From positions 511,143 through 575,142 of the forward strand of contig NZ_JAPVBG010000001.1 of the NCBI RefSeq assembly GCF_026967805.1: 64,000 bases of DNA, read 5' to 3'. Both the position numbers and the translations under genes were made by a program. The stretch is from Blastococcus sp. VKM Ac-2987. GTDB taxonomy: Bacteria > Actinomycetota > Actinomycetes > Mycobacteriales > Geodermatophilaceae. Each line of letters opens with the position of its first letter. Within the stretch, counting starts at the first letter, position 1. Below are positions 1-64,000 of this stretch, one piece after another. The notes under the pieces were generated by a model that saw nothing but the letters and a program-made list of their open reading frames with translations, had not been told where the DNA came from and made no database searches.

Positions 1-338
1 TCGGGGTCCAGCGGCTCGGCGTGGAAGGTGACCGAGTAGCGGGCCGGGTTCGTGGCCACGTGACCGAGCGGGTCGGCGACCAGCACGTCGGCCAGCTCCT
101 CCGCCGTCCGGATGACGACGGGGACATCGAGCGCGAAGTGCTCGGCGATGGCCGCGGTCAGGTCGGCAGCGAGTTCTGCCTCGGGCAACGGGCTCTCGAG
201 CAGCACGTTGCCGCTGGCGAGGTGGGTGCGGACGTCGCCGTACCCGCGTTCAGCGAGGACCTCGCGCAGCCGCGGCATGGAGACCCGGCGGGTGGCGCCC
301 AGGTTGACCGCCCGCAGCAGGGCCACGTACCGCGTCAC
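1..338 (-). CDS. DUF1697 family protein (C-terminal part outside window)
   Basis: The reverse strand reads open from a GTG at 338 to the window edge, giving about 112 residues. The N-terminus has the DUF1697 pattern: YVALLRAVNLG, then MPRLREVLAERGYGDVRTH, then LASGNVLLES, matching the family's 'ALLRGINVGG ... M..L...GF..V.TY..SGNV.F' layout. DUF1697 proteins are small cytosolic proteins of about 175-185 residues with no established function, so about 60-70 residues are missing at the edge. The next gene is transcribed divergently from a start about 170 bases away. No other recognisable function. Confidence 0.85.
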   Translation of the reverse strand, partial: MTRYVALLRAVNLGATRRVSMPRLREVLAERGYGDVRTHLASGNVLLESPLPEAELAADLTAAIAEHFALDVPVVIRTAEELADVLVADPLGHVATNPARYSVTFHAEPLDP

Positions 339-510
339 CCCGTGGACGCTAGCGCCGCCGTGCGCCGATCCCAAGCCGTTCACCACCGGGAACGTCGTCC
401 CCCACCACGCCATTCGGCCCGGCGGGATGTCGGCGCCCGGGACAACGCCTGCACCGCTGTCCACAGCTCGAGCCGTTCGGTCCCGACGTGGGCCGCGCGC
501 CCCGCACGCT

Positions 511-1443
511 GTGGCCGTGCACGACGTCCTCGACCTGCTCGGTCCCACCCGTGTGTCGTCCACGGCGGCCCTGTCGCGGTCCGTCGCACCCCGGACCATC
601 GGGCGCTGGCTCGCCGGTGGGCGCCTCGTGCAACTGCACCCCGGCTGGGTCACGGTGCCCGAACTCGTCGACGACTGGGCGGTGCGCGCCCAGGCAGCCG
701 CCTCCTACTGCGGAGGGCCGCTCAGCCACTGGAGCGCGCTGGCCGTCCACGGCCTCGCGGAGGAGTACACCCGGCTGGACGTCACGGTGCCGTCCGGGTC
801 GCGGGTGCGCTCGTCACGCTGGCTGCGCGTGCACCGGAGCCGGCTGCCATCCGGGCTGACCACGGCGCGAGGGCTGGTGACGACGCCGGTGAGCCGGGCC
901 CTGGTCGACACCTGGGGCGACGCGTACCGCCGAACAGCGATGCGCGTCTCTCCCGGCCTGGCCCGGGCAGCGGTGCTGCGTGCGGTGCAGCGACGGTGCG
1001 TTCGGCCGACCCAGGTGGCGGCCGAACTGGACCGCCGCCCCAATCTGCCCGGTCGGGCCGCGCTGGACGAACTGCTGGGGCTCGTCGCCGGCGGGAGCCA
1101 CAGCGAGCTGGAGATCTTCGGCCTCCAGCAGATCCTCACCGTTCCGGGGCTGCCTGAGTGCCGGCGCCAGCACCGGGTGCACCTGCCCGACGGGCCCGTC
1201 CTCCTCGATGCCGCCTGGCCCGAGGTGAGGCTGGCGGTCGAGCTGGACGGTGCTGCCTTCCACGGCTCGGAGGAGGCGCGGGAACGGGACCTGCGCCGAG
1301 ACGCCGCACTGGCCGTGCTGGGTTGGCAGACGCTGCGCTTCAGCTACCGACGGGCGACGTCGGATCCGGCGGGCTGCCGCGCCCAGATCGCGGGCATCTA
1401 CCGCCGCCGTCTCGGCGTTGTCCCCTGGGAGGACATTCGGTGA
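511..1443 (+). CDS. AbiEi-type winged-helix protein with C-terminal DUF559/Vsr-like nuclease domain
   Basis: About 310 residues. The N-terminal ~100 residues look like the winged-helix plus substrate-like region of AbiEi/type IV antitoxin proteins (VSSTAALSRSVAPRTIGRWL, then GPLSHWSALAVHGL). The C-terminal ~100 residues carry a DUF559-like endonuclease fold core: LLDAAWPEVRLAVELDG, AFHGS, RDLRRDAAL and LGWQTLRFSYR. This architecture is common in actinobacterial genomes, usually as a solitary gene whose substrate is unknown. An AbiEii toxin partner is not present, so a toxin-antitoxin role is not supported here. The start could be GTG 511 or GTG 517. The open frame extends upstream, but that part overlaps the divergent DUF1697 gene and has no domain sense. 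Confidence 0.75.
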   Translation: MAVHDVLDLLGPTRVSSTAALSRSVAPRTIGRWLAGGRLVQLHPGWVTVPELVDDWAVRAQAAASYCGGPLSHWSALAVHGLAEEYTRLDVTVPSGSRVRSSRWLRVHRSRLPSGLTTARGLVTTPVSRALVDTWGDAYRRTAMRVSPGLARAAVLRAVQRRCVRPTQVAAELDRRPNLPGRAALDELLGLVAGGSHSELEIFGLQQILTVPGLPECRRQHRVHLPDGPVLLDAAWPEVRLAVELDGAAFHGSEEARERDLRRDAALAVLGWQTLRFSYRRATSDPAGCRAQIAGIYRRRLGVVPWEDIR

Positions 1444-1516
1444 GCGCGAACGTCCTCGGCAGGGTCATCGCCTCGGGCACGTCCGGGAACGGTCCCGGAA
1501 CGACCCGGACAACGCA

Positions 1517-1550
1517 GCGAGCCCGCCCCCGGGATCGGGGACGGGCTCGC
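1517..1550. terminator. Bidirectional hairpin terminator between convergent genes
   Basis: A perfect 9-bp stem (1517-1525 with 1542-1550, core CGAGCCCG/CGGGCTCG) is extended inward by C-run/G-run pairing. It lies between the stop of the DUF559 protein gene (plus strand) and the stop of clpX (minus strand). There is no long T-tract, as is usual for high-GC actinobacterial terminators. Confidence 0.7.
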
Positions 1551-1568
1551 AGACGAATCAGCGGGAGG

Positions 1569-2843
1569 TCAGGCCGACTTCTCGCGGGGGGCGCGGGTGG
1601 GCTTGCGCGGCACGATGGTCGGGTTGACGTGCTCCAGCACGACCTCCTTGGTGATCACCACGGAGGCGACGTCCTCACGGCTGGGGATGTCGTACATGAC
1701 CGACTGGAGCACCTCCTCCATGATCGCGCGGAGCCCGCGGGCACCGGTGCCGCGGAGGATCGCCTGGTCGGCGACCGACTCGAGCGCGTCGTCGGTGAAC
1801 TCCAGCTCCACCCCGTCGAGCTCGAAGAGCTTCCGGTACTGGCGGACCAAGGCGTTCTTCGGCTGGGTCAGGATGTTGATCAGCGCCTGACGGTCCAGCT
1901 TGCGGACGCTGGTGATCACCGGGAGCCGGCCGATGAACTCCGGGATCATGCCGAACTTCAGCAGGTCCTCGGGCATGACCTCGGCGAACGCGTTGGCGTC
2001 CTCGATCTCCTGCTTGCCGCGGATCTCGCCGGCGAAGCCGATGCCCTGCTTGCCGGCGCGCGCTTCGATGACCTGCTCCAGGCCGGCGAAGGCACCACCC
2101 ACGATGAACAGCACGTTCGTCGTGTCGATCTGGATGAACTCCTGGTGCGGGTGCTTGCGGCCACCCTGCGGCGGCACCGACGCCGTCGTCCCCTCGAGGA
2201 TCTTCAGCAGCGCCTGCTGCACGCCCTCGCCGGAGACGTCGCGGGTGATCGACGGGTTCTCGCTCTTGCGGGCGATCTTGTCGACCTCGTCGATGTAGAT
2301 GATGCCGGTCTCGGCCCGCTTGACGTCGTAGTCGGCGGCCTGGATCAGCTTGAGGAGGATGTTCTCGACGTCCTCACCCACGTAGCCGGCCTCGGTGAGG
2401 GCGGTGGCGTCGGCGATGGCGAACGGGACGTTCAGCATCCGGGCCAGCGTCTGCGCCAGGTGGGTCTTCCCGCAGCCGGTGGGGCCGATCAGCAGGATGT
2501 TGGACTTCGCCAGCTCGACGGCGTCCTCGCGGTTGGCGCGGTCACCACCGGCCTGGATCCGCTTGTAGTGGTTGTAGACCGCGACCGAGAGCGTCCGCTT
2601 GGCCTTGTCCTGACCGATGACGTACTGGTCGAGGAAGTCGTGGATCTCCTTGGGCTTGGGCAGCTCGTCGAACTTCAGGTCCGACGACTCGGAGAGTTCT
2701 TCCTCGATGATCTCGTTGCAGAGGTCGATGCACTCGTCGCAGATGTAGACCCCGGGGCCAGCGATGAGCTTCTTGACCTGCTTCTGGCTCTTGCCGCAGA
2801 ACGAGCACTTGAGCAGATCACCGCTCTCACCGATTCGTGCCAC
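1569..2843 (-). CDS. clpX: ATP-dependent Clp protease ATP-binding subunit ClpX
   Basis: 424 residues, full length for ClpX. This AAA+ hexamer unfolds tagged proteins and feeds them to ClpP in the cytosol. The N-terminal zinc-binding domain has C13-x2-C16 and C35-x2-C38. Walker A GPTGCGKT is at 120-127 and Walker B IIYIDE at 181-186. The substrate-gripping pore loop GYVG is at 153-156, the RKH loop at 229-231, and the ClpP-docking IGF loop at 267-269. A sensor-2 region ([14 protein letters not shown]) lies near the C-terminus. The start is GTG 2843, preceded by GGAGGT at a good distance, and yields the canonical [14 protein letters not shown]-terminus. It lies downstream of clpP2 in the same direction, after a gap of about 295 bases. 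Confidence 0.98.
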
Positions 2844-3091
2844 CTGCTGACCTCCACCTCGACAGTCGCCGGTCCTGGTGTCAGGTACCCGCGGGTTGGA
2901 CCCTGCTTGCTTGTCTTCTGCCCCTGCTCGTCCCCGCTGACAGGCTGTCCCGCGAGGCTCTCCTCCCGGCGCTTCCGGCCGGGGATCGGGCGTTCACCGA
3001 ACGTACCCGCCACCTCCGGCGAGGCCGGGCAATGACTCACCCGGTACGCCGGCGGTCCCACTTCTGTCCCGCCATGCCCTCAGACCCCCGA

Positions 3092-3136
3092 CGGTACGGG
3101 CCGAACACGCGTCCCGCGCGCCTCCGACCCGTACCG
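3092..3136. terminator. Inverted repeat just after clpP2, possible terminator
   Basis: Perfect 9-bp arms CGGTACGGG (3092-3100) and CCCGTACCG (3128-3136) flank a 27-base loop. The right arm ends 2 bases from the clpP2 stop. The position suits termination or attenuation between clpP1P2 and clpX, but the large loop makes it weaker than a classical terminator. Confidence 0.4.
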
Positions 3137-3138
3137 AA

Positions 3139-3765
3139 TCAGGACGAGAGGGCGTTGAGCTTGCGGCTCTGGATGACCTGGTCGACGATCCCGTACTCCT
3201 TGGCCTGGGCGGCCGTCAGGATCTTGTCCCGGTCGATGTCGCTGCGAATCTGCTCCTGGGACCGGCCGGTGTGCCGGGCCAGGATCTCCTCCATCTGCAC
3301 GCGCACCCGCTCGATCTCGGCGGCGTGGATCTCCAGGTCGGTGACCTGACCGCCGGCCTCGCCGGACGGCTGGTGGATCAGCACGCGGGAGTACGGCAGC
3401 GCCAGGCGCTTCCCCGGCGTCCCGGCCGCGAGGAGGACGGCGGCGGCCGAGGCCGCCTGGCCCATCACCACGGTCTGGATGTCGGGCCGGACGAACATCA
3501 TCGTGTCGTAGATGGCCATCAGCGAGGTGAACGAGCCACCGGGCGAGTTGATGTAGATGGTGATGTCGCGGTCCGGGTCGGCGGACTCGAGCGTGATGAG
3601 CTGCGCCATCACGTCGTTGGCCGACGCGTCGTCGATCTGCACCCCGAGGAAGATGATGCGTTCCTCGAAGAGCTTGTTGTAGGGGTTGGACTCCTTCATG
3701 CCGTAGCTCGTGCGCTCCACGAAGGAGGGCAGGATGTACCGGCTGGAGGGCATCTCGAAGCTCAT
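3139..3765 (-). CDS. clpP2: ATP-dependent Clp protease proteolytic subunit ClpP2
   Basis: 208 residues from ATG 3765 ([17 protein letters not shown]). The reading frame is open further upstream, but that extension overlaps clpP1 and has no Clp homology. A GAGGA ribosome site precedes this ATG. Signature regions include [24 protein letters not shown], the catalytic serine in [11 protein letters not shown] and the catalytic histidine in LIHQPSG. It matches actinobacterial ClpP2 ([17 protein letters not shown]). In mycobacteria ClpP1 and ClpP2 each form a heptamer ring and only the mixed tetradecamer is fully active. The start lies 20 bases after the clpP1 stop, so the two form an operon. Confidence 0.97.
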
Positions 3766-3785
3766 CTGTCTGTGTCCTCGCGCGC

Positions 3786-4424
3786 TCAGTTGTCGGAGAC
3801 CGGGTTGGCGCTGTCGGTCATGGCCGCCTTGCTCACCACGTGGTCGACGAAGCCGTACTCGAGGGCCTCCTGCGCGGTGAACCAACGGTCGCGGTCGGAG
3901 TCCTTGTCGATCTGCTCGATGCTCTGCCCGGTGTGGAAGGACTGCAGCTCGTTGAGCTCCTTCTTCGTGCGGCGGAAGAGGTCGGCCTGGATGGCGATGT
4001 CCGCCGCCGTGCCACCGACGCCGGCCGAAGGCTGGTGCATCATGATCCGCGCGTGCGGCAGGGCGTAGCGCTTGCCCTTGGTGCCCGCCGTCAGCAGGAA
4101 CTGGCCCATCGACGCGGCCAGGCCCATCCCGTAGGTGGCGACGTCGCAGTCGATGAACTGCATCGTGTCGTAGATGGCCATGCCGGCGCTGACCGAGCCG
4201 CCGGGCGAGTTGATGTAGAGGTGGATGTCCTGCTTGGGGTCCTCGGCGGACAGCAGCAGCATCTGGGCGGCCAGCTGGTTGGCGATGACGTCGTCGACCT
4301 GGGTGCCCAGGAAGATGATCCGCTCGCGCAGCAGGCGCTCGTAGACCGAGTCGCCGAGGTTCATCATGCCGCTGGCGCCACGCATCATGGGTGCGCTCGC
4401 CAGGATCGGGTCGGTGGTGCTCAC
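3786..4424 (-). CDS. clpP1: ATP-dependent Clp protease proteolytic subunit ClpP1
   Basis: 212 residues from GTG 4424 ([14 protein letters not shown]), chosen because GGAGGT lies about 10 bases upstream and the longer open frame (to 4754) is low-complexity. Contains [29 protein letters not shown], the serine nucleophile in [11 protein letters not shown] and the histidine in MMHQPS, followed by [18 protein letters not shown]. It is the serine protease subunit that pairs with ClpP2 and receives substrates from ClpX and ClpC. It is the first gene of the clpP1-clpP2 operon. About 250 bases separate it from tig and hold the tig terminator and presumably the clpP promoter. Confidence 0.97.
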
Positions 4425-4616
4425 GGGTGCGGTGACCTCCGTAGGACGCGTCGTGGCAGTGGGTCTCGGGGTGGTGCGGGCCCGGAACGGCCCTCCGGGG
4501 GTGGGGTCCCCCGGCGATCGCCTGAGTCCTGTCGACCCTAACGCGGACCTCCGACGGGACACTCCCCGTCGGGCCGGTGTTCGCCGTCGGCGCAGCGCCG
4601 GGGTCCGGTACGCGAC

Positions 4617-4650
4617 GACGCCGCCCTCCCCGGTCGGGGAGGACGGCGTC
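4617..4650 (-). terminator. Terminator of tig
   Basis: A long hairpin (4617-4631 paired with 4636-4650, one mismatch in 15, loop of about 4 bases) begins about 20 bases beyond the tig stop. This is a strong GC-rich intrinsic terminator shape without a U-tract. Confidence 0.75.
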
Positions 4651-4671
4651 GGCGGTGGTTGGACCCGCGGA

Positions 4672-6165
4672 TCAGACCTTGTCGACGTCCTCGGTGTTCT
4701 CGGTCGCGCCCTCGGCGGCCTCGGTCGTGACGGCCTTGACGCCGATGTCCTCACCCGCGGCCGGGGCGGCCTGCGTGCCGTCCTCCGCGGCGGCCTCGGT
4801 GCTGTCCTCGGAGGCGGACTCGTCGCCGGCCGACGCCTGCACCGTCTTCGGGCGCAGGGCCTCGAGGTCGACCGGGTTGCCCGACGCGTCGGTGATCGTC
4901 GTCTGCTCGAGCAGCTGGGCCAGCGTCTTGGTGCGGCGGACGTCGGCGACGAACTCGGCGATGTTGCCGCTCTGCTGCAGCTGCTGGGCGAACTGCTCCG
5001 GGCTCATCCGGTTGCGCTGGGCCTGCGCCATGATCTGCGCCGAGAGGTCGTCGTTGGCGACGGTGACCTCACGGGCGTCGGCAATCGCGTCGAGGATGAA
5101 CTGCGTCTTGACCGCCTCCTCGACGTTCTTCTTCTGCTCGGCGTCGTACTCCTCGCGGTTCTCGACGCCCGACATCTGCAGGAAGGCGTTCCAGTCCATG
5201 CCGGCCTGCGCGAGCTCGCGCTCGAAGGCCTGGTTGCGCCACTCGACCTCGCGGTCGACGAGGTTCTCCGGGATCGGCACCTCGACGGTCTCGATGAGGT
5301 GCTCGACCAGCTTGTCGCGCGCCTGCGCGCCCTGCTGGATCACCTTGGAGCGGGCCAGCCGGGTGCGGACGTCCTCGCGCAGCTCGTCGAGGGTGTCGAA
5401 CTCGCTGGCGGTCTGGGCGAACTCGTCGTCCAGCTCGGGCAGCTCCTTCTCCTTCACCGAGCGGACGGTGACGGTGACGTCGGCCTGCGAGCCGGCGTCG
5501 GGGCCCGAGAGCAGCGCGGTCTGGAAGGACTTCGACTCGTCGGCCGACAGCCCGCGGACGGCGTCGTCGAGGCCCTCCATGAGGTTGCCGGAGCCCACCT
5601 CGTAGGACATGCCGGTGGTCGAGCCGTCCTCCAGGACCTTGCCGTCGAGCTTGGCCTCGAGGTCGATGGAGACGAAGTCGCCGTCCTGGGCGGCCCGCTC
5701 GACGCCGGTCAGCATCGAGAAGCGCTCGCGCATGACCGTGACCTGCTGGTCGATCTCCTCGTCGGTGACCTCGACGTCGTCGACGGTCACGGCCAGGGAG
5801 TCCAGCTCCGGCAGCTCGAGCTGCGGGGCGACGTCGACCTCGGCGGTGAAGGCGAGGGTGTCGTTGTCGTCGAGGCGGGTGACCTCGATGTCGGGCTGGC
5901 CGAGCACGCGCACCTGGTTCTCGCGGATGACCTCCGAGTAGACCTCGGGGATCGCGTGCTGGACGACCTGCTCCAGGACGACGGGCCGGCCGATGCGCTG
6001 GTCGAGCACCCGGTTGGGCACCTTGCCGGGGCGGAACCCGGGGACCCGGACCTGCTTGCCCAGCTCCTTGTAGACCTCACCGAAAGCGTGGTCCAGGTCC
6101 CCCCAGGGCACCTCGATCGCCAGCCGGACCCGCGTGGGGCCCAGTTCCTCGATGGTGCTCTTCAC
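4672..6165 (-). CDS. tig: Trigger factor, ribosome-associated chaperone/peptidyl-prolyl isomerase
   Basis: 497 residues. The N-terminal ribosome-binding domain carries the signature GFRPGKVP at 43-50, which docks on L23 at the exit tunnel. A central FKBP-like PPIase domain ([13 protein letters not shown] to [17 protein letters not shown], about 160-250) and a helical C-terminal substrate cradle follow. The last ~55 residues are an acidic Ala/Glu/Thr-rich tail typical of actinobacterial Tig. The start is GTG 6165 with GAGGAG about 10 bases upstream. The tig-clpP-clpX gene order is widely conserved and links nascent-chain folding with proteolysis. Confidence 0.97.
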
Positions 6166-6297
6166 AGCGGCAGTGCTCCTCGGTAAGACAGCGGTTTGCA
6201 GGCGCCCGCGGGTCCGGTGACGCCGGGTCGACCCCCGAGTCTAGAGACGTCGGGGGCATGCGCGCGGTGGCGGGATGCGGGCACCCCGCGCCTCCGG

Positions 6298-6371
6298 TCG
6301 GGGTGACAGGATTTGAACCTGCGGCCCCCTGCTCCCAAAGCAGGTGCGCTACCAAGCTGCGCCACACCCCG
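6298..6371 (-). tRNA. tRNA-Pro (anticodon TGG)
   Basis: The reverse complement folds as a tRNA. Acceptor arms are CGGGGTG and CACCCCG, the D-arm region is GCGCAGCTTGGTAGCGC, the anticodon stem-loop has TTTGGGA (anticodon TGG), and the T-arm is CAGGTTCAAATCCTG. A discriminator A follows, with no encoded CCA. It sits in the tig-amidase gap and remains intact. Confidence 0.95.
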
Positions 6372-6421
6372 TGGCGGCCCGAGTCTAGGCCGCTCCGCCC
6401 GGGCTCCCTCCCGGGAACCCG

Positions 6422-7876
6422 TCAGGCGGACACGCCAGGACGCCGGTCCGACCAGGGAGCCGCCTCCTCCAGCGCGGCGGCCACCCGGACGAGGACGTCC
6501 TCGCGACCGAAGGCCGCGACCAGCTGGACGCCGATCGGGAGGCCCTCCTCGGTCCAGTGCAGCGGCAGGCTGATCGCCGGCTGACCGGTGACGTTGAACT
6601 GGGACGTGAACGGCATCAGGCTGTTGATCCGCCGGCCTTCCTGCTTGGGCCCGGCGTCGGTGAGCCAGCCCAGCTCCGGTGGCCGCGCGGCGAGCGTGGG
6701 CGTCACCAGCAGGTCGTAGCCCTCGCCGCCCTGGTCGCGCGGCGTCCAGAAGGCGGCCATCCGGCGGGTCCACCTCCCCAGCCACATCCGCGCGCCGACG
6801 TAGTCCTCGGCGGACAGCTTCCGGCCCACGGCGCGGTACATGACGTTGCGCGGCTCGAGGTCGCCGTCCTCGATCGGACGGCCGAGCGCACCCCGCTCGA
6901 GCGCGGAGAGGGTGAGGGCGACGTCGGCGGCGATCGTGGTGGTGAAGAAGCGCGGGAACTGCGGGTCGAACATCGCCTCCGGCATGCCGGGCCCGACCTC
7001 GCACCCGAGCTCCTCCAGCAGCCGCCCGGCCTGCTCCACGGCGGCCCGGCACGCGGGGTCGTCCAGGTACTGCTCCCCCGGCGCCACGTCGAGCAGCCCG
7101 ACCCGCAACCGGCCGACCGGCGCGCCGACCTCCCCCGCCAGCGGGCGCGCCAGCGGCGGTGCGACGTAGGGGTCGCCGGGCATCGGTCCGGCGAGGACGT
7201 CCAGGACGGCGGCGGTGTCCCGCACCGAGCGGGTGACGACGCCGTCGATCGTGGCGCCGGCCCACCCCTCCCCCACGTCGGGCCCCTGGCTGACCCGGGC
7301 CCGGGTTGGCTTCAGGCCGACCAGCCCGCACTCCGCGGCCGGGATGCGGATCGATCCGCCGCCGTCGTTGGCGTGCGCGACCGGCACCAGCCCGGCGGCG
7401 ACCGCGGCCGCCGAACCGCCGCTGGAACCGCCCGTGGAGCGGTTCGTGTCGTAGGGGTTCCGGGCCGGGGATTGCGCGGCCGGCTCGGTGCTGATCGTCG
7501 TGCCGAACTCCGGCACGTTGGTGCGGCCGAGGACGACGAAGCCCGCTGCACGGAAACGCTGAGCGAGGTAGCTGTCGGTCGGCCAGCGGTATCCGGCGTC
7601 GCGGAGGAAGGAGGTGCCGTAATTGGTCTCCTCCCCGGCGACGTGGCAGCCGAGATCCTTGAGCAGCAGCGGGACGCCGCAGAAGGGACCGGCTGGCAGC
7701 TCGCCGCGAGCCTCTTCGCGCGCGGCGTCGAACCGGTTCCGGATCACCGCGTCCAGCTGCGGGTCGACCCGCTCGACGCGCTCGATCGCCGCGTCCACGA
7801 GCTCGGCGGGGCTCGCCTGCCCGGTGCGTACCAGCTCGGCCTGCGCGGTGGCGTCGAGCCACGTGGTCTCGGTCAC
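6422..7876 (-). CDS. Amidase (amidase signature family)
   Basis: 484 residues from GTG 7876 ([16 protein letters not shown]). The open frame runs about 35 codons further upstream, but those codons are a Ser-Pro repeat made by a hexanucleotide tandem, so the shorter start is preferred. Ser-cisSer-Lys triad landmarks are visible: the lysine in [10 protein letters not shown], the Gly/Ser loop [14 protein letters not shown] and the nucleophile loop [16 protein letters not shown]. The family hydrolyses amides (aryl or alkyl amides, or 6-aminohexanoate dimers) in the cytosol. The specific substrate cannot be told, and GatA is unlikely because no gatB/gatC is near. Confidence 0.9.
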
Positions 7877-7894
7877 GCCGCGCACGCTAGCGGC

Positions 7895-7921
7895 CGACGG
7901 CGACGGCGACGGCGACGGCGA
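7895..7921. repeat. CGACGG hexanucleotide tandem repeat
   Basis: Four and a half perfect copies of CGACGG lie just upstream of the amidase start. In the amidase frame they would encode Ser-Pro repeats. A microsatellite-like tract in a promoter or 5' leader can vary by slippage. Confidence 0.8.
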
Positions 7922-8059
7922 GCACGAGCCGGCGTCCAGTTCCCGGACCCGGGGCGCCGTCCCGGCGATCTGTAGTTGGATCACCTACGAGGTCGGGGCA
8001 CGCGTCGTGCTCCGCGGAGGCGGTCGGGGTCCGGTGCTCCGACGGACAGGGAGCGGACC

Positions 8060-9997
8060 GTGGCCGGTCGTCGAGCAGCGTTCGTCCTGGTTCCGCTGCT
8101 GTTCGTGGGTGCGTGCACGAGCGGCGACGAGGACGACGCTCCGGGCGGCGACGCCTCCCCCTCGGCTCCGGCCGGCAACGTGGAGATGGGCGCCTGCGAG
8201 TTCGAGGTGCCGGCGGGCGTGGAGATCGAGTGCGGCAGGCTGCCCGTGCCGGCCGACCGCGACGACCCCGACGCCGGGGAGATCCAGCTCGCCTTCGCCG
8301 TCGTCCGGAGCGGCGCCGACAGCCCGGCGGAGGACCCCGTCGTCTACCTGTCGGGAGGGCCGGGGCAGAGCACGCTGGAGCTCGTGCCGCAGGCGTTCGG
8401 CGCGATCTACGAGCCGCTGACCGAGAACCGGGACCTGGTGCTCGTCGACCAGCGGGGCACCGGGCTGACCGAGCCGTCGCTGGCCTGCGACGAGTACAGC
8501 TCGTGGGTACGGGAGTCACTGGGCTCGGACCTGCCGCCGGAGGAGCTGGAGGCCCAGGCGGTGCAGTCGCTGGAGGATTGCCGACAGCGCCTGGTGGACG
8601 AGGGCGTCGACTTCGCCGACTACAACAGCGCCGCCTCGGCCGCCGACCTCGAGGACCTGCGGGTCGCCCTCGGCCACGACGAGTGGAACCTCTACGGGAT
8701 CTCCTACGGCACCCGGCTGGCGCAGGCCGCGCTGCGCGACCACCCCGACGGCATCCGGTCGGTGGTGCTGGACGCCGCCTACCCCGTCGACGCCGATCTG
8801 TACGAGGAGACGCCGGGCAACGCCGTCCGGGCCATGGAAGCCCTGTTCGCCACGTGCGCCGACGACCCGGGGTGCGCCGCGCAGTACCCCGACCTCCAGC
8901 AGACGTTCACGAACCTGGTCGAGGAGCTGAACGCCTCGCCGGCGCCGATCACCGTGGTGGACCCGACGAACGGGCAGCGCATCGAGGACGAGCTCGACGG
9001 CAACTCGCTCGTCGGCTTCCTGTTCCAGACCCTCTACTCGACCGAGCTGGTTCCGCACCTGCCGGAGATCATCACCGCCGCGGACGACGGTGATTTCGGC
9101 ACGATCGGCCTGCTCCTCGGCGCACTCTCGGCGCAGCTGGAGCTGGTCAGCATCGGGCAGCAGCTGGCCGTGCAGTGCCAGGAGGAGGTCGCTTTCGGCT
9201 CCCAGGAGGACGTCGCCGCGGCCGCCGCCGAGCACCCGCTGGTGGAGGGCTTCTTCGAGGGCGCGCCGACCCTGGGCCCCGGCGTCTTCGACGTCTGCGC
9301 CTCGTGGGACGCCGGCGAGCCCGGGGAGGGGGCGAACGACCCGGTGACGAGCGAGATCCCGGCGCTGGTGCTGGCCGGCGACCTGGACCCGATCACGCCT
9401 CCGCGCTGGGGTGAGGAGATCGCCGCGGAGCTGCCCAACAGCTTCTTCGTCCGGTTCCCGTTCACCGGGCACGGAGCACTGCCCAGCCACGAGTGCGCGG
9501 TGGACATCGCCGTGGAGTTCCTGGACGACCCGGGCAGCGAGCCGGCAACCGGCTGCGTCGACGACATCGAGGCCCCGGCCTTCACCGCCGACGACATCCA
9601 GGTCGAGATGACGTCGTTCGAGAGCGAGGAGCTGGGTCTCACCGGGCTGCGGCCGGAGGGCTGGACCGAGGTGATCCCCGGCGTGTGGCAGGAGTCGGTC
9701 CTGGCGTCGCTGGTCCAGCGGGTGGTGCCCGGCGCCACCGCCGAGCAGCTGCTCCAGACGGTCGGCGCACAGCTGGGCACCGGTGAGCCGCCCCAGCCGG
9801 TCGGCGAGCTGGCGACCGAGTCGTTCACCTGGCAGCTCTACCGGCTGGACGACCTCGGGCAGAGCGTCGAGCTGGCGCTCGCCGACGGCCCGGACGGCCT
9901 GCTGCTGGTGCAGATGACGACGAGCCCCGCGCGCAACGACGTCCACCGCGGGCTGATCTTCCTGCCGGCCGTCGAGGCGCTCGCCCCGCTGTCCTGA
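8060..9997 (+). CDS. Secreted lipoprotein alpha/beta hydrolase, TAP-like (peptidase S33)
   Basis: 645 residues from GTG 8060. A short signal peptide ends in a lipobox LFVGAC (Cys19), so it is likely a membrane-anchored lipoprotein outside the cytoplasmic membrane. The mature part has SGGPGQS (oxyanion-hole region), VLVDQRGTG, the nucleophile elbow GISYGT (Ser ~215) and a C-terminal TAP-like domain with GDLDPITPPRWG and the catalytic histidine in FTGHGALPS. This matches tripeptidyl-aminopeptidase-like hydrolases of actinobacteria. About 100 extra residues at the C-terminus (ITGLRPEGW onward type) look like a separate small domain. It is the last chromosomal gene before the integrated element. 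Confidence 0.9.
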   Translation: MAGRRAAFVLVPLLFVGACTSGDEDDAPGGDASPSAPAGNVEMGACEFEVPAGVEIECGRLPVPADRDDPDAGEIQLAFAVVRSGADSPAEDPVVYLSGGPGQSTLELVPQAFGAIYEPLTENRDLVLVDQRGTGLTEPSLACDEYSSWVRESLGSDLPPEELEAQAVQSLEDCRQRLVDEGVDFADYNSAASAADLEDLRVALGHDEWNLYGISYGTRLAQAALRDHPDGIRSVVLDAAYPVDADLYEETPGNAVRAMEALFATCADDPGCAAQYPDLQQTFTNLVEELNASPAPITVVDPTNGQRIEDELDGNSLVGFLFQTLYSTELVPHLPEIITAADDGDFGTIGLLLGALSAQLELVSIGQQLAVQCQEEVAFGSQEDVAAAAAEHPLVEGFFEGAPTLGPGVFDVCASWDAGEPGEGANDPVTSEIPALVLAGDLDPITPPRWGEEIAAELPNSFFVRFPFTGHGALPSHECAVDIAVEFLDDPGSEPATGCVDDIEAPAFTADDIQVEMTSFESEELGLTGLRPEGWTEVIPGVWQESVLASLVQRVVPGATAEQLLQTVGAQLGTGEPPQPVGELATESFTWQLYRLDDLGQSVELALADGPDGLLLVQMTTSPARNDVHRGLIFLPAVEALAPLS

Positions 9998-10011
9998 ACC
10001 GGGTGCCCGGT
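9998..10011 (+). terminator. Short hairpin terminator after the lipoprotein hydrolase gene
   Basis: ACCGGG-TG-CCCGGT, a perfect 6-bp stem starting directly after the TGA. It separates the hydrolase gene from the tRNA-Gly promoter region. Confidence 0.5.
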
Positions 10012-10041
10012 CCCCTGCCCGTCGGCGGGCGACGGCCGCGA

Positions 10042-10047
10042 TAGGCT
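10042..10047 (+). promoter_or_regulatory. Putative -10 box of the native tRNA-Gly promoter
   Basis: TAGGCT lies 25 bases before the tRNA 5' end at 10072 and resembles an actinobacterial -10 element. After integration this promoter drives only the truncated left tRNA copy. Confidence 0.4.
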
Positions 10048-10070
10048 TCCCGCGGACCTCTCGCAGGTCT

Positions 10071-10109
10071 CGCGGGTGTAGCTCAATGGTAGAGCCCCAG
10101 CCTTCCAAG
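10071..10109 (+). repeat. attL: 39-bp core, 5' half of tRNA-Gly(TCC)
   Basis: Identical over 39 bases to 47619-47657. It contains the acceptor 5' strand, the D arm and the anticodon arm through TTCCAAG, then diverges into element sequence, so the tRNA is cut just after its anticodon loop. The match extends 8 more bases leftward with one mismatch. It marks the left junction of the integrated element. Confidence 0.93.
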
Positions 10110-10239
10110 ACGGGTCTACTAGGTATAAGCACCCCGCCACTCACCTGCTGATTCACCGAACTTGCCAGGTCAGCGGCGTGCGATGTGCCTACCAGCCTTG
10201 ACCGCTGTTGACCGCCAAAAACCGCAACTGGCCTCTGCA

Positions 10240-10259
10240 TTAGGCACGAATTAGGCACG
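10240..10259. repeat. TTAGGCACG direct repeats, candidate integrase arm sites
   Basis: TTAGGCACG occurs at 10240-10248 and 10251-10259, one helical turn apart. The core TAGGCACG recurs near the other end at 47567-47574, inside the 3' end of int. Paired short repeats near both ends of a tyrosine-integrase element are what arm-type binding sites look like. This is inferred from position only. Confidence 0.4.
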
Positions 10260-10547
10260 CGGGACGACCCTCCACGTGTCCTCCGGGTGGCGCTCCTGCC
10301 CCCCCAGCTCCTCAGGTGTGGCGGTCGCGGGCGGTGTTACCCGGCGTTGGCTCTTGCCGGGCCGGTCGTACGGACTGGTCTCGCCACGCACGTTGCGCAT
10401 GATTGCTGTAGCGGACATTCGGTAGCAGCCAGAGAGACCAGCCCACGAAACACCAGCTTCGTCGTGCAGCCGACGCACTTCTTCGACCTGTTCGAGCGTC
10501 AGCCGACGACGGGACCACTGCGGACCACCAAGAGTGCCGTGCTGCAC
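10251..10547 (-). CDS. Small helix-turn-helix protein
   Basis: 98 residues. Residues ~15-55 read LTLEQVEEVRRLHDEAG, SWAGLSGCYRMSATAIMRN, a resolvase-C-terminal/Hin-type helix-turn-helix in which the second helix follows GLSGCYRMS. The C-terminus is Pro-rich and unstructured. It is the first element gene inside attL, with its stop inside the candidate arm repeat. A role in regulating excision or element genes is plausible but not shown. Confidence 0.6.
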   Translation of the reverse strand: MQHGTLGGPQWSRRRLTLEQVEEVRRLHDEAGVSWAGLSGCYRMSATAIMRNVRGETSPYDRPGKSQRRVTPPATATPEELGGQERHPEDTWRVVPRA

Positions 10548-10641
10548 CGTGTCCTACGCGTTCACGTAGGCGCCCCCCGATGCGAGGTTGCGCGCCTCAC
10601 CAGCGGCAACCGCTGATGGCCGTGGTGGGCTTCGCCCGGCT

Positions 10642-11286
10642 CTAGCGCTCCATGCCCCTGTTCTGCTCTCGGGCGTACCAGGCTGCCTCAAACTCGGCGT
10701 CGGTGACTCCCAAGCTCTTACGGGTCTTTGTGGCGCGCTCGTGGGCTTCCACCACGTCTGTGAGCAGCTGGCCGGGCTCGGCGGCGTAGTCGATCACCGC
10801 ATCTCTGGCCTCTAGCTCTGCCTCTACCGCGGCCCGTCGGCTCATCGGCTGCTCTTCGGCGCCCAAGCGGGGTGCCTCGTCATTCATGGCCGCATCGAAG
10901 CTGCTGTTCACCTCGTACTCGAGGTGAAGGTCGGCTCGCAGCCCATCTCGCTCCTCGGATCGGTGGCGCAACTCTTGGTTGAGCTGCTTGATCTCGTCCT
11001 GAGCCTCGCCCGCCTGCTCGCGTGCGTCATCGCGCTCCACGGCCAGCTTGGCGATTTCCTCGCGCAGCTCCCCTAGCTCGCGCGCCTGGGACTCGATGTC
11101 AGCCTTGATCTCGTCCCCGTGGGCCTCTAGGTGGTTGAGCACGTCGAGCTGGGCCTGCTCGACTGCAGCCGCCTGCTGGACCAGGGACTCCTCTGAGAAG
11201 CCGGCGGCGATAGCCGCGCGGTGTTCGAGGGCGCGGGCGTCGGCCTCGTCGTTCAGCTCAAACAGGCGCCGAGTTGCCTCGTCCAC
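10642..11286 (-). CDS. Coiled-coil protein of unknown function
   Basis: 214 residues from GTG 11286, with AAGGAG about 6 bases upstream. Residues ~40-125 form a nearly continuous Glu/Lys/Leu heptad region (e.g. ELREEIAKLAVERDDAREQA), a long coiled coil. The C-terminal ~60 residues are a separate helical part (LGVTDAEFEAAWYAREQNRG). No enzymatic motif, signal peptide or membrane segment. Structural or partner-scaffold roles are possible, but I do not recognise the family. Confidence 0.7.
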   Translation of the reverse strand: MDEATRRLFELNDEADARALEHRAAIAAGFSEESLVQQAAAVEQAQLDVLNHLEAHGDEIKADIESQARELGELREEIAKLAVERDDAREQAGEAQDEIKQLNQELRHRSEERDGLRADLHLEYEVNSSFDAAMNDEAPRLGAEEQPMSRRAAVEAELEARDAVIDYAAEPGQLLTDVVEAHERATKTRKSLGVTDAEFEAAWYAREQNRGMER

Positions 11287-11349
11287 GCTGGCTCCTTGCC
11301 CTCAGGGTCGGGGCCAGTGTCCTCCTGGGTGCCGCGGTGGTCTACAGCT

Positions 11350-11526
11350 CTACAGCGGGGCCTCGGGGCTTGCTGCTGGGGCGGATGGCCGGCATCTGGG
11401 CGTCGGCTTCGGGCCCCTTACCCGCACAGCGGAAAGGCCGCGGGGGAACTCGGGGGTGCCCTCGATGATCTGATCCGTTGTTCGCTGGGCCTTGAAGGTG
11501 TCCGTCGAAAGTTCCCACTCCATCAT
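11350..11526 (-). pseudogene. Short ORF, possible gene remnant
   Basis: From ATG 11526 (MMEWELSTDTFKAQRTTDQI...) to a TAG at 11350 gives 58 residues. The same frame is open for about 35 codons upstream (KLSFSEPLGAKVNRRAAHK) without a start codon before a TGA, so it may be a 5'-truncated gene. It lies in the 360-base gap between the coiled-coil gene and the membrane-protein gene, which otherwise shows nothing recognisable. Confidence 0.3.
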
Positions 11527-11643
11527 CTTGTGGGCCGCGCGGCGGTTGACCTTCGCCCCGAGCGGCTCACTGAAGGACAGTTTGGCGGTCGGGCTACCGA
11601 CGGCATGGCCTGCAGAGTGGGTTCAGATTCGACATAGCCGGCC

Positions 11644-12897
11644 TCACTGCCGTGGGGCCGATGCCGATCCTGATGGTGGCGGCTCAGGGGCTTTGCCCTG
11701 CGGGTAAGGGAACGGTGGCGGCTCAGAGGCCTTGCCCTGCGTAGGGGAAGCCACCGAGCGATCACGGGCCGAAACTGCAGCAGGCGCGGTCAAACTGTCA
11801 TCGCCGGGAGGGGCGCCGGTAAGGGACCGGAGATAGGCGGAAACCCACGCGAACGCGCCGGCCCGCCGAATTGAAAGGACTCCGAGGCCAAACAACGCCA
11901 CCCCAAGGCCGATTTGGGCCACATTTCCCACCAGCGGGATGGTGGGCGAACGCTCGATGTCGACCCCCAGTCTGATCGAAGTCGCGCCTACGCTGACCAA
12001 GGTCAGCCCGGGGTAGAGATACTTCCAATCGGGAGCGGTGGCCAGGATTTCGCGCACATCGTCACGGAAGTAGAGGATAAACACGCCCAAGAAGACGAAG
12101 CTGGCACCACCTAGCCCAGCGACCAGAATGGCGCCCATCGGACGAGTCGTTACCCCAAAACCGATGACCACCACCCCGGCGACAATGACGGCCACCCCGG
12201 TCAACAGGACGCTCCTCCGTAGGGCGGCCACCCCTAATCCGAAAACTGCCGCCCCCCACCCGATAAGCCACACCGCGGATCGAGACCCCCCAAAGTATTG
12301 GCTCTCCTCGACTATCAACCCCGCGCTGACAAATGTCATCGCTAGCAGAATGGTTGCCACTCCGGCTAGTGGAACACTCCTTAGAAGGACGGCCATCCCG
12401 TACCCAAAAGATGTCACCCCCCCGCCGATGAACGGCATCGAATCCGGTCCACCTACAAAGCGCAGGTGCCACACGCCAGCGCCAACGCACATTACCGCCC
12501 AGCCAATGAGAGCGATCCCGAGCAGCACGAGGAATGCATCCGCAACCTGGGTGGGAATAAGCACTGCCGTGGTGGCCAGAAGAACGGCCGCGAGCGTGGC
12601 ATAGCCCGACAAGTGTCCGTCCCAAAGCGCGACGGCAACTATCGCCGCCATCGCTGATGCTGCCAGCAGGGCCCACGTGGTGATACGCACCATCGGCGCC
12701 TGCGGGTGGAGCCGCCGCAGCCACTCCGTGAGGTACATGACCGCGGCAAGCACCACCGCGCCTGCAACGCCGCGATACCGGAAGTCCGTGCTCAACGTGC
12801 TGGCAGCGACGCCACTGGCAAGCCCGATCAAGCCCGCGGCCAAGCTGAGGCGCCACGGCGGGCGCTCAAGACGTTGCGCTGACTGTCGTTCCCCCAT
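11644..12897 (-). CDS. Polytopic membrane protein with internal repeats and Pro-rich tail
   Basis: 417 residues from ATG 12897 (MGERQSAQRLERPPW). There is no clear ribosome site, and an upstream start around 12987 is also possible. About 11-12 hydrophobic segments are visible. A motif recurs after several of them: FGYGMAVLLRS, FGLGVAALRRS, IGFGVTTRPMG and FGLGVLSIRRAG, suggesting internal duplication of a two-helix unit. The C-terminal ~60 residues are cytoplasmic and Pro-rich with a tandem QGKAPEPPP-type repeat. No transporter or enzyme family recognised. Confidence 0.65.
   Translation of the reverse strand: MGERQSAQRLERPPWRLSLAAGLIGLASGVAASTLSTDFRYRGVAGAVVLAAVMYLTEWLRRLHPQAPMVRITTWALLAASAMAAIVAVALWDGHLSGYATLAAVLLATTAVLIPTQVADAFLVLLGIALIGWAVMCVGAGVWHLRFVGGPDSMPFIGGGVTSFGYGMAVLLRSVPLAGVATILLAMTFVSAGLIVEESQYFGGSRSAVWLIGWGAAVFGLGVAALRRSVLLTGVAVIVAGVVVIGFGVTTRPMGAILVAGLGGASFVFLGVFILYFRDDVREILATAPDWKYLYPGLTLVSVGATSIRLGVDIERSPTIPLVGNVAQIGLGVALFGLGVLSIRRAGAFAWVSAYLRSLTGAPPGDDSLTAPAAVSARDRSVASPTQGKASEPPPFPYPQGKAPEPPPSGSASAPRQ
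11675..11741. repeat. 39-bp-period tandem repeat in the membrane-protein 3' end
   Basis: Two near-identical 28-base units, starting GGTGGCGGCTCAG at 11675 and 11714. They encode the repeated GKAPEPPP/GKASEPPP tail of the overlapping gene. Confidence 0.7.
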
Positions 12898-13096
12898 GAG
12901 GATGCATGGTGCTCGCCGTGAACGGCTGCGCCTAGAGGTGAGAATCGGCTGCCCGCCTTGTTGCAGGAGCCCTGCAGCCTCCATCAGGGCGAAGGATGCC
13001 TGACACGGCACTAGGTGCTGCGGCCTGCCCAGAACAGACAGGTGCCGGTGCTCCTCTGGCCCCACGGGCCGACGCAGGCCGGCCAGCGGCGCGACG

Positions 13097-13447
13097 TCAG
13101 TGCGCGGCGTCGTAGGCCTGAACGACCGAAGCTGTAACTCGACCTCGGTCGGACACCTCGTGCCCGTTAGCTCGGGCCCACTCGCGGATCGCCGTGGTGT
13201 CCATCCGCTTGCCACTCGCGGATCGCTGCGGCGCCCTCCCCACGTCACGCCGTCGTGACGAGGAGACCTTGCGGGCCACGTCGACGTATCGCTTCAGCGA
13301 TGCGCGCATCTCAGCGGAGTTCTCGCCAGACAGGTCGATCTCGTAGGACTGACCGTCCAAGCCGAAGCTCAGCGTCTCCCCGCGTCCCTCGTCCAGTACC
13401 TCACCGCTCAGATCGTCCTCGAGGACGATCCGGGTCCTGCGCGCCAC
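13097..13447 (-). CDS. lsr2: Lsr2 family nucleoid-associated xenogeneic silencer
   Basis: 116 residues. The N-terminal dimerisation domain has ARRTRIVLEDDLSG, GETLSFGLDGQSYEIDLS and MRASLKRYVDVARKV. The C-terminal DNA-binding domain has AIREWARANGHEVSDRGRV, where the RGR acts as an AT-hook-like minor-groove clamp. Lsr2 is the actinobacterial counterpart of H-NS: it coats AT-richer foreign DNA and represses it. An element-borne copy could silence the element's own cargo or interfere with the host's Lsr2. It stands between the membrane-protein gene and a nuclease-like gene, all on the minus strand. Confidence 0.93.
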   Translation of the reverse strand: MARRTRIVLEDDLSGEVLDEGRGETLSFGLDGQSYEIDLSGENSAEMRASLKRYVDVARKVSSSRRRDVGRAPQRSASGKRMDTTAIREWARANGHEVSDRGRVTASVVQAYDAAH

Positions 13448-13563
13448 AGAGATGCCTTTCGTCGTAGTTCCAGTTGGCGGGCTTTCACCGCTCTCGCCAT
13501 CCGTTCACAGATCCGCGAGACAGATCCCCCGGCTTGTCCAAGCACGAACCAGCGTTTCAGCCC

Positions 13564-14562
13564 TTACAGCTGGCTCGTCCTCTTCACTCCGCTGGTCAGA
13601 CGATCGAGGCGGGTGTACCGCTGCCCGAGAGTCCAAGCCCAGTTCCTTCCGGCTGCGGTTACAGTGTCGTTCTTGATGACCTCGGGCAACACCGTGGTAG
13701 CTGGGTCATGCGGAGGGGTGAGCAGCAAGACTCCATAGGTGTCGCCTGCCACTCGGCTGCCGTTCGCCAACAGCAGGTCGATGAGATCCCCGAGTCGCTG
13801 CTCGCCCTTAGCCCGGCGGGCGTTCGCTTCAGCTGCTGTGAATAGCACCGACGGCAGATGCTCCAGAATTCGCGGCACGAGCGGCTGTATCGCACCTTCG
13901 GCGTAAAAGCCAAAGTGCGTCAGACCCTCGCGAAAGACGCGATCAGGCTGACAGACGTAGGCGCCTGTCACTTGGTACTCCGGCCACGCCCTCCGAGCTG
14001 CCACGATGACCGTGTCATCGTTGGTAAGCAGCCCCTCGGCTTCGTACAAGGCGACAAGCTCCATGAGTAGGAACCGCGTCTGCTCACCAACGAGCCGTGA
14101 GGGGTCAGAGATGATGGCACGGATGGCCTCGGCCAGTTGTAGGAAACCAAGCCAGAGCACCCGTCCCCGCACCGACTCATCGACGCCATCGAGGTTGTCG
14201 AACCAGCCCGGGCAAACCGGGTCTGGTGTCAGAACGAACAGCCAAGCCTCTGGAGCTCCCTCGAGCTGCTCGGCATGCTTGCGCACTTGGGTCCGGTCAT
14301 GGCCCTCCGCGCTGTAGCTACCCCTCACCGTCTTGGTTTCGAACCACCAGACGAAGCGTGAACTGATCCGCGCATCGGGGACTGAACCGCTCTGGACGAC
14401 CTGGTTCTCGAAGGTGACGGTCGTCAGCTCCGTCCCCGCGTTCGTCGCCGCCTCGAGGACTTCCTGCACCAAGGCAAGATCTACGCGCTCGAACACCGCG
14501 AGAGTTGAACTGGTTACGCGGTTCTCACCGGTGCGGTAACTGGAAAACAACGGGTTCGGCAC
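13564..14562 (-). CDS. Putative PD-(D/E)XK-like nuclease, probable defence protein
   Basis: 332 residues. The N-terminal half carries FVWWFETKTVRG (ETK, as in PD-(D/E)XK 'E-x-K' sites) after a helix-rich segment FERVDLALVQEVLEAAT, then RTQVRKHAEQL and a strand WLFVLTPD. That is the order expected for a restriction-endonuclease-like core. The rest (PEYQVTGAYVCQPDRVFREG...) is not recognised. It is transcribed divergently from the RusA-like gene, with only ~115 bases between starts, so the two may form one system. The nuclease assignment is inferred from motif order only. Confidence 0.5.
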   Translation of the reverse strand: MPNPLFSSYRTGENRVTSSTLAVFERVDLALVQEVLEAATNAGTELTTVTFENQVVQSGSVPDARISSRFVWWFETKTVRGSYSAEGHDRTQVRKHAEQLEGAPEAWLFVLTPDPVCPGWFDNLDGVDESVRGRVLWLGFLQLAEAIRAIISDPSRLVGEQTRFLLMELVALYEAEGLLTNDDTVIVAARRAWPEYQVTGAYVCQPDRVFREGLTHFGFYAEGAIQPLVPRILEHLPSVLFTAAEANARRAKGEQRLGDLIDLLLANGSRVAGDTYGVLLLTPPHDPATTVLPEVIKNDTVTAAGRNWAWTLGQRYTRLDRLTSGVKRTSQL

Positions 14563-14677
14563 AGGAACACCGTGTCACCTAGTGCCGCCCGTGGCTACAG
14601 CGGTCCTACCGTGCCAGCATCGCCGTCCTATGGCTCCACAGCGGAGTTCTAGGCACTTCGACAGTACCGTCGTGACC

Positions 14678-15385
14678 ATGTCGGCTCAGCCGCTGGCCTT
14701 CGCCGCGCTCAAGTCCGGCCTTGTCCCCTTGCAGGTGGCTCCACGCCTCGCCAGCTGGATGGCGGCTGACCACCCGGATCAGGCCAAGGTGGAGGAATTC
14801 TTGGCACACGCTGTGCATCTGGTCGGCGCGGACCTCGCTCAGCTACCTGACCCTCTGGCTCTGCGGTTGGACGTAGGCCTGCCCTCCAAGGTCGAACTGC
14901 TGAACGAGCACGACCTGGACAACTACCTGTTTCCCCTAGCGATGCGGTTGAGCTTGAGCAGCGGCCGTCAGTTCGCGACTGCCTGGGCAACCAAGGAGCG
15001 AGCGGAGACCTCGTTCATCGGCGTCGGGCAGGCGGTCAGGGTCGCTCCCGCTCCCCCATCAGGCGATTGGATCCGAGTTCGCACAACGGCATCAAGCGGC
15101 AGTAGCGCTTACAAGCAGCAGATCCACGACCAACTACAAGGCGTCGAAGCGCTACCCGCTGGTCCGGTGAGCCTGGAACTGAGCTTCACGGTGGGACCGA
15201 CACGCAACTGGCTCAACCTGTGGAAGCCCACGATCGACGCCCTGGACAGCATCTTGGGCGCCAGCAAGCCGGGGCTCCAGTGGCACCCTCGCGATGGTCG
15301 GATAGTCGAGCTTGGCCTCCATCGACACGTTGACCCGACTTTGGGAAACGACGTCTCGATTGCCCTCTCAGCGACCCATCGTTGA
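14678..15385 (+). CDS. RusA-like protein, possible Holliday-junction-type nuclease
   Basis: 235 residues from ATG 14678 (MSAQPLAFAALKSG). The C-terminal half reads NLWKPTIDALDSILG, WHPRDGRIVELGLHRH, resembling the RusA layout 'K-x2-D-x-L-x(n)-DDxx(I/V)'. An earlier EHDLDNYLFPLAMRL gives further acidic residues. RusA enzymes resolve branched DNA and are usually phage-encoded and about 120-140 residues, so this protein is longer and divergent. It is divergent to the PD-(D/E)XK-like gene and convergent with the Mrr-like gene. Function is uncertain. Confidence 0.5.
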   Translation: MSAQPLAFAALKSGLVPLQVAPRLASWMAADHPDQAKVEEFLAHAVHLVGADLAQLPDPLALRLDVGLPSKVELLNEHDLDNYLFPLAMRLSLSSGRQFATAWATKERAETSFIGVGQAVRVAPAPPSGDWIRVRTTASSGSSAYKQQIHDQLQGVEALPAGPVSLELSFTVGPTRNWLNLWKPTIDALDSILGASKPGLQWHPRDGRIVELGLHRHVDPTLGNDVSIALSATHR

Positions 15386-15438
15386 GCGTCGCTGACCGGG
15401 AAATAGTCGACACCCGCCACCTGCCTTCGGCGGCTGGC

Positions 15439-16008
15439 TCACAACGCCGTTGAGTCCACGATGTCTCTTGCTGTCGCGCTCACCGGCTCGGGTTGTCCCT
15501 GCAGGTCGAACCTGAAGAGGGCCATGCGAGCCCGCTCCGCCCACTGCATCGCCGAAGTCGTGTAGCCGGCCAGGGAGAAGAACAGTGGCGTCCGGGTAGC
15601 TGCTTGGCAGACGCCGAAGTGCCGTTGTATGTCCGAGATCCCGGTGGGTGCTGTCTTAGCCTTGACCTGGGCGTAGGCCTCATCGCTGCTGACATCGACA
15701 CCGCCATCTGCGCCGACGGGAGTGACTCTGACGTTGCTGTAGCCGAGGTACTCCATCCACTCAGCCGCTACAAGCTCCGCATCGCGGGCCGTCCTGACGA
15801 GCCGCCCCGCGGGCGCCGGCGCCTCACGGCGATGACGGCGATCCGCTGCCCGATCGCGCTCCCGACCGTAGAGCTGTACCTCTTTCCAGTCGGCCAAGCG
15901 CTCAGCTGCAGCATCCAGGGCGGCCTGGCGATAGTCCTGGTGGCTGAGGGGTCTTCCCAGTGGACCTTCCCCGTCGGGGAGCCTCTCCCTGCGCCCTCGT
16001 CGCCCCAC
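15439..16008 (-). CDS. Mrr-like restriction endonuclease domain protein
   Basis: 189 residues from GTG 16008, with an in-frame stop a few codons upstream. The C-terminal ~100 residues match the Mrr catalytic fold: ELVAAEWMEYLGYSNVRVTP, then GADGGVDVSS (catalytic Asp) and AYAQVKA (Q-x-K), followed by RTPLFFSLAGYT. Mrr-type enzymes cut modified DNA and belong to type IV restriction. The N-terminal ~75 residues are Arg/Ala-rich and unassigned. The domain is short for a stand-alone Mrr because it lacks the usual N-terminal DNA-binding domain. Confidence 0.7.
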   Translation of the reverse strand: MGRRGRRERLPDGEGPLGRPLSHQDYRQAALDAAAERLADWKEVQLYGRERDRAADRRHRREAPAPAGRLVRTARDAELVAAEWMEYLGYSNVRVTPVGADGGVDVSSDEAYAQVKAKTAPTGISDIQRHFGVCQAATRTPLFFSLAGYTTSAMQWAERARMALFRFDLQGQPEPVSATARDIVDSTAL

Positions 16009-16503
16009 CGGCTCGGCCCTCCCTCACGTGCTGGCTTGCGGGCAAGTATGCGTGACCGGCCCGTTCGACACGGTCACACAGCCTCGGCACCGGGAGAACT
16101 CCGTCGCGGTAAAGAGACAGCCGGGCCATCCGAATCACCTGTCGACGTTCGAGCCGGTCACTTCGCTCCCCACGCAGCAAGCAAACGGGCGCCGTCGCGG
16201 GCATCGTCTCGCTCTCGCTCTCGGTCCATGCAAAGAAGGCAGTCGCCGGCGTAATCGCCTGGCCGGTGACTGTGCCTCAAACGCGTCGGCGGCCAGCTCA
16301 CCAGCTTGTCCCGGCACGAGCGAGTCGCCATTCGCCCGCTTTCAGACGTCGAGTCCATATCCAGTCTCCTAATCTTCGCTTCATCCATCCTCACCGTTCG
16401 TCATGCGCCAACTGCAGGCCCGGAGCGGAGCCCCTCGACATGGTCTACACCATTGGGACTCATAAGCAACATTGCCGACTCAATTTTGCTAGCTTTCCTT
16501 AAC
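16009..16503. other. ~500-base region without a convincing gene
   Basis: Only short open frames with biased, low-complexity translations are visible. The last ~60 bases before the XRE gene are AT-richer (CAATTTTGCTAGCTTTCCTTAAC) and probably hold its promoter. No repeat or RNA gene recognised. Confidence 0.5.
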
Positions 16504-16737
16504 GTGACCAACGCAGAGATCAAGAGTCGTTTCGCCGCATTCATGCGCGAACAGCGAACCCGGCGCCATATGAGCAAGGCAGAGTTTGCTCGCCACCTGG
16601 GGGTGAGCCGGTCAGAGCTATCGCGCTACGAGGGTGAGCAGGTCATGCCGGGCTACCCGCGGTTCATTGACATATGCCAGCGGCTCAAGCTCGATCCCGG
16701 GCGACAGCTCATGCGGTTATCGCACCCAAAGACCTAA
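16504..16737 (+). CDS. XRE/Cro-family helix-turn-helix regulator
   Basis: 77 residues from GTG 16504 (VTNAEIKSRFAAFMREQ). The HTH is MSKAEFARHLGVSRSELSRY followed by EGEQVMPGYPRFIDICQRL, a textbook Cro/C1-type domain. It stands at the head of the replication block and is followed by an intrinsic terminator, so it may act as the copy-control or maintenance repressor. That role is inferred from position. Confidence 0.85.
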   Translation: MTNAEIKSRFAAFMREQRTRRHMSKAEFARHLGVSRSELSRYEGEQVMPGYPRFIDICQRLKLDPGRQLMRLSHPKT

Positions 16738-16744
16738 AGCACGA

Positions 16745-16770
16745 GACCCCCTCTCCGAAGAGAAGGGGTC
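16745..16770 (+). terminator. Intrinsic terminator after the XRE gene
   Basis: GACCCC (16745-16750) pairs with GGGGTC (16765-16770). An inner TCTC/GAGA stem and a CGAA tetraloop region extend it. It begins 8 bases after the stop. Confidence 0.75.
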
Positions 16771-16818
16771 CCAGTTCATCAATACCAGCTTCGCAAGCCA
16801 CAGAAAGAGTATCAACAA

Positions 16819-17394
16819 ATGAACAGTGAATCACTCCTTGGTTCCCACGGTCGGCGCATCGCCGAACGCATGGACGAACTAGATCGAGCTGGCCGAGCCG
16901 CGGTGGAAGACTTGCCTGACTGGCTGAGACGGCCGACTAGCAACTACCGGGGAACCCGCTGGAACGCGATTGCCTACGGCTACCAGCAGAAGGGGGTGCA
17001 GTTCTTCGACCTCCGCCGCTCCCCCTTACGGCAACTCGCCGACACGATCTGCGCAGACGACGTCCAACTCGTCAGAGTGGATAGACGGCGACCGCTCCGG
17101 ACGATCTATGCCACGAGCCACTACTCGCTCTATCTGGCGATACTCGATCAAGAGACGCTTGAGGCACGCCTCATAGATCGAGGCATTGGGCCGTCCAATC
17201 GCCCGGCCATCGAGCGGGCACTCGCTGACTTCGACTTCCTCGGGGACCTCGTAGCGGCCGACGCGACCCTGGCCGTGCCTCACACCGTGGCGCTCTTTGA
17301 GGAGGCCTGGGAGCTGGGCTGCCTAGAGCAATTGCTCGGCGATGAGGTGGCTCAGCAGATCTACCTGGTCGGCGACGGAGGCGATCACTCGTGA
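16819..17394 (+). CDS. Conserved-looking protein of unknown function in the replication operon
   Basis: 191 residues, soluble, no membrane segment. Notable stretches are DLPDWLRRPTSNYRGTRWNA, FFDLRRSPLRQLADTICADD and TSHYSLYLAILDQETLEARL. No family recognised. Its stop overlaps the start of the next gene (GTGA), so it is translationally coupled to the DnaB-N protein and is probably part of the element's replication or maintenance unit. Confidence 0.7.
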   Translation: MNSESLLGSHGRRIAERMDELDRAGRAAVEDLPDWLRRPTSNYRGTRWNAIAYGYQQKGVQFFDLRRSPLRQLADTICADDVQLVRVDRRRPLRTIYATSHYSLYLAILDQETLEARLIDRGIGPSNRPAIERALADFDFLGDLVAADATLAVPHTVALFEEAWELGCLEQLLGDEVAQQIYLVGDGGDHS

Positions 17395-17885
17395 GGCCCG
17401 CAGCCTCGACGCCGCTCCCCCATGATCGCGTCGCTGAGCGCGCCGTCGTTGGCGCATGCATCGCCAGCGCCGCAATGACAGCGGCCATTGCTGAAGGGGT
17501 CGCTCAGGACGACTTCTACGACTTGACGCTGGGACGCATGTTCGCCGCCTGCAAGAGCCTCGGCGACATCGAGCTCGCTCCCCGTCCGGACCTCATGGAG
17601 GTCGACCGCTTTCGCCAGTCGACCTACGTCCGAGTCGGTGCGGTCGCTGTGCTGACGGACACGTCCTTCATGGAGCTTGAGCAGCTGGCCCTCGATACAC
17701 CCAGCACCACGCGAGTCCACCGGTGTGCGGAGCTAGTGGTCCGCTCGGCAGAGGAACGCCGGCGACTGCTCGAGCGACTCGGCCAGCTCCGACAGCTGCA
17801 GCGCGGCCCGGCCCTGGGTCGATTCGTCCAGAGAACCACACACAACACCACCGAACGCCCTGACACAGCAGGTCTGGAGGCATGA
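17391..17885 (+). CDS. Stand-alone DnaB N-terminal-like domain protein
   Basis: 164 residues. Residues ~8-50 read LPHDRVAERAVVGACIAS, then GVAQDDFYDLTLGRMFAACKSL, matching the helical N-terminal domain of replicative DnaB helicase (P-x-(x)-AE-x-(A/S)-V-L-G ... L-x-x-(D/E)-D-F-Y). The RecA-like motor is absent. The C-terminal ~60 residues form a charged helix. It is coupled by 4-base overlaps to both neighbours (GTGA at its start, ATGA at its end). The motor may be supplied by the next gene, i.e. a split DnaB-type helicase, or the domain may contact primase or the host replisome. Confidence 0.7.
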   Translation: MRPAASTPLPHDRVAERAVVGACIASAAMTAAIAEGVAQDDFYDLTLGRMFAACKSLGDIELAPRPDLMEVDRFRQSTYVRVGAVAVLTDTSFMELEQLALDTPSTTRVHRCAELVVRSAEERRRLLERLGQLRQLQRGPALGRFVQRTTHNTTERPDTAGLEA

Positions 17886-19747
17886 CGGGGGCGGCGAACA
17901 GCACGGCGTGGGAGCGCGTCACGGGCCGGCTCACCAAGAAGGGCTCCGGTTACCTCTGCCCAGCCCACGATGACAGCAACCCGAGCCTTAGCGTGACGCC
18001 AGGCGACGGCAAAGTCCTGGTGAAGTGCCAAGCGGGCTGCACGTTCGAACAGATCACGACCGCGCTCGACCTCAGTCCTCAGGACTTCTTCGACACGCCA
18101 CTACCGCGGCAGCAAGAGCGCCCCCAAGTCGTCGCGACCTACCCGTACACCGACGAGGCCGGCGAGCTGCTCTGCAGCGTCGCCCGCTTCCAGCCCGGCC
18201 TGAAGGGTGAGAAGAAGACCTTCCGTCCTGTCGGCCCCAACGGCGAGACCGGGAAAGGTGTCCTCGACGATGTCCGTCGAGTGCTGTACCGACTCCCGGA
18301 GGTCATGGAGGCTGCGGCCAGTGGGCGCACGATCTACGTCGTCGAGGGCGAGAAGGACGCTGACGCGTTGGTACGCGCCGGCGAGGTGGCCACCTGCAAC
18401 ATCGGTGGCGCTGGGAAGTGGCGCGCGGAGTACGTGCAGTTCCTCAGGGGCGCCCAGGTAGTCATCGTCGCGGACAGGGACGGCCCGGGACGCGAACATG
18501 CACGAGACATCGCGAAGAGCCTCGAGGGTGTAGCGAAGACGGTGCGCGTCGTCGAGGCAGCTCAGGGCAAGGATGCGGCGGACCACCTGGCTCAAGACGG
18601 CACACCAGCAACGTTCGTCGAGGTGGACCTAGAGGCCAGCGCGAGCGAGTCGATATCGGGACTCCCGCCACCGTCCGACTTCGAGCCCCCGGTCGATGGG
18701 TCGTCAGATGACGAACTTCCGGCCACGTCATGGCAGCGCGTCGACCTGACCGAAGCCCTCAAAGGGCAGGGCACCCCCCAACCAGTCATCTGTGATCGTG
18801 AGGACGGTCAGCACCTGTTCTATGCAGGCAAGGTCCACGACCTCAAGTCGGAACCCGAGGCTGGCAAGACCTGGTTTGCGCTGCATGCCGTCAAGGGTGA
18901 GCTGCGCAAAGGGAACCGAGTCCTCTACCTGGACCACGAGGACGAGCCCCTGTCCATCGTTGGCAAAGTCCAGGCCCTCGGTGTTGAGGATCAGGCCATC
19001 CTGGACCGGTTCATCTACATGCAACCGACAGAACCGTTGACCCCGGCCGCGGCCGCCGCACTCGCTGTGGAGATCAGCCGCCAGCCGGAGATCACCCTTG
19101 TAGTCATCGACGGTGTCACCGACGCCATGGGTTCGAGCGACCTAGACCCCGAGGCCAATAAGGACATCCGTGCCTGGATGACGGCCGTGCCCAAAGCCAT
19201 AGCGAAATAGGGGCCAGCCGTCGTGCTCCTAGACCACGTCACCAAGAGCAAGGACACGCGTGGGCGCTATTCCATCGGAGGCCAGCACAAGCTGGCAGCC
19301 ATCGACGGGGCTTCCTACGTGCTGGAAAACATCATGCCCTTCGGTCGAGGCATGAAGGGCATGTCCAAGATCTCTGTCGTCAAGGACAAGAACGGCTGGG
19401 TCCGAAAAGGTTCAGTCCTCGGCAAGGCCGTCGGCGAGTTGCTGGTGCATGCCAATGACGATGGATCGTACGTTCACGTCCGCATCGCGACTCCAGAGGG
19501 TCTGGACACACCAGGTGAGTTTTGGCCCACAACATTGATGCAGCGCATCAGCGACTGGATTGAAGGGCAGAAGCCCCGGATTCCCAACACCGGGGACATC
19601 CTCCGCAACGTTCAAGGCAACAACAAGGCCAAGTCCGAGGCCCTGAACATCCTCGCTAAAGAGGGCTATTTGCATCGTCAGCAGGATGGTGCCGCGGTCA
19701 CTTTTGCCCTGCTCAAACCGTTCCCTGGAGGAAGGGAAAACCAATGA
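17882..19747 (+). pseudogene. Primase (CHC2 + Toprim) / RecA-like helicase, interrupted by in-frame TAG
   Basis: One reading frame, with a TAG at 19208-19210 after 442 codons. A zinc ribbon (C26-P-A-H29 ... C49-x3-C53) is followed by Toprim motifs EGEKDAD (155-161) and ADRDGPG (197-203), a RecA/RepA-like ATPase with SEPEAGKTW (323-331), and VLYLDHED (347-354). The TAG falls directly before GPAVVLLDHVTKSKD, the conserved core strand of the ATPase, so the first 442 residues alone should be inactive. The remaining 178 codons continue without a shift and end in a winged-helix-like tail (GNNKAKSEALNILAKEGYL). Most likely one substitution (for example CAG to TAG). Amber readthrough or a sequencing error are alternatives. 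Confidence 0.85.
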
Positions 19748-19748
19748 C

Positions 19749-19866
19749 CTTTCCCATACCTTTCCCATCGAGTTATCCCCAGGCTTTCCCATACCTTTCC
19801 CACTTGCGACCAGGACTTTCCCAAGCATTCCCAAGCGTTCCCTCCTCCTTTCCCCAGACCTTTCCC
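19749..19866. repeat. TTTCCC iteron-like cluster, candidate origin of replication
   Basis: TTTCCC occurs at 19750, 19761, 19785, 19796, 19817, 19849 and 19861, with ATTCCC and GTTCCC variants near 19827, 19837 and 19869. The 19-base unit CTTTCCCATACCTTTCCCA is perfectly repeated at 19749-19767 and 19784-19802. Spacing within pairs is 11 bases, one helical turn. It begins where the primase/helicase gene ends and is followed by a strong inverted repeat, a typical setting for an iteron origin. Confidence 0.6.
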
Positions 19867-19900
19867 TCGTTCCCCCCCGCCTATAGGCGGGGGAACGAGG
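19865..19900. repeat. Long inverted repeat centred on TATA, downstream of the iteron cluster
   Basis: Arms CCTCGTTCCCCC...GCC and GGCGGGGGAACGAGG pair over about 15 bases with two extra C in the left arm, around a TATA loop. It could be a terminator of the replication operon or a structural part of the origin. Confidence 0.7.
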
Positions 19901-19919
19901 AGAGAGGGGCTATCAGAGG

Positions 19920-20093
19920 ATGACTGAGAAGGAGTTGAAGAAGCTGGCGAAGGCTTGGGTTCGGACCCAGGGATGCACCTGCAGAGTGGAGGTGCGCATC
20001 GAGTCATCACCTGATGGCTTGCTCCACGCAGCGAACTGTCACCACGATGACTGGTGCCGGCTCATCCGCTCACAAGAGGCAACGAATAACTGA
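19920..20093 (+). CDS. Small Cys/His-rich protein
   Basis: 57 residues from ATG 19920 (MTEKELKKLAKAWVRTQ), with an AGAGGA stretch immediately upstream. It contains C-T-C near residue 20 and CHHDDWC at 40-46, a possible small zinc site. A basic amphipathic helix leads. It sits directly after the origin-like repeats, so a DNA-binding or copy-control role is possible. No family recognised. Confidence 0.5.
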   Translation: MTEKELKKLAKAWVRTQGCTCRVEVRIESSPDGLLHAANCHHDDWCRLIRSQEATNN

Positions 20094-20102
20094 GCCACGG
20101 AC

Positions 20103-20378
20103 TCAGGACAGGAAGACCTGCAGCGTCACGCTCACCGCGGCCAGGAGCGCTGCGACCGCCGTCAAGAGTGCAGAGATCTTCTGCCATCGCAACGTGGTCC
20201 TCTGCTCCTGGAGGGTGTCGAGCTGAGCCTGTGCGACCAGGCCCTCCTTGACCTTGGAGATCCAGGTGTCGAAACGCTCACCGTTCCCCTGGTAGTTGAG
20301 GATGTACTCCGCGATGTCTGCGTTGGTGATCCCCTCGGGGACCGGGTCGCCTGAGAAGGGCTCACGTACCTGGCTCAT
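20103..20378 (-). CDS. Small single-pass membrane protein
   Basis: 91 residues from ATG 20378 (MSQVREPFSGDPVPEG). A soluble N-terminal part with an amphipathic helix (NADIAEYILNYQGNGERFDT) precedes a coiled stretch and a C-terminal transmembrane segment (ISALLTAVAALLAAVSVTLQ). The layout recalls tail-anchored small proteins or phage holin-like proteins, but the function is not recognisable. Confidence 0.6.
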   Translation of the reverse strand: MSQVREPFSGDPVPEGITNADIAEYILNYQGNGERFDTWISKVKEGLVAQAQLDTLQEQRTTLRWQKISALLTAVAALLAAVSVTLQVFLS

Positions 20379-20417
20379 GGCTATGACATCGGCAGTCTGT
20401 TCGGTCGATCGAACCAT

Positions 20418-20845
20418 CCAGACGAGACAGGGCCACGGCCCGCGTCGAGCCGCTGTCGCTAAGCAACACCACTACCGACACCATGTGTGGTGTCTCGACC
20501 ACGCAGGGGGGTGGGGTGAAACTCCAAAGCTTCTCGTTACGCCCCAGACCTGTGCCCTGTGTCTACTTTCTGTACAACCTTTGGCCGTTTTTTCCTACGC
20601 TTTTCGCTTTCCCAGCGTGTCTTTTTGTCCCAGCTCGCGCCCGACGCGCCGGCCAGTTGCACCGCCCTGGAGCAAGCGAAACAGCAAGAACCTGCAAGTC
20701 ACAGGCCATGAGCCCTGCCTGGGTGGGGACACCCCGGAGAGCCCTGCCCGCCGACGGAGACCACAGGAGTGCGGAATATACGATGACAAAAGTCGCCGAA
20801 AAATCTCCGTGACGCACGTCGGGCCGGCTCCTGGTGCCGCACAGT
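20418..20845. other. ~430-base intergenic region with AT-richer patches
   Basis: No convincing gene. It holds a pyrimidine-rich stretch (20545-20640, with TTTGGCCGTTTTTTCC and CTTTTTGTCCC) unlike the surrounding DNA. This could be a regulatory or origin-related segment. No clear repeat. Confidence 0.4.
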
Positions 20846-21550
20846 TCAGGCGCTCAGCAGCGGTGGAGCCAGCTCTCCACCCCAGCTGTAGCTCCACAGA
20901 ACCGGATCGATGTCCCTGATGCCCGCAGCAAGGACGTCCAGGCACCGTAGGACCTTGGCCTCGTCCAAGTGTGCGACATAGCTCCAGAAGCCGTCATCCT
21001 CGCTGAAGCGAAGCCGCTCGTCGGCAGTCCGTAGCTGACCGCGCTGGTGCGTCAGGATGTTCCGGAGCTCAAAGATCTCGTGCACCGCCAGCGGCCGGGC
21101 CTCGATCCCCAGGAGCCTGCAGGCCTCCCGCACCTTGCGGAACTGAGGGAACGAACCGTCCAGTGATCGGGGATGCCCGTGGGCGTTGCAGACCTCGGCG
21201 TACGCCTTGATCACGTAGACCTCGTATGCGGTCACTGCATCACGCACCACCGCGGCCAGGGTCATCCAGTGCCAGTCCCCCGGCGACATGCCGATGTGGT
21301 CCTCGAAGATGTCGATCGGATCCGGGCTGTCCTCATGGCCAGGTGATTCCAGGATGGCCCGCCACTCAGCTTGGAACCGCTCCTCCATCCACCGGAGGGT
21401 CAGATGCAGGTAAGCCCGCTGGTCGCGGCTTGTCAGCTGCCACTCGTCATAAGCCCGGGTGACGTGTCCACAGCCGTCCGCCCGTGCATACCACCCCAGC
21501 TCGTGGGCCTCCTCCAAGGTCAGGGGTCGCCACGGTCCCTCCTCGTCCAT
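20846..21550 (-). CDS. HEPN-like protein, possible RNase/abortive-infection factor
   Basis: 234 residues from ATG 21550 (MDEEGPWRPLTLEEAHELG). The second half is all-helical and carries FELRNILTHQRGQL, an R-N-x3-H motif (Rx4H), the catalytic signature of HEPN ribonucleases, preceded by a helix that starts TAYEVYVIKAYAEVC. HEPN proteins often act as toxins or in phage defence by cleaving RNA. No antitoxin partner such as an MNT gene is adjacent, and the neighbour is a membrane protein on the same strand. Assignment rests on the motif and helical pattern. Confidence 0.6.
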   Translation of the reverse strand: MDEEGPWRPLTLEEAHELGWYARADGCGHVTRAYDEWQLTSRDQRAYLHLTLRWMEERFQAEWRAILESPGHEDSPDPIDIFEDHIGMSPGDWHWMTLAAVVRDAVTAYEVYVIKAYAEVCNAHGHPRSLDGSFPQFRKVREACRLLGIEARPLAVHEIFELRNILTHQRGQLRTADERLRFSEDDGFWSYVAHLDEAKVLRCLDVLAAGIRDIDPVLWSYSWGGELAPPLLSA

Positions 21551-21870
21551 GGTCCGAGGGTGACACGGCACTGCGGATACGGTGACGCGCCCTCCGACCG
21601 ACGCGCCGTCCGGGGCGGTAGGGGGAGGGAGGGTCGAAAGTCCAGAGCCCTCGAACCCGCGAGACGTCCCTAGGCGCGCCGCGTTTTCGGCATTTCCGAA
21701 GCGCGTTTTGGGCCGTTCTTTTTTTCTGAGGGGTTTGATATGCCCCCTGACCAGCGACGATGCTCAGACAGGCCTCCGAATGCCGAAGCCTCACCCACGG
21801 CCCTGGTGGCTGGCTCCCGCGAGCTGTCGCCACGAAGCGCCCTCCCCATGGGCGACATGCCGCCATGCCA
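21551..21870. other. ~320-base gap between two minus-strand genes
   Basis: No supported gene. It contains a T-run (GTTCTTTTTTTCTGAG near 21715-21730) and a GC-poor patch that may belong to the promoter of the HEPN gene. Confidence 0.35.
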
Positions 21871-22677
21871 TCACCGTCCATGTAGCGAGTTCCAGTTCAA
21901 CTTCTGCAACAGCAACATCTCTGCACCCCCGGCGACCTTCCCCGGGGTGTACCGCGATGCATCTAAAGCCTTCCGTAGCCGGTCAGAAGCAACCCAATAG
22001 TCAGCGATCGCCAGGACGTACCCAGAGAGGTTGGACTCCTTGGTTCCGCCTGGCTCCCTGACCTGGACGCCGCCTGGTTCGTACGGGAGGTCATCCATCA
22101 CGAAGAAGATGGTCGCTCCGTTCACCTCCGCCAGCGCAGCGCTCACCGCAGGTTCGTACGCGTGCAGAATCGGCTCGATCTTCCGGTACTCGTCGCTGTG
22201 CCACTTAAGCCGGTCCTGGATGACCTGTCTGACGTTCACCTGGGGAGGAGTCAGAAGGTCCCCGAATCCGATCCGCGAGCAGACGTCGCGCAGGTAGTCC
22301 ACCGTCACCGGCTTGCTGTGCAACTGGTCGGCCAGGAACTCGAGGTCGTCCACCATTTTCGGAGCATTCATCGCGATGTTGCAGAGAGAGAACCAGGTCG
22401 CCTCGTAGAAGGATCGCAACGCTGCAGCTCTAGGCCTGACGACGACAAGCCAGTTGAAGATGTACGCCGCAAGATACGAGAAGCCCAGTCCTCCGGCAGC
22501 AATCCCGACCTCATGCCCCCACGGGACGACCTCTCCTACGTCCGAGAAGGCGCTGACCACGCCGACCCCGATACCCGCCGCAACGAGAAGCGCTTCGGGG
22601 GCGTGATCCTTGATCCAGGCCTTCACCGGGGGAGAGTACCTGCCCGCCTGCAGCTCCTGCCTACAGCGGTAGCCCAC
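21871..22677 (-). CDS. Membrane protein with cytosolic domain, unknown function
   Basis: 268 residues from GTG 22677 with an AGGAA ribosome site. Two transmembrane helices lie near the N-terminus (ALLVAAGIGVGVVSAFSDVG and GIAAGGLGFSYLAAYIFNWL), followed by a ~180-residue soluble domain (MNAPKMVDDLEFLADQLHS, VRQVIQDRLKWHSDEYRKIE, then YVLAIADYWVASDRLRKAL). No family recognised. Its place next to the HEPN gene on the same strand fits a two-gene defence unit with a membrane effector, but that is speculation. Confidence 0.6.
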   Translation of the reverse strand: MGYRCRQELQAGRYSPPVKAWIKDHAPEALLVAAGIGVGVVSAFSDVGEVVPWGHEVGIAAGGLGFSYLAAYIFNWLVVVRPRAAALRSFYEATWFSLCNIAMNAPKMVDDLEFLADQLHSKPVTVDYLRDVCSRIGFGDLLTPPQVNVRQVIQDRLKWHSDEYRKIEPILHAYEPAVSAALAEVNGATIFFVMDDLPYEPGGVQVREPGGTKESNLSGYVLAIADYWVASDRLRKALDASRYTPGKVAGGAEMLLLQKLNWNSLHGR

Positions 22678-22695
22678 CGAGCATTCCTGCGGATC

Positions 22696-22727
22696 GCATT
22701 ATTTCGCCTACGGAAATGCCATAATGG
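22696..22727 (+). promoter_or_regulatory. Inverted repeat in the divergent promoter region
   Basis: CATTAT (22697-22702) and ATAATG (22721-22726) form a perfect 6-bp inverted repeat. CATAAT at 22720-22725 also looks like a -10 box for the plus-strand zinc-finger gene starting at 22734. It may be an operator. Low certainty. Confidence 0.35.
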
Positions 22728-22733
22728 GTACGC

Positions 22734-22967
22734 ATGCAAGACACCTCCCCCACCTGCCCCGCTTGCTTTAGGCCCGTCCCTGTAAATACAGGAAGGGGCC
22801 GTCCTCGCGTCTTCTGCAACGCCACCTGCCGTAACGCTCGCAGGAGCCTTGTCGATAAGGAGACGGGCAAGAGGCGGATGGAAACTCCCGACGAGATGCG
22901 GCAGCGCCACGATGCGCACGTCGCTCTGAACCGACGGATCAGCCGCGCGTTGGGGTCGGCGCAATGA
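22734..22967 (+). CDS. Small zinc-ribbon protein
   Basis: 77 residues. CPACFRPVP (C-x2-C) and VFCNATCRNARR (C-x3-C) form a likely Zn-ribbon in residues 8-33, followed by a charged helix (ETPDEMRQRHDAHVALNRRI). Similar small zinc-finger proteins are common in actinophages. It is the first gene of the phage-like block. Confidence 0.65.
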   Translation: MQDTSPTCPACFRPVPVNTGRGRPRVFCNATCRNARRSLVDKETGKRRMETPDEMRQRHDAHVALNRRISRALGSAQ

Positions 22968-23104
22968 CCTGCGCCTCAGCGGAATCGCCGCCCACTCGTA
23001 ACCACCATGCTGGCCAAGCCTCGATCGGTAGGACTGCCTGGGGCGGCCACCGTGATCGCCGCCCCAGGCTCGCTGACGCCGACCACCCGCACAAGGAGAA
23101 CCAT

Positions 23105-23569
23105 ATGGCAGGAAAGCCAGAACCAATAAGGGTTGAGGGATTGCGGGAGCTTCGCTCGACGCTAAAGAACTCTAACAAGGAACTGAAGAAGGACTTCGAT
23201 AAGTCGCTTCGACTGATAGGTGTCGAGACAGCACTGGACGCACGACGGCGTGCGTCCAGTGAGGGGGGCGCTCTCGCGAAAGGTGCGTCGTCCATCGTCG
23301 GCGGTGTGGACTTCCGAGGCGCGTTTGTGCGCTTCGGTGGCCCGAAAGCCCCGTTCATGGCAGGTGCTGAGTTCGGCGGTGGAGCCCACGGCAAGGGCAA
23401 TCCAACTGCCCGCGGCGGCTACACCACGCAGTTTCGTCCCTGGACCGGGAACAACGACGACGCCGGTTACGCCATTTGGCCGACCATCCGTCATCGCCAA
23501 GACGGCCCGAACCGGGAACTCACCGAAGCGCAGATCAACCAGTTCATCCACCGCAACAACCTCGGCTAA
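23105..23569 (+). CDS. HK97 gp10-like phage minor structural protein
   Basis: 154 residues from ATG 23105 with AAGGAG 7 bases upstream. IRVEGLRELRSTLKNSNKEL, then DFDKSLRLIGVETALDARRR matches the N-terminal helix of HK97 gp10/neck-completion proteins. The Gly-rich second half (AEFGGGAHGKGNPTARGG, TTQFRPWTGN) matches the family's C-terminal part. In phages it lies between head-tail connector genes and the major tail tube gene, which is missing here. Confidence 0.7.
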   Translation: MAGKPEPIRVEGLRELRSTLKNSNKELKKDFDKSLRLIGVETALDARRRASSEGGALAKGASSIVGGVDFRGAFVRFGGPKAPFMAGAEFGGGAHGKGNPTARGGYTTQFRPWTGNNDDAGYAIWPTIRHRQDGPNRELTEAQINQFIHRNNLG

Positions 23570-23600
23570 TCAGCCGACTTCACACGACAACGAGGGTTTC

Positions 23601-23957
23601 ATGACCACTACCAAGACTAAGACCGCAGGCACCAAGCCGCCGAAGAAGACGACTGGCGGACGTGTAACGCCGAAGAAGGTGAAGGTCGATCCGACCAAAG
23701 AGCTTGTCATTGACACTCGCGAACTCAATCGCCGGGAGATGGCTGAGATCGAGCGACTAGCCGGCAAGCCAGTCAAGGAGCTGACGTTTGACGACGGAAC
23801 GCCAACTCAAGAGCTGGACACGATCATCACCTACATCCGTTTGCGGGAGCATCACCCCGACATCACCCTCGACGAAGTGTGGGACCTGCCCATCACGAAG
23901 GAGATCAAAGTGCGTGGTGCTGAGGTCCCTACCAAGGCCGCCAGTTCCCCGAGCTAG
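23601..23957 (+). CDS. Phage tail assembly chaperone, upstream (G) product
   Basis: 118 residues from ATG 23601. A Lys/Thr-rich N-terminus is followed by ELNRREMAEIERLAGKPVKE, then TIITYIRLREHHPDITLDEV, a layout typical of siphophage tail assembly chaperones encoded just before the tape measure gene. A -1 frame opens before its stop and runs to the tape measure gene, so a longer GT product is expected. The protein coats the tape measure protein during tail assembly. Confidence 0.75.
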   Translation: MTTTKTKTAGTKPPKKTTGGRVTPKKVKVDPTKELVIDTRELNRREMAEIERLAGKPVKELTFDDGTPTQELDTIITYIRLREHHPDITLDEVWDLPITKEIKVRGAEVPTKAASSPS

Positions 23958-24088
23958 CGGCCCTCGTTCACTTTTACGGCGTAGGTCCAGCGGACCTGTT
24001 GGACCTACCCATGACGATCTACAACGAACTGATCATTTACTTCAACGACTACACCACTGAGCAGAAGAAGCTCGCGGAGAAGCGATAA
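23924..24088 (+). CDS. Tail assembly chaperone T extension, read by -1 frameshift
   Basis: In the -1 frame relative to the G product there is an open stretch without its own start: QFPELAALVHFYGVGPADL, then LPMTIYNELIIYFNDYTTEQ, ending with TAA 5 bases before the tape measure ATG. The sequence is typical of the T part of GT fusions. The shift must occur between 23924 and 23955. TTCCCCG at 23945-23951 (Ser-Pro codons TCC CCG re-pairing to TTC CCC) is a possible slip site. Confidence 0.7.
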   Translation, partial: GPYQGRQFPELAALVHFYGVGPADLLDLPMTIYNELIIYFNDYTTEQKKLAEKR

Positions 24089-24093
24089 ACCCA

Positions 24094-26004
24094 ATGGCTG
24101 CTAAGCCAATCAAGATCACCATCCTCGCCGACGACCAGACATCCAAGTCGTTCAAATCCGCTGAAGAGAATGCCGGCAGGTTCAGCGGCACCATGGAGAA
24201 GGCCTCAACTGTCAGCACCAAAGCACTCGGCGCCATCGGTGCCGGTGCTGGCATTGCGGCAAGCGCCATGGCGGGCTTTGCAAAGGCGTTAGACGTCGGT
24301 GCTGCGACCGACAAGATGACAGCACAGCTCGGTCTAACGGCTGAGGAGTCAGGCCGCTACGGGAAGATCGCTGGTGACCTATATACCCAGGCATACGGCG
24401 ACTCCATGGACGAAGTGAACTCAGCAATTGGTGCTGTCCGCACTTCCATCGAAGGCATGGCGACTGCTACGTCGAGCGATTTGCAAGAAGCGAGTGTGAA
24501 TGCCATCAACCTCGCGAAGATCTTCGACATGGACGTGAGCGAGTCGGCGAGCGCAGCTGGCAACATCATCCGCACCGGCCTTGCAGACAATGCAACTGAA
24601 GCCTTCGATTTGATGACGGTCGGCCTGCAGAAAGTGCCCGCGGCAATGCGTGGCGATCTGCTTGAGGCGACTAATGAATACGGCACTTACCTAGATTCAC
24701 TTGGCCTCACTGGCCAGGAGTCCTTCGGTCTTTTGGTCGAGGGCGCCAAAGGCGGAGCCATCCAACTCGACAAGACCGGTGACGCACTAAAAGAGTTCAC
24801 CATCCGCTCAACGGACATGAGCACCGGCAGTGTTGCTGCCTATGAAGCTCTTGGCCTCAATGCCCAAGAGATGAGCAACAAGATCCTCGCCGGTGGTGAG
24901 ACTGCACGAGGCGGCTTTGATCAGATCGTTGAGGGCCTTGTGAATATCAAGGACCCAACAGAACAAGCCAACACGGCCATTGCACTCTTCGGCACGCCAC
25001 TTGAAGACATCGGCACAAACAAGATTCCTGCGTTCCTTGAGAGTCTCGACAACGCCGAGACCGCGCTTGATGATGTGAGCGGTGCTGCAAAGGAAGCTGG
25101 TGACGCATTTAACGAGAACGCGAAGACCAAGATCGAGGAGTGGAAACGCAAATTGGAGACCAGCGTCGTGAACTTTATTGGCGGCCATGTCATTCCCAAA
25201 ATCGAAAGCATGACCCAGTCGCTGCGGGAGAACGAGCCCGTGTGGGACGCAGTCAAGATCGTCGCCGTTGGAGCATTGGGTGTTCTCGGTCTGGCGATGA
25301 CTGTCACTGCCGCCCAGGTTGTCATCGGTTGGGCTGCCATGGGGATTGCCAGCATGGTCAATGCCGTGAAGATGGCCGGCGCCTGGATCGTGGCCATGGG
25401 GCCGATCGGCTGGGCGATTGCTGCGATAGCCGGAATCGCCATCGTCGTCTACAAAAATTGGGACACGATTGTCGAGAAGACCGGTCAAGCTTGGGGCTGG
25501 GTCAGTGACAAGATTTCCGGGTTTATCGAGCACTTCAAGACCTTGCCGGTCAAGATTGCCTTCATCGCTCTTACCCTGTGGGACGGCATCAAAGATTCCT
25601 TCAGGTCGGCGCTCAACTGGGTCATCGACAAGTGGAATGGGTTCAGCCTGACCGCCAAGGTTCCTGACAATACGATCACGTCAGCATTGGGTATTGCCGG
25701 AAAGGGCTTCGCGTTCGAGACTCCCAACATTCCTCGCTTCGCTTCTGGTGGTGTTGCTCCGGGTGGCGTGCCGATCATCGTCGGCGAGAGAGGGCCGGAA
25801 CTCGTAACCCTCGGTGAGACGTCGCGTGTGTACAACGCACACGACACCGCGAGTCTTGCAGGTGGGTCGAACCGTCCCGTAGAGATCCACAACGCGTTCA
25901 ACATCACGGGCCCAGATCCGCAGGCAATCGCTCGGCAGATCGAGGATGCGCTTGAGGAGAGTTTCGAAGAGAGCCTGCGCCTACTAACCATGGGCGCTCG
26001 GTAG
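24094..26004 (+). CDS. Phage tail tape measure protein
   Basis: 636 residues. The N-terminus is an Ala/Ser-rich amphipathic region (GAIGAGAGIAASAMAGFAKA). A TP901-type tape measure region follows (GLTAEESGRYGKIAGDLYTQ ... MTVGLQKVPAAMRGDLLEAT), then three hydrophobic segments (about residues 390-455), Trp-rich helices (NWDTIVEKTGQAWGWVSDKI) and a C-terminal SGGVAPGGVPIIVGERGPEL motif typical of tape measure C-termini. Length sets the tail length in siphophages, and 636 residues is short. The gene appears intact. Its base composition is visibly less GC-rich than the flanks, pointing to phage origin. Confidence 0.9.
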   Translation: MAAKPIKITILADDQTSKSFKSAEENAGRFSGTMEKASTVSTKALGAIGAGAGIAASAMAGFAKALDVGAATDKMTAQLGLTAEESGRYGKIAGDLYTQAYGDSMDEVNSAIGAVRTSIEGMATATSSDLQEASVNAINLAKIFDMDVSESASAAGNIIRTGLADNATEAFDLMTVGLQKVPAAMRGDLLEATNEYGTYLDSLGLTGQESFGLLVEGAKGGAIQLDKTGDALKEFTIRSTDMSTGSVAAYEALGLNAQEMSNKILAGGETARGGFDQIVEGLVNIKDPTEQANTAIALFGTPLEDIGTNKIPAFLESLDNAETALDDVSGAAKEAGDAFNENAKTKIEEWKRKLETSVVNFIGGHVIPKIESMTQSLRENEPVWDAVKIVAVGALGVLGLAMTVTAAQVVIGWAAMGIASMVNAVKMAGAWIVAMGPIGWAIAAIAGIAIVVYKNWDTIVEKTGQAWGWVSDKISGFIEHFKTLPVKIAFIALTLWDGIKDSFRSALNWVIDKWNGFSLTAKVPDNTITSALGIAGKGFAFETPNIPRFASGGVAPGGVPIIVGERGPELVTLGETSRVYNAHDTASLAGGSNRPVEIHNAFNITGPDPQAIARQIEDALEESFEESLRLLTMGAR

Positions 26005-26011
26005 GAGACTG

Positions 26012-26119
26012 ATGGCGACGACTCGGATCAACGTCGCCTCGGTCAAGCAGATCGTCGGTAGCTATCTAGTAGGTCGCGTGGCGACATCCGTTCGAAGAGC
26101 CATATCTGGCGCAGAATGA
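26012..26119 (+). pseudogene. Truncated gene after tape measure (phage tail fragment)
   Basis: ATG 26012 starts a frame MATTRINVASVKQIVGSYLV that stops after 35 residues. In siphophages a distal tail or minor tail gene follows the tape measure, so this looks like the first codons of such a gene fused to unrelated sequence. It marks the right break of the phage block. Confidence 0.45.
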
Positions 26120-26450
26120 TGTCTAGGAGGCTCTGCCATCGCTGTTGGATTCGACCGCAGGTTCTGAGAGAACGAACCCCGCAGCGGGGCTTAGACGGCG
26201 TTGCCGGGGATCGACAGCTCGTGGCCGCGGCTGAGTGGCGGCCGCCGGGCTGCCGCTCCAGGCTGGCCCCAGACCTTCAGCAAGTCCGGCTTGGCAGTGG
26301 TTCGCGACCACGATGGGGCACACAGAGAGAAAGCCCAGGCTTCGGCCCCCGGTGTGGGTAGCGGGTCAAAGTTGATTTCTTAGTCGGCTGCTCGACTCTG
26401 CGGTGAACCGCCCCGTCAGCGCGGAAGACGTGAACTGACGGGATAACTCG
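26120..26450. other. ~330-base region without a gene
   Basis: No supported reading frame. It lies between the broken tail gene and a small membrane-protein gene and ends with an inverted repeat. It probably contains the recombination scar of the phage fragment. Confidence 0.4.
26412..26442. repeat. Inverted repeat CCCGTCAG/CTGACGGG
   Basis: Perfect 8-bp arms at 26412-26419 and 26435-26442 with a 15-base loop. It lies just before the small membrane-protein gene. Could be a terminator or an operator. Confidence 0.55.
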
Positions 26451-26639
26451 GTGGGATGTCTGCTCACGGAGCTGGGCAGCGCTGGACCAATCATCGATGC
26501 CGGCGTGCTGCTGTACCTAACCCTCATCGCCCTTCTTGCCTGCATAGCGGTGCTGAGCAAGAAGGCCTTCCGGCGCAAGAGCGCGTACAAGGTGCTGCGG
26601 CTGTTGTGGCTGCGCCGGCCACAGACACGGACACGTTAG
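26451..26639 (+). CDS. Small single-pass membrane protein
   Basis: 62 residues from GTG 26451. There is one hydrophobic helix (AGVLLYLTLIALLACIAVLS) followed by a strongly basic tail (KKAFRRKSAYKVLRLLWLRR). No family recognised. The gene ends 1 base before the stop of a convergent gene. Confidence 0.5.
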   Translation: MGCLLTELGSAGPIIDAGVLLYLTLIALLACIAVLSKKAFRRKSAYKVLRLLWLRRPQTRTR

Positions 26640-26640
26640 A

Positions 26641-27114
26641 TCAGTCGCCGCGCTGGGCCTTATCGCTCTCGGCCCGCTCACGCGGAGACACATCGCTAGC
26701 CTTGGCCCTCAACTCTTCGAGATACCGGCGCTTAGACTCATTGGCACCTGCGGGCGGTGGCGGTGGCGGTGGCGGTACTCGCGAGGGCGCCGGCCGTTCT
26801 GCTGTGGCCCAAGGAACCCGCAGCGGCTCAACCGTCGAGTGTGTGGCCCCGGCCACCCAGCCAGCCGCGGCCTGCTCGTAACTTTCGATGGTCACCGCGA
26901 CCGCCTCGTCGCGGGTGTTGAAGTGGCGCCGGACGCGCCGCAGGGCTGGCGCGTGGATGGGCTTGCCGTCTTCGTCCAGCTCGTCACGGAAGACGCCCTC
27001 CGCGTTCGCGAGCTTGCGTAGCATCGACTCGGGCCGCAGTCCCGCCGACTCGAGGGCAGCGACTTCGAGCTGGGCAGCCTCAACTTCCTGCCGCGTCACC
27101 TTCACGATCCTCAT
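26641..27114 (-). CDS. Hypothetical soluble protein with Pro-rich linker
   Basis: 157 residues from ATG 27114 (MRIVKVTRQEVEAAQLEVAA). A helical N-terminal half (EAVAVTIESYEQAAAGWVAG) is followed by a Pro8 linker and a charged C-terminal helix (NESKRRYLEELRAKASDVSP). It overlaps the upstream membrane-protein gene by 35 bases, so they are coupled. Function unknown. Confidence 0.6.
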   Translation of the reverse strand: MRIVKVTRQEVEAAQLEVAALESAGLRPESMLRKLANAEGVFRDELDEDGKPIHAPALRRVRRHFNTRDEAVAVTIESYEQAAAGWVAGATHSTVEPLRVPWATAERPAPSRVPPPPPPPPAGANESKRRYLEELRAKASDVSPRERAESDKAQRGD

Positions 27115-27574
27115 CGGGCTGCACCTCCTCGTCCTCGTCGATCAAGTAGACGTAGCCAACCTCGTCGTTGTCGATCTCCTCTACCGTGCGTCCTTCTGAC
27201 AGTCTGCGCTCTACCAGCGGCCTTGTCAGCGTTTGGATCAAGACCCCATCATCGGGTGACAGACCCGACATCTTCGACAGCCCTGACAGCAGAGCCCACC
27301 CCTGACGCCTGGTCGTCGCATCGTCACTCCGGGCAAACTCCAGGGCCTGAAGGATCAACTGACGGTCGGACTTGGACGACTCAAGGGTGTGGGTGTCCTT
27401 CGCGGCTTCGGAGTCAGATGCCGTCTTCTTCGCGGCCGCTTGGTAGGTGAGCCAACCGGTGACGACCGGAGCAACGGCCGCGATGACGGCCAGCAGGATC
27501 GCCAGCCACCACGGGAGTACCAGGCCCTCGGCGCCCTCTGCGGCCCATACTGACCGCGCCCCCGTGCTGGTCAC
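27080..27574 (-). CDS. Single-pass membrane protein, unknown function
   Basis: About 164 residues from GTG 27574 (VTSTGARSVWAAEG). A transmembrane helix (WWLAILLAVIAAVAPVVTGW) is followed by a soluble helical domain (SDRQLILQALEFARSDDATT, RRQGWALLSGLSKMSGLSPD) and an acidic C-terminus. It is coupled to the downstream gene by a 35-base overlap. No family recognised. Confidence 0.6.
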   Translation of the reverse strand: MTSTGARSVWAAEGAEGLVLPWWLAILLAVIAAVAPVVTGWLTYQAAAKKTASDSEAAKDTHTLESSKSDRQLILQALEFARSDDATTRRQGWALLSGLSKMSGLSPDDGVLIQTLTRPLVERRLSEGRTVEEIDNDEVGYVYLIDEDEEVQPDEDREGDAAGS

Positions 27575-27634
27575 CCGCAAACCGTATCCGTCCGGGTGAC
27601 GCGAGCCTCAGTCCGGCGTCCTTACGCTCACTGA

Positions 27635-27903
27635 GTGCCGTATCCGCCGCGACCGCAGCTCAAAGCGCTGTCTGAGTTCGCTGGCACGGCCTCGCCGCGG
27701 CCGGACCCGGCGCGACAAGCCGAGTCGAGCGCTACATCGTCGACCAGTACGCCGCCGGCCGATCACTGCGCGAGCTGGCGGAGCTGACCGACCGCTCGCA
27801 CTCCGCTGTCCGCAACATCCTCACCAAGCACGGCGTGATCCGCCGGGGCGCGGGAGCTGTCGTCGTGGCTGAGTGGGTCCAGCATGGACACCGTGGGAGC
27901 TAA
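27635..27903 (+). pseudogene. HTH protein with 1-nt frameshift
   Basis: From GTG 27635 the frame reads VPYPPRPQLKALSEFAGTAS. After about 25 codons homology moves to another frame: RVERYIVDQYAAGRSLRELA, then ELTDRSHSAVRNILTKHGVI, a helix-turn-helix typical of short actinobacterial regulators. The second frame has no start of its own because a TGA lies just upstream. A one-base loss near 27711-27716 would explain it. Its 3' end overlaps the start of the HTH-AbiV gene. Confidence 0.6.
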
Positions 27904-28954
27904 GAGCCAACACGACCTTCGCAAGCTGGCCGGTGATCTGCTGCGCTTTGCCCGCGCCAGGACTCAGACCACGGAGGCTGACCTCGCCGAACTCGCTGGG
28001 GTCTCCCAGTCCACCGTGGAGCAGATCGAGGCCGGTACTCGAGAGCCCTTGGTGTCGACGCTAGGAACGCTGCTGTCTGCTATTGGCTTCGACCTGCGGG
28101 CCCAGCCAACCAAGCAGGCAGGCAGGCTCCCGGATCTCACACCGGAGCAGGTAGTTCGGTTGCAGGACGCGCTACTTGCCAACGCGGACGCGCTGCTGAC
28201 TTCCGCGCTGGCAGTACTCGAGCTGGGCAATGTTGCCCTGGCTCGGTCTCTAGCGATCCTGGGTCTTGAAGAGTCGGGAAAGGCGATTGCCATACATGAT
28301 CGCCGGATTCAGATGGCACACGAGCCAGAAGGAACACGCTTCAGATGCGACAGCCTGGACCGGTTGTGGGCCAACCATCAGAAGAAGCTGGAGACGGTCC
28401 ACGACTTCTTGGTGGAAGAGCGGTACTGGTTCGGCACCGAGCCGTCCAACCCAGAGGAGAACGAGGCCTACCTGGGAAAGATCAAGAAGTGGGCGGGCCG
28501 ACACGACAAGCTCAAGCAGCGCGGCTTCTACGTTGGCCTCGACAAGACGGGAACCCTCCTGTCTCCCGAGCACGTGGCCGATCAAGAGTCACTTGCTGAC
28601 GTCATCAACCACGTACACCAGATTGGCTGGCAGCTACGACTTGGCGAGCACATTGAGGGGAAACGTCAGGACGAGCAGGAGAGGGGCCTCCCGCCAGCCG
28701 ATGCCGCCACGATGGAGCTGCTCGAATCGGCAGGCCTGCCGGAGGAAGAGCGCGACTCGCCGTTCGGCGACGAATTCTCACACCTTCTGCGAGAGGGCAC
28801 TCCAGGGAGGCCGCTGAACAATGCCTCCTACAGGTTCAACCCGCCATCGGATGACAGGCAGCCGTTTCGAAACCTGGGCAAGCCCGGCTACGAAGCCGAG
28901 ACCCGAGAACTTCAGCGCTTGATGGAGGAGTTGGGCGAGCAAGAGGAGTCGTGA
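27884..28954 (+). CDS. XRE HTH fused to AbiV-like abortive infection domain
   Basis: 356 residues from ATG 27884. Residues ~10-70 are a Cro/C1-type HTH (ARTQTTEADLAELAGVSQST, then VEQIEAGTREPLVSTLGTLL). From ~95 on there is an AbiV-like helical domain: ANADALLTSALAVLELGNVA, then SLAILGLEESGKAIAI with the family's E-E-S-(G/A)-K signature (129-133). A later HDKLKQRGFYVG and long charged helices follow. AbiV blocks phage translation in Lactococcus. Fusion to an HTH suggests self-regulation or DNA-linked sensing. The C-terminal ~100 residues are hydrophilic. The AbiV call rests on motif and helical pattern. Confidence 0.65.
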   Translation: MDTVGAKSQHDLRKLAGDLLRFARARTQTTEADLAELAGVSQSTVEQIEAGTREPLVSTLGTLLSAIGFDLRAQPTKQAGRLPDLTPEQVVRLQDALLANADALLTSALAVLELGNVALARSLAILGLEESGKAIAIHDRRIQMAHEPEGTRFRCDSLDRLWANHQKKLETVHDFLVEERYWFGTEPSNPEENEAYLGKIKKWAGRHDKLKQRGFYVGLDKTGTLLSPEHVADQESLADVINHVHQIGWQLRLGEHIEGKRQDEQERGLPPADAATMELLESAGLPEEERDSPFGDEFSHLLREGTPGRPLNNASYRFNPPSDDRQPFRNLGKPGYEAETRELQRLMEELGEQEES

Positions 28955-29037
28955 ACTCCAAGCGGCTACGTATCTGTGCCGCGATAGGCGACGGCTCTGC
29001 CAGCTAGCAGAGTCCCAGCGACGCTCCGGTCCGCCGG

Positions 29038-29802
29038 CTAAAGGTCTGCCTTGAACAGCGAGTACTCCAGTAGCTCAGGTGCGACCTCAAACCTGTCCGC
29101 AGTCTGGCCCATCCACGCGAGGTAGACGCCGTACCGGTAGTGACTCCAGTGGTGGGCCTTGCCACGGATGAGCAGGTAAGGAAGCCCACCTAGCTCTGTC
29201 ACCTTGGTCGCAAGCACCGCGTCGAGGATGAGTGCTGGTCGTCTGTGGTCTTGGTCCCTCAGCCCGGCGTATAGAGCCTTCGTGAAGAAGGCGGAACCCC
29301 AGTGCTTGGCCGCCACAGGTCCCGGGTTGTCGCCCCGAAGGCGGTAGTAGGCGGCCATGGGTCCGTGTTCGAGCCCCTCCTCCAACGCCCCCTCGAGGAG
29401 CACCTCCATCTGGGCCTCCGGGGTCGCGCGCTCGACCTTGGCCAGACGGGACGGTCCGTAGCCCCAGGGGCCGTAACCCCACACCTTCGACGCCACGAAC
29501 AGTCGCCACATGGCTCGGTCGGCGTTCTTGTCAGCGGCCACGGCGAACAGGTCGCCACGAGAAATCCGGCCGGTCGCCATGCACTGGGCTGGCAGGGCAT
29601 CTCCGACCTGCTGCCACTTCTCGGGCTCAAACAGCACCGTGTGGCTCTCGACACTGTCCCCGCCGAGCCGCCGGCGAGCGGCTTCGATCGCCTCCCGTAC
29701 TGCGGCCTCATGCTCTGACTTCAGGGGATGACGGGCGGCTTCCTCTTCGGCTTGCGCTGCCAGCCGCTGCCAATCAGCCTGGGTGCCGTCGGTCGTGGTC
29801 AC
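29038..29802 (-). CDS. 8-oxoguanine DNA glycosylase OGG-fold protein (probable)
   Basis: 254 residues from GTG 29802. The central part reads RAMWRLFVASKVWGYGPWGY, then GPMAAYYRLRGDNPGPVAAK and HWGSAFFTKALYAG, a pattern I know from actinobacterial proteins annotated as OGG-fold glycosylases. ALILDAVLATKVTELGGLPY follows. The HhH-GPD glycosylase Lys/Asp pair cannot be placed with certainty, although the lysine in FFTKALY is a candidate. Such proteins turn up in defence regions, so it may act on modified phage DNA rather than in repair. It is convergent with HTH-AbiV and divergent from hsdR. Confidence 0.6.
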   Translation of the reverse strand: MTTTDGTQADWQRLAAQAEEEAARHPLKSEHEAAVREAIEAARRRLGGDSVESHTVLFEPEKWQQVGDALPAQCMATGRISRGDLFAVAADKNADRAMWRLFVASKVWGYGPWGYGPSRLAKVERATPEAQMEVLLEGALEEGLEHGPMAAYYRLRGDNPGPVAAKHWGSAFFTKALYAGLRDQDHRRPALILDAVLATKVTELGGLPYLLIRGKAHHWSHYRYGVYLAWMGQTADRFEVAPELLEYSLFKADL

Positions 29803-29954
29803 GGCCTAGTTATCGGCACCGGTCCGCGCCGCTAGCCGTACCAAGGGCGACGGCCTGGGCTCAACTGCCTCAGGAGTGCCGCTACTCCCCCGGGGTGACG
29901 GCGGGCGCGTCACGAGCCGCCGCGTCGTATGACTCACTTACCCTGCGCTCGACT

Positions 29955-32714
29955 ATGAGCGAGAAACCACAGCAACAGCTCCCTGCCGAGCAGCGGGCTC
30001 GTGTGCTGATCGACGCGCAGCTCACCGCCGCAGGGTGGATGGTGCAGAACCGCAAGGCCATGAACCTTTTTGCCGGCCAGGGCGTAGCGGTGCGCGAGAC
30101 CACCATGGCTAAGGGACACGGCCGCGTCGACTACCTGCTGTACGTCGACAAGGCGGCGGTCGGAGTCATCGAAGCGAAGCCCGAGGGGACCACCCTGTCT
30201 GGCGTCGAGTGGCAGTCCGCCATGTACGCCACCGGGCTACCTGCGGACGTACGCCTCAAGGCACTCACGGTCGACGGGCGCCTGCCCTTCATCTTCGAAG
30301 CCAGCGGGACGGAGACCCACTTCACCAACGGGTACGACCCGTCACCGCGGGCGAGGCGCATCTTCGCCTTCCCGAAGCCCAGCACGCTGGCGCGGATCCG
30401 ACGGAGCGCCGAGACGGACCCGGATCTGCCGACGTGGCGAGCGAAGGTCCAGCGGATGCCCGAGCTGGATGTCGCGCCGCTACGGCCGGCGCAGATCCAG
30501 GCCATCAGTGGCATCGAGCGCAGCCTGGCCGAGCAGCGATATGACCGGTCGCTCGTGCAGATGGCGACTGGGGCCGGCAAGACCTACACCGCGGTAACCA
30601 GCTGCTACCGCCTGCTGAAGCACGCTGGCTTTCAGCGGGTGCTCTTCCTGGTGGACCGCAACAACCTCGCCGACCAGACACTCGCTGAGTTCCAGAACTA
30701 CAGGACGCCCGACGACGGTCGACGCTTCACGGAGATTTACAACGTCGACAAGCTCACCAGCGCGGGCACGCTCGCCAGCAGCCACGTCGTCATCTCGACG
30801 ATCCAGCGGGTTTACAGCTTCCTCAACAACAAGCCAGTCGGCCAGGACGACGACCCGGATCTCGACAACTTCGTGCCCGACCAGCCTGTGCCTGCGGTCT
30901 ACAACCCCGCCATGCCGCCCGAGGCGTTCGACCTCGTGATCGTCGATGAGGCGCACCGGTCGATCTACGGGGTCTGGCAGAACGTCCTCCGCTACTTCGA
31001 CGCCCACGTCGTCGGCCTGACCGCAACGCCCGGGAAGGCGACGTTCGGCTTCTTCCGCCAGAACCTCGTTAGTGAGTACACGTACCCGCAGTCGGTCGCC
31101 GACGGGGTCAACGTCGACTTCGACATCTACAAGATCCGAACGAAGATCACCCAGGACGGCTCGCGCATCGACGCCGGCACCGTGGTCCCCACGGTCGACC
31201 GTCGGACCCGCGAGGAGAAGCTCGTCGCACTCGACGACGACCTCGAGTACACGGGCAAGCAGCTCGATCGAGCGGTCACCTCGAAGAACCAGATCCGCTT
31301 GGTCCTCGACACCTTCCGCGACAAGCTCTTCACGGAGATCTTTCCGGGGCGTTCGACGGTGCCCAAGACCTTGATCTTCTGCAAGGACGACGCTCACGCC
31401 GAGGAAGTTGTCACCACGGTGCGGGAGGTCTTCGGCAAGGGCAACGACTTCGCAGCGAAGATTACCTATGCCGCAACAGACCCCAAGGGCCACCTGCAGC
31501 GCTTCCGGACCTCGGCCTCGCTGCGCGTTGCCGTGACGGTCGACATGATCGCCACAGGCACGGACGTGAAGCCGCTCGAGTGTGTCTTCTTCATGCGCGA
31601 CGTGCGATCCGGCCAGTACTTCGAACAGATGAAGGGCCGTGGCGCTCGCACCATCCCACCAGCTGACTTCCAGGCCGTCACACCGGACGCTGAGGCCAAG
31701 ACACGCTTCGTCCTCGTGGATGCCATCGGTGTGACCGAGCATGAGTTCGTGGACCCGCCGCTCAACCGGGAGAAGGGCGTCAGCCTTCAGCAGCTTCTGG
31801 GCAAGGTGGCGTCGCTGACCATCACCGAGTCCGAGACCGCGACCCTGGCATCACGGCTGGCCGCCCTTGAACTGCAGGTCACACCGGCGGAGCGCCAGGA
31901 ACTCGACGCCGTGGCCGGCCAGCCCCTTCGAGGAGTGATCCGCGGGCTGGTGGACGCGGTTGACCCAGACACCCAAGCCAAGGTCGCTGAGGGTGCCGCC
32001 GATCCTCAAGCTGCGATCCAAGAGCTGGTCGACAAGGCCATCGAGCCGCTGGCGGCCAACCCGGAGCTGCGGAACCGGATTCTGGAACTGCGAAGGGCTC
32101 ACGACCGGGTAGTCGACGAGATCAGCATCGACGTGCTGCTTGACGCGCACGGCGTCGTGGACACCTCGCGTGCGCAGTCCATCGTCGAGTCGTGGAAGCA
32201 GTACCTCGAAGACCACCGCGACGAAATCACCGCCATCCAGCTGATGGGCGAGGCCAAGGAGCGCCGCATCTCGTTCAGTGACATCAAGGAACTGGCCGAT
32301 CGGATCAGTCGGCCACCACATAGCTGGACGCCCGAGCTCATCTGGGCTGCGTACGAGGCAGTCGAGAAGAGTCGAGTTCGGCGCAGCGAGCGACACACGT
32401 TGACGGATCTCGTCTCGCTGCTGCGCTACACCCTGGGCGACGACTCTGAGCTGGTTCCCTACAGCGATCGCATACGCGAGCGCTACACCAACTGGCTAGC
32501 TCAGCAGGAGCAGGCAGGTACACAGTTCACAACGAGTGAGAGATGGTGGCTCGACCGGATGGCTGAGGTCGTGGCTACCTCCGCGGGCGTAAGCCCGGAC
32601 GACTTGGAGTCGGCCCCCTTCACCGAGCGGGGCGGCGTCGATGGCGCTCTACGCGACCTGGGCGATCATGCTGGCACTCTCATCGAGACCTTGAACGAGG
32701 AGCTGACGGCGTGA
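29955..32714 (+). CDS. hsdR: Type I restriction endonuclease R subunit
   Basis: 919 residues from ATG 29955, the start that gives a normal HsdR N-terminus (MSEKPQQQLPAEQRARVLID). The nuclease core is RVDYLLYVDKAAVGVIEAK, with catalytic D59 and E73-A-K75. The SF2 translocase has Walker A ATGAGKT (204-210), DEAH (331-334), TATP (356-359), a helicase C region RVAVTVDMIATGTDVKPLEC and an arginine-finger region MKGRGART. The C-terminal helical domain binds HsdM. It cuts unmodified DNA far from the recognition site after ATP-driven translocation. It overlaps hsdS by 4 bases. Confidence 0.97.
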   Translation: MSEKPQQQLPAEQRARVLIDAQLTAAGWMVQNRKAMNLFAGQGVAVRETTMAKGHGRVDYLLYVDKAAVGVIEAKPEGTTLSGVEWQSAMYATGLPADVRLKALTVDGRLPFIFEASGTETHFTNGYDPSPRARRIFAFPKPSTLARIRRSAETDPDLPTWRAKVQRMPELDVAPLRPAQIQAISGIERSLAEQRYDRSLVQMATGAGKTYTAVTSCYRLLKHAGFQRVLFLVDRNNLADQTLAEFQNYRTPDDGRRFTEIYNVDKLTSAGTLASSHVVISTIQRVYSFLNNKPVGQDDDPDLDNFVPDQPVPAVYNPAMPPEAFDLVIVDEAHRSIYGVWQNVLRYFDAHVVGLTATPGKATFGFFRQNLVSEYTYPQSVADGVNVDFDIYKIRTKITQDGSRIDAGTVVPTVDRRTREEKLVALDDDLEYTGKQLDRAVTSKNQIRLVLDTFRDKLFTEIFPGRSTVPKTLIFCKDDAHAEEVVTTVREVFGKGNDFAAKITYAATDPKGHLQRFRTSASLRVAVTVDMIATGTDVKPLECVFFMRDVRSGQYFEQMKGRGARTIPPADFQAVTPDAEAKTRFVLVDAIGVTEHEFVDPPLNREKGVSLQQLLGKVASLTITESETATLASRLAALELQVTPAERQELDAVAGQPLRGVIRGLVDAVDPDTQAKVAEGAADPQAAIQELVDKAIEPLAANPELRNRILELRRAHDRVVDEISIDVLLDAHGVVDTSRAQSIVESWKQYLEDHRDEITAIQLMGEAKERRISFSDIKELADRISRPPHSWTPELIWAAYEAVEKSRVRRSERHTLTDLVSLLRYTLGDDSELVPYSDRIRERYTNWLAQQEQAGTQFTTSERWWLDRMAEVVATSAGVSPDDLESAPFTERGGVDGALRDLGDHAGTLIETLNEELTA

Positions 32715-33922
32715 GTACTCCCCTCGATGAGTGGTCAACGGCTCCACTTGGTGAACTTGTTGACATTCTTGACTATGCCCGGATCCCAGTCAGCGCAAAG
32801 GAGCGAGAGAGTCGCCTGGGCGATGTTCCGTACTACGGCGCTACTGGCAGGGTCGGTTTCATCGACAGGCCTCTATACAACGAAGAGTTGGTGCTCTTGG
32901 GAGAGGACGGTGTGCAGTTTTTTGATTCGGACAAGCCCAAGGCCTACCTAATCAATGGCCCCTCGTGGGTGAACAACCACGCACATGTACTCCGAGCCCA
33001 CCGCCAACAGATTGATCACCGCTATCTTTGCCACTACTTGAACCACTTCAATTACAGTGGCTATGCGAACGGGACAACTCGGCTCAAGCTGACTCAGGCA
33101 GCGATGCGTCGGATGCCTATCCAGTACCCGGACCTGGCAGAGCAACGCCGGATCATCCTGGAGCTTGAGGACCACTTGTCGCGACTCGAAGCCGCGCAGG
33201 CCTACATCAACACCGGTGCGGCGAGAGCTGACACGCTCGTAGCGGCCACTCTCGGGGCGGACATTGCGCTGGAACGAGCTCCGACTTCCCGACTGGTGCA
33301 TTTGCTTGCTGAACCGCTAGCAAATGGACGATCTGTCACCACAAGAGAGGGGGGATACCCGGTCCTACGGCTGACCGCCTTGACCGCAGGAGGCGTCGAC
33401 CTCTCTCAACGTAAAGGCGGCGCCTGGACCAGCAAGGAAGCCAGCCCGTTCAACGTCGTTCTTGGGGACTTTCTTGTCTCCAGAGGGAACGGGAGCCTGC
33501 GTCTCGTTGCGCGCGGCGCCCTTGTTCGCGACGAGCCAGATGGCGTCGCCTTCCCTGACACGGTGATCCGTGTGCGTGTCGATAGGGACGCCCTTGATCC
33601 CGAGTACCTGAACCTGATCTGGAACTCGCGAGTAGTAAGGCGACAGATTGAGGGGATGGCTCGCACCACTGCGGGCATCTATAAGGTGAACCAGGGGCAC
33701 CTAGAAAGTGTTGAGATCCCGGTCCCCGCCTACAGCGATCAACGAAGGCTCGTCACACTTGCTTCGCGCGCCTTCGAAGCCTCCGCTGGACTGGGGGGTA
33801 TGGCTACTCAACTCTCGCGCAGAGTCAATGCGCTGCGACGGTCACTGCGGACAGCCGCCTTCAGTGGTCGCCTTTTACAATCATCGTCGACGGAGTCAAC
33901 GAAGGAGATGGCGGGTGTCTGA
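32711..33922 (+). CDS. hsdS: Type I restriction-modification specificity subunit S
   Basis: 403 residues from GTG 32711. Two target-recognition domains are present. The first is residues ~5-150 (PLGELVDILDYARIPVS, ending in RRMPIQYPDLAEQRRI). The second is ~190-350 (RLVHLLAEPLANGRSVTTRE, ending in GIYKVNQGHLESVEIPVP). Each is followed by a conserved helical spacer (LELEDHLSRLEAAQAYIN and LASRAFEASAGL). The TRDs set the bipartite DNA target, which cannot be predicted here. Gene order R-S-M is less common than R-M-S. It overlaps hsdM by 8 bases. Confidence 0.95.
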   Translation: MSTPLDEWSTAPLGELVDILDYARIPVSAKERESRLGDVPYYGATGRVGFIDRPLYNEELVLLGEDGVQFFDSDKPKAYLINGPSWVNNHAHVLRAHRQQIDHRYLCHYLNHFNYSGYANGTTRLKLTQAAMRRMPIQYPDLAEQRRIILELEDHLSRLEAAQAYINTGAARADTLVAATLGADIALERAPTSRLVHLLAEPLANGRSVTTREGGYPVLRLTALTAGGVDLSQRKGGAWTSKEASPFNVVLGDFLVSRGNGSLRLVARGALVRDEPDGVAFPDTVIRVRVDRDALDPEYLNLIWNSRVVRRQIEGMARTTAGIYKVNQGHLESVEIPVPAYSDQRRLVTLASRAFEASAGLGGMATQLSRRVNALRRSLRTAAFSGRLLQSSSTESTKEMAGV

Positions 33923-35414
33923 TTCTCGTCGGCTGGTCGAGAAGCTTTGGTCCTACTGCAATGTGCTTCGTGACGACGGTGTCGGAACCATCGAGTACAC
34001 AGAGCAGCTGACCTACTTGCTGTTCCTCAAGATGGCTCACGAACGCGAGACTCGTCCGTTGAAGCCCGAGTGCATCGTTCCGGCGGACTGCTCCTGGCAG
34101 CGCCTGCTCGACGCCGATGGGGATGACCTCGAGGTCACGTACCGGCACATCCTTGAGAAGCTGAGCCGCCAGACCGGCGTACTGGGCACCATCTTCCGCA
34201 AGGCCCAGAACCGCATCCAGGACCCCGCCAAGCTGAAGCGCCTTGTCGTCGATCTAATCGACAAGGAGAACTGGTCGGCTACCGGGACCGACATCAAGGG
34301 CGACGCCTATGAGGAGCTGCTGTCCAAGGGCGCAGAGGACATCAAGTCAGGCGCCGGTCAGTACTTCACCCCGCGGCCACTCATTTCGGCGATGGTCGAC
34401 TGCCTTCAGCCGACCATCACCGACACCGTCACCGACCCCGCGGCCGGCACTGGCGGATTCCTCCTCGCCGCCCACGAGTACGCCGCGCGCCATGCAGAGT
34501 CGCTGACGCCAACTGAGCGCGAGCACCTGCGTGACGGCTTCGTCCATGGCGTTGAGCTGGTTGACGGCACCGCACGCCTCGCGGCGATGAACCTGATCCT
34601 GCATGGCATCGGCAGCCCGAACGGCGACAGCCTGATCGAGGTTCGTGACTCCCTCGCCGGTGAGCCGCCGAGTAAGCGCTGGTCCGTCGTACTGTCCAAC
34701 CCGCCGTTCGGGCGCAAGTCCGCCCTCGCCATGGTCGGCGCCGATGGACGCGAGGTTCGCGAGGACCGGGAGATCGAGCGCAAGGACTTCATTGCGACCA
34801 CCTCCAACAAGCAGCTCAACTTCCTGCAGCACATCTTCACGATCCTCGACATCAACGGTCGCGGCGCCGTCGTGCTCCCGGACAACGTGCTCTTCGAGGG
34901 CGGTGCGGGCGAAAAGCTAAGGCGCCGGCTCCTTCAGAGCTTCGACTTCCACACGATGCTGCGGCTCCCGACCGGCATCTTCTACGCCCAGGGCGTCAAG
35001 GCGAACGTGCTCTTCTTCGACAAGAAGCCCGCAGCTGAGCGTCCCTGGACCGAGCGCCTCTGGGTCTACGACCTTCGCACCAACCAGCACTTCACGCTCA
35101 AGCAGAACCAGCTTCGTCGGCAGCACCTCGACGAGTTTGTGAGCTGCTATCGCCCTGGAGAGCCACGTTCGGAGCGCGTCGAGTCTGAGCGGTTCAAGTC
35201 CTTCACCTACGACGAACTGGTGGCGCGGGACAAGGCTAACCTCGACATCACGTGGCTGCGTGATGAGTCGCTGGAGGACACCGACAACCTGCCGGCACCC
35301 GAGATCATCGCGCGCGAGATCGTTGAGGACCTCACTGCGGCACTGGCGGAATTCGAGGCCGTGGCGGCGGCACTGGAGCTTGAGTCGAGCTTCGCCGCCG
35401 ACTCGACGGGATGA
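33915..35414 (+). CDS. hsdM: Type I DNA methyltransferase M subunit
   Basis: 499 residues from GTG 33915 (VSDSRRLVEKLWSYCNVLRD). This start is preferred over longer ones because those overlap hsdS widely. HsdM N-terminal helical domain, then QYFTPRPLISAMV (149-161), SAM-binding DPAAGTGGFL (174-183) and the catalytic NPPF (262-265) of an N6-adenine methylase. C-terminal helices contact HsdS. It protects host DNA and forms M2S and R2M2S complexes. Coupled by overlaps to hsdS and to the following gene. Confidence 0.97.
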   Translation: MSDSRRLVEKLWSYCNVLRDDGVGTIEYTEQLTYLLFLKMAHERETRPLKPECIVPADCSWQRLLDADGDDLEVTYRHILEKLSRQTGVLGTIFRKAQNRIQDPAKLKRLVVDLIDKENWSATGTDIKGDAYEELLSKGAEDIKSGAGQYFTPRPLISAMVDCLQPTITDTVTDPAAGTGGFLLAAHEYAARHAESLTPTEREHLRDGFVHGVELVDGTARLAAMNLILHGIGSPNGDSLIEVRDSLAGEPPSKRWSVVLSNPPFGRKSALAMVGADGREVREDREIERKDFIATTSNKQLNFLQHIFTILDINGRGAVVLPDNVLFEGGAGEKLRRRLLQSFDFHTMLRLPTGIFYAQGVKANVLFFDKKPAAERPWTERLWVYDLRTNQHFTLKQNQLRRQHLDEFVSCYRPGEPRSERVESERFKSFTYDELVARDKANLDITWLRDESLEDTDNLPAPEIIAREIVEDLTAALAEFEAVAAALELESSFAADSTG

Positions 35415-36511
35415 GTGACGAGCTGTGGGTTGTCCGAGCGGGTGAGAAGGCAAGGTTCGTCGACGAGTTCATCGCCGAGTCCTTCGTCGCCATCAGCTTC
35501 GTTGACTTCGCGCCCGAGGACCTGAGCCGCACCGACGAGGCAGCGGTCAGAGCGCGCATTGCTTCGCCCGCGGACCAGACCTACGCCAACCAAGTGATCT
35601 CCTTCGCCTACCGGATGCAGGTAGGCGACCTCGTGGTCGTCCCGCGAGTGGTGGGGCGCCATAAGGACTACCTCGTCGCACGCATCGTTGGTCCGTACGA
35701 GCACGTCGCGGATGCACCGGCGTCCGGCCCTCACCGTCGGGCCGTCGAGTGGCTGGGTCGCTTCGAGAAAGATGCGCTAACCAGGACCGCGATCAACACT
35801 CTGGGCGCCTTCCTGACGATCTTCAGGCCTACCGCTGTTGAGGCGGAACTGCGCGGCTTGTTGACTGCACTGTCTCCGCTGGAGGCGCAGGCACCAAGGG
35901 TCGCAGAGGCCGTCCCACGTCCTACGGCGGCGCTGGAACAGCCCACCGCCGCTGCCACCCCCGTAGCAGTAGCGCGCCCGTCCCTCCCCTTGCCTGAAGC
36001 GCTGCTGGACATCCATCTCGACACCAAGGGAAGAGCGCGCATCACCAGCCGCCACCCGGCGCTCCTGATGGAGCAGACACCCCGCCACGTTGATCCGAGA
36101 GAGGACTGGCGGGATGTGCCTGGCATCTACGTCCTAACCGGCACCGACGTACAGCAGTCGATCACTCGCACCGGAAACGAACGAACACTCACCTCTACGC
36201 TGATCGTCAAGCCTTGGGCCTACGTCGGTCTGAGCGAGGACTTCCGTGGACGGATCAGCAGCCACCGGCTGTCCAAGCCCGAGTGGCGCCGGGCCTTGCT
36301 GGTTCGTGCCAACGGCCTTCCATTCACCAGCGACGACATCAAGTACTTGGAGCAAAGAGTCCATGCTGTGCTCGAGGAGACGGGCGAGGTCACGCTGCCT
36401 CAAACGACGCCCCGCGGAAACCGATCCGCACAGCCGCGCGACGTGCGGATGCTCGACGACTGTGCGGACACGGTCGTGGCTGTTCTTCGACTGACTGGCA
36501 CGTTGATCTAA
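35411..36511 (+). CDS. EVE/PUA-like domain plus GIY-YIG-like nuclease, fourth gene of the type I RM operon
   Basis: 366 residues. Its ATG overlaps the hsdM stop (ATGA), so it is translated with the RM genes. The N-terminal ~110 residues (LWVVRAGEKARFVDEF, then FVAISFVDF, YRMQVGDLVVVPRVVGR, LVARIVGPYEHV) resemble the EVE/PUA-like domains used in restriction systems to sense modified bases. After a Pro/Ala linker the C-terminal part has GIYVLTG, AYVGLSEDFRGRISSH, IKYLEQRVHAVLEETG and TTPRG, a divergent GIY-YIG layout. The second motif has AYVG in place of YIG, and the conserved glutamate can be E in YLEQR. It could restrict modified DNA that escapes HsdR. Confidence 0.65.
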   Translation: MSDELWVVRAGEKARFVDEFIAESFVAISFVDFAPEDLSRTDEAAVRARIASPADQTYANQVISFAYRMQVGDLVVVPRVVGRHKDYLVARIVGPYEHVADAPASGPHRRAVEWLGRFEKDALTRTAINTLGAFLTIFRPTAVEAELRGLLTALSPLEAQAPRVAEAVPRPTAALEQPTAAATPVAVARPSLPLPEALLDIHLDTKGRARITSRHPALLMEQTPRHVDPREDWRDVPGIYVLTGTDVQQSITRTGNERTLTSTLIVKPWAYVGLSEDFRGRISSHRLSKPEWRRALLVRANGLPFTSDDIKYLEQRVHAVLEETGEVTLPQTTPRGNRSAQPRDVRMLDDCADTVVAVLRLTGTLI

Positions 36512-36567
36512 CCAAGGGGCGTGCTGCGCCTCGCATCGTGGTTTCACTGGGGGATGCACTATGAGGC

Positions 36568-37284
36568 ATGAACCTGGAGGCGATCCGTCGAGCCCTTGAG
36601 GCCGCCCATGCCCGAGACACCGACGAGCCCCTCATCACCGAGCTGATCCACCAGGGCTGGATACCGCCCGCCGAGGTCAGTGACCACCCGCCGAGGATGC
36701 GTGCAGGCCGCGAAGAAGGCCGGCTGGCACGAGCTCTGCAACAGCAGGAGCTCTCAGCGACCCAGCAGTACCCCATCTACAGCGGCCAGCTGACCTACTT
36801 CGTAGACATCGTGTGCGGCCGGGTAGCTATCGAGGTGGAGTCTGCCGGCGTCCTCTCCCAGCGCTACGACCGCCTCGAGCGCGCCAACGACATCATCGAA
36901 GCGGGCTGGTTCCTCGTCTACGTGGACGTAGGCAAGGTGACTTACTTCGCTGACACCTTCCCGAAGACCCTGGCCGAGCACATCGCCAAGGTGGAGGCCG
37001 ACGAAGCTCCTGCCTACGCCGGGTTCCGTCACACCGGACTGCTAGTGGAGACGGGCACCTACGCCGGCGGACGGCTCCACATCGTCCCCGCCCCGCCCCC
37101 GGCTCCTGTACTGCCACAGGAAGCCAAGGAGCCGAAGCCCTTTCGGCGTCACCAGATCGGCATACCGAACCGCATACCGCCGTACATCCCCGGCTTGGCA
37201 CACCCACCTGATGAGCGGCGCTTGCCTGACGAAGCCCCCGCACAAGACGAGGGCACGTCGAGAACAAAAGAGGAGCGCGAATGA
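36568..37284 (+). CDS. Vsr/DUF559-like endonuclease-fold protein
   Basis: 238 residues. The central part reads LTYFVDIVCGRVAIEVESAG, then YDRLERANDIIEAGWFLVYV, the strand-D-strand-E-x-E-helix order of Vsr/DUF559 nucleases: Asp in VDIV, Glu in IEVE, and the Arg-x6 helix followed by the G-W-x(3)-V strand. The C-terminal ~80 residues are Pro-rich and disordered (IPNRIPPYIPGLAH). It follows the RM operon on the same strand after 56 bases and may be a nicking or repair partner for the RM system. The substrate is unknown. Confidence 0.65.
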   Translation: MNLEAIRRALEAAHARDTDEPLITELIHQGWIPPAEVSDHPPRMRAGREEGRLARALQQQELSATQQYPIYSGQLTYFVDIVCGRVAIEVESAGVLSQRYDRLERANDIIEAGWFLVYVDVGKVTYFADTFPKTLAEHIAKVEADEAPAYAGFRHTGLLVETGTYAGGRLHIVPAPPPAPVLPQEAKEPKPFRRHQIGIPNRIPPYIPGLAHPPDERRLPDEAPAQDEGTSRTKEERE

Positions 37285-37421
37285 GCGACACAGCAGTAGG
37301 CATTCGCGCTAAACAGTAAGTCGTATGGCTCCACCGGAATCCGAGACTGGGCTTGCGGCCAAGCAAGCCCTAGCCCCCACGACATTCGCAACCACTGCGG
37401 TCGAAGGCGAGTGCGTCCGTA

Positions 37422-37709
37422 GTGGAAGGTAGCAATGCATCTGGCGCAAACCATGCGCGACCCTGGCTGGAGATAGAGCCAAGCGATCAACTGTCCCATA
37501 GCTATGAACTCCTCCCGCCTGACGAGGACTATGGCAAGTGGACGCTCTACTGCCGGGGCGAGCTTTGCGATGGTGACTTCGACGAGTGGGACCATGAGCC
37601 CAGCGTCGAAGAAGTTGAGCAGGCCAAGGAGTCGCATCCCGCCGAACGCGCAGAGGAGTTGGGCGAACAGCAAGACGCCCGTCGCTCCATGGGCGGCATG
37701 GGCCTATGA
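37422..37709 (+). CDS. Small acidic protein, first of three overlapping small genes
   Basis: 95 residues from GTG 37422 (MEGSNASGANHARPWLEIEP). Strongly acidic (YELLPPDEDYGKW, CDGDFDEWDHEPSVEEVEQA). C-x5-C pairs are present (YCRGELCDG). Its stop overlaps the start of the next gene (ATGA), which supports it being real. No family recognised. Confidence 0.5.
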   Translation: MEGSNASGANHARPWLEIEPSDQLSHSYELLPPDEDYGKWTLYCRGELCDGDFDEWDHEPSVEEVEQAKESHPAERAEELGEQQDARRSMGGMGL

Positions 37710-37810
37710 GCAAGCTCATCTGGAACGTCTCTCCCGCCTACTACGCAGGCCCTGCGGTATGCGCCCTTGCTGGCGCCGTCACCACTCGTCTGCTCCAGGC
37801 CAGGCTCTGA
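37706..37810 (+). CDS. 34-residue hydrophobic protein
   Basis: ATG 37706 reads MSKLIWNVSPAYYAGPAVCA then LAGAVTTRLLQARL. The middle is a short membrane-like helix. Overlaps with both neighbours (ATGA before, TGATG after) argue that it is translated. Function unknown. Confidence 0.4.
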   Translation: MSKLIWNVSPAYYAGPAVCALAGAVTTRLLQARL

Positions 37811-38076
37811 TGACCCCGGGACCCGCACATCGCATGGCCGCCATCAAGAGGGCCCTGCGGCTCCGCGTCGGCCATACCAACGACCCCATGATCGTCGTAG
37901 ACGTGCCCTGGCTCATGGATCGGGTCGAGGAGTTGCAGGCCAAGTTGGACATCGCGGTGAAGGCCGGCGACGAGCTAGCAGAGCGCGCACCCGAAGAGTC
38001 CGGTCCCTGGTGGGAAGCCACAGCGGACCTCTCCCGGGGCCCTGAGCCAAGCCGTGGCGACATGGGGCTGACGTGA
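37810..38076 (+). CDS. Small protein, third of the overlapping trio
   Basis: 88 residues from ATG 37810, sharing one base with the upstream stop (TGATG). Contains MAAIKRALRLRVGHTNDPMI, a strand VVDVPW and a coiled helix DRVEELQAKLDIAVKAGDEL. Ends with a Gly/Pro/Arg-rich tail. Likely co-translated with the two genes before it. No family recognised. Confidence 0.5.
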   Translation: MTPGPAHRMAAIKRALRLRVGHTNDPMIVVDVPWLMDRVEELQAKLDIAVKAGDELAERAPEESGPWWEATADLSRGPEPSRGDMGLT

Positions 38077-38105
38077 CCGATTCGGCCCCAGATCCTTAGC
38101 CCTCG

Positions 38106-38738
38106 TCAGTCAAGAGGGATCTCAATCTCTTCCCGAACGTCAGAGACGAATTGATCCGTAGCCAACTGCGGCCAGTAGCTTTCATCGGGGGGCAATAGCT
38201 CGGGCGACTCGGTGCACCACCTCAGGGCCGACGGATCTTCGTGACAGGCGGCAATCGATTGTAGAATGAAGAACTTGGTCAAGGCGTTCCCGAGCAGTTT
38301 CTCTGCCGAACCCTGAACGTCCGTTTCGGCCAATATTTCGACTTGCGCCCTAAACTCTGACGCCCGCCCGAGTAGGCCCAATAGGTCTTCCAGCTGTTCC
38401 TCGCTTGGAGCAGGCACCTCCACAAACGGCCGCGCGGCAACACCACCCGCTGGCACGTGCTTCTCGAAGGCAGCCTCGGCGTCGTAGATCGCCCCTAGGT
38501 ACTCACCGTAGACAGCAATTCGCTGAGTACGTAAGAACTCCCTGTCCGCTCGTTCATCGTCTCTTCCTGCCGCCATCCAGGCGCCGATAAGGACCCCTCC
38601 CAGGCCGAAGACTGCAGCCAGCAGCGCGGCCAGGAGAGTCGCTAGGGCTGTGTACTTGGTGCTCCACCGGTCCACGAGCCGGTTCCTGTGCCCTTCGCGT
38701 TCCTCAACCGTGGGTCCGGCACCGCTAGCAGTGGCCAC
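38106..38738 (-). CDS. Single-pass membrane protein with cytosolic helical domain
   Basis: 210 residues. One transmembrane helix near the N-terminus (TALATLLAALLAAVFGLGGV, then LIGAWMAAG) is followed by RTQRIAVYGEYLGAIYDAEA and other long helices. This layout recalls small actinobacterial proteins with a 'TM + R-x-x-x-Y-x-x-(F/Y)-L' stalk, often found near mobile-element defence genes, but I cannot name a family. Confidence 0.65.
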   Translation of the reverse strand: MATASGAGPTVEEREGHRNRLVDRWSTKYTALATLLAALLAAVFGLGGVLIGAWMAAGRDDERADREFLRTQRIAVYGEYLGAIYDAEAAFEKHVPAGGVAARPFVEVPAPSEEQLEDLLGLLGRASEFRAQVEILAETDVQGSAEKLLGNALTKFFILQSIAACHEDPSALRWCTESPELLPPDESYWPQLATDQFVSDVREEIEIPLD

Positions 38739-38877
38739 GCGCGGAGGGTACCGAGCAGTTCCGGCGCGAGAGGCCGTCTAACGCGGCGCAGTTGGGCGGG
38801 CCCGCAAGATCCCCGCACCGCCTCTGCCCAGACCGTGACAGTTTGTGAGCGCGGGGCCAGCGAACTAGACCAAATGC

Positions 38878-39030
38878 GTGGCTACCGACCGGATCGACCA
38901 GCGCAATGATCAACAACTTGCCGGTCTCGCGTCAACCAGCGACCTCCTGAGCGAGGTCGCCAAGCTGTACCGCCGCGCTTTGCACCGTGAGTATGGCGCT
39001 GAGGCGACCTCTCCCCAGCTGGATGCATGA
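38878..39030 (+). CDS. Small protein coupled to the HNH gene
   Basis: 50 residues from GTG 38878 (VATDRIDQRNDQQLAGLAST then SDLLSEVAKLYRRALHREYG). Mostly helical. Its stop overlaps the HNH start (ATGA), so it may be needed for expression of the nuclease. Unknown family. Confidence 0.45.
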   Translation: MATDRIDQRNDQQLAGLASTSDLLSEVAKLYRRALHREYGAEATSPQLDA

Positions 39031-39341
39031 GGAAGCCTCAACGTCGATGCCTTGACTGCTGGAAACTGACTCGCAACGGCTCCCGCTGCCCACCGTGTAC
39101 CGCACGCCGGAAGGCCATTCGCAACGCGGACCGTCCTATCGCGCGTGCTGTTGTAGCCGCTGCGCCAGTCTGTGTCTGTACGTCCGACTGCCCTTGGCAC
39201 CGAGGCAAGCGCACATGTGGGGCGACTACGGACCTCACCGCGGACCACGTGGTACCTCTTTCACAAGGTGGGACCAACGAGGGTCCGCGACGGGTCCTGT
39301 GTCGGCGGTGTAACAGTCGGCGGGGAGCAGGACGCTACTGA
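39027..39341 (+). CDS. HNH endonuclease
   Basis: 104 residues. It has a Zn-binding CLDCW...CPPC pair, then CTSDCPWHRGKRTCG and the HNH core ADHVVPLSQGGTNEGPR, with LCRRCNSRRG completing the beta-beta-alpha metal motif (His in DHV, Asn in CNS). Small HNH enzymes of this type occur in actinophages beside packaging genes and as solitary nickases or homing nucleases. Its 3' end overlaps the convergent HTH-WhiB gene by 7 bases. Confidence 0.85.
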   Translation: MRKPQRRCLDCWKLTRNGSRCPPCTARRKAIRNADRPIARAVVAAAPVCVCTSDCPWHRGKRTCGATTDLTADHVVPLSQGGTNEGPRRVLCRRCNSRRGAGRY

Positions 39342-39802
39342 GTCTCCCGAGCCGCGTCACGCTCCTCGGGGAAGGAGAACCCGCCCCACACCCCCCGGGT
39401 GGCCGCGTCCGCAAGAGCAAAGGCTTTGCACTCCTTCTGCACCAGGCACCGGTCACAAACTTCCCGCGCTGGCTGTGCGTCCTTGACCCGCTCCGGGAAG
39501 AAGTCAACGTCCGGGTACTCCTTGCAGAGTCCGTCGGCTTGCCAGTCGGAAGCCGGCATGGTGATGACGTCCACCTTGATTCGCCTCGCTGCTGCAGTTA
39601 ATACCCGTCTAGTCGGCAGGTCGACAAGCGGATCCCAACGACCTTGGTTGATTGCCCACTCCCGCACATCGGCCCAAAGCCACAGGCGTTCATTCCTCTC
39701 GTAGCCAATAGCGGCCGGGAAGCCGGTCTTCGGTCGATGCGTCCACTGTCGTGCCGCTTCCCAGCTGACGGCTAGCCGTTCGCTGATGGCTCGTATGGTC
39801 AT
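39335..39802 (-). CDS. HTH-WhiB fusion protein
   Basis: 155 residues from ATG 39802. Residues 1-50 are a MerR/AlpA-like winged HTH (MTIRAISERLAVSWEAARQW, then an LWLWADVREWA wing). Residues ~88-150 are a WhiB domain with C93-x22-C116-x2-C119-x5-C125 and GVWGG (137-141), so a 4Fe-4S cluster ligand set is complete. WhiB proteins bind sigma-A and act as redox-sensing regulators in actinobacteria. Joining one to an HTH would give it its own DNA address. It is preceded on the same strand by a gene of unknown function with a 44-base gap. Confidence 0.8.
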   Translation of the reverse strand: MTIRAISERLAVSWEAARQWTHRPKTGFPAAIGYERNERLWLWADVREWAINQGRWDPLVDLPTRRVLTAAARRIKVDVITMPASDWQADGLCKEYPDVDFFPERVKDAQPAREVCDRCLVQKECKAFALADAATRGVWGGFSFPEERDAARETQ

Positions 39803-39846
39803 CAAGTCGACGCCGACTGCTGTCCTCTGGAAACCGTCTGCCCGAC

Positions 39847-40272
39847 TCACTGGTGGCACTCTGGGATGTAGGAAGCACGCGACAGGTACTCGTAATTGAC
39901 CGCGTCGGAGAGTGCCTCCATTGCCTTCCAAGCGCTGCGCCGAGTCGGGTTACTAGAGCATGGAACGCTCAGATCGCTATGTTCGGGAACGTCGACGAAG
40001 TGCTGTTGAATTGAATGCTCTAACGCAATCCACCGGTCAGCTGCTCGCTCAACGAACGCCAGCAGTGCCGAAAGTTCCTCTGCGACCGCCTCAGCCTCTG
40101 CGGTGAGCTCAGGCGTCAGGTCGTAAGCACCCGTGCGCCAGAGCACCTTACGGAGGTGGCGCAACTCCCTCCCGTGACGTTCGTCCTTAGTGACGCTGCA
40201 TGGTTGCTCGTGCACCCACTCTGGCGGTTCGCCTGTCTTTAGACACGGTTGATCCATGTTGTGGTCGCTCAT
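39847..40272 (-). CDS. Hypothetical protein upstream of HTH-WhiB
   Basis: 141 residues from ATG 40272 (MSDHNMDQPCLKTGEPPEWV). Mostly helical (RELRHLRKVLWRTGAYDLTP, then ELTAEAEAVAEELSALLAFV), with four scattered cysteines. Likely co-transcribed with HTH-WhiB. Family not recognised. Confidence 0.55.
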   Translation of the reverse strand: MSDHNMDQPCLKTGEPPEWVHEQPCSVTKDERHGRELRHLRKVLWRTGAYDLTPELTAEAEAVAEELSALLAFVERAADRWIALEHSIQQHFVDVPEHSDLSVPCSSNPTRRSAWKAMEALSDAVNYEYLSRASYIPECHQ

Positions 40273-40402
40273 ACGTGCTGGCCTTTCACTGACTGCTAAC
40301 TGCGACCGCCAAAGCAACAACGACCGCATCGTTTCCACCTGGAAACGTAGTCGCGCTATTTGCCACTCGGCAAGTATCTTTCTTTATGTGTCCGAATCTT
40401 TG

Positions 40403-40606
40403 ATGAGTGCGAAAGAGATAGCCCGAGCTCTCGGGCGAACAAAGCAATACGTGAACCTGCTGGCAAGGCAAGGCGGGGCGTTACCTGAACCGTTGGGCCA
40501 ACTATCGACGGGGCAACGCGTTTGGAGGCGAGACGACGTGGACCGTTGGCTAGAAGCAAGGCCTACCTCGTCTGGATCGCCAGTTGCAGCGAGGCGCGAG
40601 CGATGA
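40403..40606 (+). CDS. AlpA/MerR-like small HTH protein
   Basis: 67 residues from ATG 40403, with GTG 40388 as an alternative. MSAKEIARALGRTKQYVNLL, then GQRVWRRDDVDRWLEARP is the usual excisionase/AlpA HTH with wing and terminal 'D-V-D-x-W-L' helix. Divergent from the WhiB pair. It may regulate the transfer genes downstream. Confidence 0.7.
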   Translation: MSAKEIARALGRTKQYVNLLARQGGALPEPLGQLSTGQRVWRRDDVDRWLEARPTSSGSPVAARRER

Positions 40607-40859
40607 GGCTGCACTCAGGAGCGCCCGGGCTCGGATTACTTTGCGTTACCGACGTAGCCGGTCAAAGGTCAGCAGAGGCTCGCGCAGGCGAGCACCGGAC
40701 AGTAGGGGTCTGCAGTGGTGAATACCGCTGGTCAAGCAGCTCGGCGCAGCCGAACTGCGTCTACTGGTTCAGTCTTCTTCTTTGCCCCTCAGCGCTTGCG
40801 CTGGCTCTGAAGAGCGTGCTCTCCTGTGACGTAGCGTGATCGGCAGGTAGGAGGCTTCA
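40607..40859. other. Candidate oriT region before the relaxase gene
   Basis: About 250 bases without a gene directly upstream of the relaxase start. Two short perfect inverted repeats are present: GCTCGC-GCAG-GCGAGC (40678-40693) and CAGCGC-TT-GCGCTG (40790-40803). MobF relaxases commonly nick beside hairpins in the leader of their own gene. The nick site itself cannot be read. Confidence 0.45.
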
Positions 40860-43541
40860 GTGGCTACCTCGTCAGTCAAGATGCGCGGTTCGGCAGCTTC
40901 GGCTCGGGACTATTACAAAGACGAAGAAGCCACCCTTGGGTATTACAAAGGTGGTTCGGAAAAGGACGGGTTCGACACTGTCTGGGGCGAATTGGGCCGC
41001 GAACTCGGGCTAGAGCACGGCATCACTGACGCCCAGTGGGGCGAGCTGTACGACGGCGCGTGGAACGGCGAGCGCCTTACTCGGCGTACTGGCTACCAAA
41101 AGGTGGTCCATAAGGACGGCACGGTGGAGGTGGTGGCTCATCGCACGCCCGGCTTCGACGTGGGCTTCTTTGCGCCCAAGAGCATCTCTGAGGCATACGC
41201 CAAAGCCGCTACCGCCGAACACGCCCAAGCCATCGCAGAGGCAGTGTTCAGTGCTGCAGAAGTGGCTTGGAAGGAAGGCGTAGAGGGTCACGTTCGTCTG
41301 GCCCGCGTTCCGGACGGTAGCGGCGGGACCAAGCCTGTGACGGCGAAGCTGGCGGCCACCCCAGTCATGCAATACACCGCTCGTCCAACCCAGGAGACCC
41401 TGGACCGAGGCGCCCCTGCGGACCCTCACCTACACGTCCACGTTCCAACCTTCTCGCTCTGCAAGGTCGGAGACCGCTGGTACACCGCTGATGAGGCTGG
41501 CATCAAGCGCACCGCGGAGTACCGGGACCAGATATTCATGGGCGAGTTGGCTCGCCGGATGGAGGCGCTGGGCTACTCGATGGACTACGCAGTGTTCGAC
41601 GAAGCCCGCGCTGGCAGAGTCACCTGGGAGCTAGCTGGCTCGGATGCGGCCCTCCGGAAGCACTGGTCCTCGAACCACGAACGCACCTTCGCGTTGGCCC
41701 GCGCCTTCGAGCTGGGGCACGGTCGACCTCCGACGGACCGCGAACTGGGATCCCTGATGAAGGTGACGAAGGGCAAGAAGGCCGACAAGGAGATGGATTC
41801 GAACCCCACCCGAGAACGGTGGATCATCGACGCCCGAGCTGCTGGCTTCGACGTGTCTCCGATCCTTCCTGGGGATCCTGTGGAAGCACTCGAGAACCGC
41901 TACGCGGAACTGAGGGTGCGTCTTATGGGTGCCAAGGGCCTCGTCCGGGAGGATGCCGCGTTCGGGGCAGAGTCGATCCGTCCGGCCATCGCCCGCTGTG
42001 CTGTGGGCCTGGGCTTCACCCGTGAGGAGCTGGGGGCCTACGAGGCAGTGCTGAAGGAAGACCTGGTGGTCCTTCGTCCTGCTGTTGATCCCAACCACGT
42101 GCTCTACACGACCAAGCGTCACATCGCGCTCGAAGACTTCATTGTCAAGGCACGCCAGGACAAGGCGCGCTTCAAGATGGCTGCCCCTGATGAGGCTTCT
42201 GTTGCGCTCGCAATCTCGCGCCAGGACGTCGAGCTTGATACTGAGCAGCGGAATGCCGTAGCCGCTGCGTGTTCGGGTTCTGGCTGGGTTCACATCGAGG
42301 GCTCAGCTGGATCGGGGAAGTCGAGCAGCAGCCGCGCGATTGTCGATGCTCACCGGATCTCAAAGACTGCCGATCAGGTGGTGGCTGTCTCGGTCGCTGC
42401 CAAGACGGCCAACGACTACGGGCGCAAGCTCGAGGCCGACCGCTGGGGTTCGGTTGAGTCTGTGCTGCGCCAAATCGAGCGCGGACAGATCAAGCCCACC
42501 GACAAGACGCTCTGGATGGTGGACGAAGCCGCAATGATGGACACCCACCGCATGGCGGCACTCATCAAGGCAGCTGGCCGCGGTCGAGTCGTTCTTGTGG
42601 GCGACTCTGCCCAGCTGACTCCCATCGGGGCTGCTGGCTGGTACGCAGAATCGGTCGAGAGCCACGGATCGGCCAAGCTCACCCGCGTCTTCCGTCAGCG
42701 TGACGAGAACGACGTGGCGTCCTACCAGAAGCTCCGAGACGGCAACGGGGCCGAGGCAGTGGCGTCTATGGCCGAGCGAGGCCGTGTGCATGTCTCCAAG
42801 GACTCATCAGAGCGCCTGGGCCGTGTCATGGGCGACTACAAGGAGCTGCGGGCCAAGGGCTACAAGGCTGGCCAGGTGCGCCAGGTCATCGAGACCTCGA
42901 ACCACGACGTGGACACCATGAACCGCTTTGTCCAGCGGGACCGCATTGAGCGCAATGAGGTCCACCCTGACGGCTTCCGGGTCGAAGACACAGAGCAGGG
43001 CCGGCGCTGGGAGCTCCACCAGGGCGATCAGGTCATTTTCCTTCGCAGCTACTACGAGCGCGGGGTCGATCCCATCCGCAACGGCTCTACCGGCTTGATC
43101 CGCAACATCGACCGTCACGGCAACGCCGTAATCGATCTAGGCACGAGAACCGTAAGCATCGGACTACAAGAGGCCGAGCGTGTTCAGCCTGTGGGTCTGG
43201 CCTATGCCCAGCACGCGGCCAAGCTCCAGGGCTCCGAGGTCGAGCACGTCCAGGTGCTTCCGTCCCTCATCACCGCGAACGCCAACTCGGGCTACAGCCA
43301 GGTCACGCGGGCCAAGCACCAGGCGCACGTCTACCTCAGCCAGGAAGACGCACCCGAGGCCGATCCCGTGGAGGCCCTGGGCCAGCGGTGGTCGACACCG
43401 GCCGAGAAGCGCAGCGCCCGCAGCTACCTGCACGAGCCCGAGCCGATCAAGGTCGAGACCAGGCACGAGAACATCTACGAACGGATCATGGCCGACCGGG
43501 CACGCGAACAGGCGCGGGAACCGGTTGGTATGGAGCGTTAA
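40860..43541 (+). CDS. MobF-family relaxase-helicase (TrwC/TraA-like)
   Basis: 893 residues from GTG 40860 with AGGAGG upstream. The relaxase domain has DYYK at 17-20 and LGYYKG at 26-31 with candidate catalytic tyrosines, FDVGFFAPKSISEAYAKA (99-116), and the metal-binding three-histidine motif HLHVHV (His190, 192, 194). The C-terminal RecD-like SF1 helicase has Walker A GSAGSGKS (481-488), VDEA (554-557) and VVLVGDSAQLTPIGAAG. It nicks oriT, stays bound to the 5' end and unwinds the transferred strand. It is the key transfer protein of the element and is directly followed by the coupling protein gene. Confidence 0.93.
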   Translation: MATSSVKMRGSAASARDYYKDEEATLGYYKGGSEKDGFDTVWGELGRELGLEHGITDAQWGELYDGAWNGERLTRRTGYQKVVHKDGTVEVVAHRTPGFDVGFFAPKSISEAYAKAATAEHAQAIAEAVFSAAEVAWKEGVEGHVRLARVPDGSGGTKPVTAKLAATPVMQYTARPTQETLDRGAPADPHLHVHVPTFSLCKVGDRWYTADEAGIKRTAEYRDQIFMGELARRMEALGYSMDYAVFDEARAGRVTWELAGSDAALRKHWSSNHERTFALARAFELGHGRPPTDRELGSLMKVTKGKKADKEMDSNPTRERWIIDARAAGFDVSPILPGDPVEALENRYAELRVRLMGAKGLVREDAAFGAESIRPAIARCAVGLGFTREELGAYEAVLKEDLVVLRPAVDPNHVLYTTKRHIALEDFIVKARQDKARFKMAAPDEASVALAISRQDVELDTEQRNAVAAACSGSGWVHIEGSAGSGKSSSSRAIVDAHRISKTADQVVAVSVAAKTANDYGRKLEADRWGSVESVLRQIERGQIKPTDKTLWMVDEAAMMDTHRMAALIKAAGRGRVVLVGDSAQLTPIGAAGWYAESVESHGSAKLTRVFRQRDENDVASYQKLRDGNGAEAVASMAERGRVHVSKDSSERLGRVMGDYKELRAKGYKAGQVRQVIETSNHDVDTMNRFVQRDRIERNEVHPDGFRVEDTEQGRRWELHQGDQVIFLRSYYERGVDPIRNGSTGLIRNIDRHGNAVIDLGTRTVSIGLQEAERVQPVGLAYAQHAAKLQGSEVEHVQVLPSLITANANSGYSQVTRAKHQAHVYLSQEDAPEADPVEALGQRWSTPAEKRSARSYLHEPEPIKVETRHENIYERIMADRAREQAREPVGMER

Positions 43542-43628
43542 CGCTGGGTCATGTTCAGGCCGCCGTGGTTGACGGACGACGGCGGCTCGGTTCTAGTTCG
43601 GGCACGGACCCCGACGAGAGGCCAGGCC

Positions 43629-45326
43629 ATGAGCTTCCTCAGACGCCGCCGCTACGAGCCCCCGCCCCCAGTGGTCCACGTCTCGGTCTCCATGGCCCGC
43701 CAGTCGGACCCCTTCGCGGCCTACTGGCGTGCTCGTGCCCTGAACCCTGTCTACCGGCGCTCCATCTATCTCGGGATGGACGCTGTGGGGCCGCGGTACG
43801 GCGCAGACGACACCAACGTGCTCGTCGTTGCCCCCTCGCGCTCGGTGGCTGGCAAGACCACCAGCGCCGTCATCCCCAACGTCATAACGTGGATGGGGCC
43901 GGTGGTCTCCACCTCGACCAAGGGCGACGCCTATGTGGCCTCTGCCATGGTGCGCTCTGCTCTGGGGACCGTCTGGCACTACAACATCGACGGCGGCAGG
44001 GTCCAGCGCGGAGCCAAGCGGCTCTGCTTCTCCTTCGTGGAGGCGTGTGCTGGCGACTGGGAAACGACTCTCAAGGTGGTCGATCAGATCGTCGGCTCCA
44101 CAGCCCATGGGGCCACCAGCGACAACGCCCAGTTCTTCCGTGACCGTGCTCGGACGCTGGGCGCAGTGCTCTTCTATGCCGCCTTTGTGCTGAAGAAGGG
44201 CCGCGAGTCCTGGGTGGTCAAGCAGGTGCGCCGGGAGGACACCGAGGCACTGAGCCGGCTCATGGTCCAGCTCAAGGAAAAGGGCCACGCCCACCAGGCT
44301 GACATGCTGCTGTCTGTCGTCGGCACCGATGCCCGCCAGCGCTCTGGCATCTTCGGCACCCTCGCTGCTGCTTTCAAGGCGTATGAGTCCGAGGCGGTGC
44401 TGGCGTCTACCGAGGACCACAACTTCCACGCTGCCACCTTCGTTCAGGGCATGCCGTTCGCGCACAACAAGAACCTGATCCTGCCCCCTGACATCGAAGC
44501 CACGTTCGACCTTGCCTCCCAGCCGGTCGGTCGCTTCGACACGATCTACTTGACCGCCAGTGAGCAAGAAGTCGTGGCCCCCATCGTCAACGGCTTCCTG
44601 ACTTTCCTTCGCATCAAGGCAGCCGAGGCGTACGAAGAGGCGAGGGAGGACTACCCCGACACTGAGCCGCCTCGCGTTCTGTTTGCTCTCGATGAGCTAG
44701 CCACGATGGCGAACCTCCCCGACCTTCCGGCGCAGCTCGCCAAAGGCGGGGTCGGCACGCTTACGCTCGGCATCTTCCAGACCATGAGCCAGGCGCGTGA
44801 TCGGTGGGGTCACGAGCTGGGCATGGGAATGCTCAGCCTGTTCCAGAACATTGCCTACTACCCCGGCAGTCGTGACAAAGAGACGATTGAACTGCTGACC
44901 TATCTCGCCGGTGAGCTAGACCGCGAGCGATGGACGCAGAGCGATAGCAAGACCAATCAGTTCATGTCGCCGGGTTCCACCACCAGCGGAGTGAGTCAGC
45001 ACTTCGACCGCGTTTCCCGCCTCCCTCCTGACGTGATTGCATCGGGACGCCAGGACAACCCCTACGGCGTGCTGTTGTTTCCTCACGGCTCCTCACGTCA
45101 TGAGTGGCTGCACGCCACGCCTCATTACATGGCGACCCCTTGGCCGGAACTCATCATCGCAGAGGCACGCAAGGTGCTTGCCGCGCGCGACTCGTACCGC
45201 CTCAGCCTTCCCTTCCCCACCCTCGAACGTGACGGCCAGCTGCATCGAGAGATCAGCAGAGAGGCAGCGATGCTCTACTGGCCGACGAAGAGCGCATGGC
45301 CGACGGCCAAGAAGATCGCGTCATGA
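43629..45326 (+). CDS. VirD4/TraG-like type IV coupling protein
   Basis: 565 residues from ATG 43629. ATG 43551 would add 26 residues of unclear value. An unusual Walker A APSRSVAGKTTSA (68-80) is preceded by NVLVV and followed by VSTSTKGD. Walker B is VLFALDELATMANLPDLP (near 353-370). GIFQTMSQARDRWG and YYPGSRDKETIELLTYLAGE are typical of TraG/TraD TraM-recognition domains. No N-terminal transmembrane helix is visible, so this is a membrane-anchorless form. It should deliver the relaxase-DNA complex to a secretion channel. Coupled to the RDD gene by an ATGA overlap. Confidence 0.88.
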   Translation: MSFLRRRRYEPPPPVVHVSVSMARQSDPFAAYWRARALNPVYRRSIYLGMDAVGPRYGADDTNVLVVAPSRSVAGKTTSAVIPNVITWMGPVVSTSTKGDAYVASAMVRSALGTVWHYNIDGGRVQRGAKRLCFSFVEACAGDWETTLKVVDQIVGSTAHGATSDNAQFFRDRARTLGAVLFYAAFVLKKGRESWVVKQVRREDTEALSRLMVQLKEKGHAHQADMLLSVVGTDARQRSGIFGTLAAAFKAYESEAVLASTEDHNFHAATFVQGMPFAHNKNLILPPDIEATFDLASQPVGRFDTIYLTASEQEVVAPIVNGFLTFLRIKAAEAYEEAREDYPDTEPPRVLFALDELATMANLPDLPAQLAKGGVGTLTLGIFQTMSQARDRWGHELGMGMLSLFQNIAYYPGSRDKETIELLTYLAGELDRERWTQSDSKTNQFMSPGSTTSGVSQHFDRVSRLPPDVIASGRQDNPYGVLLFPHGSSRHEWLHATPHYMATPWPELIIAEARKVLAARDSYRLSLPFPTLERDGQLHREISREAAMLYWPTKSAWPTAKKIAS

Positions 45327-46006
45327 ACCGCGACGAGTGGGACGACGAGCTACGGCGGGAATGGGTTGCCCAAGGCAATGACCCCGACGCACTAGAAATC
45401 GGCCGGCCCGACTGGCTGCCCGATGACTTCATGCAGCCGAAGAACACGGGAGCCACCCGCTATACCGAGTTCGGACCTCTCGGGCATGAGCAGACAAGCT
45501 TCGGGCCCCCTTCCGACCCTGACGGATGGGGCATGTGGAAGGGCATGACGCTCGCTAACGGCTGGAACCGCGGGCGCTCTGTGCTCATCGACTGGTCGGT
45601 TTTCCTCATTGCTCCGATCATCGGCTTGCCTAGTGGGATGGCTTGGCTGCTGTTCTTTGCCAACGTCGTCGTCTTACAGGCCCGGACCGGGCGCAGCTTG
45701 GGCAAGTACGCCAACGGCACTCAGCTCATCGTGGCCTACGAGCACCGTCACTCCCCCGACACCGGCGTAACTATTCAGCCTGGCATGGGGCGATTGTTCG
45801 TGCGTCAACTCCTGCACGTCTTCGACCTGGTGTTGCTTATCGGCCTGGTGCTCATCACCTTCAGTCACCGCCGCCAATCCATTGCCGACCGGGTGACGGG
45901 TACCCTCGTCATTCCCATGATGGGCAACGGCTGGGACGAAGCCAGGATCATGACTCTCGACCAGGCGCGAGAGCACGGTTTCTGGCCTCTCAAGCGCATT
46001 GCATAG
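45323..46006 (+). CDS. RDD family membrane protein
   Basis: 227 residues from ATG 45323. Acidic N-terminus of ~90 residues, then the RDD domain: RGRSVLIDWSVFLIAPIIGL, MAWLLFFANVVVLQARTGRS, LGKYANGTQLIV, LFVRQLLHVFDLVLLIGLVL and RRQSIADRVTGTLVI. The conserved Arg-Asp-Asp is represented by R-x6-D in the first helix and ADR in the last. RDD proteins are small membrane proteins of uncertain role. Because it is coupled to the coupling-protein gene, it may provide the membrane anchor that VirD4 lacks here. Confidence 0.8.
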   Translation: MNRDEWDDELRREWVAQGNDPDALEIGRPDWLPDDFMQPKNTGATRYTEFGPLGHEQTSFGPPSDPDGWGMWKGMTLANGWNRGRSVLIDWSVFLIAPIIGLPSGMAWLLFFANVVVLQARTGRSLGKYANGTQLIVAYEHRHSPDTGVTIQPGMGRLFVRQLLHVFDLVLLIGLVLITFSHRRQSIADRVTGTLVIPMMGNGWDEARIMTLDQAREHGFWPLKRIA

Positions 46007-46038
46007 CCCGATGCCGATTCTTATGGGAGCATCAAGCC

Positions 46039-46317
46039 ATGGAGCCACTGAAGACCACAGGACGCGGAGGCGAGCTTGTTGAGGTCGGCTACTCCGCGGA
46101 GTGGGGCGGCTACCACTTCGCCATGTTCGAGGGCAACGATACCCGGCCTTGCTTCCAGACTGAACCGGATGACTGCCCGACCATTCTCCAGCTCATTGCA
46201 ATCACCAGCGGCGAAGTCGACTGGTCCGAGCATGGCGAAGTGATCCGTGCCCTCGTCGCCATTGCCGAGCCCGGACAAGCCAGGGCGACACGCATCCTCG
46301 CCGACGCCCTCTGCTGA
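46039..46317 (+). CDS. Hypothetical protein after the RDD gene
   Basis: 92 residues from ATG 46039 (MEPLKTTGRGGELVEVGYSA). Acidic, soluble, a small alpha/beta protein with YHFAMFEGNDTRPCFQTEPD. Overlaps the following excisionase-like frame. No family recognised. Confidence 0.5.
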   Translation: MEPLKTTGRGGELVEVGYSAEWGGYHFAMFEGNDTRPCFQTEPDDCPTILQLIAITSGEVDWSEHGEVIRALVAIAEPGQARATRILADALC

Positions 46318-46495
46318 TCCACTCCTTAGCTGTGGAGAAGTAGCCGAACGCCTGGGGACAGGTGAGCGGTTCGTTAGGCGTCTTGTTGCTGAAAGGCGAC
46401 TGCGCTACGTAAAGGTGGGGAAGTACGTCAAGTTCCGCCGTGAAGACGTCGAGGCGTGGATCGCTGCGCAGATGGTTGACCCCGTGGAGGACTGA
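46247..46495 (+). CDS. xis: Excisionase-like HTH protein
   Basis: 82 residues from GTG 46247. The first ~27 are Pro/Ser-rich and the true start may be later. Core: LLSCGEVAERLGTGERFVRR, LVAERRLRYVKVGKYVKFRR and EDVEAWIAAQ, the AlpA/excisionase winged HTH. Its stop shares one base with the integrase start (TGATG), so both are co-translated. It probably directs integrase toward excision. Confidence 0.8.
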   Translation: MPSSPLPSPDKPGRHASSPTPSADPLLSCGEVAERLGTGERFVRRLVAERRLRYVKVGKYVKFRREDVEAWIAAQMVDPVED

Positions 46496-47583
46496 TGGGC
46501 AAGCGCATCTATGGCACTGTGCGTCGCCTCGCCTCCGGGCGCTACCAGGCGCGCTGGTTCGGTCCTGAAGGTAAGCAGCACCCTGCCCCGCGCACCTTCG
46601 CAACGAAGACGGACGCCAACCGCTGGCTTGCTCATCACCAGGCAGCGGTGGACAAGGGCGAGTGGATCGACACCCGCGAGTCCAAGGTGATGCTCAAGGG
46701 CTACGCCGAGCAGTGGATCACCACGCGGCGGGTCAAGGGCAAGCCCCTCGCACCCCGTACGGCTGAGCTGTATCGCTCGCTGCTGAACAAGCACATCGCC
46801 CCGGTCCTGGGCACCTACGAGATGCGAGGGCTCACAGCTTCGGCCGTTCGATCCTGGTATGCCGAACTGTCGAAGAAGATCGGCGAAGGCTCCACCGTCC
46901 CGGCCAAGAGCTACCGCTTCCTCCGTGCCGTCTGTCAGACCGCCGTGGAAGACGAGATGATCGGGCGGAACCCCTGCGCGATCCGGGGGGCGGGCCAGGA
47001 GCGCACGAGCGAGCGGCCCATGTTCACCCTCGCTCAAGTGCAAGCGCTGGCTGATGAGGTTGACGAGCGGTGGCGGGCGCTGATCCTCATGGCGGCATGG
47101 ACGAGTCTGCGCCTGGGCGAGCTGGCGGCACTGAGGCGAGACGACGTTGACCTCAAGGCAGGCACCGTCACCGTCATGAAGGCCAAGAGCGAGGCCGGCA
47201 AGCGCACTGTGGCTGTTCCTCCCCACGTCATGCCTGAACTCTGTAGGCACGTCGAGAGCTACTCCGAACCAGGGCCCCGCGGCCTCGTCTTCGTTGGCCC
47301 CAAGGGCGCACCCATCCGGCGCAACAACTTCGCCAATCGTGTCTGGGTGCCCGCCCGTGATGCTGTGGGGCTGCCCGAGCACAGCCACCTACATGATCTT
47401 CGAGGAGTCGGGGCCACCTGGGCGGCTCGTGCCGGCGCAACAACCAAGGAGCTACAGGCCCGTCTCGGGCACGCCTCCCCGGCCATGGCACTGAGGTACC
47501 AGCGAGCGGAGCAGGACCGGGATGCGACACTAGCTGCGGCGATGAGCGAAGCGATTAGGCAGCCTGTAGGCACGGCCTCGTAG
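46495..47583 (+). CDS. int: Tyrosine-type site-specific integrase
   Basis: 362 residues. An N-terminal arm-binding AP2-like segment (MGKRIYGTVRRLASGRYQAR) and a SAM-like core-binding domain (LKGYAEQWITTRRVKGKPLA) precede the catalytic domain with R206 (TSLRLGEL), K231, H300-x2-R303 (HDLRGVG), H326 (LGHAS) and the nucleophile Y335 (ALRYQR). All catalytic residues are present. The gene ends 36 bases before the intact tRNA-Gly, the classical place for an integrase that uses this tRNA as attachment site. Confidence 0.95.
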   Translation: MGKRIYGTVRRLASGRYQARWFGPEGKQHPAPRTFATKTDANRWLAHHQAAVDKGEWIDTRESKVMLKGYAEQWITTRRVKGKPLAPRTAELYRSLLNKHIAPVLGTYEMRGLTASAVRSWYAELSKKIGEGSTVPAKSYRFLRAVCQTAVEDEMIGRNPCAIRGAGQERTSERPMFTLAQVQALADEVDERWRALILMAAWTSLRLGELAALRRDDVDLKAGTVTVMKAKSEAGKRTVAVPPHVMPELCRHVESYSEPGPRGLVFVGPKGAPIRRNNFANRVWVPARDAVGLPEHSHLHDLRGVGATWAARAGATTKELQARLGHASPAMALRYQRAEQDRDATLAAAMSEAIRQPVGTAS

Positions 47584-47618
47584 TAGAGCTGTTCGTCACG
47601 GCCTGTTCTTGCAGGTCA

Positions 47619-47657
47619 CGCGGGTGTAGCTCAATGGTAGAGCCCCAGCCTTCCAAG
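47619..47657 (+). repeat. attR: 39-bp core in the 5' half of tRNA-Gly(TCC)
   Basis: Perfect copy of 10071-10109, ending after the anticodon loop. Here the core continues into chromosomal tRNA 3' sequence, so this is the right junction. Confidence 0.93.
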
Positions 47658-47693
47658 CTGGCCATGCCGGTTCGATCCCGGTCACCCGCTCCA
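47620..47693 (+). tRNA. tRNA-Gly (anticodon TCC), restored by integration
   Basis: Full cloverleaf: acceptor GCGGGTG/CACCCGC, D stem GCTC/GAGC, anticodon stem CCAGC/GCTGG with loop CTTCCAA, T arm CCGG-TTCGATC-CCGG, and an encoded CCA end. The 5' half up to the anticodon loop and everything upstream come from the element. Only the 3' half is chromosomal. Upstream sequence lacks the TAGGCT box seen before the left copy, so transcription may come from an element promoter or from int readthrough. Confidence 0.95.
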
Positions 47694-48207
47694 TGTACTG
47701 ACCAGCTCGTATTCCCCCTCGGCGCAGCTCAGCGCGGCCTTGGCGCCGCTCTCGTGCCTCAACGGTGGTACCCCCCCTGACCGCTGACCACCGGCTTTGG
47801 CCGGTGCTTAAGCCTGGAGCGAGACGGGGTCGACCATCGTCGGTGCCATGGAATTGCCTCCTCTGACCAGCCGGCGGCGACGGGGAGCCATCCGGTGGAC
47901 CGGTCTGCGACCGGACCGTCTGTGGCCGGCTGCCGGGCCCTGTCACGGTCGCACTGCCTGCCACCGACGGCTTCCGGAGACCCGAGGCGGTAGCCGATCG
48001 TGCCGGCGGCCGTGGCCTTCGGCTGTGCGGAGTTCGACAGCGGAGCCGCTGGTCAGCGGCCTGGACGGGGCGGCGCTGCTGACCGCCCCGGCGGAGGGCC
48101 GGACACAGGTCCGTGGCCGACCTTCCGCGTCCGACGCTCGTCCCTCGGCCCGTCCGGATCAAGCCCTCGAACATGCCGTTCTCGTGACGTCGCAACCAGC
48201 CGGCGGG
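47694..48207. other. ~510-base region without a gene, with a hairpin
   Basis: No supported gene. A perfect 7-bp hairpin CACCGGC-TTTG-GCCGGTG at 47789-47806 may terminate tRNA-Gly transcription. The rest is high-GC with low-complexity open frames on both strands that I regard as non-coding. Confidence 0.5.
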
Positions 48208-49035
48208 TCACGCCAGGTTCCGGGCTGGTGCGAAGAAGTCGGTGAGGACCTCGGCGAGCTCCTCGGGATGAGTCAGGGGGATGGCGTGTCCGGCGCCGGG
48301 GATCTCGTGCAGCCGTGCGCCAGGTACGTGATCTGCCACGTATCGGGCGCTACGGGCGAAGAAGGGCTTGGTGTCCGACCCGTGCAGCATCAACGTGGGG
48401 ACCGATATGGCGCCGAGAACGGCCGGATCGCCGGGCAGCGGACCTTGGTACTGCATCAGCTGCCCGAAGACGGCGAGGGTGTTCGGGACGTAGCGCCCGG
48501 CGGCCTCGATGTAGCCGGCGGCCTCGGCCGCGGCCAGGTCATGATCGGTCAGCGGCCAGGCAGCCAGCGCGCGCACGGCATCGGTCGACCTTCCTTCGGC
48601 GGCCAGCTGCCCCATGCGGGTGACGGCGGCCCCCATCGCCGCCTGTTCCTGCTCGTCACGCAGGGCGTCCATCGGGGGCTCCACGGCGGCGACCGCGTCC
48701 ACCGCGTCGGACTGCGCCGTCGCGGCCAGCCCCCAGGCGGCGCCGCCCGACCAGCCCACCAGCCCGGTCGGTCCTCCGATGCTGTCGACGTAGGTGAGGA
48801 CGTCGTCGAGCATGCGACCGATGTCGGGGGCGCCCCCGCTCCGGCCGCGGCCCCGCTGGCTCGGCAGGTGGCAGGTGAACCGGCCGGCCAGGTGCGGCAG
48901 CAGCGGTTGCCAGTCGATGTCGCCGTCGCCGAGTGCTCCGTGCACGAGAACCAGCGACGGCCCCTGGCCGTGCACCGTGCCGCCGATGACGACGCCGTCG
49001 GGAGTCGTGACGAAGTGGGTGCTCGCGGTACTCAT
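48208..49035 (-). CDS. Alpha/beta hydrolase
   Basis: 275 residues from ATG 49035 with GGAGGA upstream. Classical fold: LVLVHGALGD (oxyanion hole), nucleophile elbow VGWSGGAAW, PTLMLHGSDTKPFF with the acidic residue and GAGHAIPLTHPEEL with the catalytic histidine. Soluble. It is the last gene of a three-gene set with a cupin and an FAD oxidoreductase. Together they could modify or detoxify an aromatic or oxidised compound. The substrate is not predictable. Confidence 0.88.
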   Translation of the reverse strand: MSTASTHFVTTPDGVVIGGTVHGQGPSLVLVHGALGDGDIDWQPLLPHLAGRFTCHLPSQRGRGRSGGAPDIGRMLDDVLTYVDSIGGPTGLVGWSGGAAWGLAATAQSDAVDAVAAVEPPMDALRDEQEQAAMGAAVTRMGQLAAEGRSTDAVRALAAWPLTDHDLAAAEAAGYIEAAGRYVPNTLAVFGQLMQYQGPLPGDPAVLGAISVPTLMLHGSDTKPFFARSARYVADHVPGARLHEIPGAGHAIPLTHPEELAEVLTDFFAPARNLA

Positions 49036-49241
49036 GGCGATCTCCTCCGGGTCTCGTGCGGTTCCACGCACCACGGACGCAGGGGAAGCCGGAGAAGGTC
49101 ACCCGGCCGGGTCCTCCCGCCGAGCGCTACGGGTCCCGGCGGGCCGCCTGCCCGTCGATGCGGCGTACGTGGCCGGCCCATCGCCGCACCCTGAGGTCGT
49201 CCTCGCGTCGGTATCGGGCGCTTTCAGGGCGCGGAGACGAG

Positions 49242-49604
49242 CTAAGCGGAGCCGCCTTGCAAGTGGCGGACGACCGCCTCGAACCCGGCCGTCGGCGAGA
49301 TGTCGAGGTACTCCGAGTCCTCGAGCGCCTCTGGCGCGTGCCCCGGCGCCCAGTAGAAGGCCTGCCCGGCCTCGTATGTGGAGTCGCCGTTCTTGGTGTG
49401 CATGAGCACTCTGCCCGACACCATGTAGCCCCAGTGCGGGCACGGGCAGAGGTCACCGGGCAGACCCACCAGAGCCGGCCGGAGGTCGGTGCCGGCGGGG
49501 ACACGGACCCACGCGATGATGTTCTCGTCGGCCTGGCCGGCCCGGAACTCGAGCCCTTCGCCCTCCATGATCATGGGCAGGTCCGTGCGGTTGATGACGC
49601 GCAT
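49242..49604 (-). CDS. Cupin-domain protein
   Basis: 120 residues from ATG 49604 with GAGGAG upstream. A beta-barrel of cupin type with CPCPHWGYMVSGRVLMHTKN (motif 1: His and Gly positions) and YEAGQAFYWAPGHAP (motif 2 with Pro-Gly-His). Single-domain cupins bind metal or small ligands and act as dioxygenases, isomerases or sensors. Lies in the set with the hydrolase and oxidoreductase, gaps 206 and 37 bases. Confidence 0.8.
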   Translation of the reverse strand: MRVINRTDLPMIMEGEGLEFRAGQADENIIAWVRVPAGTDLRPALVGLPGDLCPCPHWGYMVSGRVLMHTKNGDSTYEAGQAFYWAPGHAPEALEDSEYLDISPTAGFEAVVRHLQGGSA

Positions 49605-49641
49605 GGTGTCTCCTCGGTTCGGGTGCCGCGTGGGCACCGGT

Positions 49642-51012
49642 TCAGGGCTGGATGTTCTGGTTCAGGTGGAACAGGTTGGCGGGGTCGTAGCGGCGCTTCA
49701 CCTCCCGCAGCCGGGCGTGGTTTGTGCCGTAGTTGGCGCCGGCTCGCGACTGGTCGTCGGCCGAGGCGAAGTTGACGTAGCCGCCGGGCTCGGAGTGCGG
49801 GGCGATCGCGGCGTAGTAGTCGCGGACCCATGCCGTGTTGCGCTCGTTGTCCGCCGGGTCCGGCCACATCCCGGCGATCACGGGCGCGAAGGATGCGTCG
49901 CGGTGCCCGAATGCCGTGGCGTCGGCCGCCACGTCGTGGACGGCGCCGTTGATCGGGTACAGGTGCACTGTCGAGTTCACGGTCGGCACCTTCGGCCCGT
50001 GCTCCATGTGCGCGGCGATCGCGTCGTCGGTCAGCTCGCGAACGAAGGCGGCCTTCCAGTAGTGCTGCAGCCCCGGCGGCACCAGTCCGTCGAACGCGCT
50101 ATTGAGCGCCGCGTAGGGCATCTCGCCGATGTGCTCGGCCACCGGACGGGCCACCTGGCGGAACCCGTCGAGGATCCGCTCGCCCTCGGCCGGGCTGCCG
50201 GTCCAGCAGGACACCACCGCCACGAACGGCTCCCCGACGCGGTTCTCCGGGACGAAGGGCAGCGGCGGCGCGATCTGGAAGGCGGGGAAGCCGCCGTACT
50301 CGCGCGGCGCCGCCCGGATGAACTCCCGGAAGTGCCTCAGGATCGCCGGGCCGTCGGACAGCTCGAAGAACATCGGTCCGCCGAAGACGGTGGTCACCGG
50401 GTGCAGCCGGAAGGTGAACCGGGTCACCACGCCGAAGTTGCCGCCCCCGCCGCGCAGCGCCCAGAACAGGTCGGGGTGCTCGGACTCGCTCGCGGTGACG
50501 ACGGACCCGTCGGCGGTCACCACCTCGGCCGAGAGCAGGTTGTCGCAGGAGAGCCCGTAGCCGCGGCTGAGGTAGCCGATGCCGCCCCCCAGGGTCAGGC
50601 CGCCGACGCCGGTGGTGGAGATGATGCCGCCGGTCGTCGCGAGGCCGTGGGCGGCGGTGACGTCGTTGAAGCGGCCCCAGGTGGTGCCGCCCCCGGCGGT
50701 GGCGGTACGGCTCTCGTCGTCGACGTCCACCGCCTGCATGTCCGACAGGTCCGCCACGACCGCGTCGTCCGCCGTGCCGAAGCCGGGCACGCTGTGCCCC
50801 CCGCCCCGCACGGCCAGCGGGCTGCCGCTCTCGGCGGCGTACCGCACCGTGGCGACCACGTCGGCCGCGCTCGCGCACCGGACCACCACCGCCGGATGCG
50901 CGTCGATCATGGCGTTGTAGACGTGCCGGGCGTCCTCGTAGGCCTCATCGCCCGGGCGGACCAGGGGCCCGCTCACCCGTTCGGCGAGGGTGTCGAGTGC
51001 TGACATGACCAT
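49642..51012 (-). CDS. FAD-linked oxidase with bicovalent flavin (berberine bridge enzyme-like)
   Basis: 456 residues from ATG 51012 with AGGAG upstream. The PCMH FAD-binding domain contains LAVRGGGHSVPGFGTADD, where the His can carry the 8-alpha-N1-histidyl link, and GYGLSCDNLLSAEVV, where the Cys can form the 6-S-cysteinyl link. The C-terminal BBE motif is ANYGTNHARLREVKRRYDPA, then NLFHLNQNI. Such enzymes oxidise alcohols, sugars or amine carbons with O2, in secondary metabolism or detoxification. It is the first gene of the minus-strand set and is divergent from the LuxR/LAL regulator, its likely controller. Confidence 0.92.
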   Translation of the reverse strand: MVMSALDTLAERVSGPLVRPGDEAYEDARHVYNAMIDAHPAVVVRCASAADVVATVRYAAESGSPLAVRGGGHSVPGFGTADDAVVADLSDMQAVDVDDESRTATAGGGTTWGRFNDVTAAHGLATTGGIISTTGVGGLTLGGGIGYLSRGYGLSCDNLLSAEVVTADGSVVTASESEHPDLFWALRGGGGNFGVVTRFTFRLHPVTTVFGGPMFFELSDGPAILRHFREFIRAAPREYGGFPAFQIAPPLPFVPENRVGEPFVAVVSCWTGSPAEGERILDGFRQVARPVAEHIGEMPYAALNSAFDGLVPPGLQHYWKAAFVRELTDDAIAAHMEHGPKVPTVNSTVHLYPINGAVHDVAADATAFGHRDASFAPVIAGMWPDPADNERNTAWVRDYYAAIAPHSEPGGYVNFASADDQSRAGANYGTNHARLREVKRRYDPANLFHLNQNIQP

Positions 51013-51084
51013 GGCTGCTCCTCGGGATCGGTCCGCCGCTCGGGCGTGTTCCTCCGACGCTAGGGACGCCTAGGCGGCCGGCAC

Positions 51085-51138
51085 ATGACCAGAAGTGCGG
51101 AATCGTCCCGGCGACCGCCCATAGCCAGATCTGGTCAT
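51085..51138. promoter_or_regulatory. 9-bp inverted repeat in the divergent promoter, candidate operator
   Basis: ATGACCAGA (51085-51093) and TCTGGTCAT (51130-51138) are perfect inverted arms 36 bases apart. The right arm is nested in the 10-bp palindrome CCAGATCTGG (51125-51134). It sits between the oxidoreductase and LuxR starts, where a LuxR-type regulator would act. Confidence 0.6.
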
Positions 51139-51174
51139 CGACGCATGTCTCCAGGGAGGTCTAGCGTCGGACGC

Positions 51175-54066
51175 ATGTCCGGCTGGACGCCACCGCCGCT
51201 GCCGGCGCGCTGGTCCTCGCCGGCGCGCCAGGCCTTCGTGGGCCGGTGGGCAGAACTCGCCACGCTGGAGGAGGTCTGGTCAGCGGTGCTGACCGGGAGC
51301 CGGCAGGTCGTCTTCGTGGGCGGCGAACCGGGGGCCGGCAAGTCCCGCCTGGTGGCCGAGGTCGCTTCGACGCTGCACGGACACGGTGCGGCGGTCCTCG
51401 TCGGCAGCTGCGCTGCGGAGTTCGGTCCCCCGTACCAGCCTTTCGGGCAGCCGCTCGACGCCCTGCTCGGCATCCGAGCGGATCCCCGCCACGACGAGCG
51501 GCTGTCGATGCTCGCAGGACGAAGCCCTCCCGAGGGCACCGACGCTCCGTCGCACGAACACCGGCGGGTGCTGTACGACGCGGCGGTCGAGGCGATCTGC
51601 GACGTCGCCGCCCGGCAACCACTGGTCCTCGCCCTGGAGGACCTGCACTGGGCCGGACCGTCGTCATTGCAGCTGCTCGCCCACATCGCGGAACGAACTC
51701 CGGACTGCCCGATACTTGTTCTGGGCACCCACCGGACGACCGCGCCGGACCGATCGCCCGCGCTGGTCCGCACCATCGCGCGGCTGCACCGGCTCGATGG
51801 CGTGCGCCGCCTCGACCTGGCGGGCCTGACCGCCGACGACATCGCTCAGTACCTCATCCAGGTCGGCAAGCTCTCCGCCCACGAGGCGCGCAGCGCCGCC
51901 ACGGCGCTGCGGGACCAAACCGGCGGCAACCCGTTCTTCCTCCGGGAGCTGTGGCGAGACGACGCCATCCACGGCAGGCCGCCGGGTCGCAGCATGGCCC
52001 CGCGGCACGCACCGGCCTCGGTCCGCGACACGATCCTCGACCGGCTGGAACGCCTCACGCTGCCCGGGCGCCAGACCTTGGAGCTGGCCGCCGTCATCGG
52101 GGAGGACGTCGAGGTCGCCACAGTGCTCGTCGCGGCGGAGTGGGGCAGGGAGACGACCCTGGCCGGCCTGGACGAGGCCGTCGCCTTCGGGCTGCTCGAG
52201 CCCGTGCCCCCGACCGACGGCGTACTGCGGTTCCCCCACGCCCTGTCCCGCCAGGCGGTGCTGGACCTGATGCCGCCCTCACGTCGCCTGAACCAGCACG
52301 CCCAGGTCGCGCGCGCGGTCGAGTCCACGATCCCTGCCTCGGAGCGGCGGACCCAGCAGCTGGCCTTCCACTTCGCGCAGGCGCAGGCACTGGGCCACGC
52401 CGGCGATGCGGTCCGGTATCTCACCGAGGCCGCCCGCTCCGCGGCGCGCAGCCTCGCCCACGAGGACGCCGCGGAGTGGTTCGAGGAGGCCGCCGCGCTC
52501 GTCGACGCCGGAACGGAACGCGGCCGGCTGGTACTCGCCGCTGCCGACAGCCACCTCCTGGCCGGCGACTTCGCCCGCGCCCGCGCGCTCGCCGAGCACG
52601 TCGCCCTCGGCGCGACCGACGCAGAGCAACGGCTGGCAGGGGCGGTGTCCTACGAGGATGCCTCCTGGCGTCCCGGACTGCCCGGCCACCGCGCGGTGCA
52701 GCTGCTCGTCGACGCCCTGGCGAAGATCGAGCATGATGCCGCCGAGCCCGCCTACGTCCGCGGCGTGGCCAGCCTGGGACGGGCGCTGGCCTTCACCGGC
52801 GACACCGAGCAGGCCGGTGATCTAGGCCGTCAGGCGATCGAACTGGCCCGGACGCTCGGGGATGACGACCTGCTCGCCCACGCCCTGCAGGCCAGTCTGT
52901 GGAACGGTCTGCGCCCGAAGGACGCACCCGACAAGTTCGCCCGCGCGGGAGAGCTCTCCCGACTCGCCGACCGGACCGGCGCATTGGGCCACCTGGGCCC
53001 GGCGGCCTACTACCGGGGCGTCATCTCGTACCTGCAGGGTGAGCCGGAATCCCTCGGACAGGCCCATGACGACCTGGTCCGGATGGCACGGGTCACGGGG
53101 CAGGGCTTCTTCGACTACATGGCCGGCTGCGTGAGCTACGCCCGGCAGTTCCTCGTCGGGGACCTCGCCGCGGCTCAGAGCACCTGCGATGCGCTGCTGG
53201 AGCTGGGCACCTCCTTCGGCAGCGACGACACCGAGGGCCCGTGTGCCGTCCAGAGCTACATGATCCGGCGCGAGACCGGCGCGGTCGAGCAGGTCCGGTC
53301 GCTGATCACCGGCGACGAGCGGCCGGAGGACCACTGGGCGCCCGGCCTGCTCGCCCTCTACACCGAGCTGCACCTGGCCGGCCCGGCTGCACGCCTGCTG
53401 GCGTGGCTGCTCGACGGGCGGCTGGCCCGCCACCAGGACTCGGCGCAGTGGCCCTGCGTTCTGGTCTACGCCGTCGAGGCGGCGCTGTTCCTGGAGGACG
53501 AGCCGGCCGCACGGACGCTCCGGCCGCTGATCGCCGAGTACGCGGGCACGAACCTCGTCGCCGGCCAGTTCGTCGCCGTGTTCGGCAGCGCGGACCGGTA
53601 CCTGGGTGCCCTCGATTCGCTCCTGGGCGCAGCGACGGCCGACGCCGAGCTCGCCGCCGCGTGGGAGCTGGACACCAGGATGGGGGCGGCGCTGCACCAG
53701 GCACACACCCTCGCTGCGCAGGTCGCGCACGGCCGGCGGCACGGGGTCGACGCCCGGGCCCTGGACGAGCTGGGCGGCCGGGCCCGTCGGCTGGCCGAAC
53801 CACGGGGGCTGCGGCGGGTGCTGCGACTGCTCGACGCGACCGCGCCGGGCCGGGCCCCCCTCCGGCGTCCGGGTGACCTCACCTGCCGCGAGACCGAGGT
53901 GCTGCAACTGCTCGGCCAGGGCCTGCTCAACCGGGAGATCGCCGAGCGTCTGGTGATCAGTGAGAACACCGCCGCCAACCACGTGCGCAGCATCCTGCTG
54001 AAGACCGGCTCAGGGAACCGGACGCAGGCGGCGATGTTCGCTGCGGCCCACGGACTGCTCGACTAG
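51175..54066 (+). CDS. Large ATP-binding LuxR regulator (LAL family)
   Basis: 963 residues from ATG 51175 (MSGWTPPPLPARWSSPARQA), chosen because it leads straight into the FVGR box. ATG 51145 is possible. STAND-type ATPase with Walker A GGEPGAGKS (49-57), Walker B LVLALEDLHWAG (D/E-rich) and LDLAGLTADDIAQYL. A long TPR-like helical region follows. The C-terminal LuxR HTH is LTCRETEVLQLLGQGLLNRE, IAERLVISENTAANHVRSIL. LAL proteins are pathway-specific activators that sense a ligand through ATP-driven oligomerisation. Divergent to the FAD oxidoreductase set. Confidence 0.93.
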   Translation: MSGWTPPPLPARWSSPARQAFVGRWAELATLEEVWSAVLTGSRQVVFVGGEPGAGKSRLVAEVASTLHGHGAAVLVGSCAAEFGPPYQPFGQPLDALLGIRADPRHDERLSMLAGRSPPEGTDAPSHEHRRVLYDAAVEAICDVAARQPLVLALEDLHWAGPSSLQLLAHIAERTPDCPILVLGTHRTTAPDRSPALVRTIARLHRLDGVRRLDLAGLTADDIAQYLIQVGKLSAHEARSAATALRDQTGGNPFFLRELWRDDAIHGRPPGRSMAPRHAPASVRDTILDRLERLTLPGRQTLELAAVIGEDVEVATVLVAAEWGRETTLAGLDEAVAFGLLEPVPPTDGVLRFPHALSRQAVLDLMPPSRRLNQHAQVARAVESTIPASERRTQQLAFHFAQAQALGHAGDAVRYLTEAARSAARSLAHEDAAEWFEEAAALVDAGTERGRLVLAAADSHLLAGDFARARALAEHVALGATDAEQRLAGAVSYEDASWRPGLPGHRAVQLLVDALAKIEHDAAEPAYVRGVASLGRALAFTGDTEQAGDLGRQAIELARTLGDDDLLAHALQASLWNGLRPKDAPDKFARAGELSRLADRTGALGHLGPAAYYRGVISYLQGEPESLGQAHDDLVRMARVTGQGFFDYMAGCVSYARQFLVGDLAAAQSTCDALLELGTSFGSDDTEGPCAVQSYMIRRETGAVEQVRSLITGDERPEDHWAPGLLALYTELHLAGPAARLLAWLLDGRLARHQDSAQWPCVLVYAVEAALFLEDEPAARTLRPLIAEYAGTNLVAGQFVAVFGSADRYLGALDSLLGAATADAELAAAWELDTRMGAALHQAHTLAAQVAHGRRHGVDARALDELGGRARRLAEPRGLRRVLRLLDATAPGRAPLRRPGDLTCRETEVLQLLGQGLLNREIAERLVISENTAANHVRSILLKTGSGNRTQAAMFAAAHGLLD

Positions 54067-54099
54067 CGACCGGCGTGCCTCGATCGGGACCGCCTTCGG

Positions 54100-54369
54100 T
54101 CAGAGCGGCTCCGAGGAGCCGTCCGGCCGCACCATCGCCCTCATCTCGACGACGACGTCAGCCGGCAGCCCGGCGCGTGCGGCGGCGCCTCTGATCGCCT
54201 CGGCCGAGGGAGCTTCGTAGAGGCAGTACGTCTTGCGCTTGTCGGCGGAGAGGAACGAGTACAGCCACTCGACGCCCTCCTCCGAGTTGATCCGGTTGAC
54301 ACCGTTCGCGTCGTCCGCGGTGAGTTCCAGGTCGTCGGCGTAGCGGCGTTCGATCATGAAGACGGGCAC
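54100..54369 (-). CDS. DUF4242 (SCO4226-like nickel-binding) family protein
   Basis: 89 residues from GTG 54369 (VPVFMIERRYADDLELTADD). Ferredoxin-like fold with two conserved parts: EGVEWLYSFLSADKRKTYCL and YEAPSAEAIRGAAARAGLPA. Matches the DUF4242 family, whose Streptomyces member SCO4226 binds nickel. Convergent with the LAL gene. Confidence 0.85.
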   Translation of the reverse strand: MPVFMIERRYADDLELTADDANGVNRINSEEGVEWLYSFLSADKRKTYCLYEAPSAEAIRGAAARAGLPADVVVEMRAMVRPDGSSEPL

Positions 54370-54591
54370 GGCAGGCCTTTCGACGGGATCCCGACCGTAC
54401 CCGCGCACCATGGGCGCGGACCGGGGCACGGGCTGCGACGAGCCCGTTGACGTACGGCATTTCGGTCGACGTTCGATGGCCCTCGGCACGGGTAGCGTGG
54501 TGATCAGGGCCTGCACAGCGGGGGACCCTGGCACCACAGCTATGCACCCGTCGCCGCGGTAGCCACTCCAAGCAGAGCGGAAGCCGCCCCC

Positions 54592-54989
54592 ATGTCCACC
54601 TTGCACGCAACGCTCGACTTTCCCCCGGTGCCGCGCAACGTCCCGGCAGCCCGCCACGTTGTGACCGAGCTCTTGGCGGCCTGGAACGCATCACAGGATC
54701 AAGAAGACGTCGAACTGTTGGTCACCGACCCGTCACCAACGTCGTCGACCACGTCGGCGGCGAGGCTGCGTTGACCGTCGAAGGTTCGATGTCCGGAGAC
54801 CTGCTGCGCATCGCCGTGGTGGACGGTTCGTCCATACGCCCAGTCGTTCGAGAGCTCGACACCGGAAAGCCGCGCGGTCGTGGACTCCGAATGGTCCAGA
54901 CGATCGCCGACCGCTGGGGCAGCGACGATCACCACGGCGGCAAACGGGCCTGGTTCGAGCTCGGGCCCACTGGGTCGGTCAAGCCCTGA
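54592..54989 (+). pseudogene. HATPase_c (anti-sigma kinase-like) gene with 1-nt frameshift
   Basis: From ATG 54592 the frame reads FPPVPRNVPAARHVVTELLA ... DVELLVT, the start of an RsbW/SpoIIAB-type ATPase domain. It then breaks at the N-box: expected LVTN continues in the next frame as VTNVVDHVGGEAALTVEGSM, then LRIAVVDGSSIRPVVRELD and RGRGLRMVQTIADRWG (G1/G2 boxes). Loss of one base near 54727-54730 fits. Without the N-box and G-boxes in one frame no active kinase is made. Confidence 0.8.
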
Positions 54990-54995
54990 CGGGCC

Positions 54996-55014
54996 GGAGC
55001 CCCGCAGTGGCTCC
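54996..55014. terminator. Hairpin between convergent HATPase and CPBP genes
   Basis: GGAGCC (54996-55001) pairs with GGCTCC (55009-55014) around a 7-base loop, just after the plus-strand stop. Confidence 0.5.
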
Positions 55015-55042
55015 ACCGCCACCGACAGCGCGCGAGGCCGCC

Positions 55043-56011
55043 CTACGATCGGCCGTTCGACACGGGAGTAGGTCTGGGCTCCCGTGTCTGTGAGCTCGTG
55101 TCCAGCCCAAGGGCGGCAGACTGGACGGTGAGGGAGCCCCGCGTCAGGCTCAGCCATCCGAGGGCGAGCACGCCGACCGAGAGAAAGGCCGCGATCTCGA
55201 TCGGCCCTCCCGGCCCGATGTCGGTCAGGAACGGGTCGGGGGAAATGCGAGTGATCGCCGACAAGTCCTCGCTGCCGGCGATGTCCGTGCGGGAGAAGCC
55301 GGCGTTGTAGGTGATGTTGTACGTGGCGTGCGCACCGATCGCGAGAGCCAGATTGCCGCTGTACACGTAGATGACGCCGAAGACCACGCCGGCCAGGATC
55401 CAGGTCAGGATGAACGCCGGGATCTCTGGCTGCCCGAGGTGGCCCAGTCCGAACACGATCGAGCTGACCGCCACGCCTCCGGCGACGGCACGGCGGGGAG
55501 ACAGCCATCGCCGAAGTCCGTCAGCTGCATTGCACACGAACACCCCACGGAGGACGAGCTCCTCCCACAGCCCCGTGCACAGCATCGCGAGGCCGTACAG
55601 CCCGATCCCCGACCAGAGCGCGAGTTCGCCGCGGTGGAACACTGCCACGACGTCCAGCCATCCCATGCCGATGCCGATCAGGAACGGGATGGAGACGCCG
55701 ACGACCCCGATGCCGAGCCCGGCCAACAGGTCGACCACCCAGCGCCGATCGACCCGGAGCCCGTAGTCGGCAAGCCCGCGGCGAGCGCCGAGGAATCGCC
55801 GGCTCAAGAGGATGAGTGCGACGGCCACGATCGCCGGGGCACCGCTGACCACCAGCTGTTGCGCCGGCGCGGGAAGCGCACCGTCGACGACCTCGCCCGC
55901 CACGATGATGGATGCGTATGCACCGACGAGCGGTAGCGCGATCAACCACGGAATTCGCGCCCGCCGTTTCTCGCCGTTCCAGAAGATGCTGCGTGCCCAG
56001 CGAGTGGACAT
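55043..56011 (-). CDS. CPBP family intramembrane glutamic endopeptidase
   Basis: 322 residues from ATG 56011 with AGGAAAGG upstream. Eight or so membrane helices. The conserved CPBP motifs are GLWEELVLRGVFVC (EExxxR), SSIVFGLGHLGQ (FxxxH) and IGAHATYNI (HxxxN/B-like). The family includes CAAX-prenyl processing enzymes and bacterial Abi immunity proteins against bacteriocins. Three such genes lie together here, next to ABC exporters, which favours a protective role in the envelope. Confidence 0.88.
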   Translation of the reverse strand: MSTRWARSIFWNGEKRRARIPWLIALPLVGAYASIIVAGEVVDGALPAPAQQLVVSGAPAIVAVALILLSRRFLGARRGLADYGLRVDRRWVVDLLAGLGIGVVGVSIPFLIGIGMGWLDVVAVFHRGELALWSGIGLYGLAMLCTGLWEELVLRGVFVCNAADGLRRWLSPRRAVAGGVAVSSIVFGLGHLGQPEIPAFILTWILAGVVFGVIYVYSGNLALAIGAHATYNITYNAGFSRTDIAGSEDLSAITRISPDPFLTDIGPGGPIEIAAFLSVGVLALGWLSLTRGSLTVQSAALGLDTSSQTREPRPTPVSNGRS

Positions 56012-56254
56012 GATCGCCTTTCCTGGTGCATCTGGACTTCACGTGCGAGTCGGCCGCTCGCCGAAGTCGTCGCCTGGGCTCGCCCGCCAGTGCCGCATGA
56101 ATCGGGGCGGGGGCCGGAACTCCTGGGAAGTTCCGCTGTGACGACGCTAGGTCGGGACGGCGGGACCGAGAACCGCCGGACGGACCAACGTGGCCCCACA
56201 GAAAGGAGGGGGCCGGCAGAAGAGCCGCGGAAGCAACTTCCTGTCTCCGGATGA

Positions 56255-57079
56255 CTATTGCGATCCTCGGACCCCCGCACCGTCGCCCCCGAGTGTGCGG
56301 GCACCGGATATCACGATCACCGTCAACGCCAATGCCCAGACCGTTGCGGCGAGGACGAGCTGGGAGGTCGTCCCAGCGATGGGATAGGCCGCGACGGTGG
56401 CCGCGTTGGCCGCACCGTGGGCGAGGACGCAGAGAAGGACGCTGCCCCCGGTGGAGTTGTAGATCCAGGCCAGCAGCACCGCCATGCCAGGGGCGTACAG
56501 CAACAGGACGCCGAAGTTGAGCCCGGTTCCGGATTGAGTCGCGCCGGGAACGGCGAACAGCGGCAGATGCCAGACGGCCCACAGCACTCCGACGATGAGG
56601 CTGCTCGACAGTGCGGAGAAGCGGCCTTGGAGGGCGGGCTGGGCATAGCCTCGCCATCCTGGCTCCTCCTGGCCCCCGCCCAGCACGATGCTGAACGCAA
56701 GTGCGGCGGGAAATGCCGCCCATCCCATCGGTTGCTGCCCGGCTCCGGTCCCGACAGCGTTGGCGACGGCAGTCGCGGCGACGATGGCCAGCACCGGACC
56801 GACGAGGACGACGAGATACCAGCGCACTCACACCCGCCAGCGCACGAGCGGCCGCCACAGAGGCTCGAGGCTGCCGTGTCGCCGTCGGATCGACATCCCC
56901 GCGGCCACGAACGGCCCGAAGGCGCCCGCAACGCCGAGCAGTTGCCCACCGGGGAATCGACCGAAGGCCAGTAGTGGTGCCCACAACGCCCAGCTGATTC
57001 CGAAGGCCAAGGCGAAGAACCGCCCGGCGTCGGATGCGAGGGAAAGGTACTGGCGACCCGTTCGCTCGGTCCTGGTCAC
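56255..57079 (-). pseudogene. Second CPBP protease gene, interrupted by in-frame TGA
   Basis: One frame of 275 codons from GTG 57079. The first 83 codons (two membrane helices, ALAFGISWALWAPLLAFG) end with LVRWRV, then TGA (56828-56830), then directly VRWYLVVLVGPVLAIV. The rest carries GGGQEEPGWRGYA (EExxxR) and LWAVWHLPLF. CPBP relatives have WRVGxRWYL at this place, so GGA to TGA is the simplest explanation. The GTG right after the stop could reinitiate a 190-residue product that still has the catalytic motifs. Confidence 0.75.
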
Positions 57080-57162
57080 AGGTTCAGGTCACCACCCCGG
57101 TCGATCAGTGATCGCCCATGTCGGCCATGGAGGAATTGCCTGCTCATCCGCTGCGCGGGACG

Positions 57163-58062
57163 TCAGTCAACTCGGGCGTCGCGGGGCATTGCAGAGGTTG
57201 CTCGGTCACCGGACCGCTCCTCTCCTGGCATCAGGACTTCGGTGGCTGCGCCGCTGCGGCTCAGCATGGTTCTCCGATTCACCAGCACGACGAGGACGGC
57301 GACGGCAGCGAACAGGAACATGTCCCAGGGCTGGGCGTCCGGCCACGCCGGCCCGTTCATCTGGAAGTGGAAGAGGACCGCGACGAGCAGGCTGCCGCGG
57401 GCCGCGTTGAACATCGGCGTGAGAATCACGGAGATCGCCACGACTCCGAGGAGAAAGGGGCCGACCGCCCAAGCGCTCTGCCTCGTGCCACTGAGCATGA
57501 ACGCCGGCAGGTGCCACACCGCGGCGACAGCGCCGAGCATCAACGCGGACACCAAGGGCGTCCAGCGGCGCTGGAGGAGCGGTAGGGCCACGCCGCGCCA
57601 GCCGAGTTCCTCGACCGGACCGATGAACAGAGCGATCGCCAGCGCCGGCAGCACCCCGTACCACGGCGAGTACGGGAAGGGGTCGGTCAGGCTGCCACTG
57701 ATGGCGGCGCCCGCGTAGAACACCGCCGGCATCCCGACCAGCAGCACGAGCCACCACGCGAGCGACATGCGCCAGAGCGTCAGGCGACGGAAGAAGCTCC
57801 CGAGCCCTGTGAGCCCGTAGTGCTTCCACACCATGAGAAGGACGACGATGCCCGGGGCGTACACCGCCAGGATGAACACGGGATTGGTGTAACCCATTTC
57901 CCCGAACATCGCCTCGATGCGATCGGGAAAGGCGATCAGGAGTGCAACGATTCCCCAGGAGAGTGCGAACGTGAGGGCGAAGAACGCCCACACCGACCTG
58001 AACGTCATGCCTGTCGGGCGATCAACCGCAGGCGATGTGGCTGCACCACGGAATTCATCCAT
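57163..58062 (-). CDS. Third CPBP family intramembrane protease
   Basis: 299 residues from ATG 58062 with AAGGAG upstream. Membrane helices from residue ~25 (VWAFFALTFALSWGIVALLI). Motifs: FIGPVEELGWRGVALPLLQR (EExxxR), AVAAVWHLPAFM (FxxxH-like) and a late FHFQMNG (H-x2-x-N). Intact. Similar in layout to the broken second copy, pointing to a tandem gene family rather than recent duplication, because the sequences differ widely. Confidence 0.88.
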   Translation of the reverse strand: MDEFRGAATSPAVDRPTGMTFRSVWAFFALTFALSWGIVALLIAFPDRIEAMFGEMGYTNPVFILAVYAPGIVVLLMVWKHYGLTGLGSFFRRLTLWRMSLAWWLVLLVGMPAVFYAGAAISGSLTDPFPYSPWYGVLPALAIALFIGPVEELGWRGVALPLLQRRWTPLVSALMLGAVAAVWHLPAFMLSGTRQSAWAVGPFLLGVVAISVILTPMFNAARGSLLVAVLFHFQMNGPAWPDAQPWDMFLFAAVAVLVVLVNRRTMLSRSGAATEVLMPGEERSGDRATSAMPRDARVD

Positions 58063-58186
58063 GTCCTGTTCTCCTTCAGCCAGGTCGGTATCGCCGTGGG
58101 AATGGTCTCGGCCCGTTCCGAGCGGAATCCACGGGATCACGACGTCACGTTCGCCGTGGTGGCGCGACGGTTCCTTGCGCGGCGGG

Positions 58187-59011
58187 TCACGAGCTCGACC
58201 CCGTCGCGCTCGGAGTCGTGGAGGTGCCGAGGGTCAGCGGCGTCCGGGCCTTCCGCACCGCGAGGACGACCAACAGCACACCGACGACGAGGACGGCGAG
58301 GCCGGCGACGACCAGCCCGCCGGCGAGCACGGCCAGGCCGGGTGAGCCGGCAGCGATGCGCACGTCCGCGGCGACCCCCGCGCCTCCGTCGGCGCGCATG
58401 AGGACCATCTGCCAGTTCCCATCGACCGGCTGCCACTCCAGCGTCAGCGGGCCGGGGCCGCTGGCCTGCGCCACCCAGAAGTCCAGCTCATCGGGCGCCG
58501 CCGCCGGGGCGTCTCCGGCCCGATCGGTCATCGCGGGCCGCATCATCCAGGCCCACGCCCAGGGACGGGTCGAACCGAGCTCGCTGACCTCTACGTGCCC
58601 GACGCCCCGCAGGTACTCCGCCACGTCATCGGCGTCCGCGACGCCGATGAACAGGTCGCCGTCCGCGGTCGTCGGCACGGCCTCGAGTCGCGTGGCGCCC
58701 AGCACGCCGTCCACGGCCCACTGAGCGCCGCCGCTGTCCAGGGGGATGACCTCGGTCGTGACGGCGTACCGGCTGGTGACCAGTTCCGTGTCCGCGGTCC
58801 ACAGGTATCCGTCGCTGTCGCGCTGCGTCTGGTCGGCCCAGAGCAGCGCGGCGGCGCCTACGAGACACCCCGTGGCGACGAGGAGGAGGACGACGCCGGA
58901 GATGAGCGCAGCGACCGGTCCGGTCGTCCAGCCACGCCGCCGCGGGCCGGGGGTTCCCCCGGCGGCCCCGGACAGCGGTCGCGCAGGAGATCCGTGCAGG
59001 ACTTCGGCCAT
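58187..59011 (-). CDS. Membrane-anchored hypothetical protein
   Basis: 274 residues from ATG 59011. An N-terminal TM helix (VAALISGVVLLLVATGCLVG), a ~170-residue extracytoplasmic domain (LWTADTELVTSRYAVTTEVI, then GDLFIGVADADDVAEYLRGV) and a C-terminal TM helix (LVVAGLAVLVVGVLLVVLAV). Known from actinobacteria next to ABC-2 exporters. Function unknown. On the same strand as the ABC permease. Confidence 0.75.
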   Translation of the reverse strand: MAEVLHGSPARPLSGAAGGTPGPRRRGWTTGPVAALISGVVLLLVATGCLVGAAALLWADQTQRDSDGYLWTADTELVTSRYAVTTEVIPLDSGGAQWAVDGVLGATRLEAVPTTADGDLFIGVADADDVAEYLRGVGHVEVSELGSTRPWAWAWMMRPAMTDRAGDAPAAAPDELDFWVAQASGPGPLTLEWQPVDGNWQMVLMRADGGAGVAADVRIAAGSPGLAVLAGGLVVAGLAVLVVGVLLVVLAVRKARTPLTLGTSTTPSATGSSS

Positions 59012-59101
59012 CGTCGTTCGTTCCCTTCGATGCACTGCCGAGGCAGCCGGTCAGGACGTTCGGGGAGTGGGCGGCGCGTCCTCGGTATCGCGGAGGACGG
59101 C

Positions 59102-59953
59102 TCAGACGTCACGCCGGCGCAGCAGCGCGGCGGCTGCTGCCAGGGCCAGCACGACCCAGGCGAGCATCACCGCGTAGCCCTGCCAGGGCGTGAGCTGCGG
59201 CGTGGTGGACGTCTCCGCGACCATCGCCAACGTCTCCGACTCCATCAGCAGGCGGCCGCCCGCCGTCGCCGGCAGGAACGCGCCGACGTTCTGGAAGAAG
59301 GTCATGGGGATGACGGCGAAGATGTTCTCGATCACCAGCAGGATCCCCAGGACGATGGCCAGCCCACCGGCCGAGTTCCGGACCAGCGATCCGATCGCCA
59401 GCGCGAAGACGGCGATCGTCGCCAGGAACAGCGAGGTGCCGAGCAGGATGCGCAGGGTCTCCCCGTCCGACAGGTCGAGCGTCACGCCGACCTCCGACTG
59501 GAACGGGAGCGTGGCCAGGTGGGACAGCGCGACACCGATCGCCGAGACGACCGCTACCACGGCCGCGAGCACGACCACTCGGGCCCAGAGCACTGGTAGG
59601 CGCCGCGGAACGGCCGTCATCGTGGAACGGATCATCCCGGTGGTGTACTCGCCGGTGATCGTGAGCACGCCCAGGACCGCGACGGTCAGCTGTCCGAGGG
59701 AGATGCCGGAGGTCACCAGCGAGGCCGCCGTGCCGGTCGGCTGCTCCCCCGCGTCCTCCGTCGTTGCGGCCCAGCCGATCAGCACGCTGACGAAGACCAT
59801 GGTGGCGACGGTGATCAGCAGGACCCAGAGGTTGGAGCGCAGGCTGCGGAAGCGAATCCACTCCGAGGCGACGATCCGAGGAAAGGATAGGTCGCCGCTC
59901 GTCGGTGCATCGGGGCGGTCGAGGACCGCGGTGCGGCTGCTCGGTGTCGTCAT
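59102..59953 (-). CDS. ABC-2 type transporter permease
   Basis: 283 residues with six membrane helices (VLLITVATMVFVSVLIGW, SLGQLTVAVLGVLTITGEYT and others). TGMIRSTMTAVPRRLPVLWA is typical of BcrB/LanE-like ABC-2 permeases. Its start overlaps the ATPase gene stop (ATGA). It forms an exporter with the ATPase. Confidence 0.9.
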   Translation of the reverse strand: MTTPSSRTAVLDRPDAPTSGDLSFPRIVASEWIRFRSLRSNLWVLLITVATMVFVSVLIGWAATTEDAGEQPTGTAASLVTSGISLGQLTVAVLGVLTITGEYTTGMIRSTMTAVPRRLPVLWARVVVLAAVVAVVSAIGVALSHLATLPFQSEVGVTLDLSDGETLRILLGTSLFLATIAVFALAIGSLVRNSAGGLAIVLGILLVIENIFAVIPMTFFQNVGAFLPATAGGRLLMESETLAMVAETSTTPQLTPWQGYAVMLAWVVLALAAAAALLRRRDV

Positions 59954-60921
59954 GACCGTGCCACCTCGTCGAGCGGCGCCGTGGCGCCGGCAGGATCGGA
60001 ACCTTCGGAAGCCGGCAGCGGCGTCGAGGAGTACTCGACCTGATCGGCGGTCAGTTGCATGTAGGCGTCCTCGAGGGAGCCGCGCAGCGGGGTGAGTTCG
60101 TGCAGGACGATTCCTGCGCTGGCGGCCGCGGCGCCGATGGCTGGGGCGGTCCCGCCGGTGACCTCCATCAAGTCCGGCTCCACCGACGCGATCGAGATGT
60201 CCGGCCCGCGCAACAGGTCGGCCAGTGCGGTCGCGTCGGGTGTCCGGACCCGCACCGTGGTTCCGGCGGCGCGGGCGATGATGTCCGCGACCGGGGCGTC
60301 GGCGACGATCCGGCCGCGTCCGATGACGATGATGTGGTCGGCCGTGAGCGCCATCTCGGTCATGAGGTGCGAGGACAGGAACACGGTCCGGCCCTCAGCG
60401 GCCAGGTCGCGGACCAGGTGACGCACCCAGCGCACGCCCTCGGGGTCCAGGCCGTTGACCGGCTCGTCGAGGATCAGCGTCCGGGGGTCGCCCAGCAGCG
60501 CCGCGGCGATGCCCAGCCGCTGGCCCATGCCGAGGGAGAATCCGCCGACCCGCTTGCCGGCCACCGGCTCCAGGCCGGTCAGTTCGATCACCTGCCGCAC
60601 CCTGGCTTTACCGATGCCGTGGGTGGCGCCCATAGCCAATAGATGGTTGCGGGCGCTGCGGCCGGTGTGGACGGCCTTGGCGTCCAGCAGCGTGCCGACT
60701 TCCCGCAGGGGGGCGTGGTGCTGCGCGTAGGGCTTGCCGTTCACGGTCACCGCGCCGGCGGTGGGCCGGTCGAGGCCGACGATCATCCGCATCGTGGTGG
60801 ACTTCCCGGCGCCGTTGGGCCCCAGAAAACCGGTGACGGTGCCGGGCTGGACGGTGAAGGTGACGTCGTCCACGGCGGTCTTGCTGCCGTACGTCTTGGT
60901 CAGTGCTCGGGCCTCGATCAT
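59950..60921 (-). CDS. ABC transporter ATP-binding protein (BcrA/NatA-like)
   Basis: 323 residues from ATG 60921 with GGAGAGG upstream. Walker A GPNGAGKST, signature FSLGMGQRLG, Walker B TLILDEPVNGLDP and a switch His in LSSHLMTEM. The C-terminal extension (~100 residues) is typical of ABC-2 ATPases of the bacitracin/lantibiotic immunity group. It works with the permease encoded next. Confidence 0.93.
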   Translation of the reverse strand: MIEARALTKTYGSKTAVDDVTFTVQPGTVTGFLGPNGAGKSTTMRMIVGLDRPTAGAVTVNGKPYAQHHAPLREVGTLLDAKAVHTGRSARNHLLAMGATHGIGKARVRQVIELTGLEPVAGKRVGGFSLGMGQRLGIAAALLGDPRTLILDEPVNGLDPEGVRWVRHLVRDLAAEGRTVFLSSHLMTEMALTADHIIVIGRGRIVADAPVADIIARAAGTTVRVRTPDATALADLLRGPDISIASVEPDLMEVTGGTAPAIGAAAASAGIVLHELTPLRGSLEDAYMQLTADQVEYSSTPLPASEGSDPAGATAPLDEVARS

Positions 60922-61079
60922 CGGCCTCTCCTGGATCGGTCGGACCGCAACTGCGGCACGCCCTCACACTTGTCGCGACGCCGGCCGGCCAGAACCGTCG
61001 TAATGACCGACGGGGCTCCACCTTTCGATGGACCGCTCCATGGACCGCAGAGCAGCGGTGCGTGAGGGCGGTGCGCCCC

Positions 61080-63434
61080 TCACTCGTAGGCGAGGGCATC
61101 CCCGACGGGAAGCCGCGCTGCCATGCGGGCCGGTGGGATGGCGCCGAGAGTGCCGATGGCCAGTGCGACGGCGGTCCAGATCGCGACGCCGGCATCGGAG
61201 AACGCGAACGGCACCGCGGCTGAGATCAGGGAGCCGCCGATCGCGGCGCCGAGCAGCAGAGTCACCGGGACGGACAGCAGCACACCCAGAACGGCCCCCG
61301 CGGCGGCGACGAGGAGCCCTTGAGTCAGCAACAGCCGGCGCACCGCCCAGTAGGTGGCGCCGATGGTGCGCAGGACGGCGATCTCCCGGGTCTCCTCGAC
61401 GACGCCGAGCGCCAAGGTGCCGGCCACCGCGACCACGGCCACGATGCCGAGGACGCCACCCAGGACGAGCAGCAAGGCCACCACGATGTCGACCATGCTG
61501 TCGACGCCGTTCCTGAGCTCGGCGTTCGTCACGGTCTCCGCGACGGGTAGTCCGGCGTCCAGGGCGCGGGTGGCGAGCTCCTCTGCGGTGGCGGCGTGGT
61601 CGGCCCCGCTGCGGACATCGATGGCGAGCACGTCGGCTGTGCCGGGGACACCCAGCAGGGCCGCCAGGTCCTCGGCCGGGACGTAGCCGACCGGGCCGAC
61701 CAGGGTCGTGGTGGCGATGCCGACGACGCGCCACTGCTGACGCCGGCCTTCGACCTCGAGCAGCAACTCGCTTCCGACGGTCAGCTCCGGCTCGTCCTGC
61801 GCGAGGTGAGAGTTGATGACGATGGCGTGCTCGTCCCCGACGTCGAACCAGCGCCCTGCCAACAGCGTCGGTGCGATCAACTCGGAGTCGGCCGGGACGC
61901 CGGTCAGGTCGAAGCGGGTCCCGTCCGGACGCAACCGGAGAGCCTCCCTGGCCAGCCAACCCTCGATCGAGTCCACTGCGGGGGCGACTCCCAGTACGCT
62001 CCTCGCCTCTTCCACGTCGACCGGTTCGGTCGCGGCCAGTGCCACGTCCTGGGCGGCGTAGCCGGCCACCCGATCGGCGAGCTGGCCCAAGGCGCTCCCG
62101 GTGTTCAGGGCACCGACGCCGACCGCCACGCACAGGCTCACCGCCCCCATCCCGAGCCCCAGCCGCAGGCGGCGTCGGCACGCGTTGCGGTAGGCGAGCA
62201 CCGTCGGACGGCCGAGCTGCGAGCTGCCGGCGCGGGTGCAGTCGCTGCCGGCCGGTCCGCGGTCGGCGATGGCGTCGAGCACTGTCCTGCGGCTGGCTCG
62301 GCGCACCGTCCACACCACGGGGAGTACGGGCAGCAGTACGCCGACTACCAGGTGCAGGGCGATAGCCGCGAGGGGAATGCCGATCGGCTCGAGCTCGATG
62401 TTGGCGAGCCAGGCGATGTAGCCGCTGACCGCCCGGGCCGTAGCGATCGAGAGCGGGATCGCCAAGGCGACTGCGATCGCTGACAGGAGCACCACGTACG
62501 CCAGGTACTGGGCGGTCAGCTGCCGGGTGGTCGCGCCGATCGACTTCATGACGCCGAGCTGTGTGCGCTGCTGGGCGAGGCCAACAGCGACGGTACTGAC
62601 GACAAGCGCAACGGCGACCGCGAGCACGAGCAGCGACAGGAGCTGCATGGCCAGCGCCAGGAATGACACGGCGTTCTGCGCCGGGTGCCGGCCCGGGTCG
62701 CCGATCAGCGTGGCGACGACGGGAACGCCTGCCGGGGACAGCACGTCCTCTCGGACCGCGGCGGTCATCTCGACCACATCACCACGGCTGACCGGAGTAT
62801 CGGTGGTACGCAGGTACAGCACGTCGAGGTGGTCCGAGCCGGTCAGCTCCACGATCGTGTCCATCGCGACGTACGCGCGCAGCGACCCGCCCAGCGTCGG
62901 CGCCACCTCCGAGGCGTCGAACGCCGTCCCGGCGACGACCATCTCCATCGGGGGTCGACCCGGGACGTCGACCTCGAGCGGGTCACCCAGGGTCACACCA
63001 AGCGCGCCGAGCGAAGCGCGCTCCATGACGATCGACCCCGGACGCGGCGGCCACTGCCCCTCGGCGGCGGCGGCGATGCGTCCGATCCGGTTCTGCGCGA
63101 AGGCGGTCATCGCGACCAGCTGCACGCTCGACCGCTCACCGGAGCCGTTCGACACCCGGGCCCGGTGCAGCCGCCGTCCTTCGGCCTGGCCCACCAGCGG
63201 GTGGTCGGCCACCTGCTGGACGAGACCGGCCGGGAACGGCCCGGTGCTGAGCACGGCTGCCGGCTGGTTCGCCGCCCGCAGATTGGCGGCCAAGGAAGCC
63301 TCGACCGTCGTGGCGGAGAGGAACATCGCCGCGACCGCCGCCGCGCCGACGGCCAGGGAGATGATCACCAGCATCGACCTGAGCTTGTCGGTAAGCAGGT
63401 CGGCGAAGATCTTCCGGCCGCGCGCGCCGGTCAT
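61080..63434 (-). CDS. FtsX-like/MacB-type ABC permease
   Basis: 784 residues. An N-terminal TM helix (MLVIISLAVGAAAVAAMFLS), a large periplasmic-type domain, an FtsX unit with three helices (AMQLLSLLVLAVAVALVVST ... MKSIGATTRQ), then a second extracytoplasmic domain and a second FtsX unit (VLRTIGATYWAVRRLLLTQG, RMAARLPVGDALAYE). This duplicated MacB/LolC-like layout occurs in actinobacterial peptide or lipid efflux systems. Its start overlaps the ATPase stop (ATGA). Confidence 0.9.
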   Translation of the reverse strand: MTGARGRKIFADLLTDKLRSMLVIISLAVGAAAVAAMFLSATTVEASLAANLRAANQPAAVLSTGPFPAGLVQQVADHPLVGQAEGRRLHRARVSNGSGERSSVQLVAMTAFAQNRIGRIAAAAEGQWPPRPGSIVMERASLGALGVTLGDPLEVDVPGRPPMEMVVAGTAFDASEVAPTLGGSLRAYVAMDTIVELTGSDHLDVLYLRTTDTPVSRGDVVEMTAAVREDVLSPAGVPVVATLIGDPGRHPAQNAVSFLALAMQLLSLLVLAVAVALVVSTVAVGLAQQRTQLGVMKSIGATTRQLTAQYLAYVVLLSAIAVALAIPLSIATARAVSGYIAWLANIELEPIGIPLAAIALHLVVGVLLPVLPVVWTVRRASRRTVLDAIADRGPAGSDCTRAGSSQLGRPTVLAYRNACRRRLRLGLGMGAVSLCVAVGVGALNTGSALGQLADRVAGYAAQDVALAATEPVDVEEARSVLGVAPAVDSIEGWLAREALRLRPDGTRFDLTGVPADSELIAPTLLAGRWFDVGDEHAIVINSHLAQDEPELTVGSELLLEVEGRRQQWRVVGIATTTLVGPVGYVPAEDLAALLGVPGTADVLAIDVRSGADHAATAEELATRALDAGLPVAETVTNAELRNGVDSMVDIVVALLLVLGGVLGIVAVVAVAGTLALGVVEETREIAVLRTIGATYWAVRRLLLTQGLLVAAAGAVLGVLLSVPVTLLLGAAIGGSLISAAVPFAFSDAGVAIWTAVALAIGTLGAIPPARMAARLPVGDALAYE

Positions 63435-64000
63435 CGCGCGCCCGTCGCGTCCTCGGTCACGGTGCCGTCCCGAAGCCGGACAGTCCGGCCGGACCGTTCG
63501 GCCAGCGTGGCGTCGTGGGTCGCCAGGAGCACGGTGCGGCCGCTCTCGACGAGCCCGTCGAACAAGGCGAGCATCGACGCGGCGGAGGCGGAGTCGAGGT
63601 TGCCGGTCGGCTCGTCGGCCACGAGCACCGGCGGGTCGTTGGCCAGGGCCCGGGCGATCGCGGCGCGCTGCTGCTGGCCGCCGGAGACCTGGGACGGCAG
63701 CTTGTCGACGTGCCCGGCGAGCCCGACCCGAGCCAGCAGGTCACGCGCGATCTCCGCGCGCTCATCCCGGCCGTGCACGCCGCACAAGTCCATCGGCAGC
63801 GCCACGTTGTCCGCCAGGCTGAGCGTCGGCAGCAACTGGAAGAACTGGAAGACCACACCGACGTTGCGTCCCCGCCACCGTGCCGCATCGTCCGCGCTCA
63901 AGATAGAGATCAGGACGCCGTCGACCTCCACCCGGCCGGCGGTGGGCCGGTCGATCGCGGTGACCAGATTCAGCAGAGTCGACTTGCCGGAGCCGGACGG
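63431..64000 (-). CDS. MacB/LolD-like ABC ATPase (N-terminus outside window)
   Basis: 190 codons visible, open to the window end. Starts inside Walker A (PSGSGKSTLLN), then VGVVFQFFQLLPTLSLADNV (Q-loop), VSGGQQQRAAIARAL (signature), VLVADEPTGNLDS (Walker B) and LATHDATLA (H-loop). About 45 N-terminal residues are missing. Pairs with the FtsX-like permease. Confidence 0.93.
   Translation of the reverse strand, partial: PSGSGKSTLLNLVTAIDRPTAGRVEVDGVLISILSADDAARWRGRNVGVVFQFFQLLPTLSLADNVALPMDLCGVHGRDERAEIARDLLARVGLAGHVDKLPSQVSGGQQQRAAIARALANDPPVLVADEPTGNLDSASAASMLALFDGLVESGRTVLLATHDATLAERSGRTVRLRDGTVTEDATGAR

What the first reader, a model, noticed from the sequence alone, without database searches (positions are those of the whole stretch)
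19749..19900. Helically phased TTTCCC iterons plus a strong inverted repeat
Seven TTTCCC copies, a perfect 19-base direct repeat at 35-base spacing, and 11-base spacing inside pairs lie directly after a primase/helicase gene and next to a 36-base inverted repeat. This looks like an undescribed origin of replication.
Basis: partly seen in the sequence, partly recalled or inferred. Interest (0 to 1): 0.65.

Follow-up and report, generated by a model that had tools for sequence, protein, structure and literature searches.

The report
Iteron origin read by adjacent helicase
A short block of repeats and a hairpin behind a phage-type DNA-unwinding enzyme gene is very probably the element's replication start site, and comparison of about 190 relatives suggests that the enzyme's own tail recognises the repeats, the two having changed together between elements.

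Summary
Seven TTTCCC copies, a perfect 19-nt repeat 35 nt apart and a 36-nt hairpin lie directly after a Toprim/RecA-fold helicase gene, which here carries an in-frame amber codon.

The origin reading is strongly supported by comparison. In 150 of 190 non-redundant helicase loci (40 of 61 groups at 60% identity) the densest repeat of the surrounding ~5 kb sits at the helicase stop codon (~18% expected). The word differs between elements (34 words in 40 groups). The layout persists: 10-11-bp phased direct iterons, then a palindrome with inverted iterons and a C-run/TATA-like/G-run apex. Two natural plasmids carry this unit and show no other Rep family among the genes tested.

The predicted winged helix at the helicase C-terminus is the likely iteron reader. 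In a scan of 334 alignment columns, the best predictor of each of four iteron bases lies on its helix 2 or recognition helix. Two helicases 99% identical in the ATPase domain differ in both recognition residues and iteron.

Binding and origin activity were not tested. The logic is known (P4 alpha, SaPI Rep, Cch2, pWTY27). The helicase class and its readable specificity look new. I call it a new variant of a known kind.

The parts
17391..17885 (+). small protein with DnaB-like helicase N-terminal domain, overlaps the start of the helicase gene
   Evidence: Pfam PF00772 E 9e-7
17882..19747 (+). primase-helicase gene: Toprim, RecA-fold AAA_25 helicase, C-terminal winged helix; 621 codons with one in-frame TAG
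   Evidence: Pfam; continuous frame with one TAG; AlphaFold2 model pLDDT 88.6
19208..19210 (+). in-frame amber codon (codon 443) that truncates the helicase before its winged helix
19529..19711 (+). [quoted passage not shown]
   Evidence: AlphaFold2 models; PDB matches are winged-helix domains
19622..19660 (+). codons of the predicted recognition helix alpha-3 carrying two of the four covarying positions; the other two are in alpha-2 just upstream
19748..19900 (+). predicted replication origin (iteron array plus palindrome)
19749..19767 (+). first 19-nt repeat CTTTCCCATACCTTTCCCA (two iterons 11 nt apart)
19784..19802 (+). second, identical 19-nt repeat (two iterons 11 nt apart)
19817..19822 (+). 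fifth TTTCCC iteron; degenerate copies ATTCCC 19827 and GTTCCC 19837 follow at about 10 nt
19849..19866 (+). sixth and seventh TTTCCC iterons (19849, 19861), the last running into the base of the hairpin
19865..19900 (.). palindrome; arms carry an iteron-like GTTCCCC word inverted
   Evidence: 139 of 175 relatives have a hairpin above the 95th percentile of shuffles and 131 have an iteron core inverted in both arms
19880..19887 (.). palindrome apex CCTATAGG; CCTATA is the most enriched 6-mer of the relatives' origin regions

Best explanation
19748-19900 is the replication origin of an integrated mobile element. It belongs to a family of origins lying directly behind (sometimes inside) the gene of their own initiator helicase. 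Proposed mechanism: the C-terminal winged helix of the RecA-fold helicase binds the helically phased iterons (supported by covariation and predicted fold, not by binding data). Copies of the protein assemble on the direct array and on the inverted iterons in the palindrome arms. The GC-clamped TATA-like apex melts or extrudes, a helicase ring loads there, and the Toprim domain primes (inferred). Iteron sequence and winged-helix recognition residues change together, so each element fires only its own origin (inferred). In the window's copy the helicase carries an amber codon upstream of the winged helix, so this copy is probably not fired by its own helicase unless the stop is suppressed or is a sequencing error.
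For: (1) Position: unique densest 7-mer repeat within -350..+450 of the helicase stop in 150 of 190 non-redundant loci, about 34 expected; 40 of 61 groups at 60% identity, binomial p 3e-16, 34 different words. (2) Layout: 238 of 686 iteron spacings are 10-11 nt; hairpin above shuffles in 139 of 175, iteron inverted in both arms in 131; CCTATA most enriched 6-mer, 33 of 152 loci versus 0.8 expected, also the window's apex. (3) Helicase as reader: of 334 alignment columns the best for N1, N2, N3 and N4 are winged-helix positions 290, 293, 304 and 300 (L039 numbering), z 5.5 to 7.3; helicase-domain columns average near 0 to 0.6, maximum 5.9. Within-clade permutation p 2e-4 for each; all 9 disjoint nearest pairs differing at N2 differ at 293, all 13 differing at N4 differ at 300. 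L109 and L118 share 249 of 251 helicase-domain residues yet have CCTTTCCC and AGTTCCC iterons. (4) These positions fall on helix 2 and the start of the recognition helix. (5) Plasmids pKRAD02 and p-XQ-29-C carry the unit. (6) Precedents: PMC7581432 (SaPI Rep, Cch2), PMC3583192 (pWTY27), PMC4234260 (pRN1, P4 alpha).
Against: No replication or binding data. The four code positions were partly noticed by eye before the unbiased scan, and iterons were anchored by a rule I wrote; only 97 of 175 loci could be anchored. The written-in-advance test on new loci gave one strict prediction and it failed: TCGTCC predicted, GCGTCC found, so N1 was wrong and N2-N4 right. About a third of the 61 groups (20) lack the clear signal, some because copies are degenerate, some with none seen. 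The window's hairpin arms carry GTTCCC rather than TTTCCC. The amber codon means the window copy may be a relic. A mycobacterial clade has the array at the 5' end of the helicase gene instead.
Confidence: 0.85

Rival explanations
1. The repeats are operators for a transcriptional regulator, or autoregulatory sites through which the helicase represses its own operon, not an origin.
For: Iteron-like arrays can be operators. The winged helix resembles MarR/BlaI-type domains. Initiators often autoregulate.
Against: The array lies at the 3' end of the gene, not at a promoter; no sigma-70-like promoter was found at 19500-20500. The palindrome with C-run/TATA/G-run apex is kept while the iterons change. 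Plasmids carry the unit as their only recognisable replication gene among those scanned.
Confidence: 0.07
2. The array is a partition centromere (parS/parC-like), bound by a separate protein.
For: Centromeres are also direct-repeat arrays; winged-helix centromere binders (TubR, AspA) appear among the fold matches. pKRAD02 has ParA and a ribbon-helix-helix protein.
Against: The array follows the helicase gene, not the ParA genes (pKRAD02 ParA is about 5 kb or more away). The covariation is with the helicase's own domain. No ParA was seen beside the array in the window.
Confidence: 0.04
3. The palindrome is a transcription terminator and the C-rich repeats are a by-product of composition.
For: It lies directly after a gene and is a GC-rich hairpin.
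Against: No T tract follows it on either strand; the terminator scan does not call it. Repeats exceed dinucleotide shuffles, and their sequence covaries with protein residues, which a composition effect would not give. A terminator role in addition is not excluded.
Confidence: 0.04

Closest known systems
SaPI Rep and SCCmec Cch2 self-loading helicase origins (PMC7581432)
   Same: Initiator helicase that recognises iterons directly downstream of its own gene through a C-terminal domain; element-specific iterons.
   Different: Cch and Cch2 belong to other helicase families (DUF927, Primase_Cterm); here the helicase is a RecA/KaiC-fold AAA_25 protein, in most members followed by iterons plus a palindrome with a conserved apex.
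Phage P4 alpha protein and its origin repeats (described in PMC4234260)
   Same: Toprim primase + helicase + C-terminal winged helix that binds origin repeats; the window protein has the same order of functions.
   Different: The P4 helicase is superfamily 3; here it is RecA-fold. The two are not homologous in the helicase part (established knowledge; not tested here).
RSF1010 (IncQ) RepA/RepB'/RepC origin (described in PMC4234260)
   Same: RecA-fold RepA-type hexameric helicase (own knowledge), iterons, and hairpins (ssiA, ssiB) used for priming.
   Different: In RSF1010 iteron binding (RepC), unwinding (RepA) and priming (RepB') are separate proteins; here they appear fused. RSF1010 RepA was not among the PDB sequence matches.
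Streptomyces plasmid pWTY27 repAB/iteron locus (PMC3583192)
   Same: TTCCCAC/GTGGGAAC direct repeats and a long inverted repeat in a 300-bp non-coding stretch next to repA; RepA footprints both arms and leaves the loop; locus is the minimal replicon.
   Different: Its relative pSM17B has a D5/SF3 (P4-type) RepA with separate Prim-Pol, with no BLAST similarity to this helicase. pWTY27 itself is not held here.
Crenarchaeal plasmid pRN1 ORF904 and its stem-loop origin (PMC4234260)
   Same: Primase-helicase with C-terminal winged helix; essential stem-loop just downstream of its own gene, sequence variable but structure kept.
   Different: SF3 helicase, archaeo-eukaryotic primase, no iterons.

Membership tests
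Iteron-type origin adjacent to its initiator gene | Several short direct repeats with regular, helically phased spacing beside the initiator gene | tested here: met
   window; relatives
Iteron-type origin adjacent to its initiator gene | Initiator binds the repeats | tested here: inconclusive
   covariation and fold support it; no binding assay possible
Iteron-type origin adjacent to its initiator gene | Supports autonomous replication | not testable with these tools
   natural plasmids pKRAD02 and p-XQ-29-C carry the unit, which is indirect
SaPI Rep / SCCmec Cch2 family | DUF927 or Primase_Cterm type helicase | tested here: not met
   Pfam gives Toprim and AAA_25 only; fold is RecA/KaiC
P4 alpha-type replicon | Toprim primase and C-terminal winged helix in one chain | tested here: met
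   Toprim, winged helix
P4 alpha-type replicon | Superfamily 3 (D5-type) helicase | tested here: not met
   AAA_25/RecA fold, no D5_N match
RSF1010 RepA-type helicase | Detectable relation to RSF1010 RepA structures | tested here: inconclusive
   profile search hits RecA, RadA, KaiC but not RepA; an unlisted family is not excluded
Intrinsic transcription terminator | GC hairpin followed by a T tract | tested here: not met
Rfam RNA family | Match above gathering score | tested here: not met
   no match in 19000-21000

The most novel reading that the evidence does not exclude
A widespread, previously unrecognised replicon class of phages, integrated elements and plasmids in which a RecA-fold helicase is its own origin-recognition protein. 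Four residues of its winged helix read four iteron bases by a simple code (for example Glu293 with Arg304 reading CG, hydrophobic with non-Arg reading TT, Ala300 reading T, Arg300 reading C). Mutually orthogonal origins thus arise by a few substitutions, while a GC-clamped TATA-like hairpin apex stays constant as the melting or priming site.
Probability: 0.55. Interest if true: 0.8.

Novelty: new variant of a known kind. Interest (0 to 1): 0.7.

Why it matters
It would name the origin and the initiator for hundreds of poorly characterised phages and elements at once: more than 450 IMG/VR stretches encode this helicase. It would also offer a natural data set of about 60 independent initiator-origin pairs in which specificity changed by a few residues, so that how an origin and its initiator escape cross-talk becomes directly testable. 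Practical use: small sets of mutually compatible replicons for actinobacteria.

Tried and rejected
DNA-level search of phages for the 11.5-kb region: no match. Search of the same genus for the helicase: only Toprim-level relatives. Genome-contig scan: one distant Toprim relative only. Intrinsic terminator, Rfam RNA and promoter readings: rejected. RSF1010 RepA did not appear in PDB sequence or fold lists; absence there proves nothing. pWTY27 as a direct member: its record is not held; relative pSM17B has an unrelated SF3 helicase. First version of the column scan failed on invariant columns and was redone. Written-in-advance prediction test: only one strict case and it failed at N1; a looser, after-the-fact reading (Glu293 + Arg304 means CG) holds in L318, L324, L428, L432, L447 and probably L446. 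Scanning the upstream neighbours of relatives for a DnaB-N-like small protein was begun but not settled.

Full report
OBSERVATION. No dinucleotide shuffle of 20,000 gives seven TTTCCC, and no other place in the 64-kb window has a denser 6-mer cluster. The hairpin arms have a 2-C bulge, so 'perfect' would be too strong.

SURROUNDINGS. The gene directly before it (17882-19747) is one frame of 621 codons interrupted by an in-frame TAG at 19208-19210, which is why ORF lists show two pieces. It encodes Toprim, an AAA_25 RecA-fold helicase and a C-terminal winged helix. A DnaB-N protein precedes it. The element is integrated: a 39-bp copy of the 5' half of a tRNA-Gly gene lies at 10071 and 47619, with a tyrosine integrase at 46495-47583.

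RELATIVES. The helicase part was used to collect loci from whole genomes, IMG/VR, phages and plasmids. Right after the helicase stop codon nearly all well-matched relatives show four to ten copies of a short word that differs from element to element: CTCGTCC, CCACGCC, CCGCGAC, CGTGTCC, ACCCTTT, GCGTTGT, GTGCCCC, TGACCGA and others. Among 190 non-redundant loci the densest 7-mer of about 5 kb lies within -350..+450 of the stop in 150 (expected about 34). After collapsing at 60% identity it is 40 of 61 groups with 34 different words. In several loci the array overlaps the last codons of the gene; in a mycobacterial clade it lies at the 5' end of the helicase gene.

COMMON LAYOUT. Spacings of 10-11 nt dominate, with 7-9, about 25, about 36 and 47 nt recurring. 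Then comes a palindrome whose arms carry the iteron inverted (131 of 175 loci) and which exceeds shuffles in 139 of 175. Its apex is a C run, then TATA, TATAA, TTTA or TCTAA, then a G run. CCTATA is the most enriched 6-mer over 152 origin regions, 33 loci against 0.8 expected. The window has GCCTATAGGC at the apex.

WHO READS THE ITERONS. I anchored 97 iterons by a fixed rule, collapsed them to 57 representatives and scanned 334 alignment columns for association with each base. The best columns for N1, N2, N3 and N4 (T, C, G, T in TCGTCCC) were residues 290, 293, 304 and 300 of L039, all in the winged helix (Fisher tests). The helicase-domain columns serve as a control for shared ancestry: means 0 to 0.6, maxima 3.4 to 5.9, below the winged-helix columns (5.5, 6.9, 7.3, 6.8). 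Permutation within clades gives p 2e-4 for each, and disjoint nearest pairs point the same way (p 0.01 to 0.06). The model puts these residues on helix 2 and at the start of helix 3. L109 and L118 differ at 2 of 251 helicase-domain residues but in several winged-helix residues and in the iteron. The window follows the trend: Leu at position 293, Ser at 304, Asn at 300, and TT at N2N3.

LIMITS. The code positions were partly suspected before the scan. A test written down beforehand met only one applicable new locus (L318), predicted TCGTCC and found GCGTCC: three of the four bases right, but the test as written failed. New loci with Glu293 and Arg304 do carry CG (L318, L324, L428, L432, L447, probably L446), an after-the-fact reading.

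FUNCTION. Plasmid pKRAD02 (12.9 kb, circular) holds ParA, a ribbon-helix-helix protein, a resolvase, an HTH protein and this helicase with its array at the 3' end of the gene, and no other Pfam Rep family in the proteins scanned; p-XQ-29-C likewise. Known analogues recognise iterons or stem-loops beside their own gene by a C-terminal domain: SaPI Rep and Cch2 (PMC7581432), P4 alpha and pRN1 (PMC4234260). pWTY27 RepA footprints both arms of a long inverted repeat and spares the loop (PMC3583192); by its relative pSM17B it uses an unrelated SF3 helicase, so the layout seems to have arisen in more than one helicase class. PLE RepA and its origin also covary (PMC8263062). Hence the working model: self-recognition by the winged helix, assembly on phased iterons and palindrome, melting at the apex, helicase loading and priming. 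Binding by the winged helix is supported by covariation; melting, loading and priming are inferred.

STATUS OF THE WINDOW COPY. The amber codon lies before the winged helix, so the window's own helicase is probably inactive and its origin a relic or dependent on suppression; a sequencing error is possible.

NOVELTY. No paper found in the held library describes this helicase family as an origin-recognising initiator. Subscription literature is not covered.

Noticed in passing
window 19208-19210: In-frame amber codon inside the helicase gene, upstream of its winged helix; the copy is probably inactive or the codon is suppressed.
   Followed up: partly
window 10071-10109 and 47619-47657: 39-bp exact direct repeat of the 5' half of tRNA-Gly bounding a ~37.5-kb integrated element, with a tyrosine integrase at 46495-47583.
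   Followed up: partly
window 29895-36511: Type I restriction-modification genes (HsdR-, HsdS-, HsdM-like) followed by a PDC-S02/S14-like protein.
   Followed up: no
window 40860-45326: TrwC-type relaxase with helicase domain and a TraG/TraD-like coupling protein: the element looks mobilisable although it also has phage-type replication and tail tape-measure genes (24094-26004).
   Followed up: no
L030, L031, L033, L034, L036, L026: In this mycobacterial-type clade the iteron palindromes lie at the 5' end of the helicase gene instead of the 3' end; L034 has several GGTTCCCGGTTCC palindromes.
   Followed up: partly
L049 (Microcystis phage MinS1): This phage deposited with a cyanobacterial host encodes an Lsr2-family protein and this actinobacterial-type replicon; the host assignment may deserve a check.
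   Followed up: no
L463 (plasmid pSM17B): The deposited linear record looks like a head-to-tail dimer of a ~14.7-kb unit; after its D5/SF3 helicase gene it shows TTCCGG repeats and a long palindrome of the same layout.
   Followed up: partly
L166-L269 group (TTGACCGA iterons): A large group of aquatic viral contigs with nearly constant origin (CCCCCTATAAGGGGG apex) and little iteron change, in contrast to the L108-L133 group where iterons switch often.
   Followed up: no
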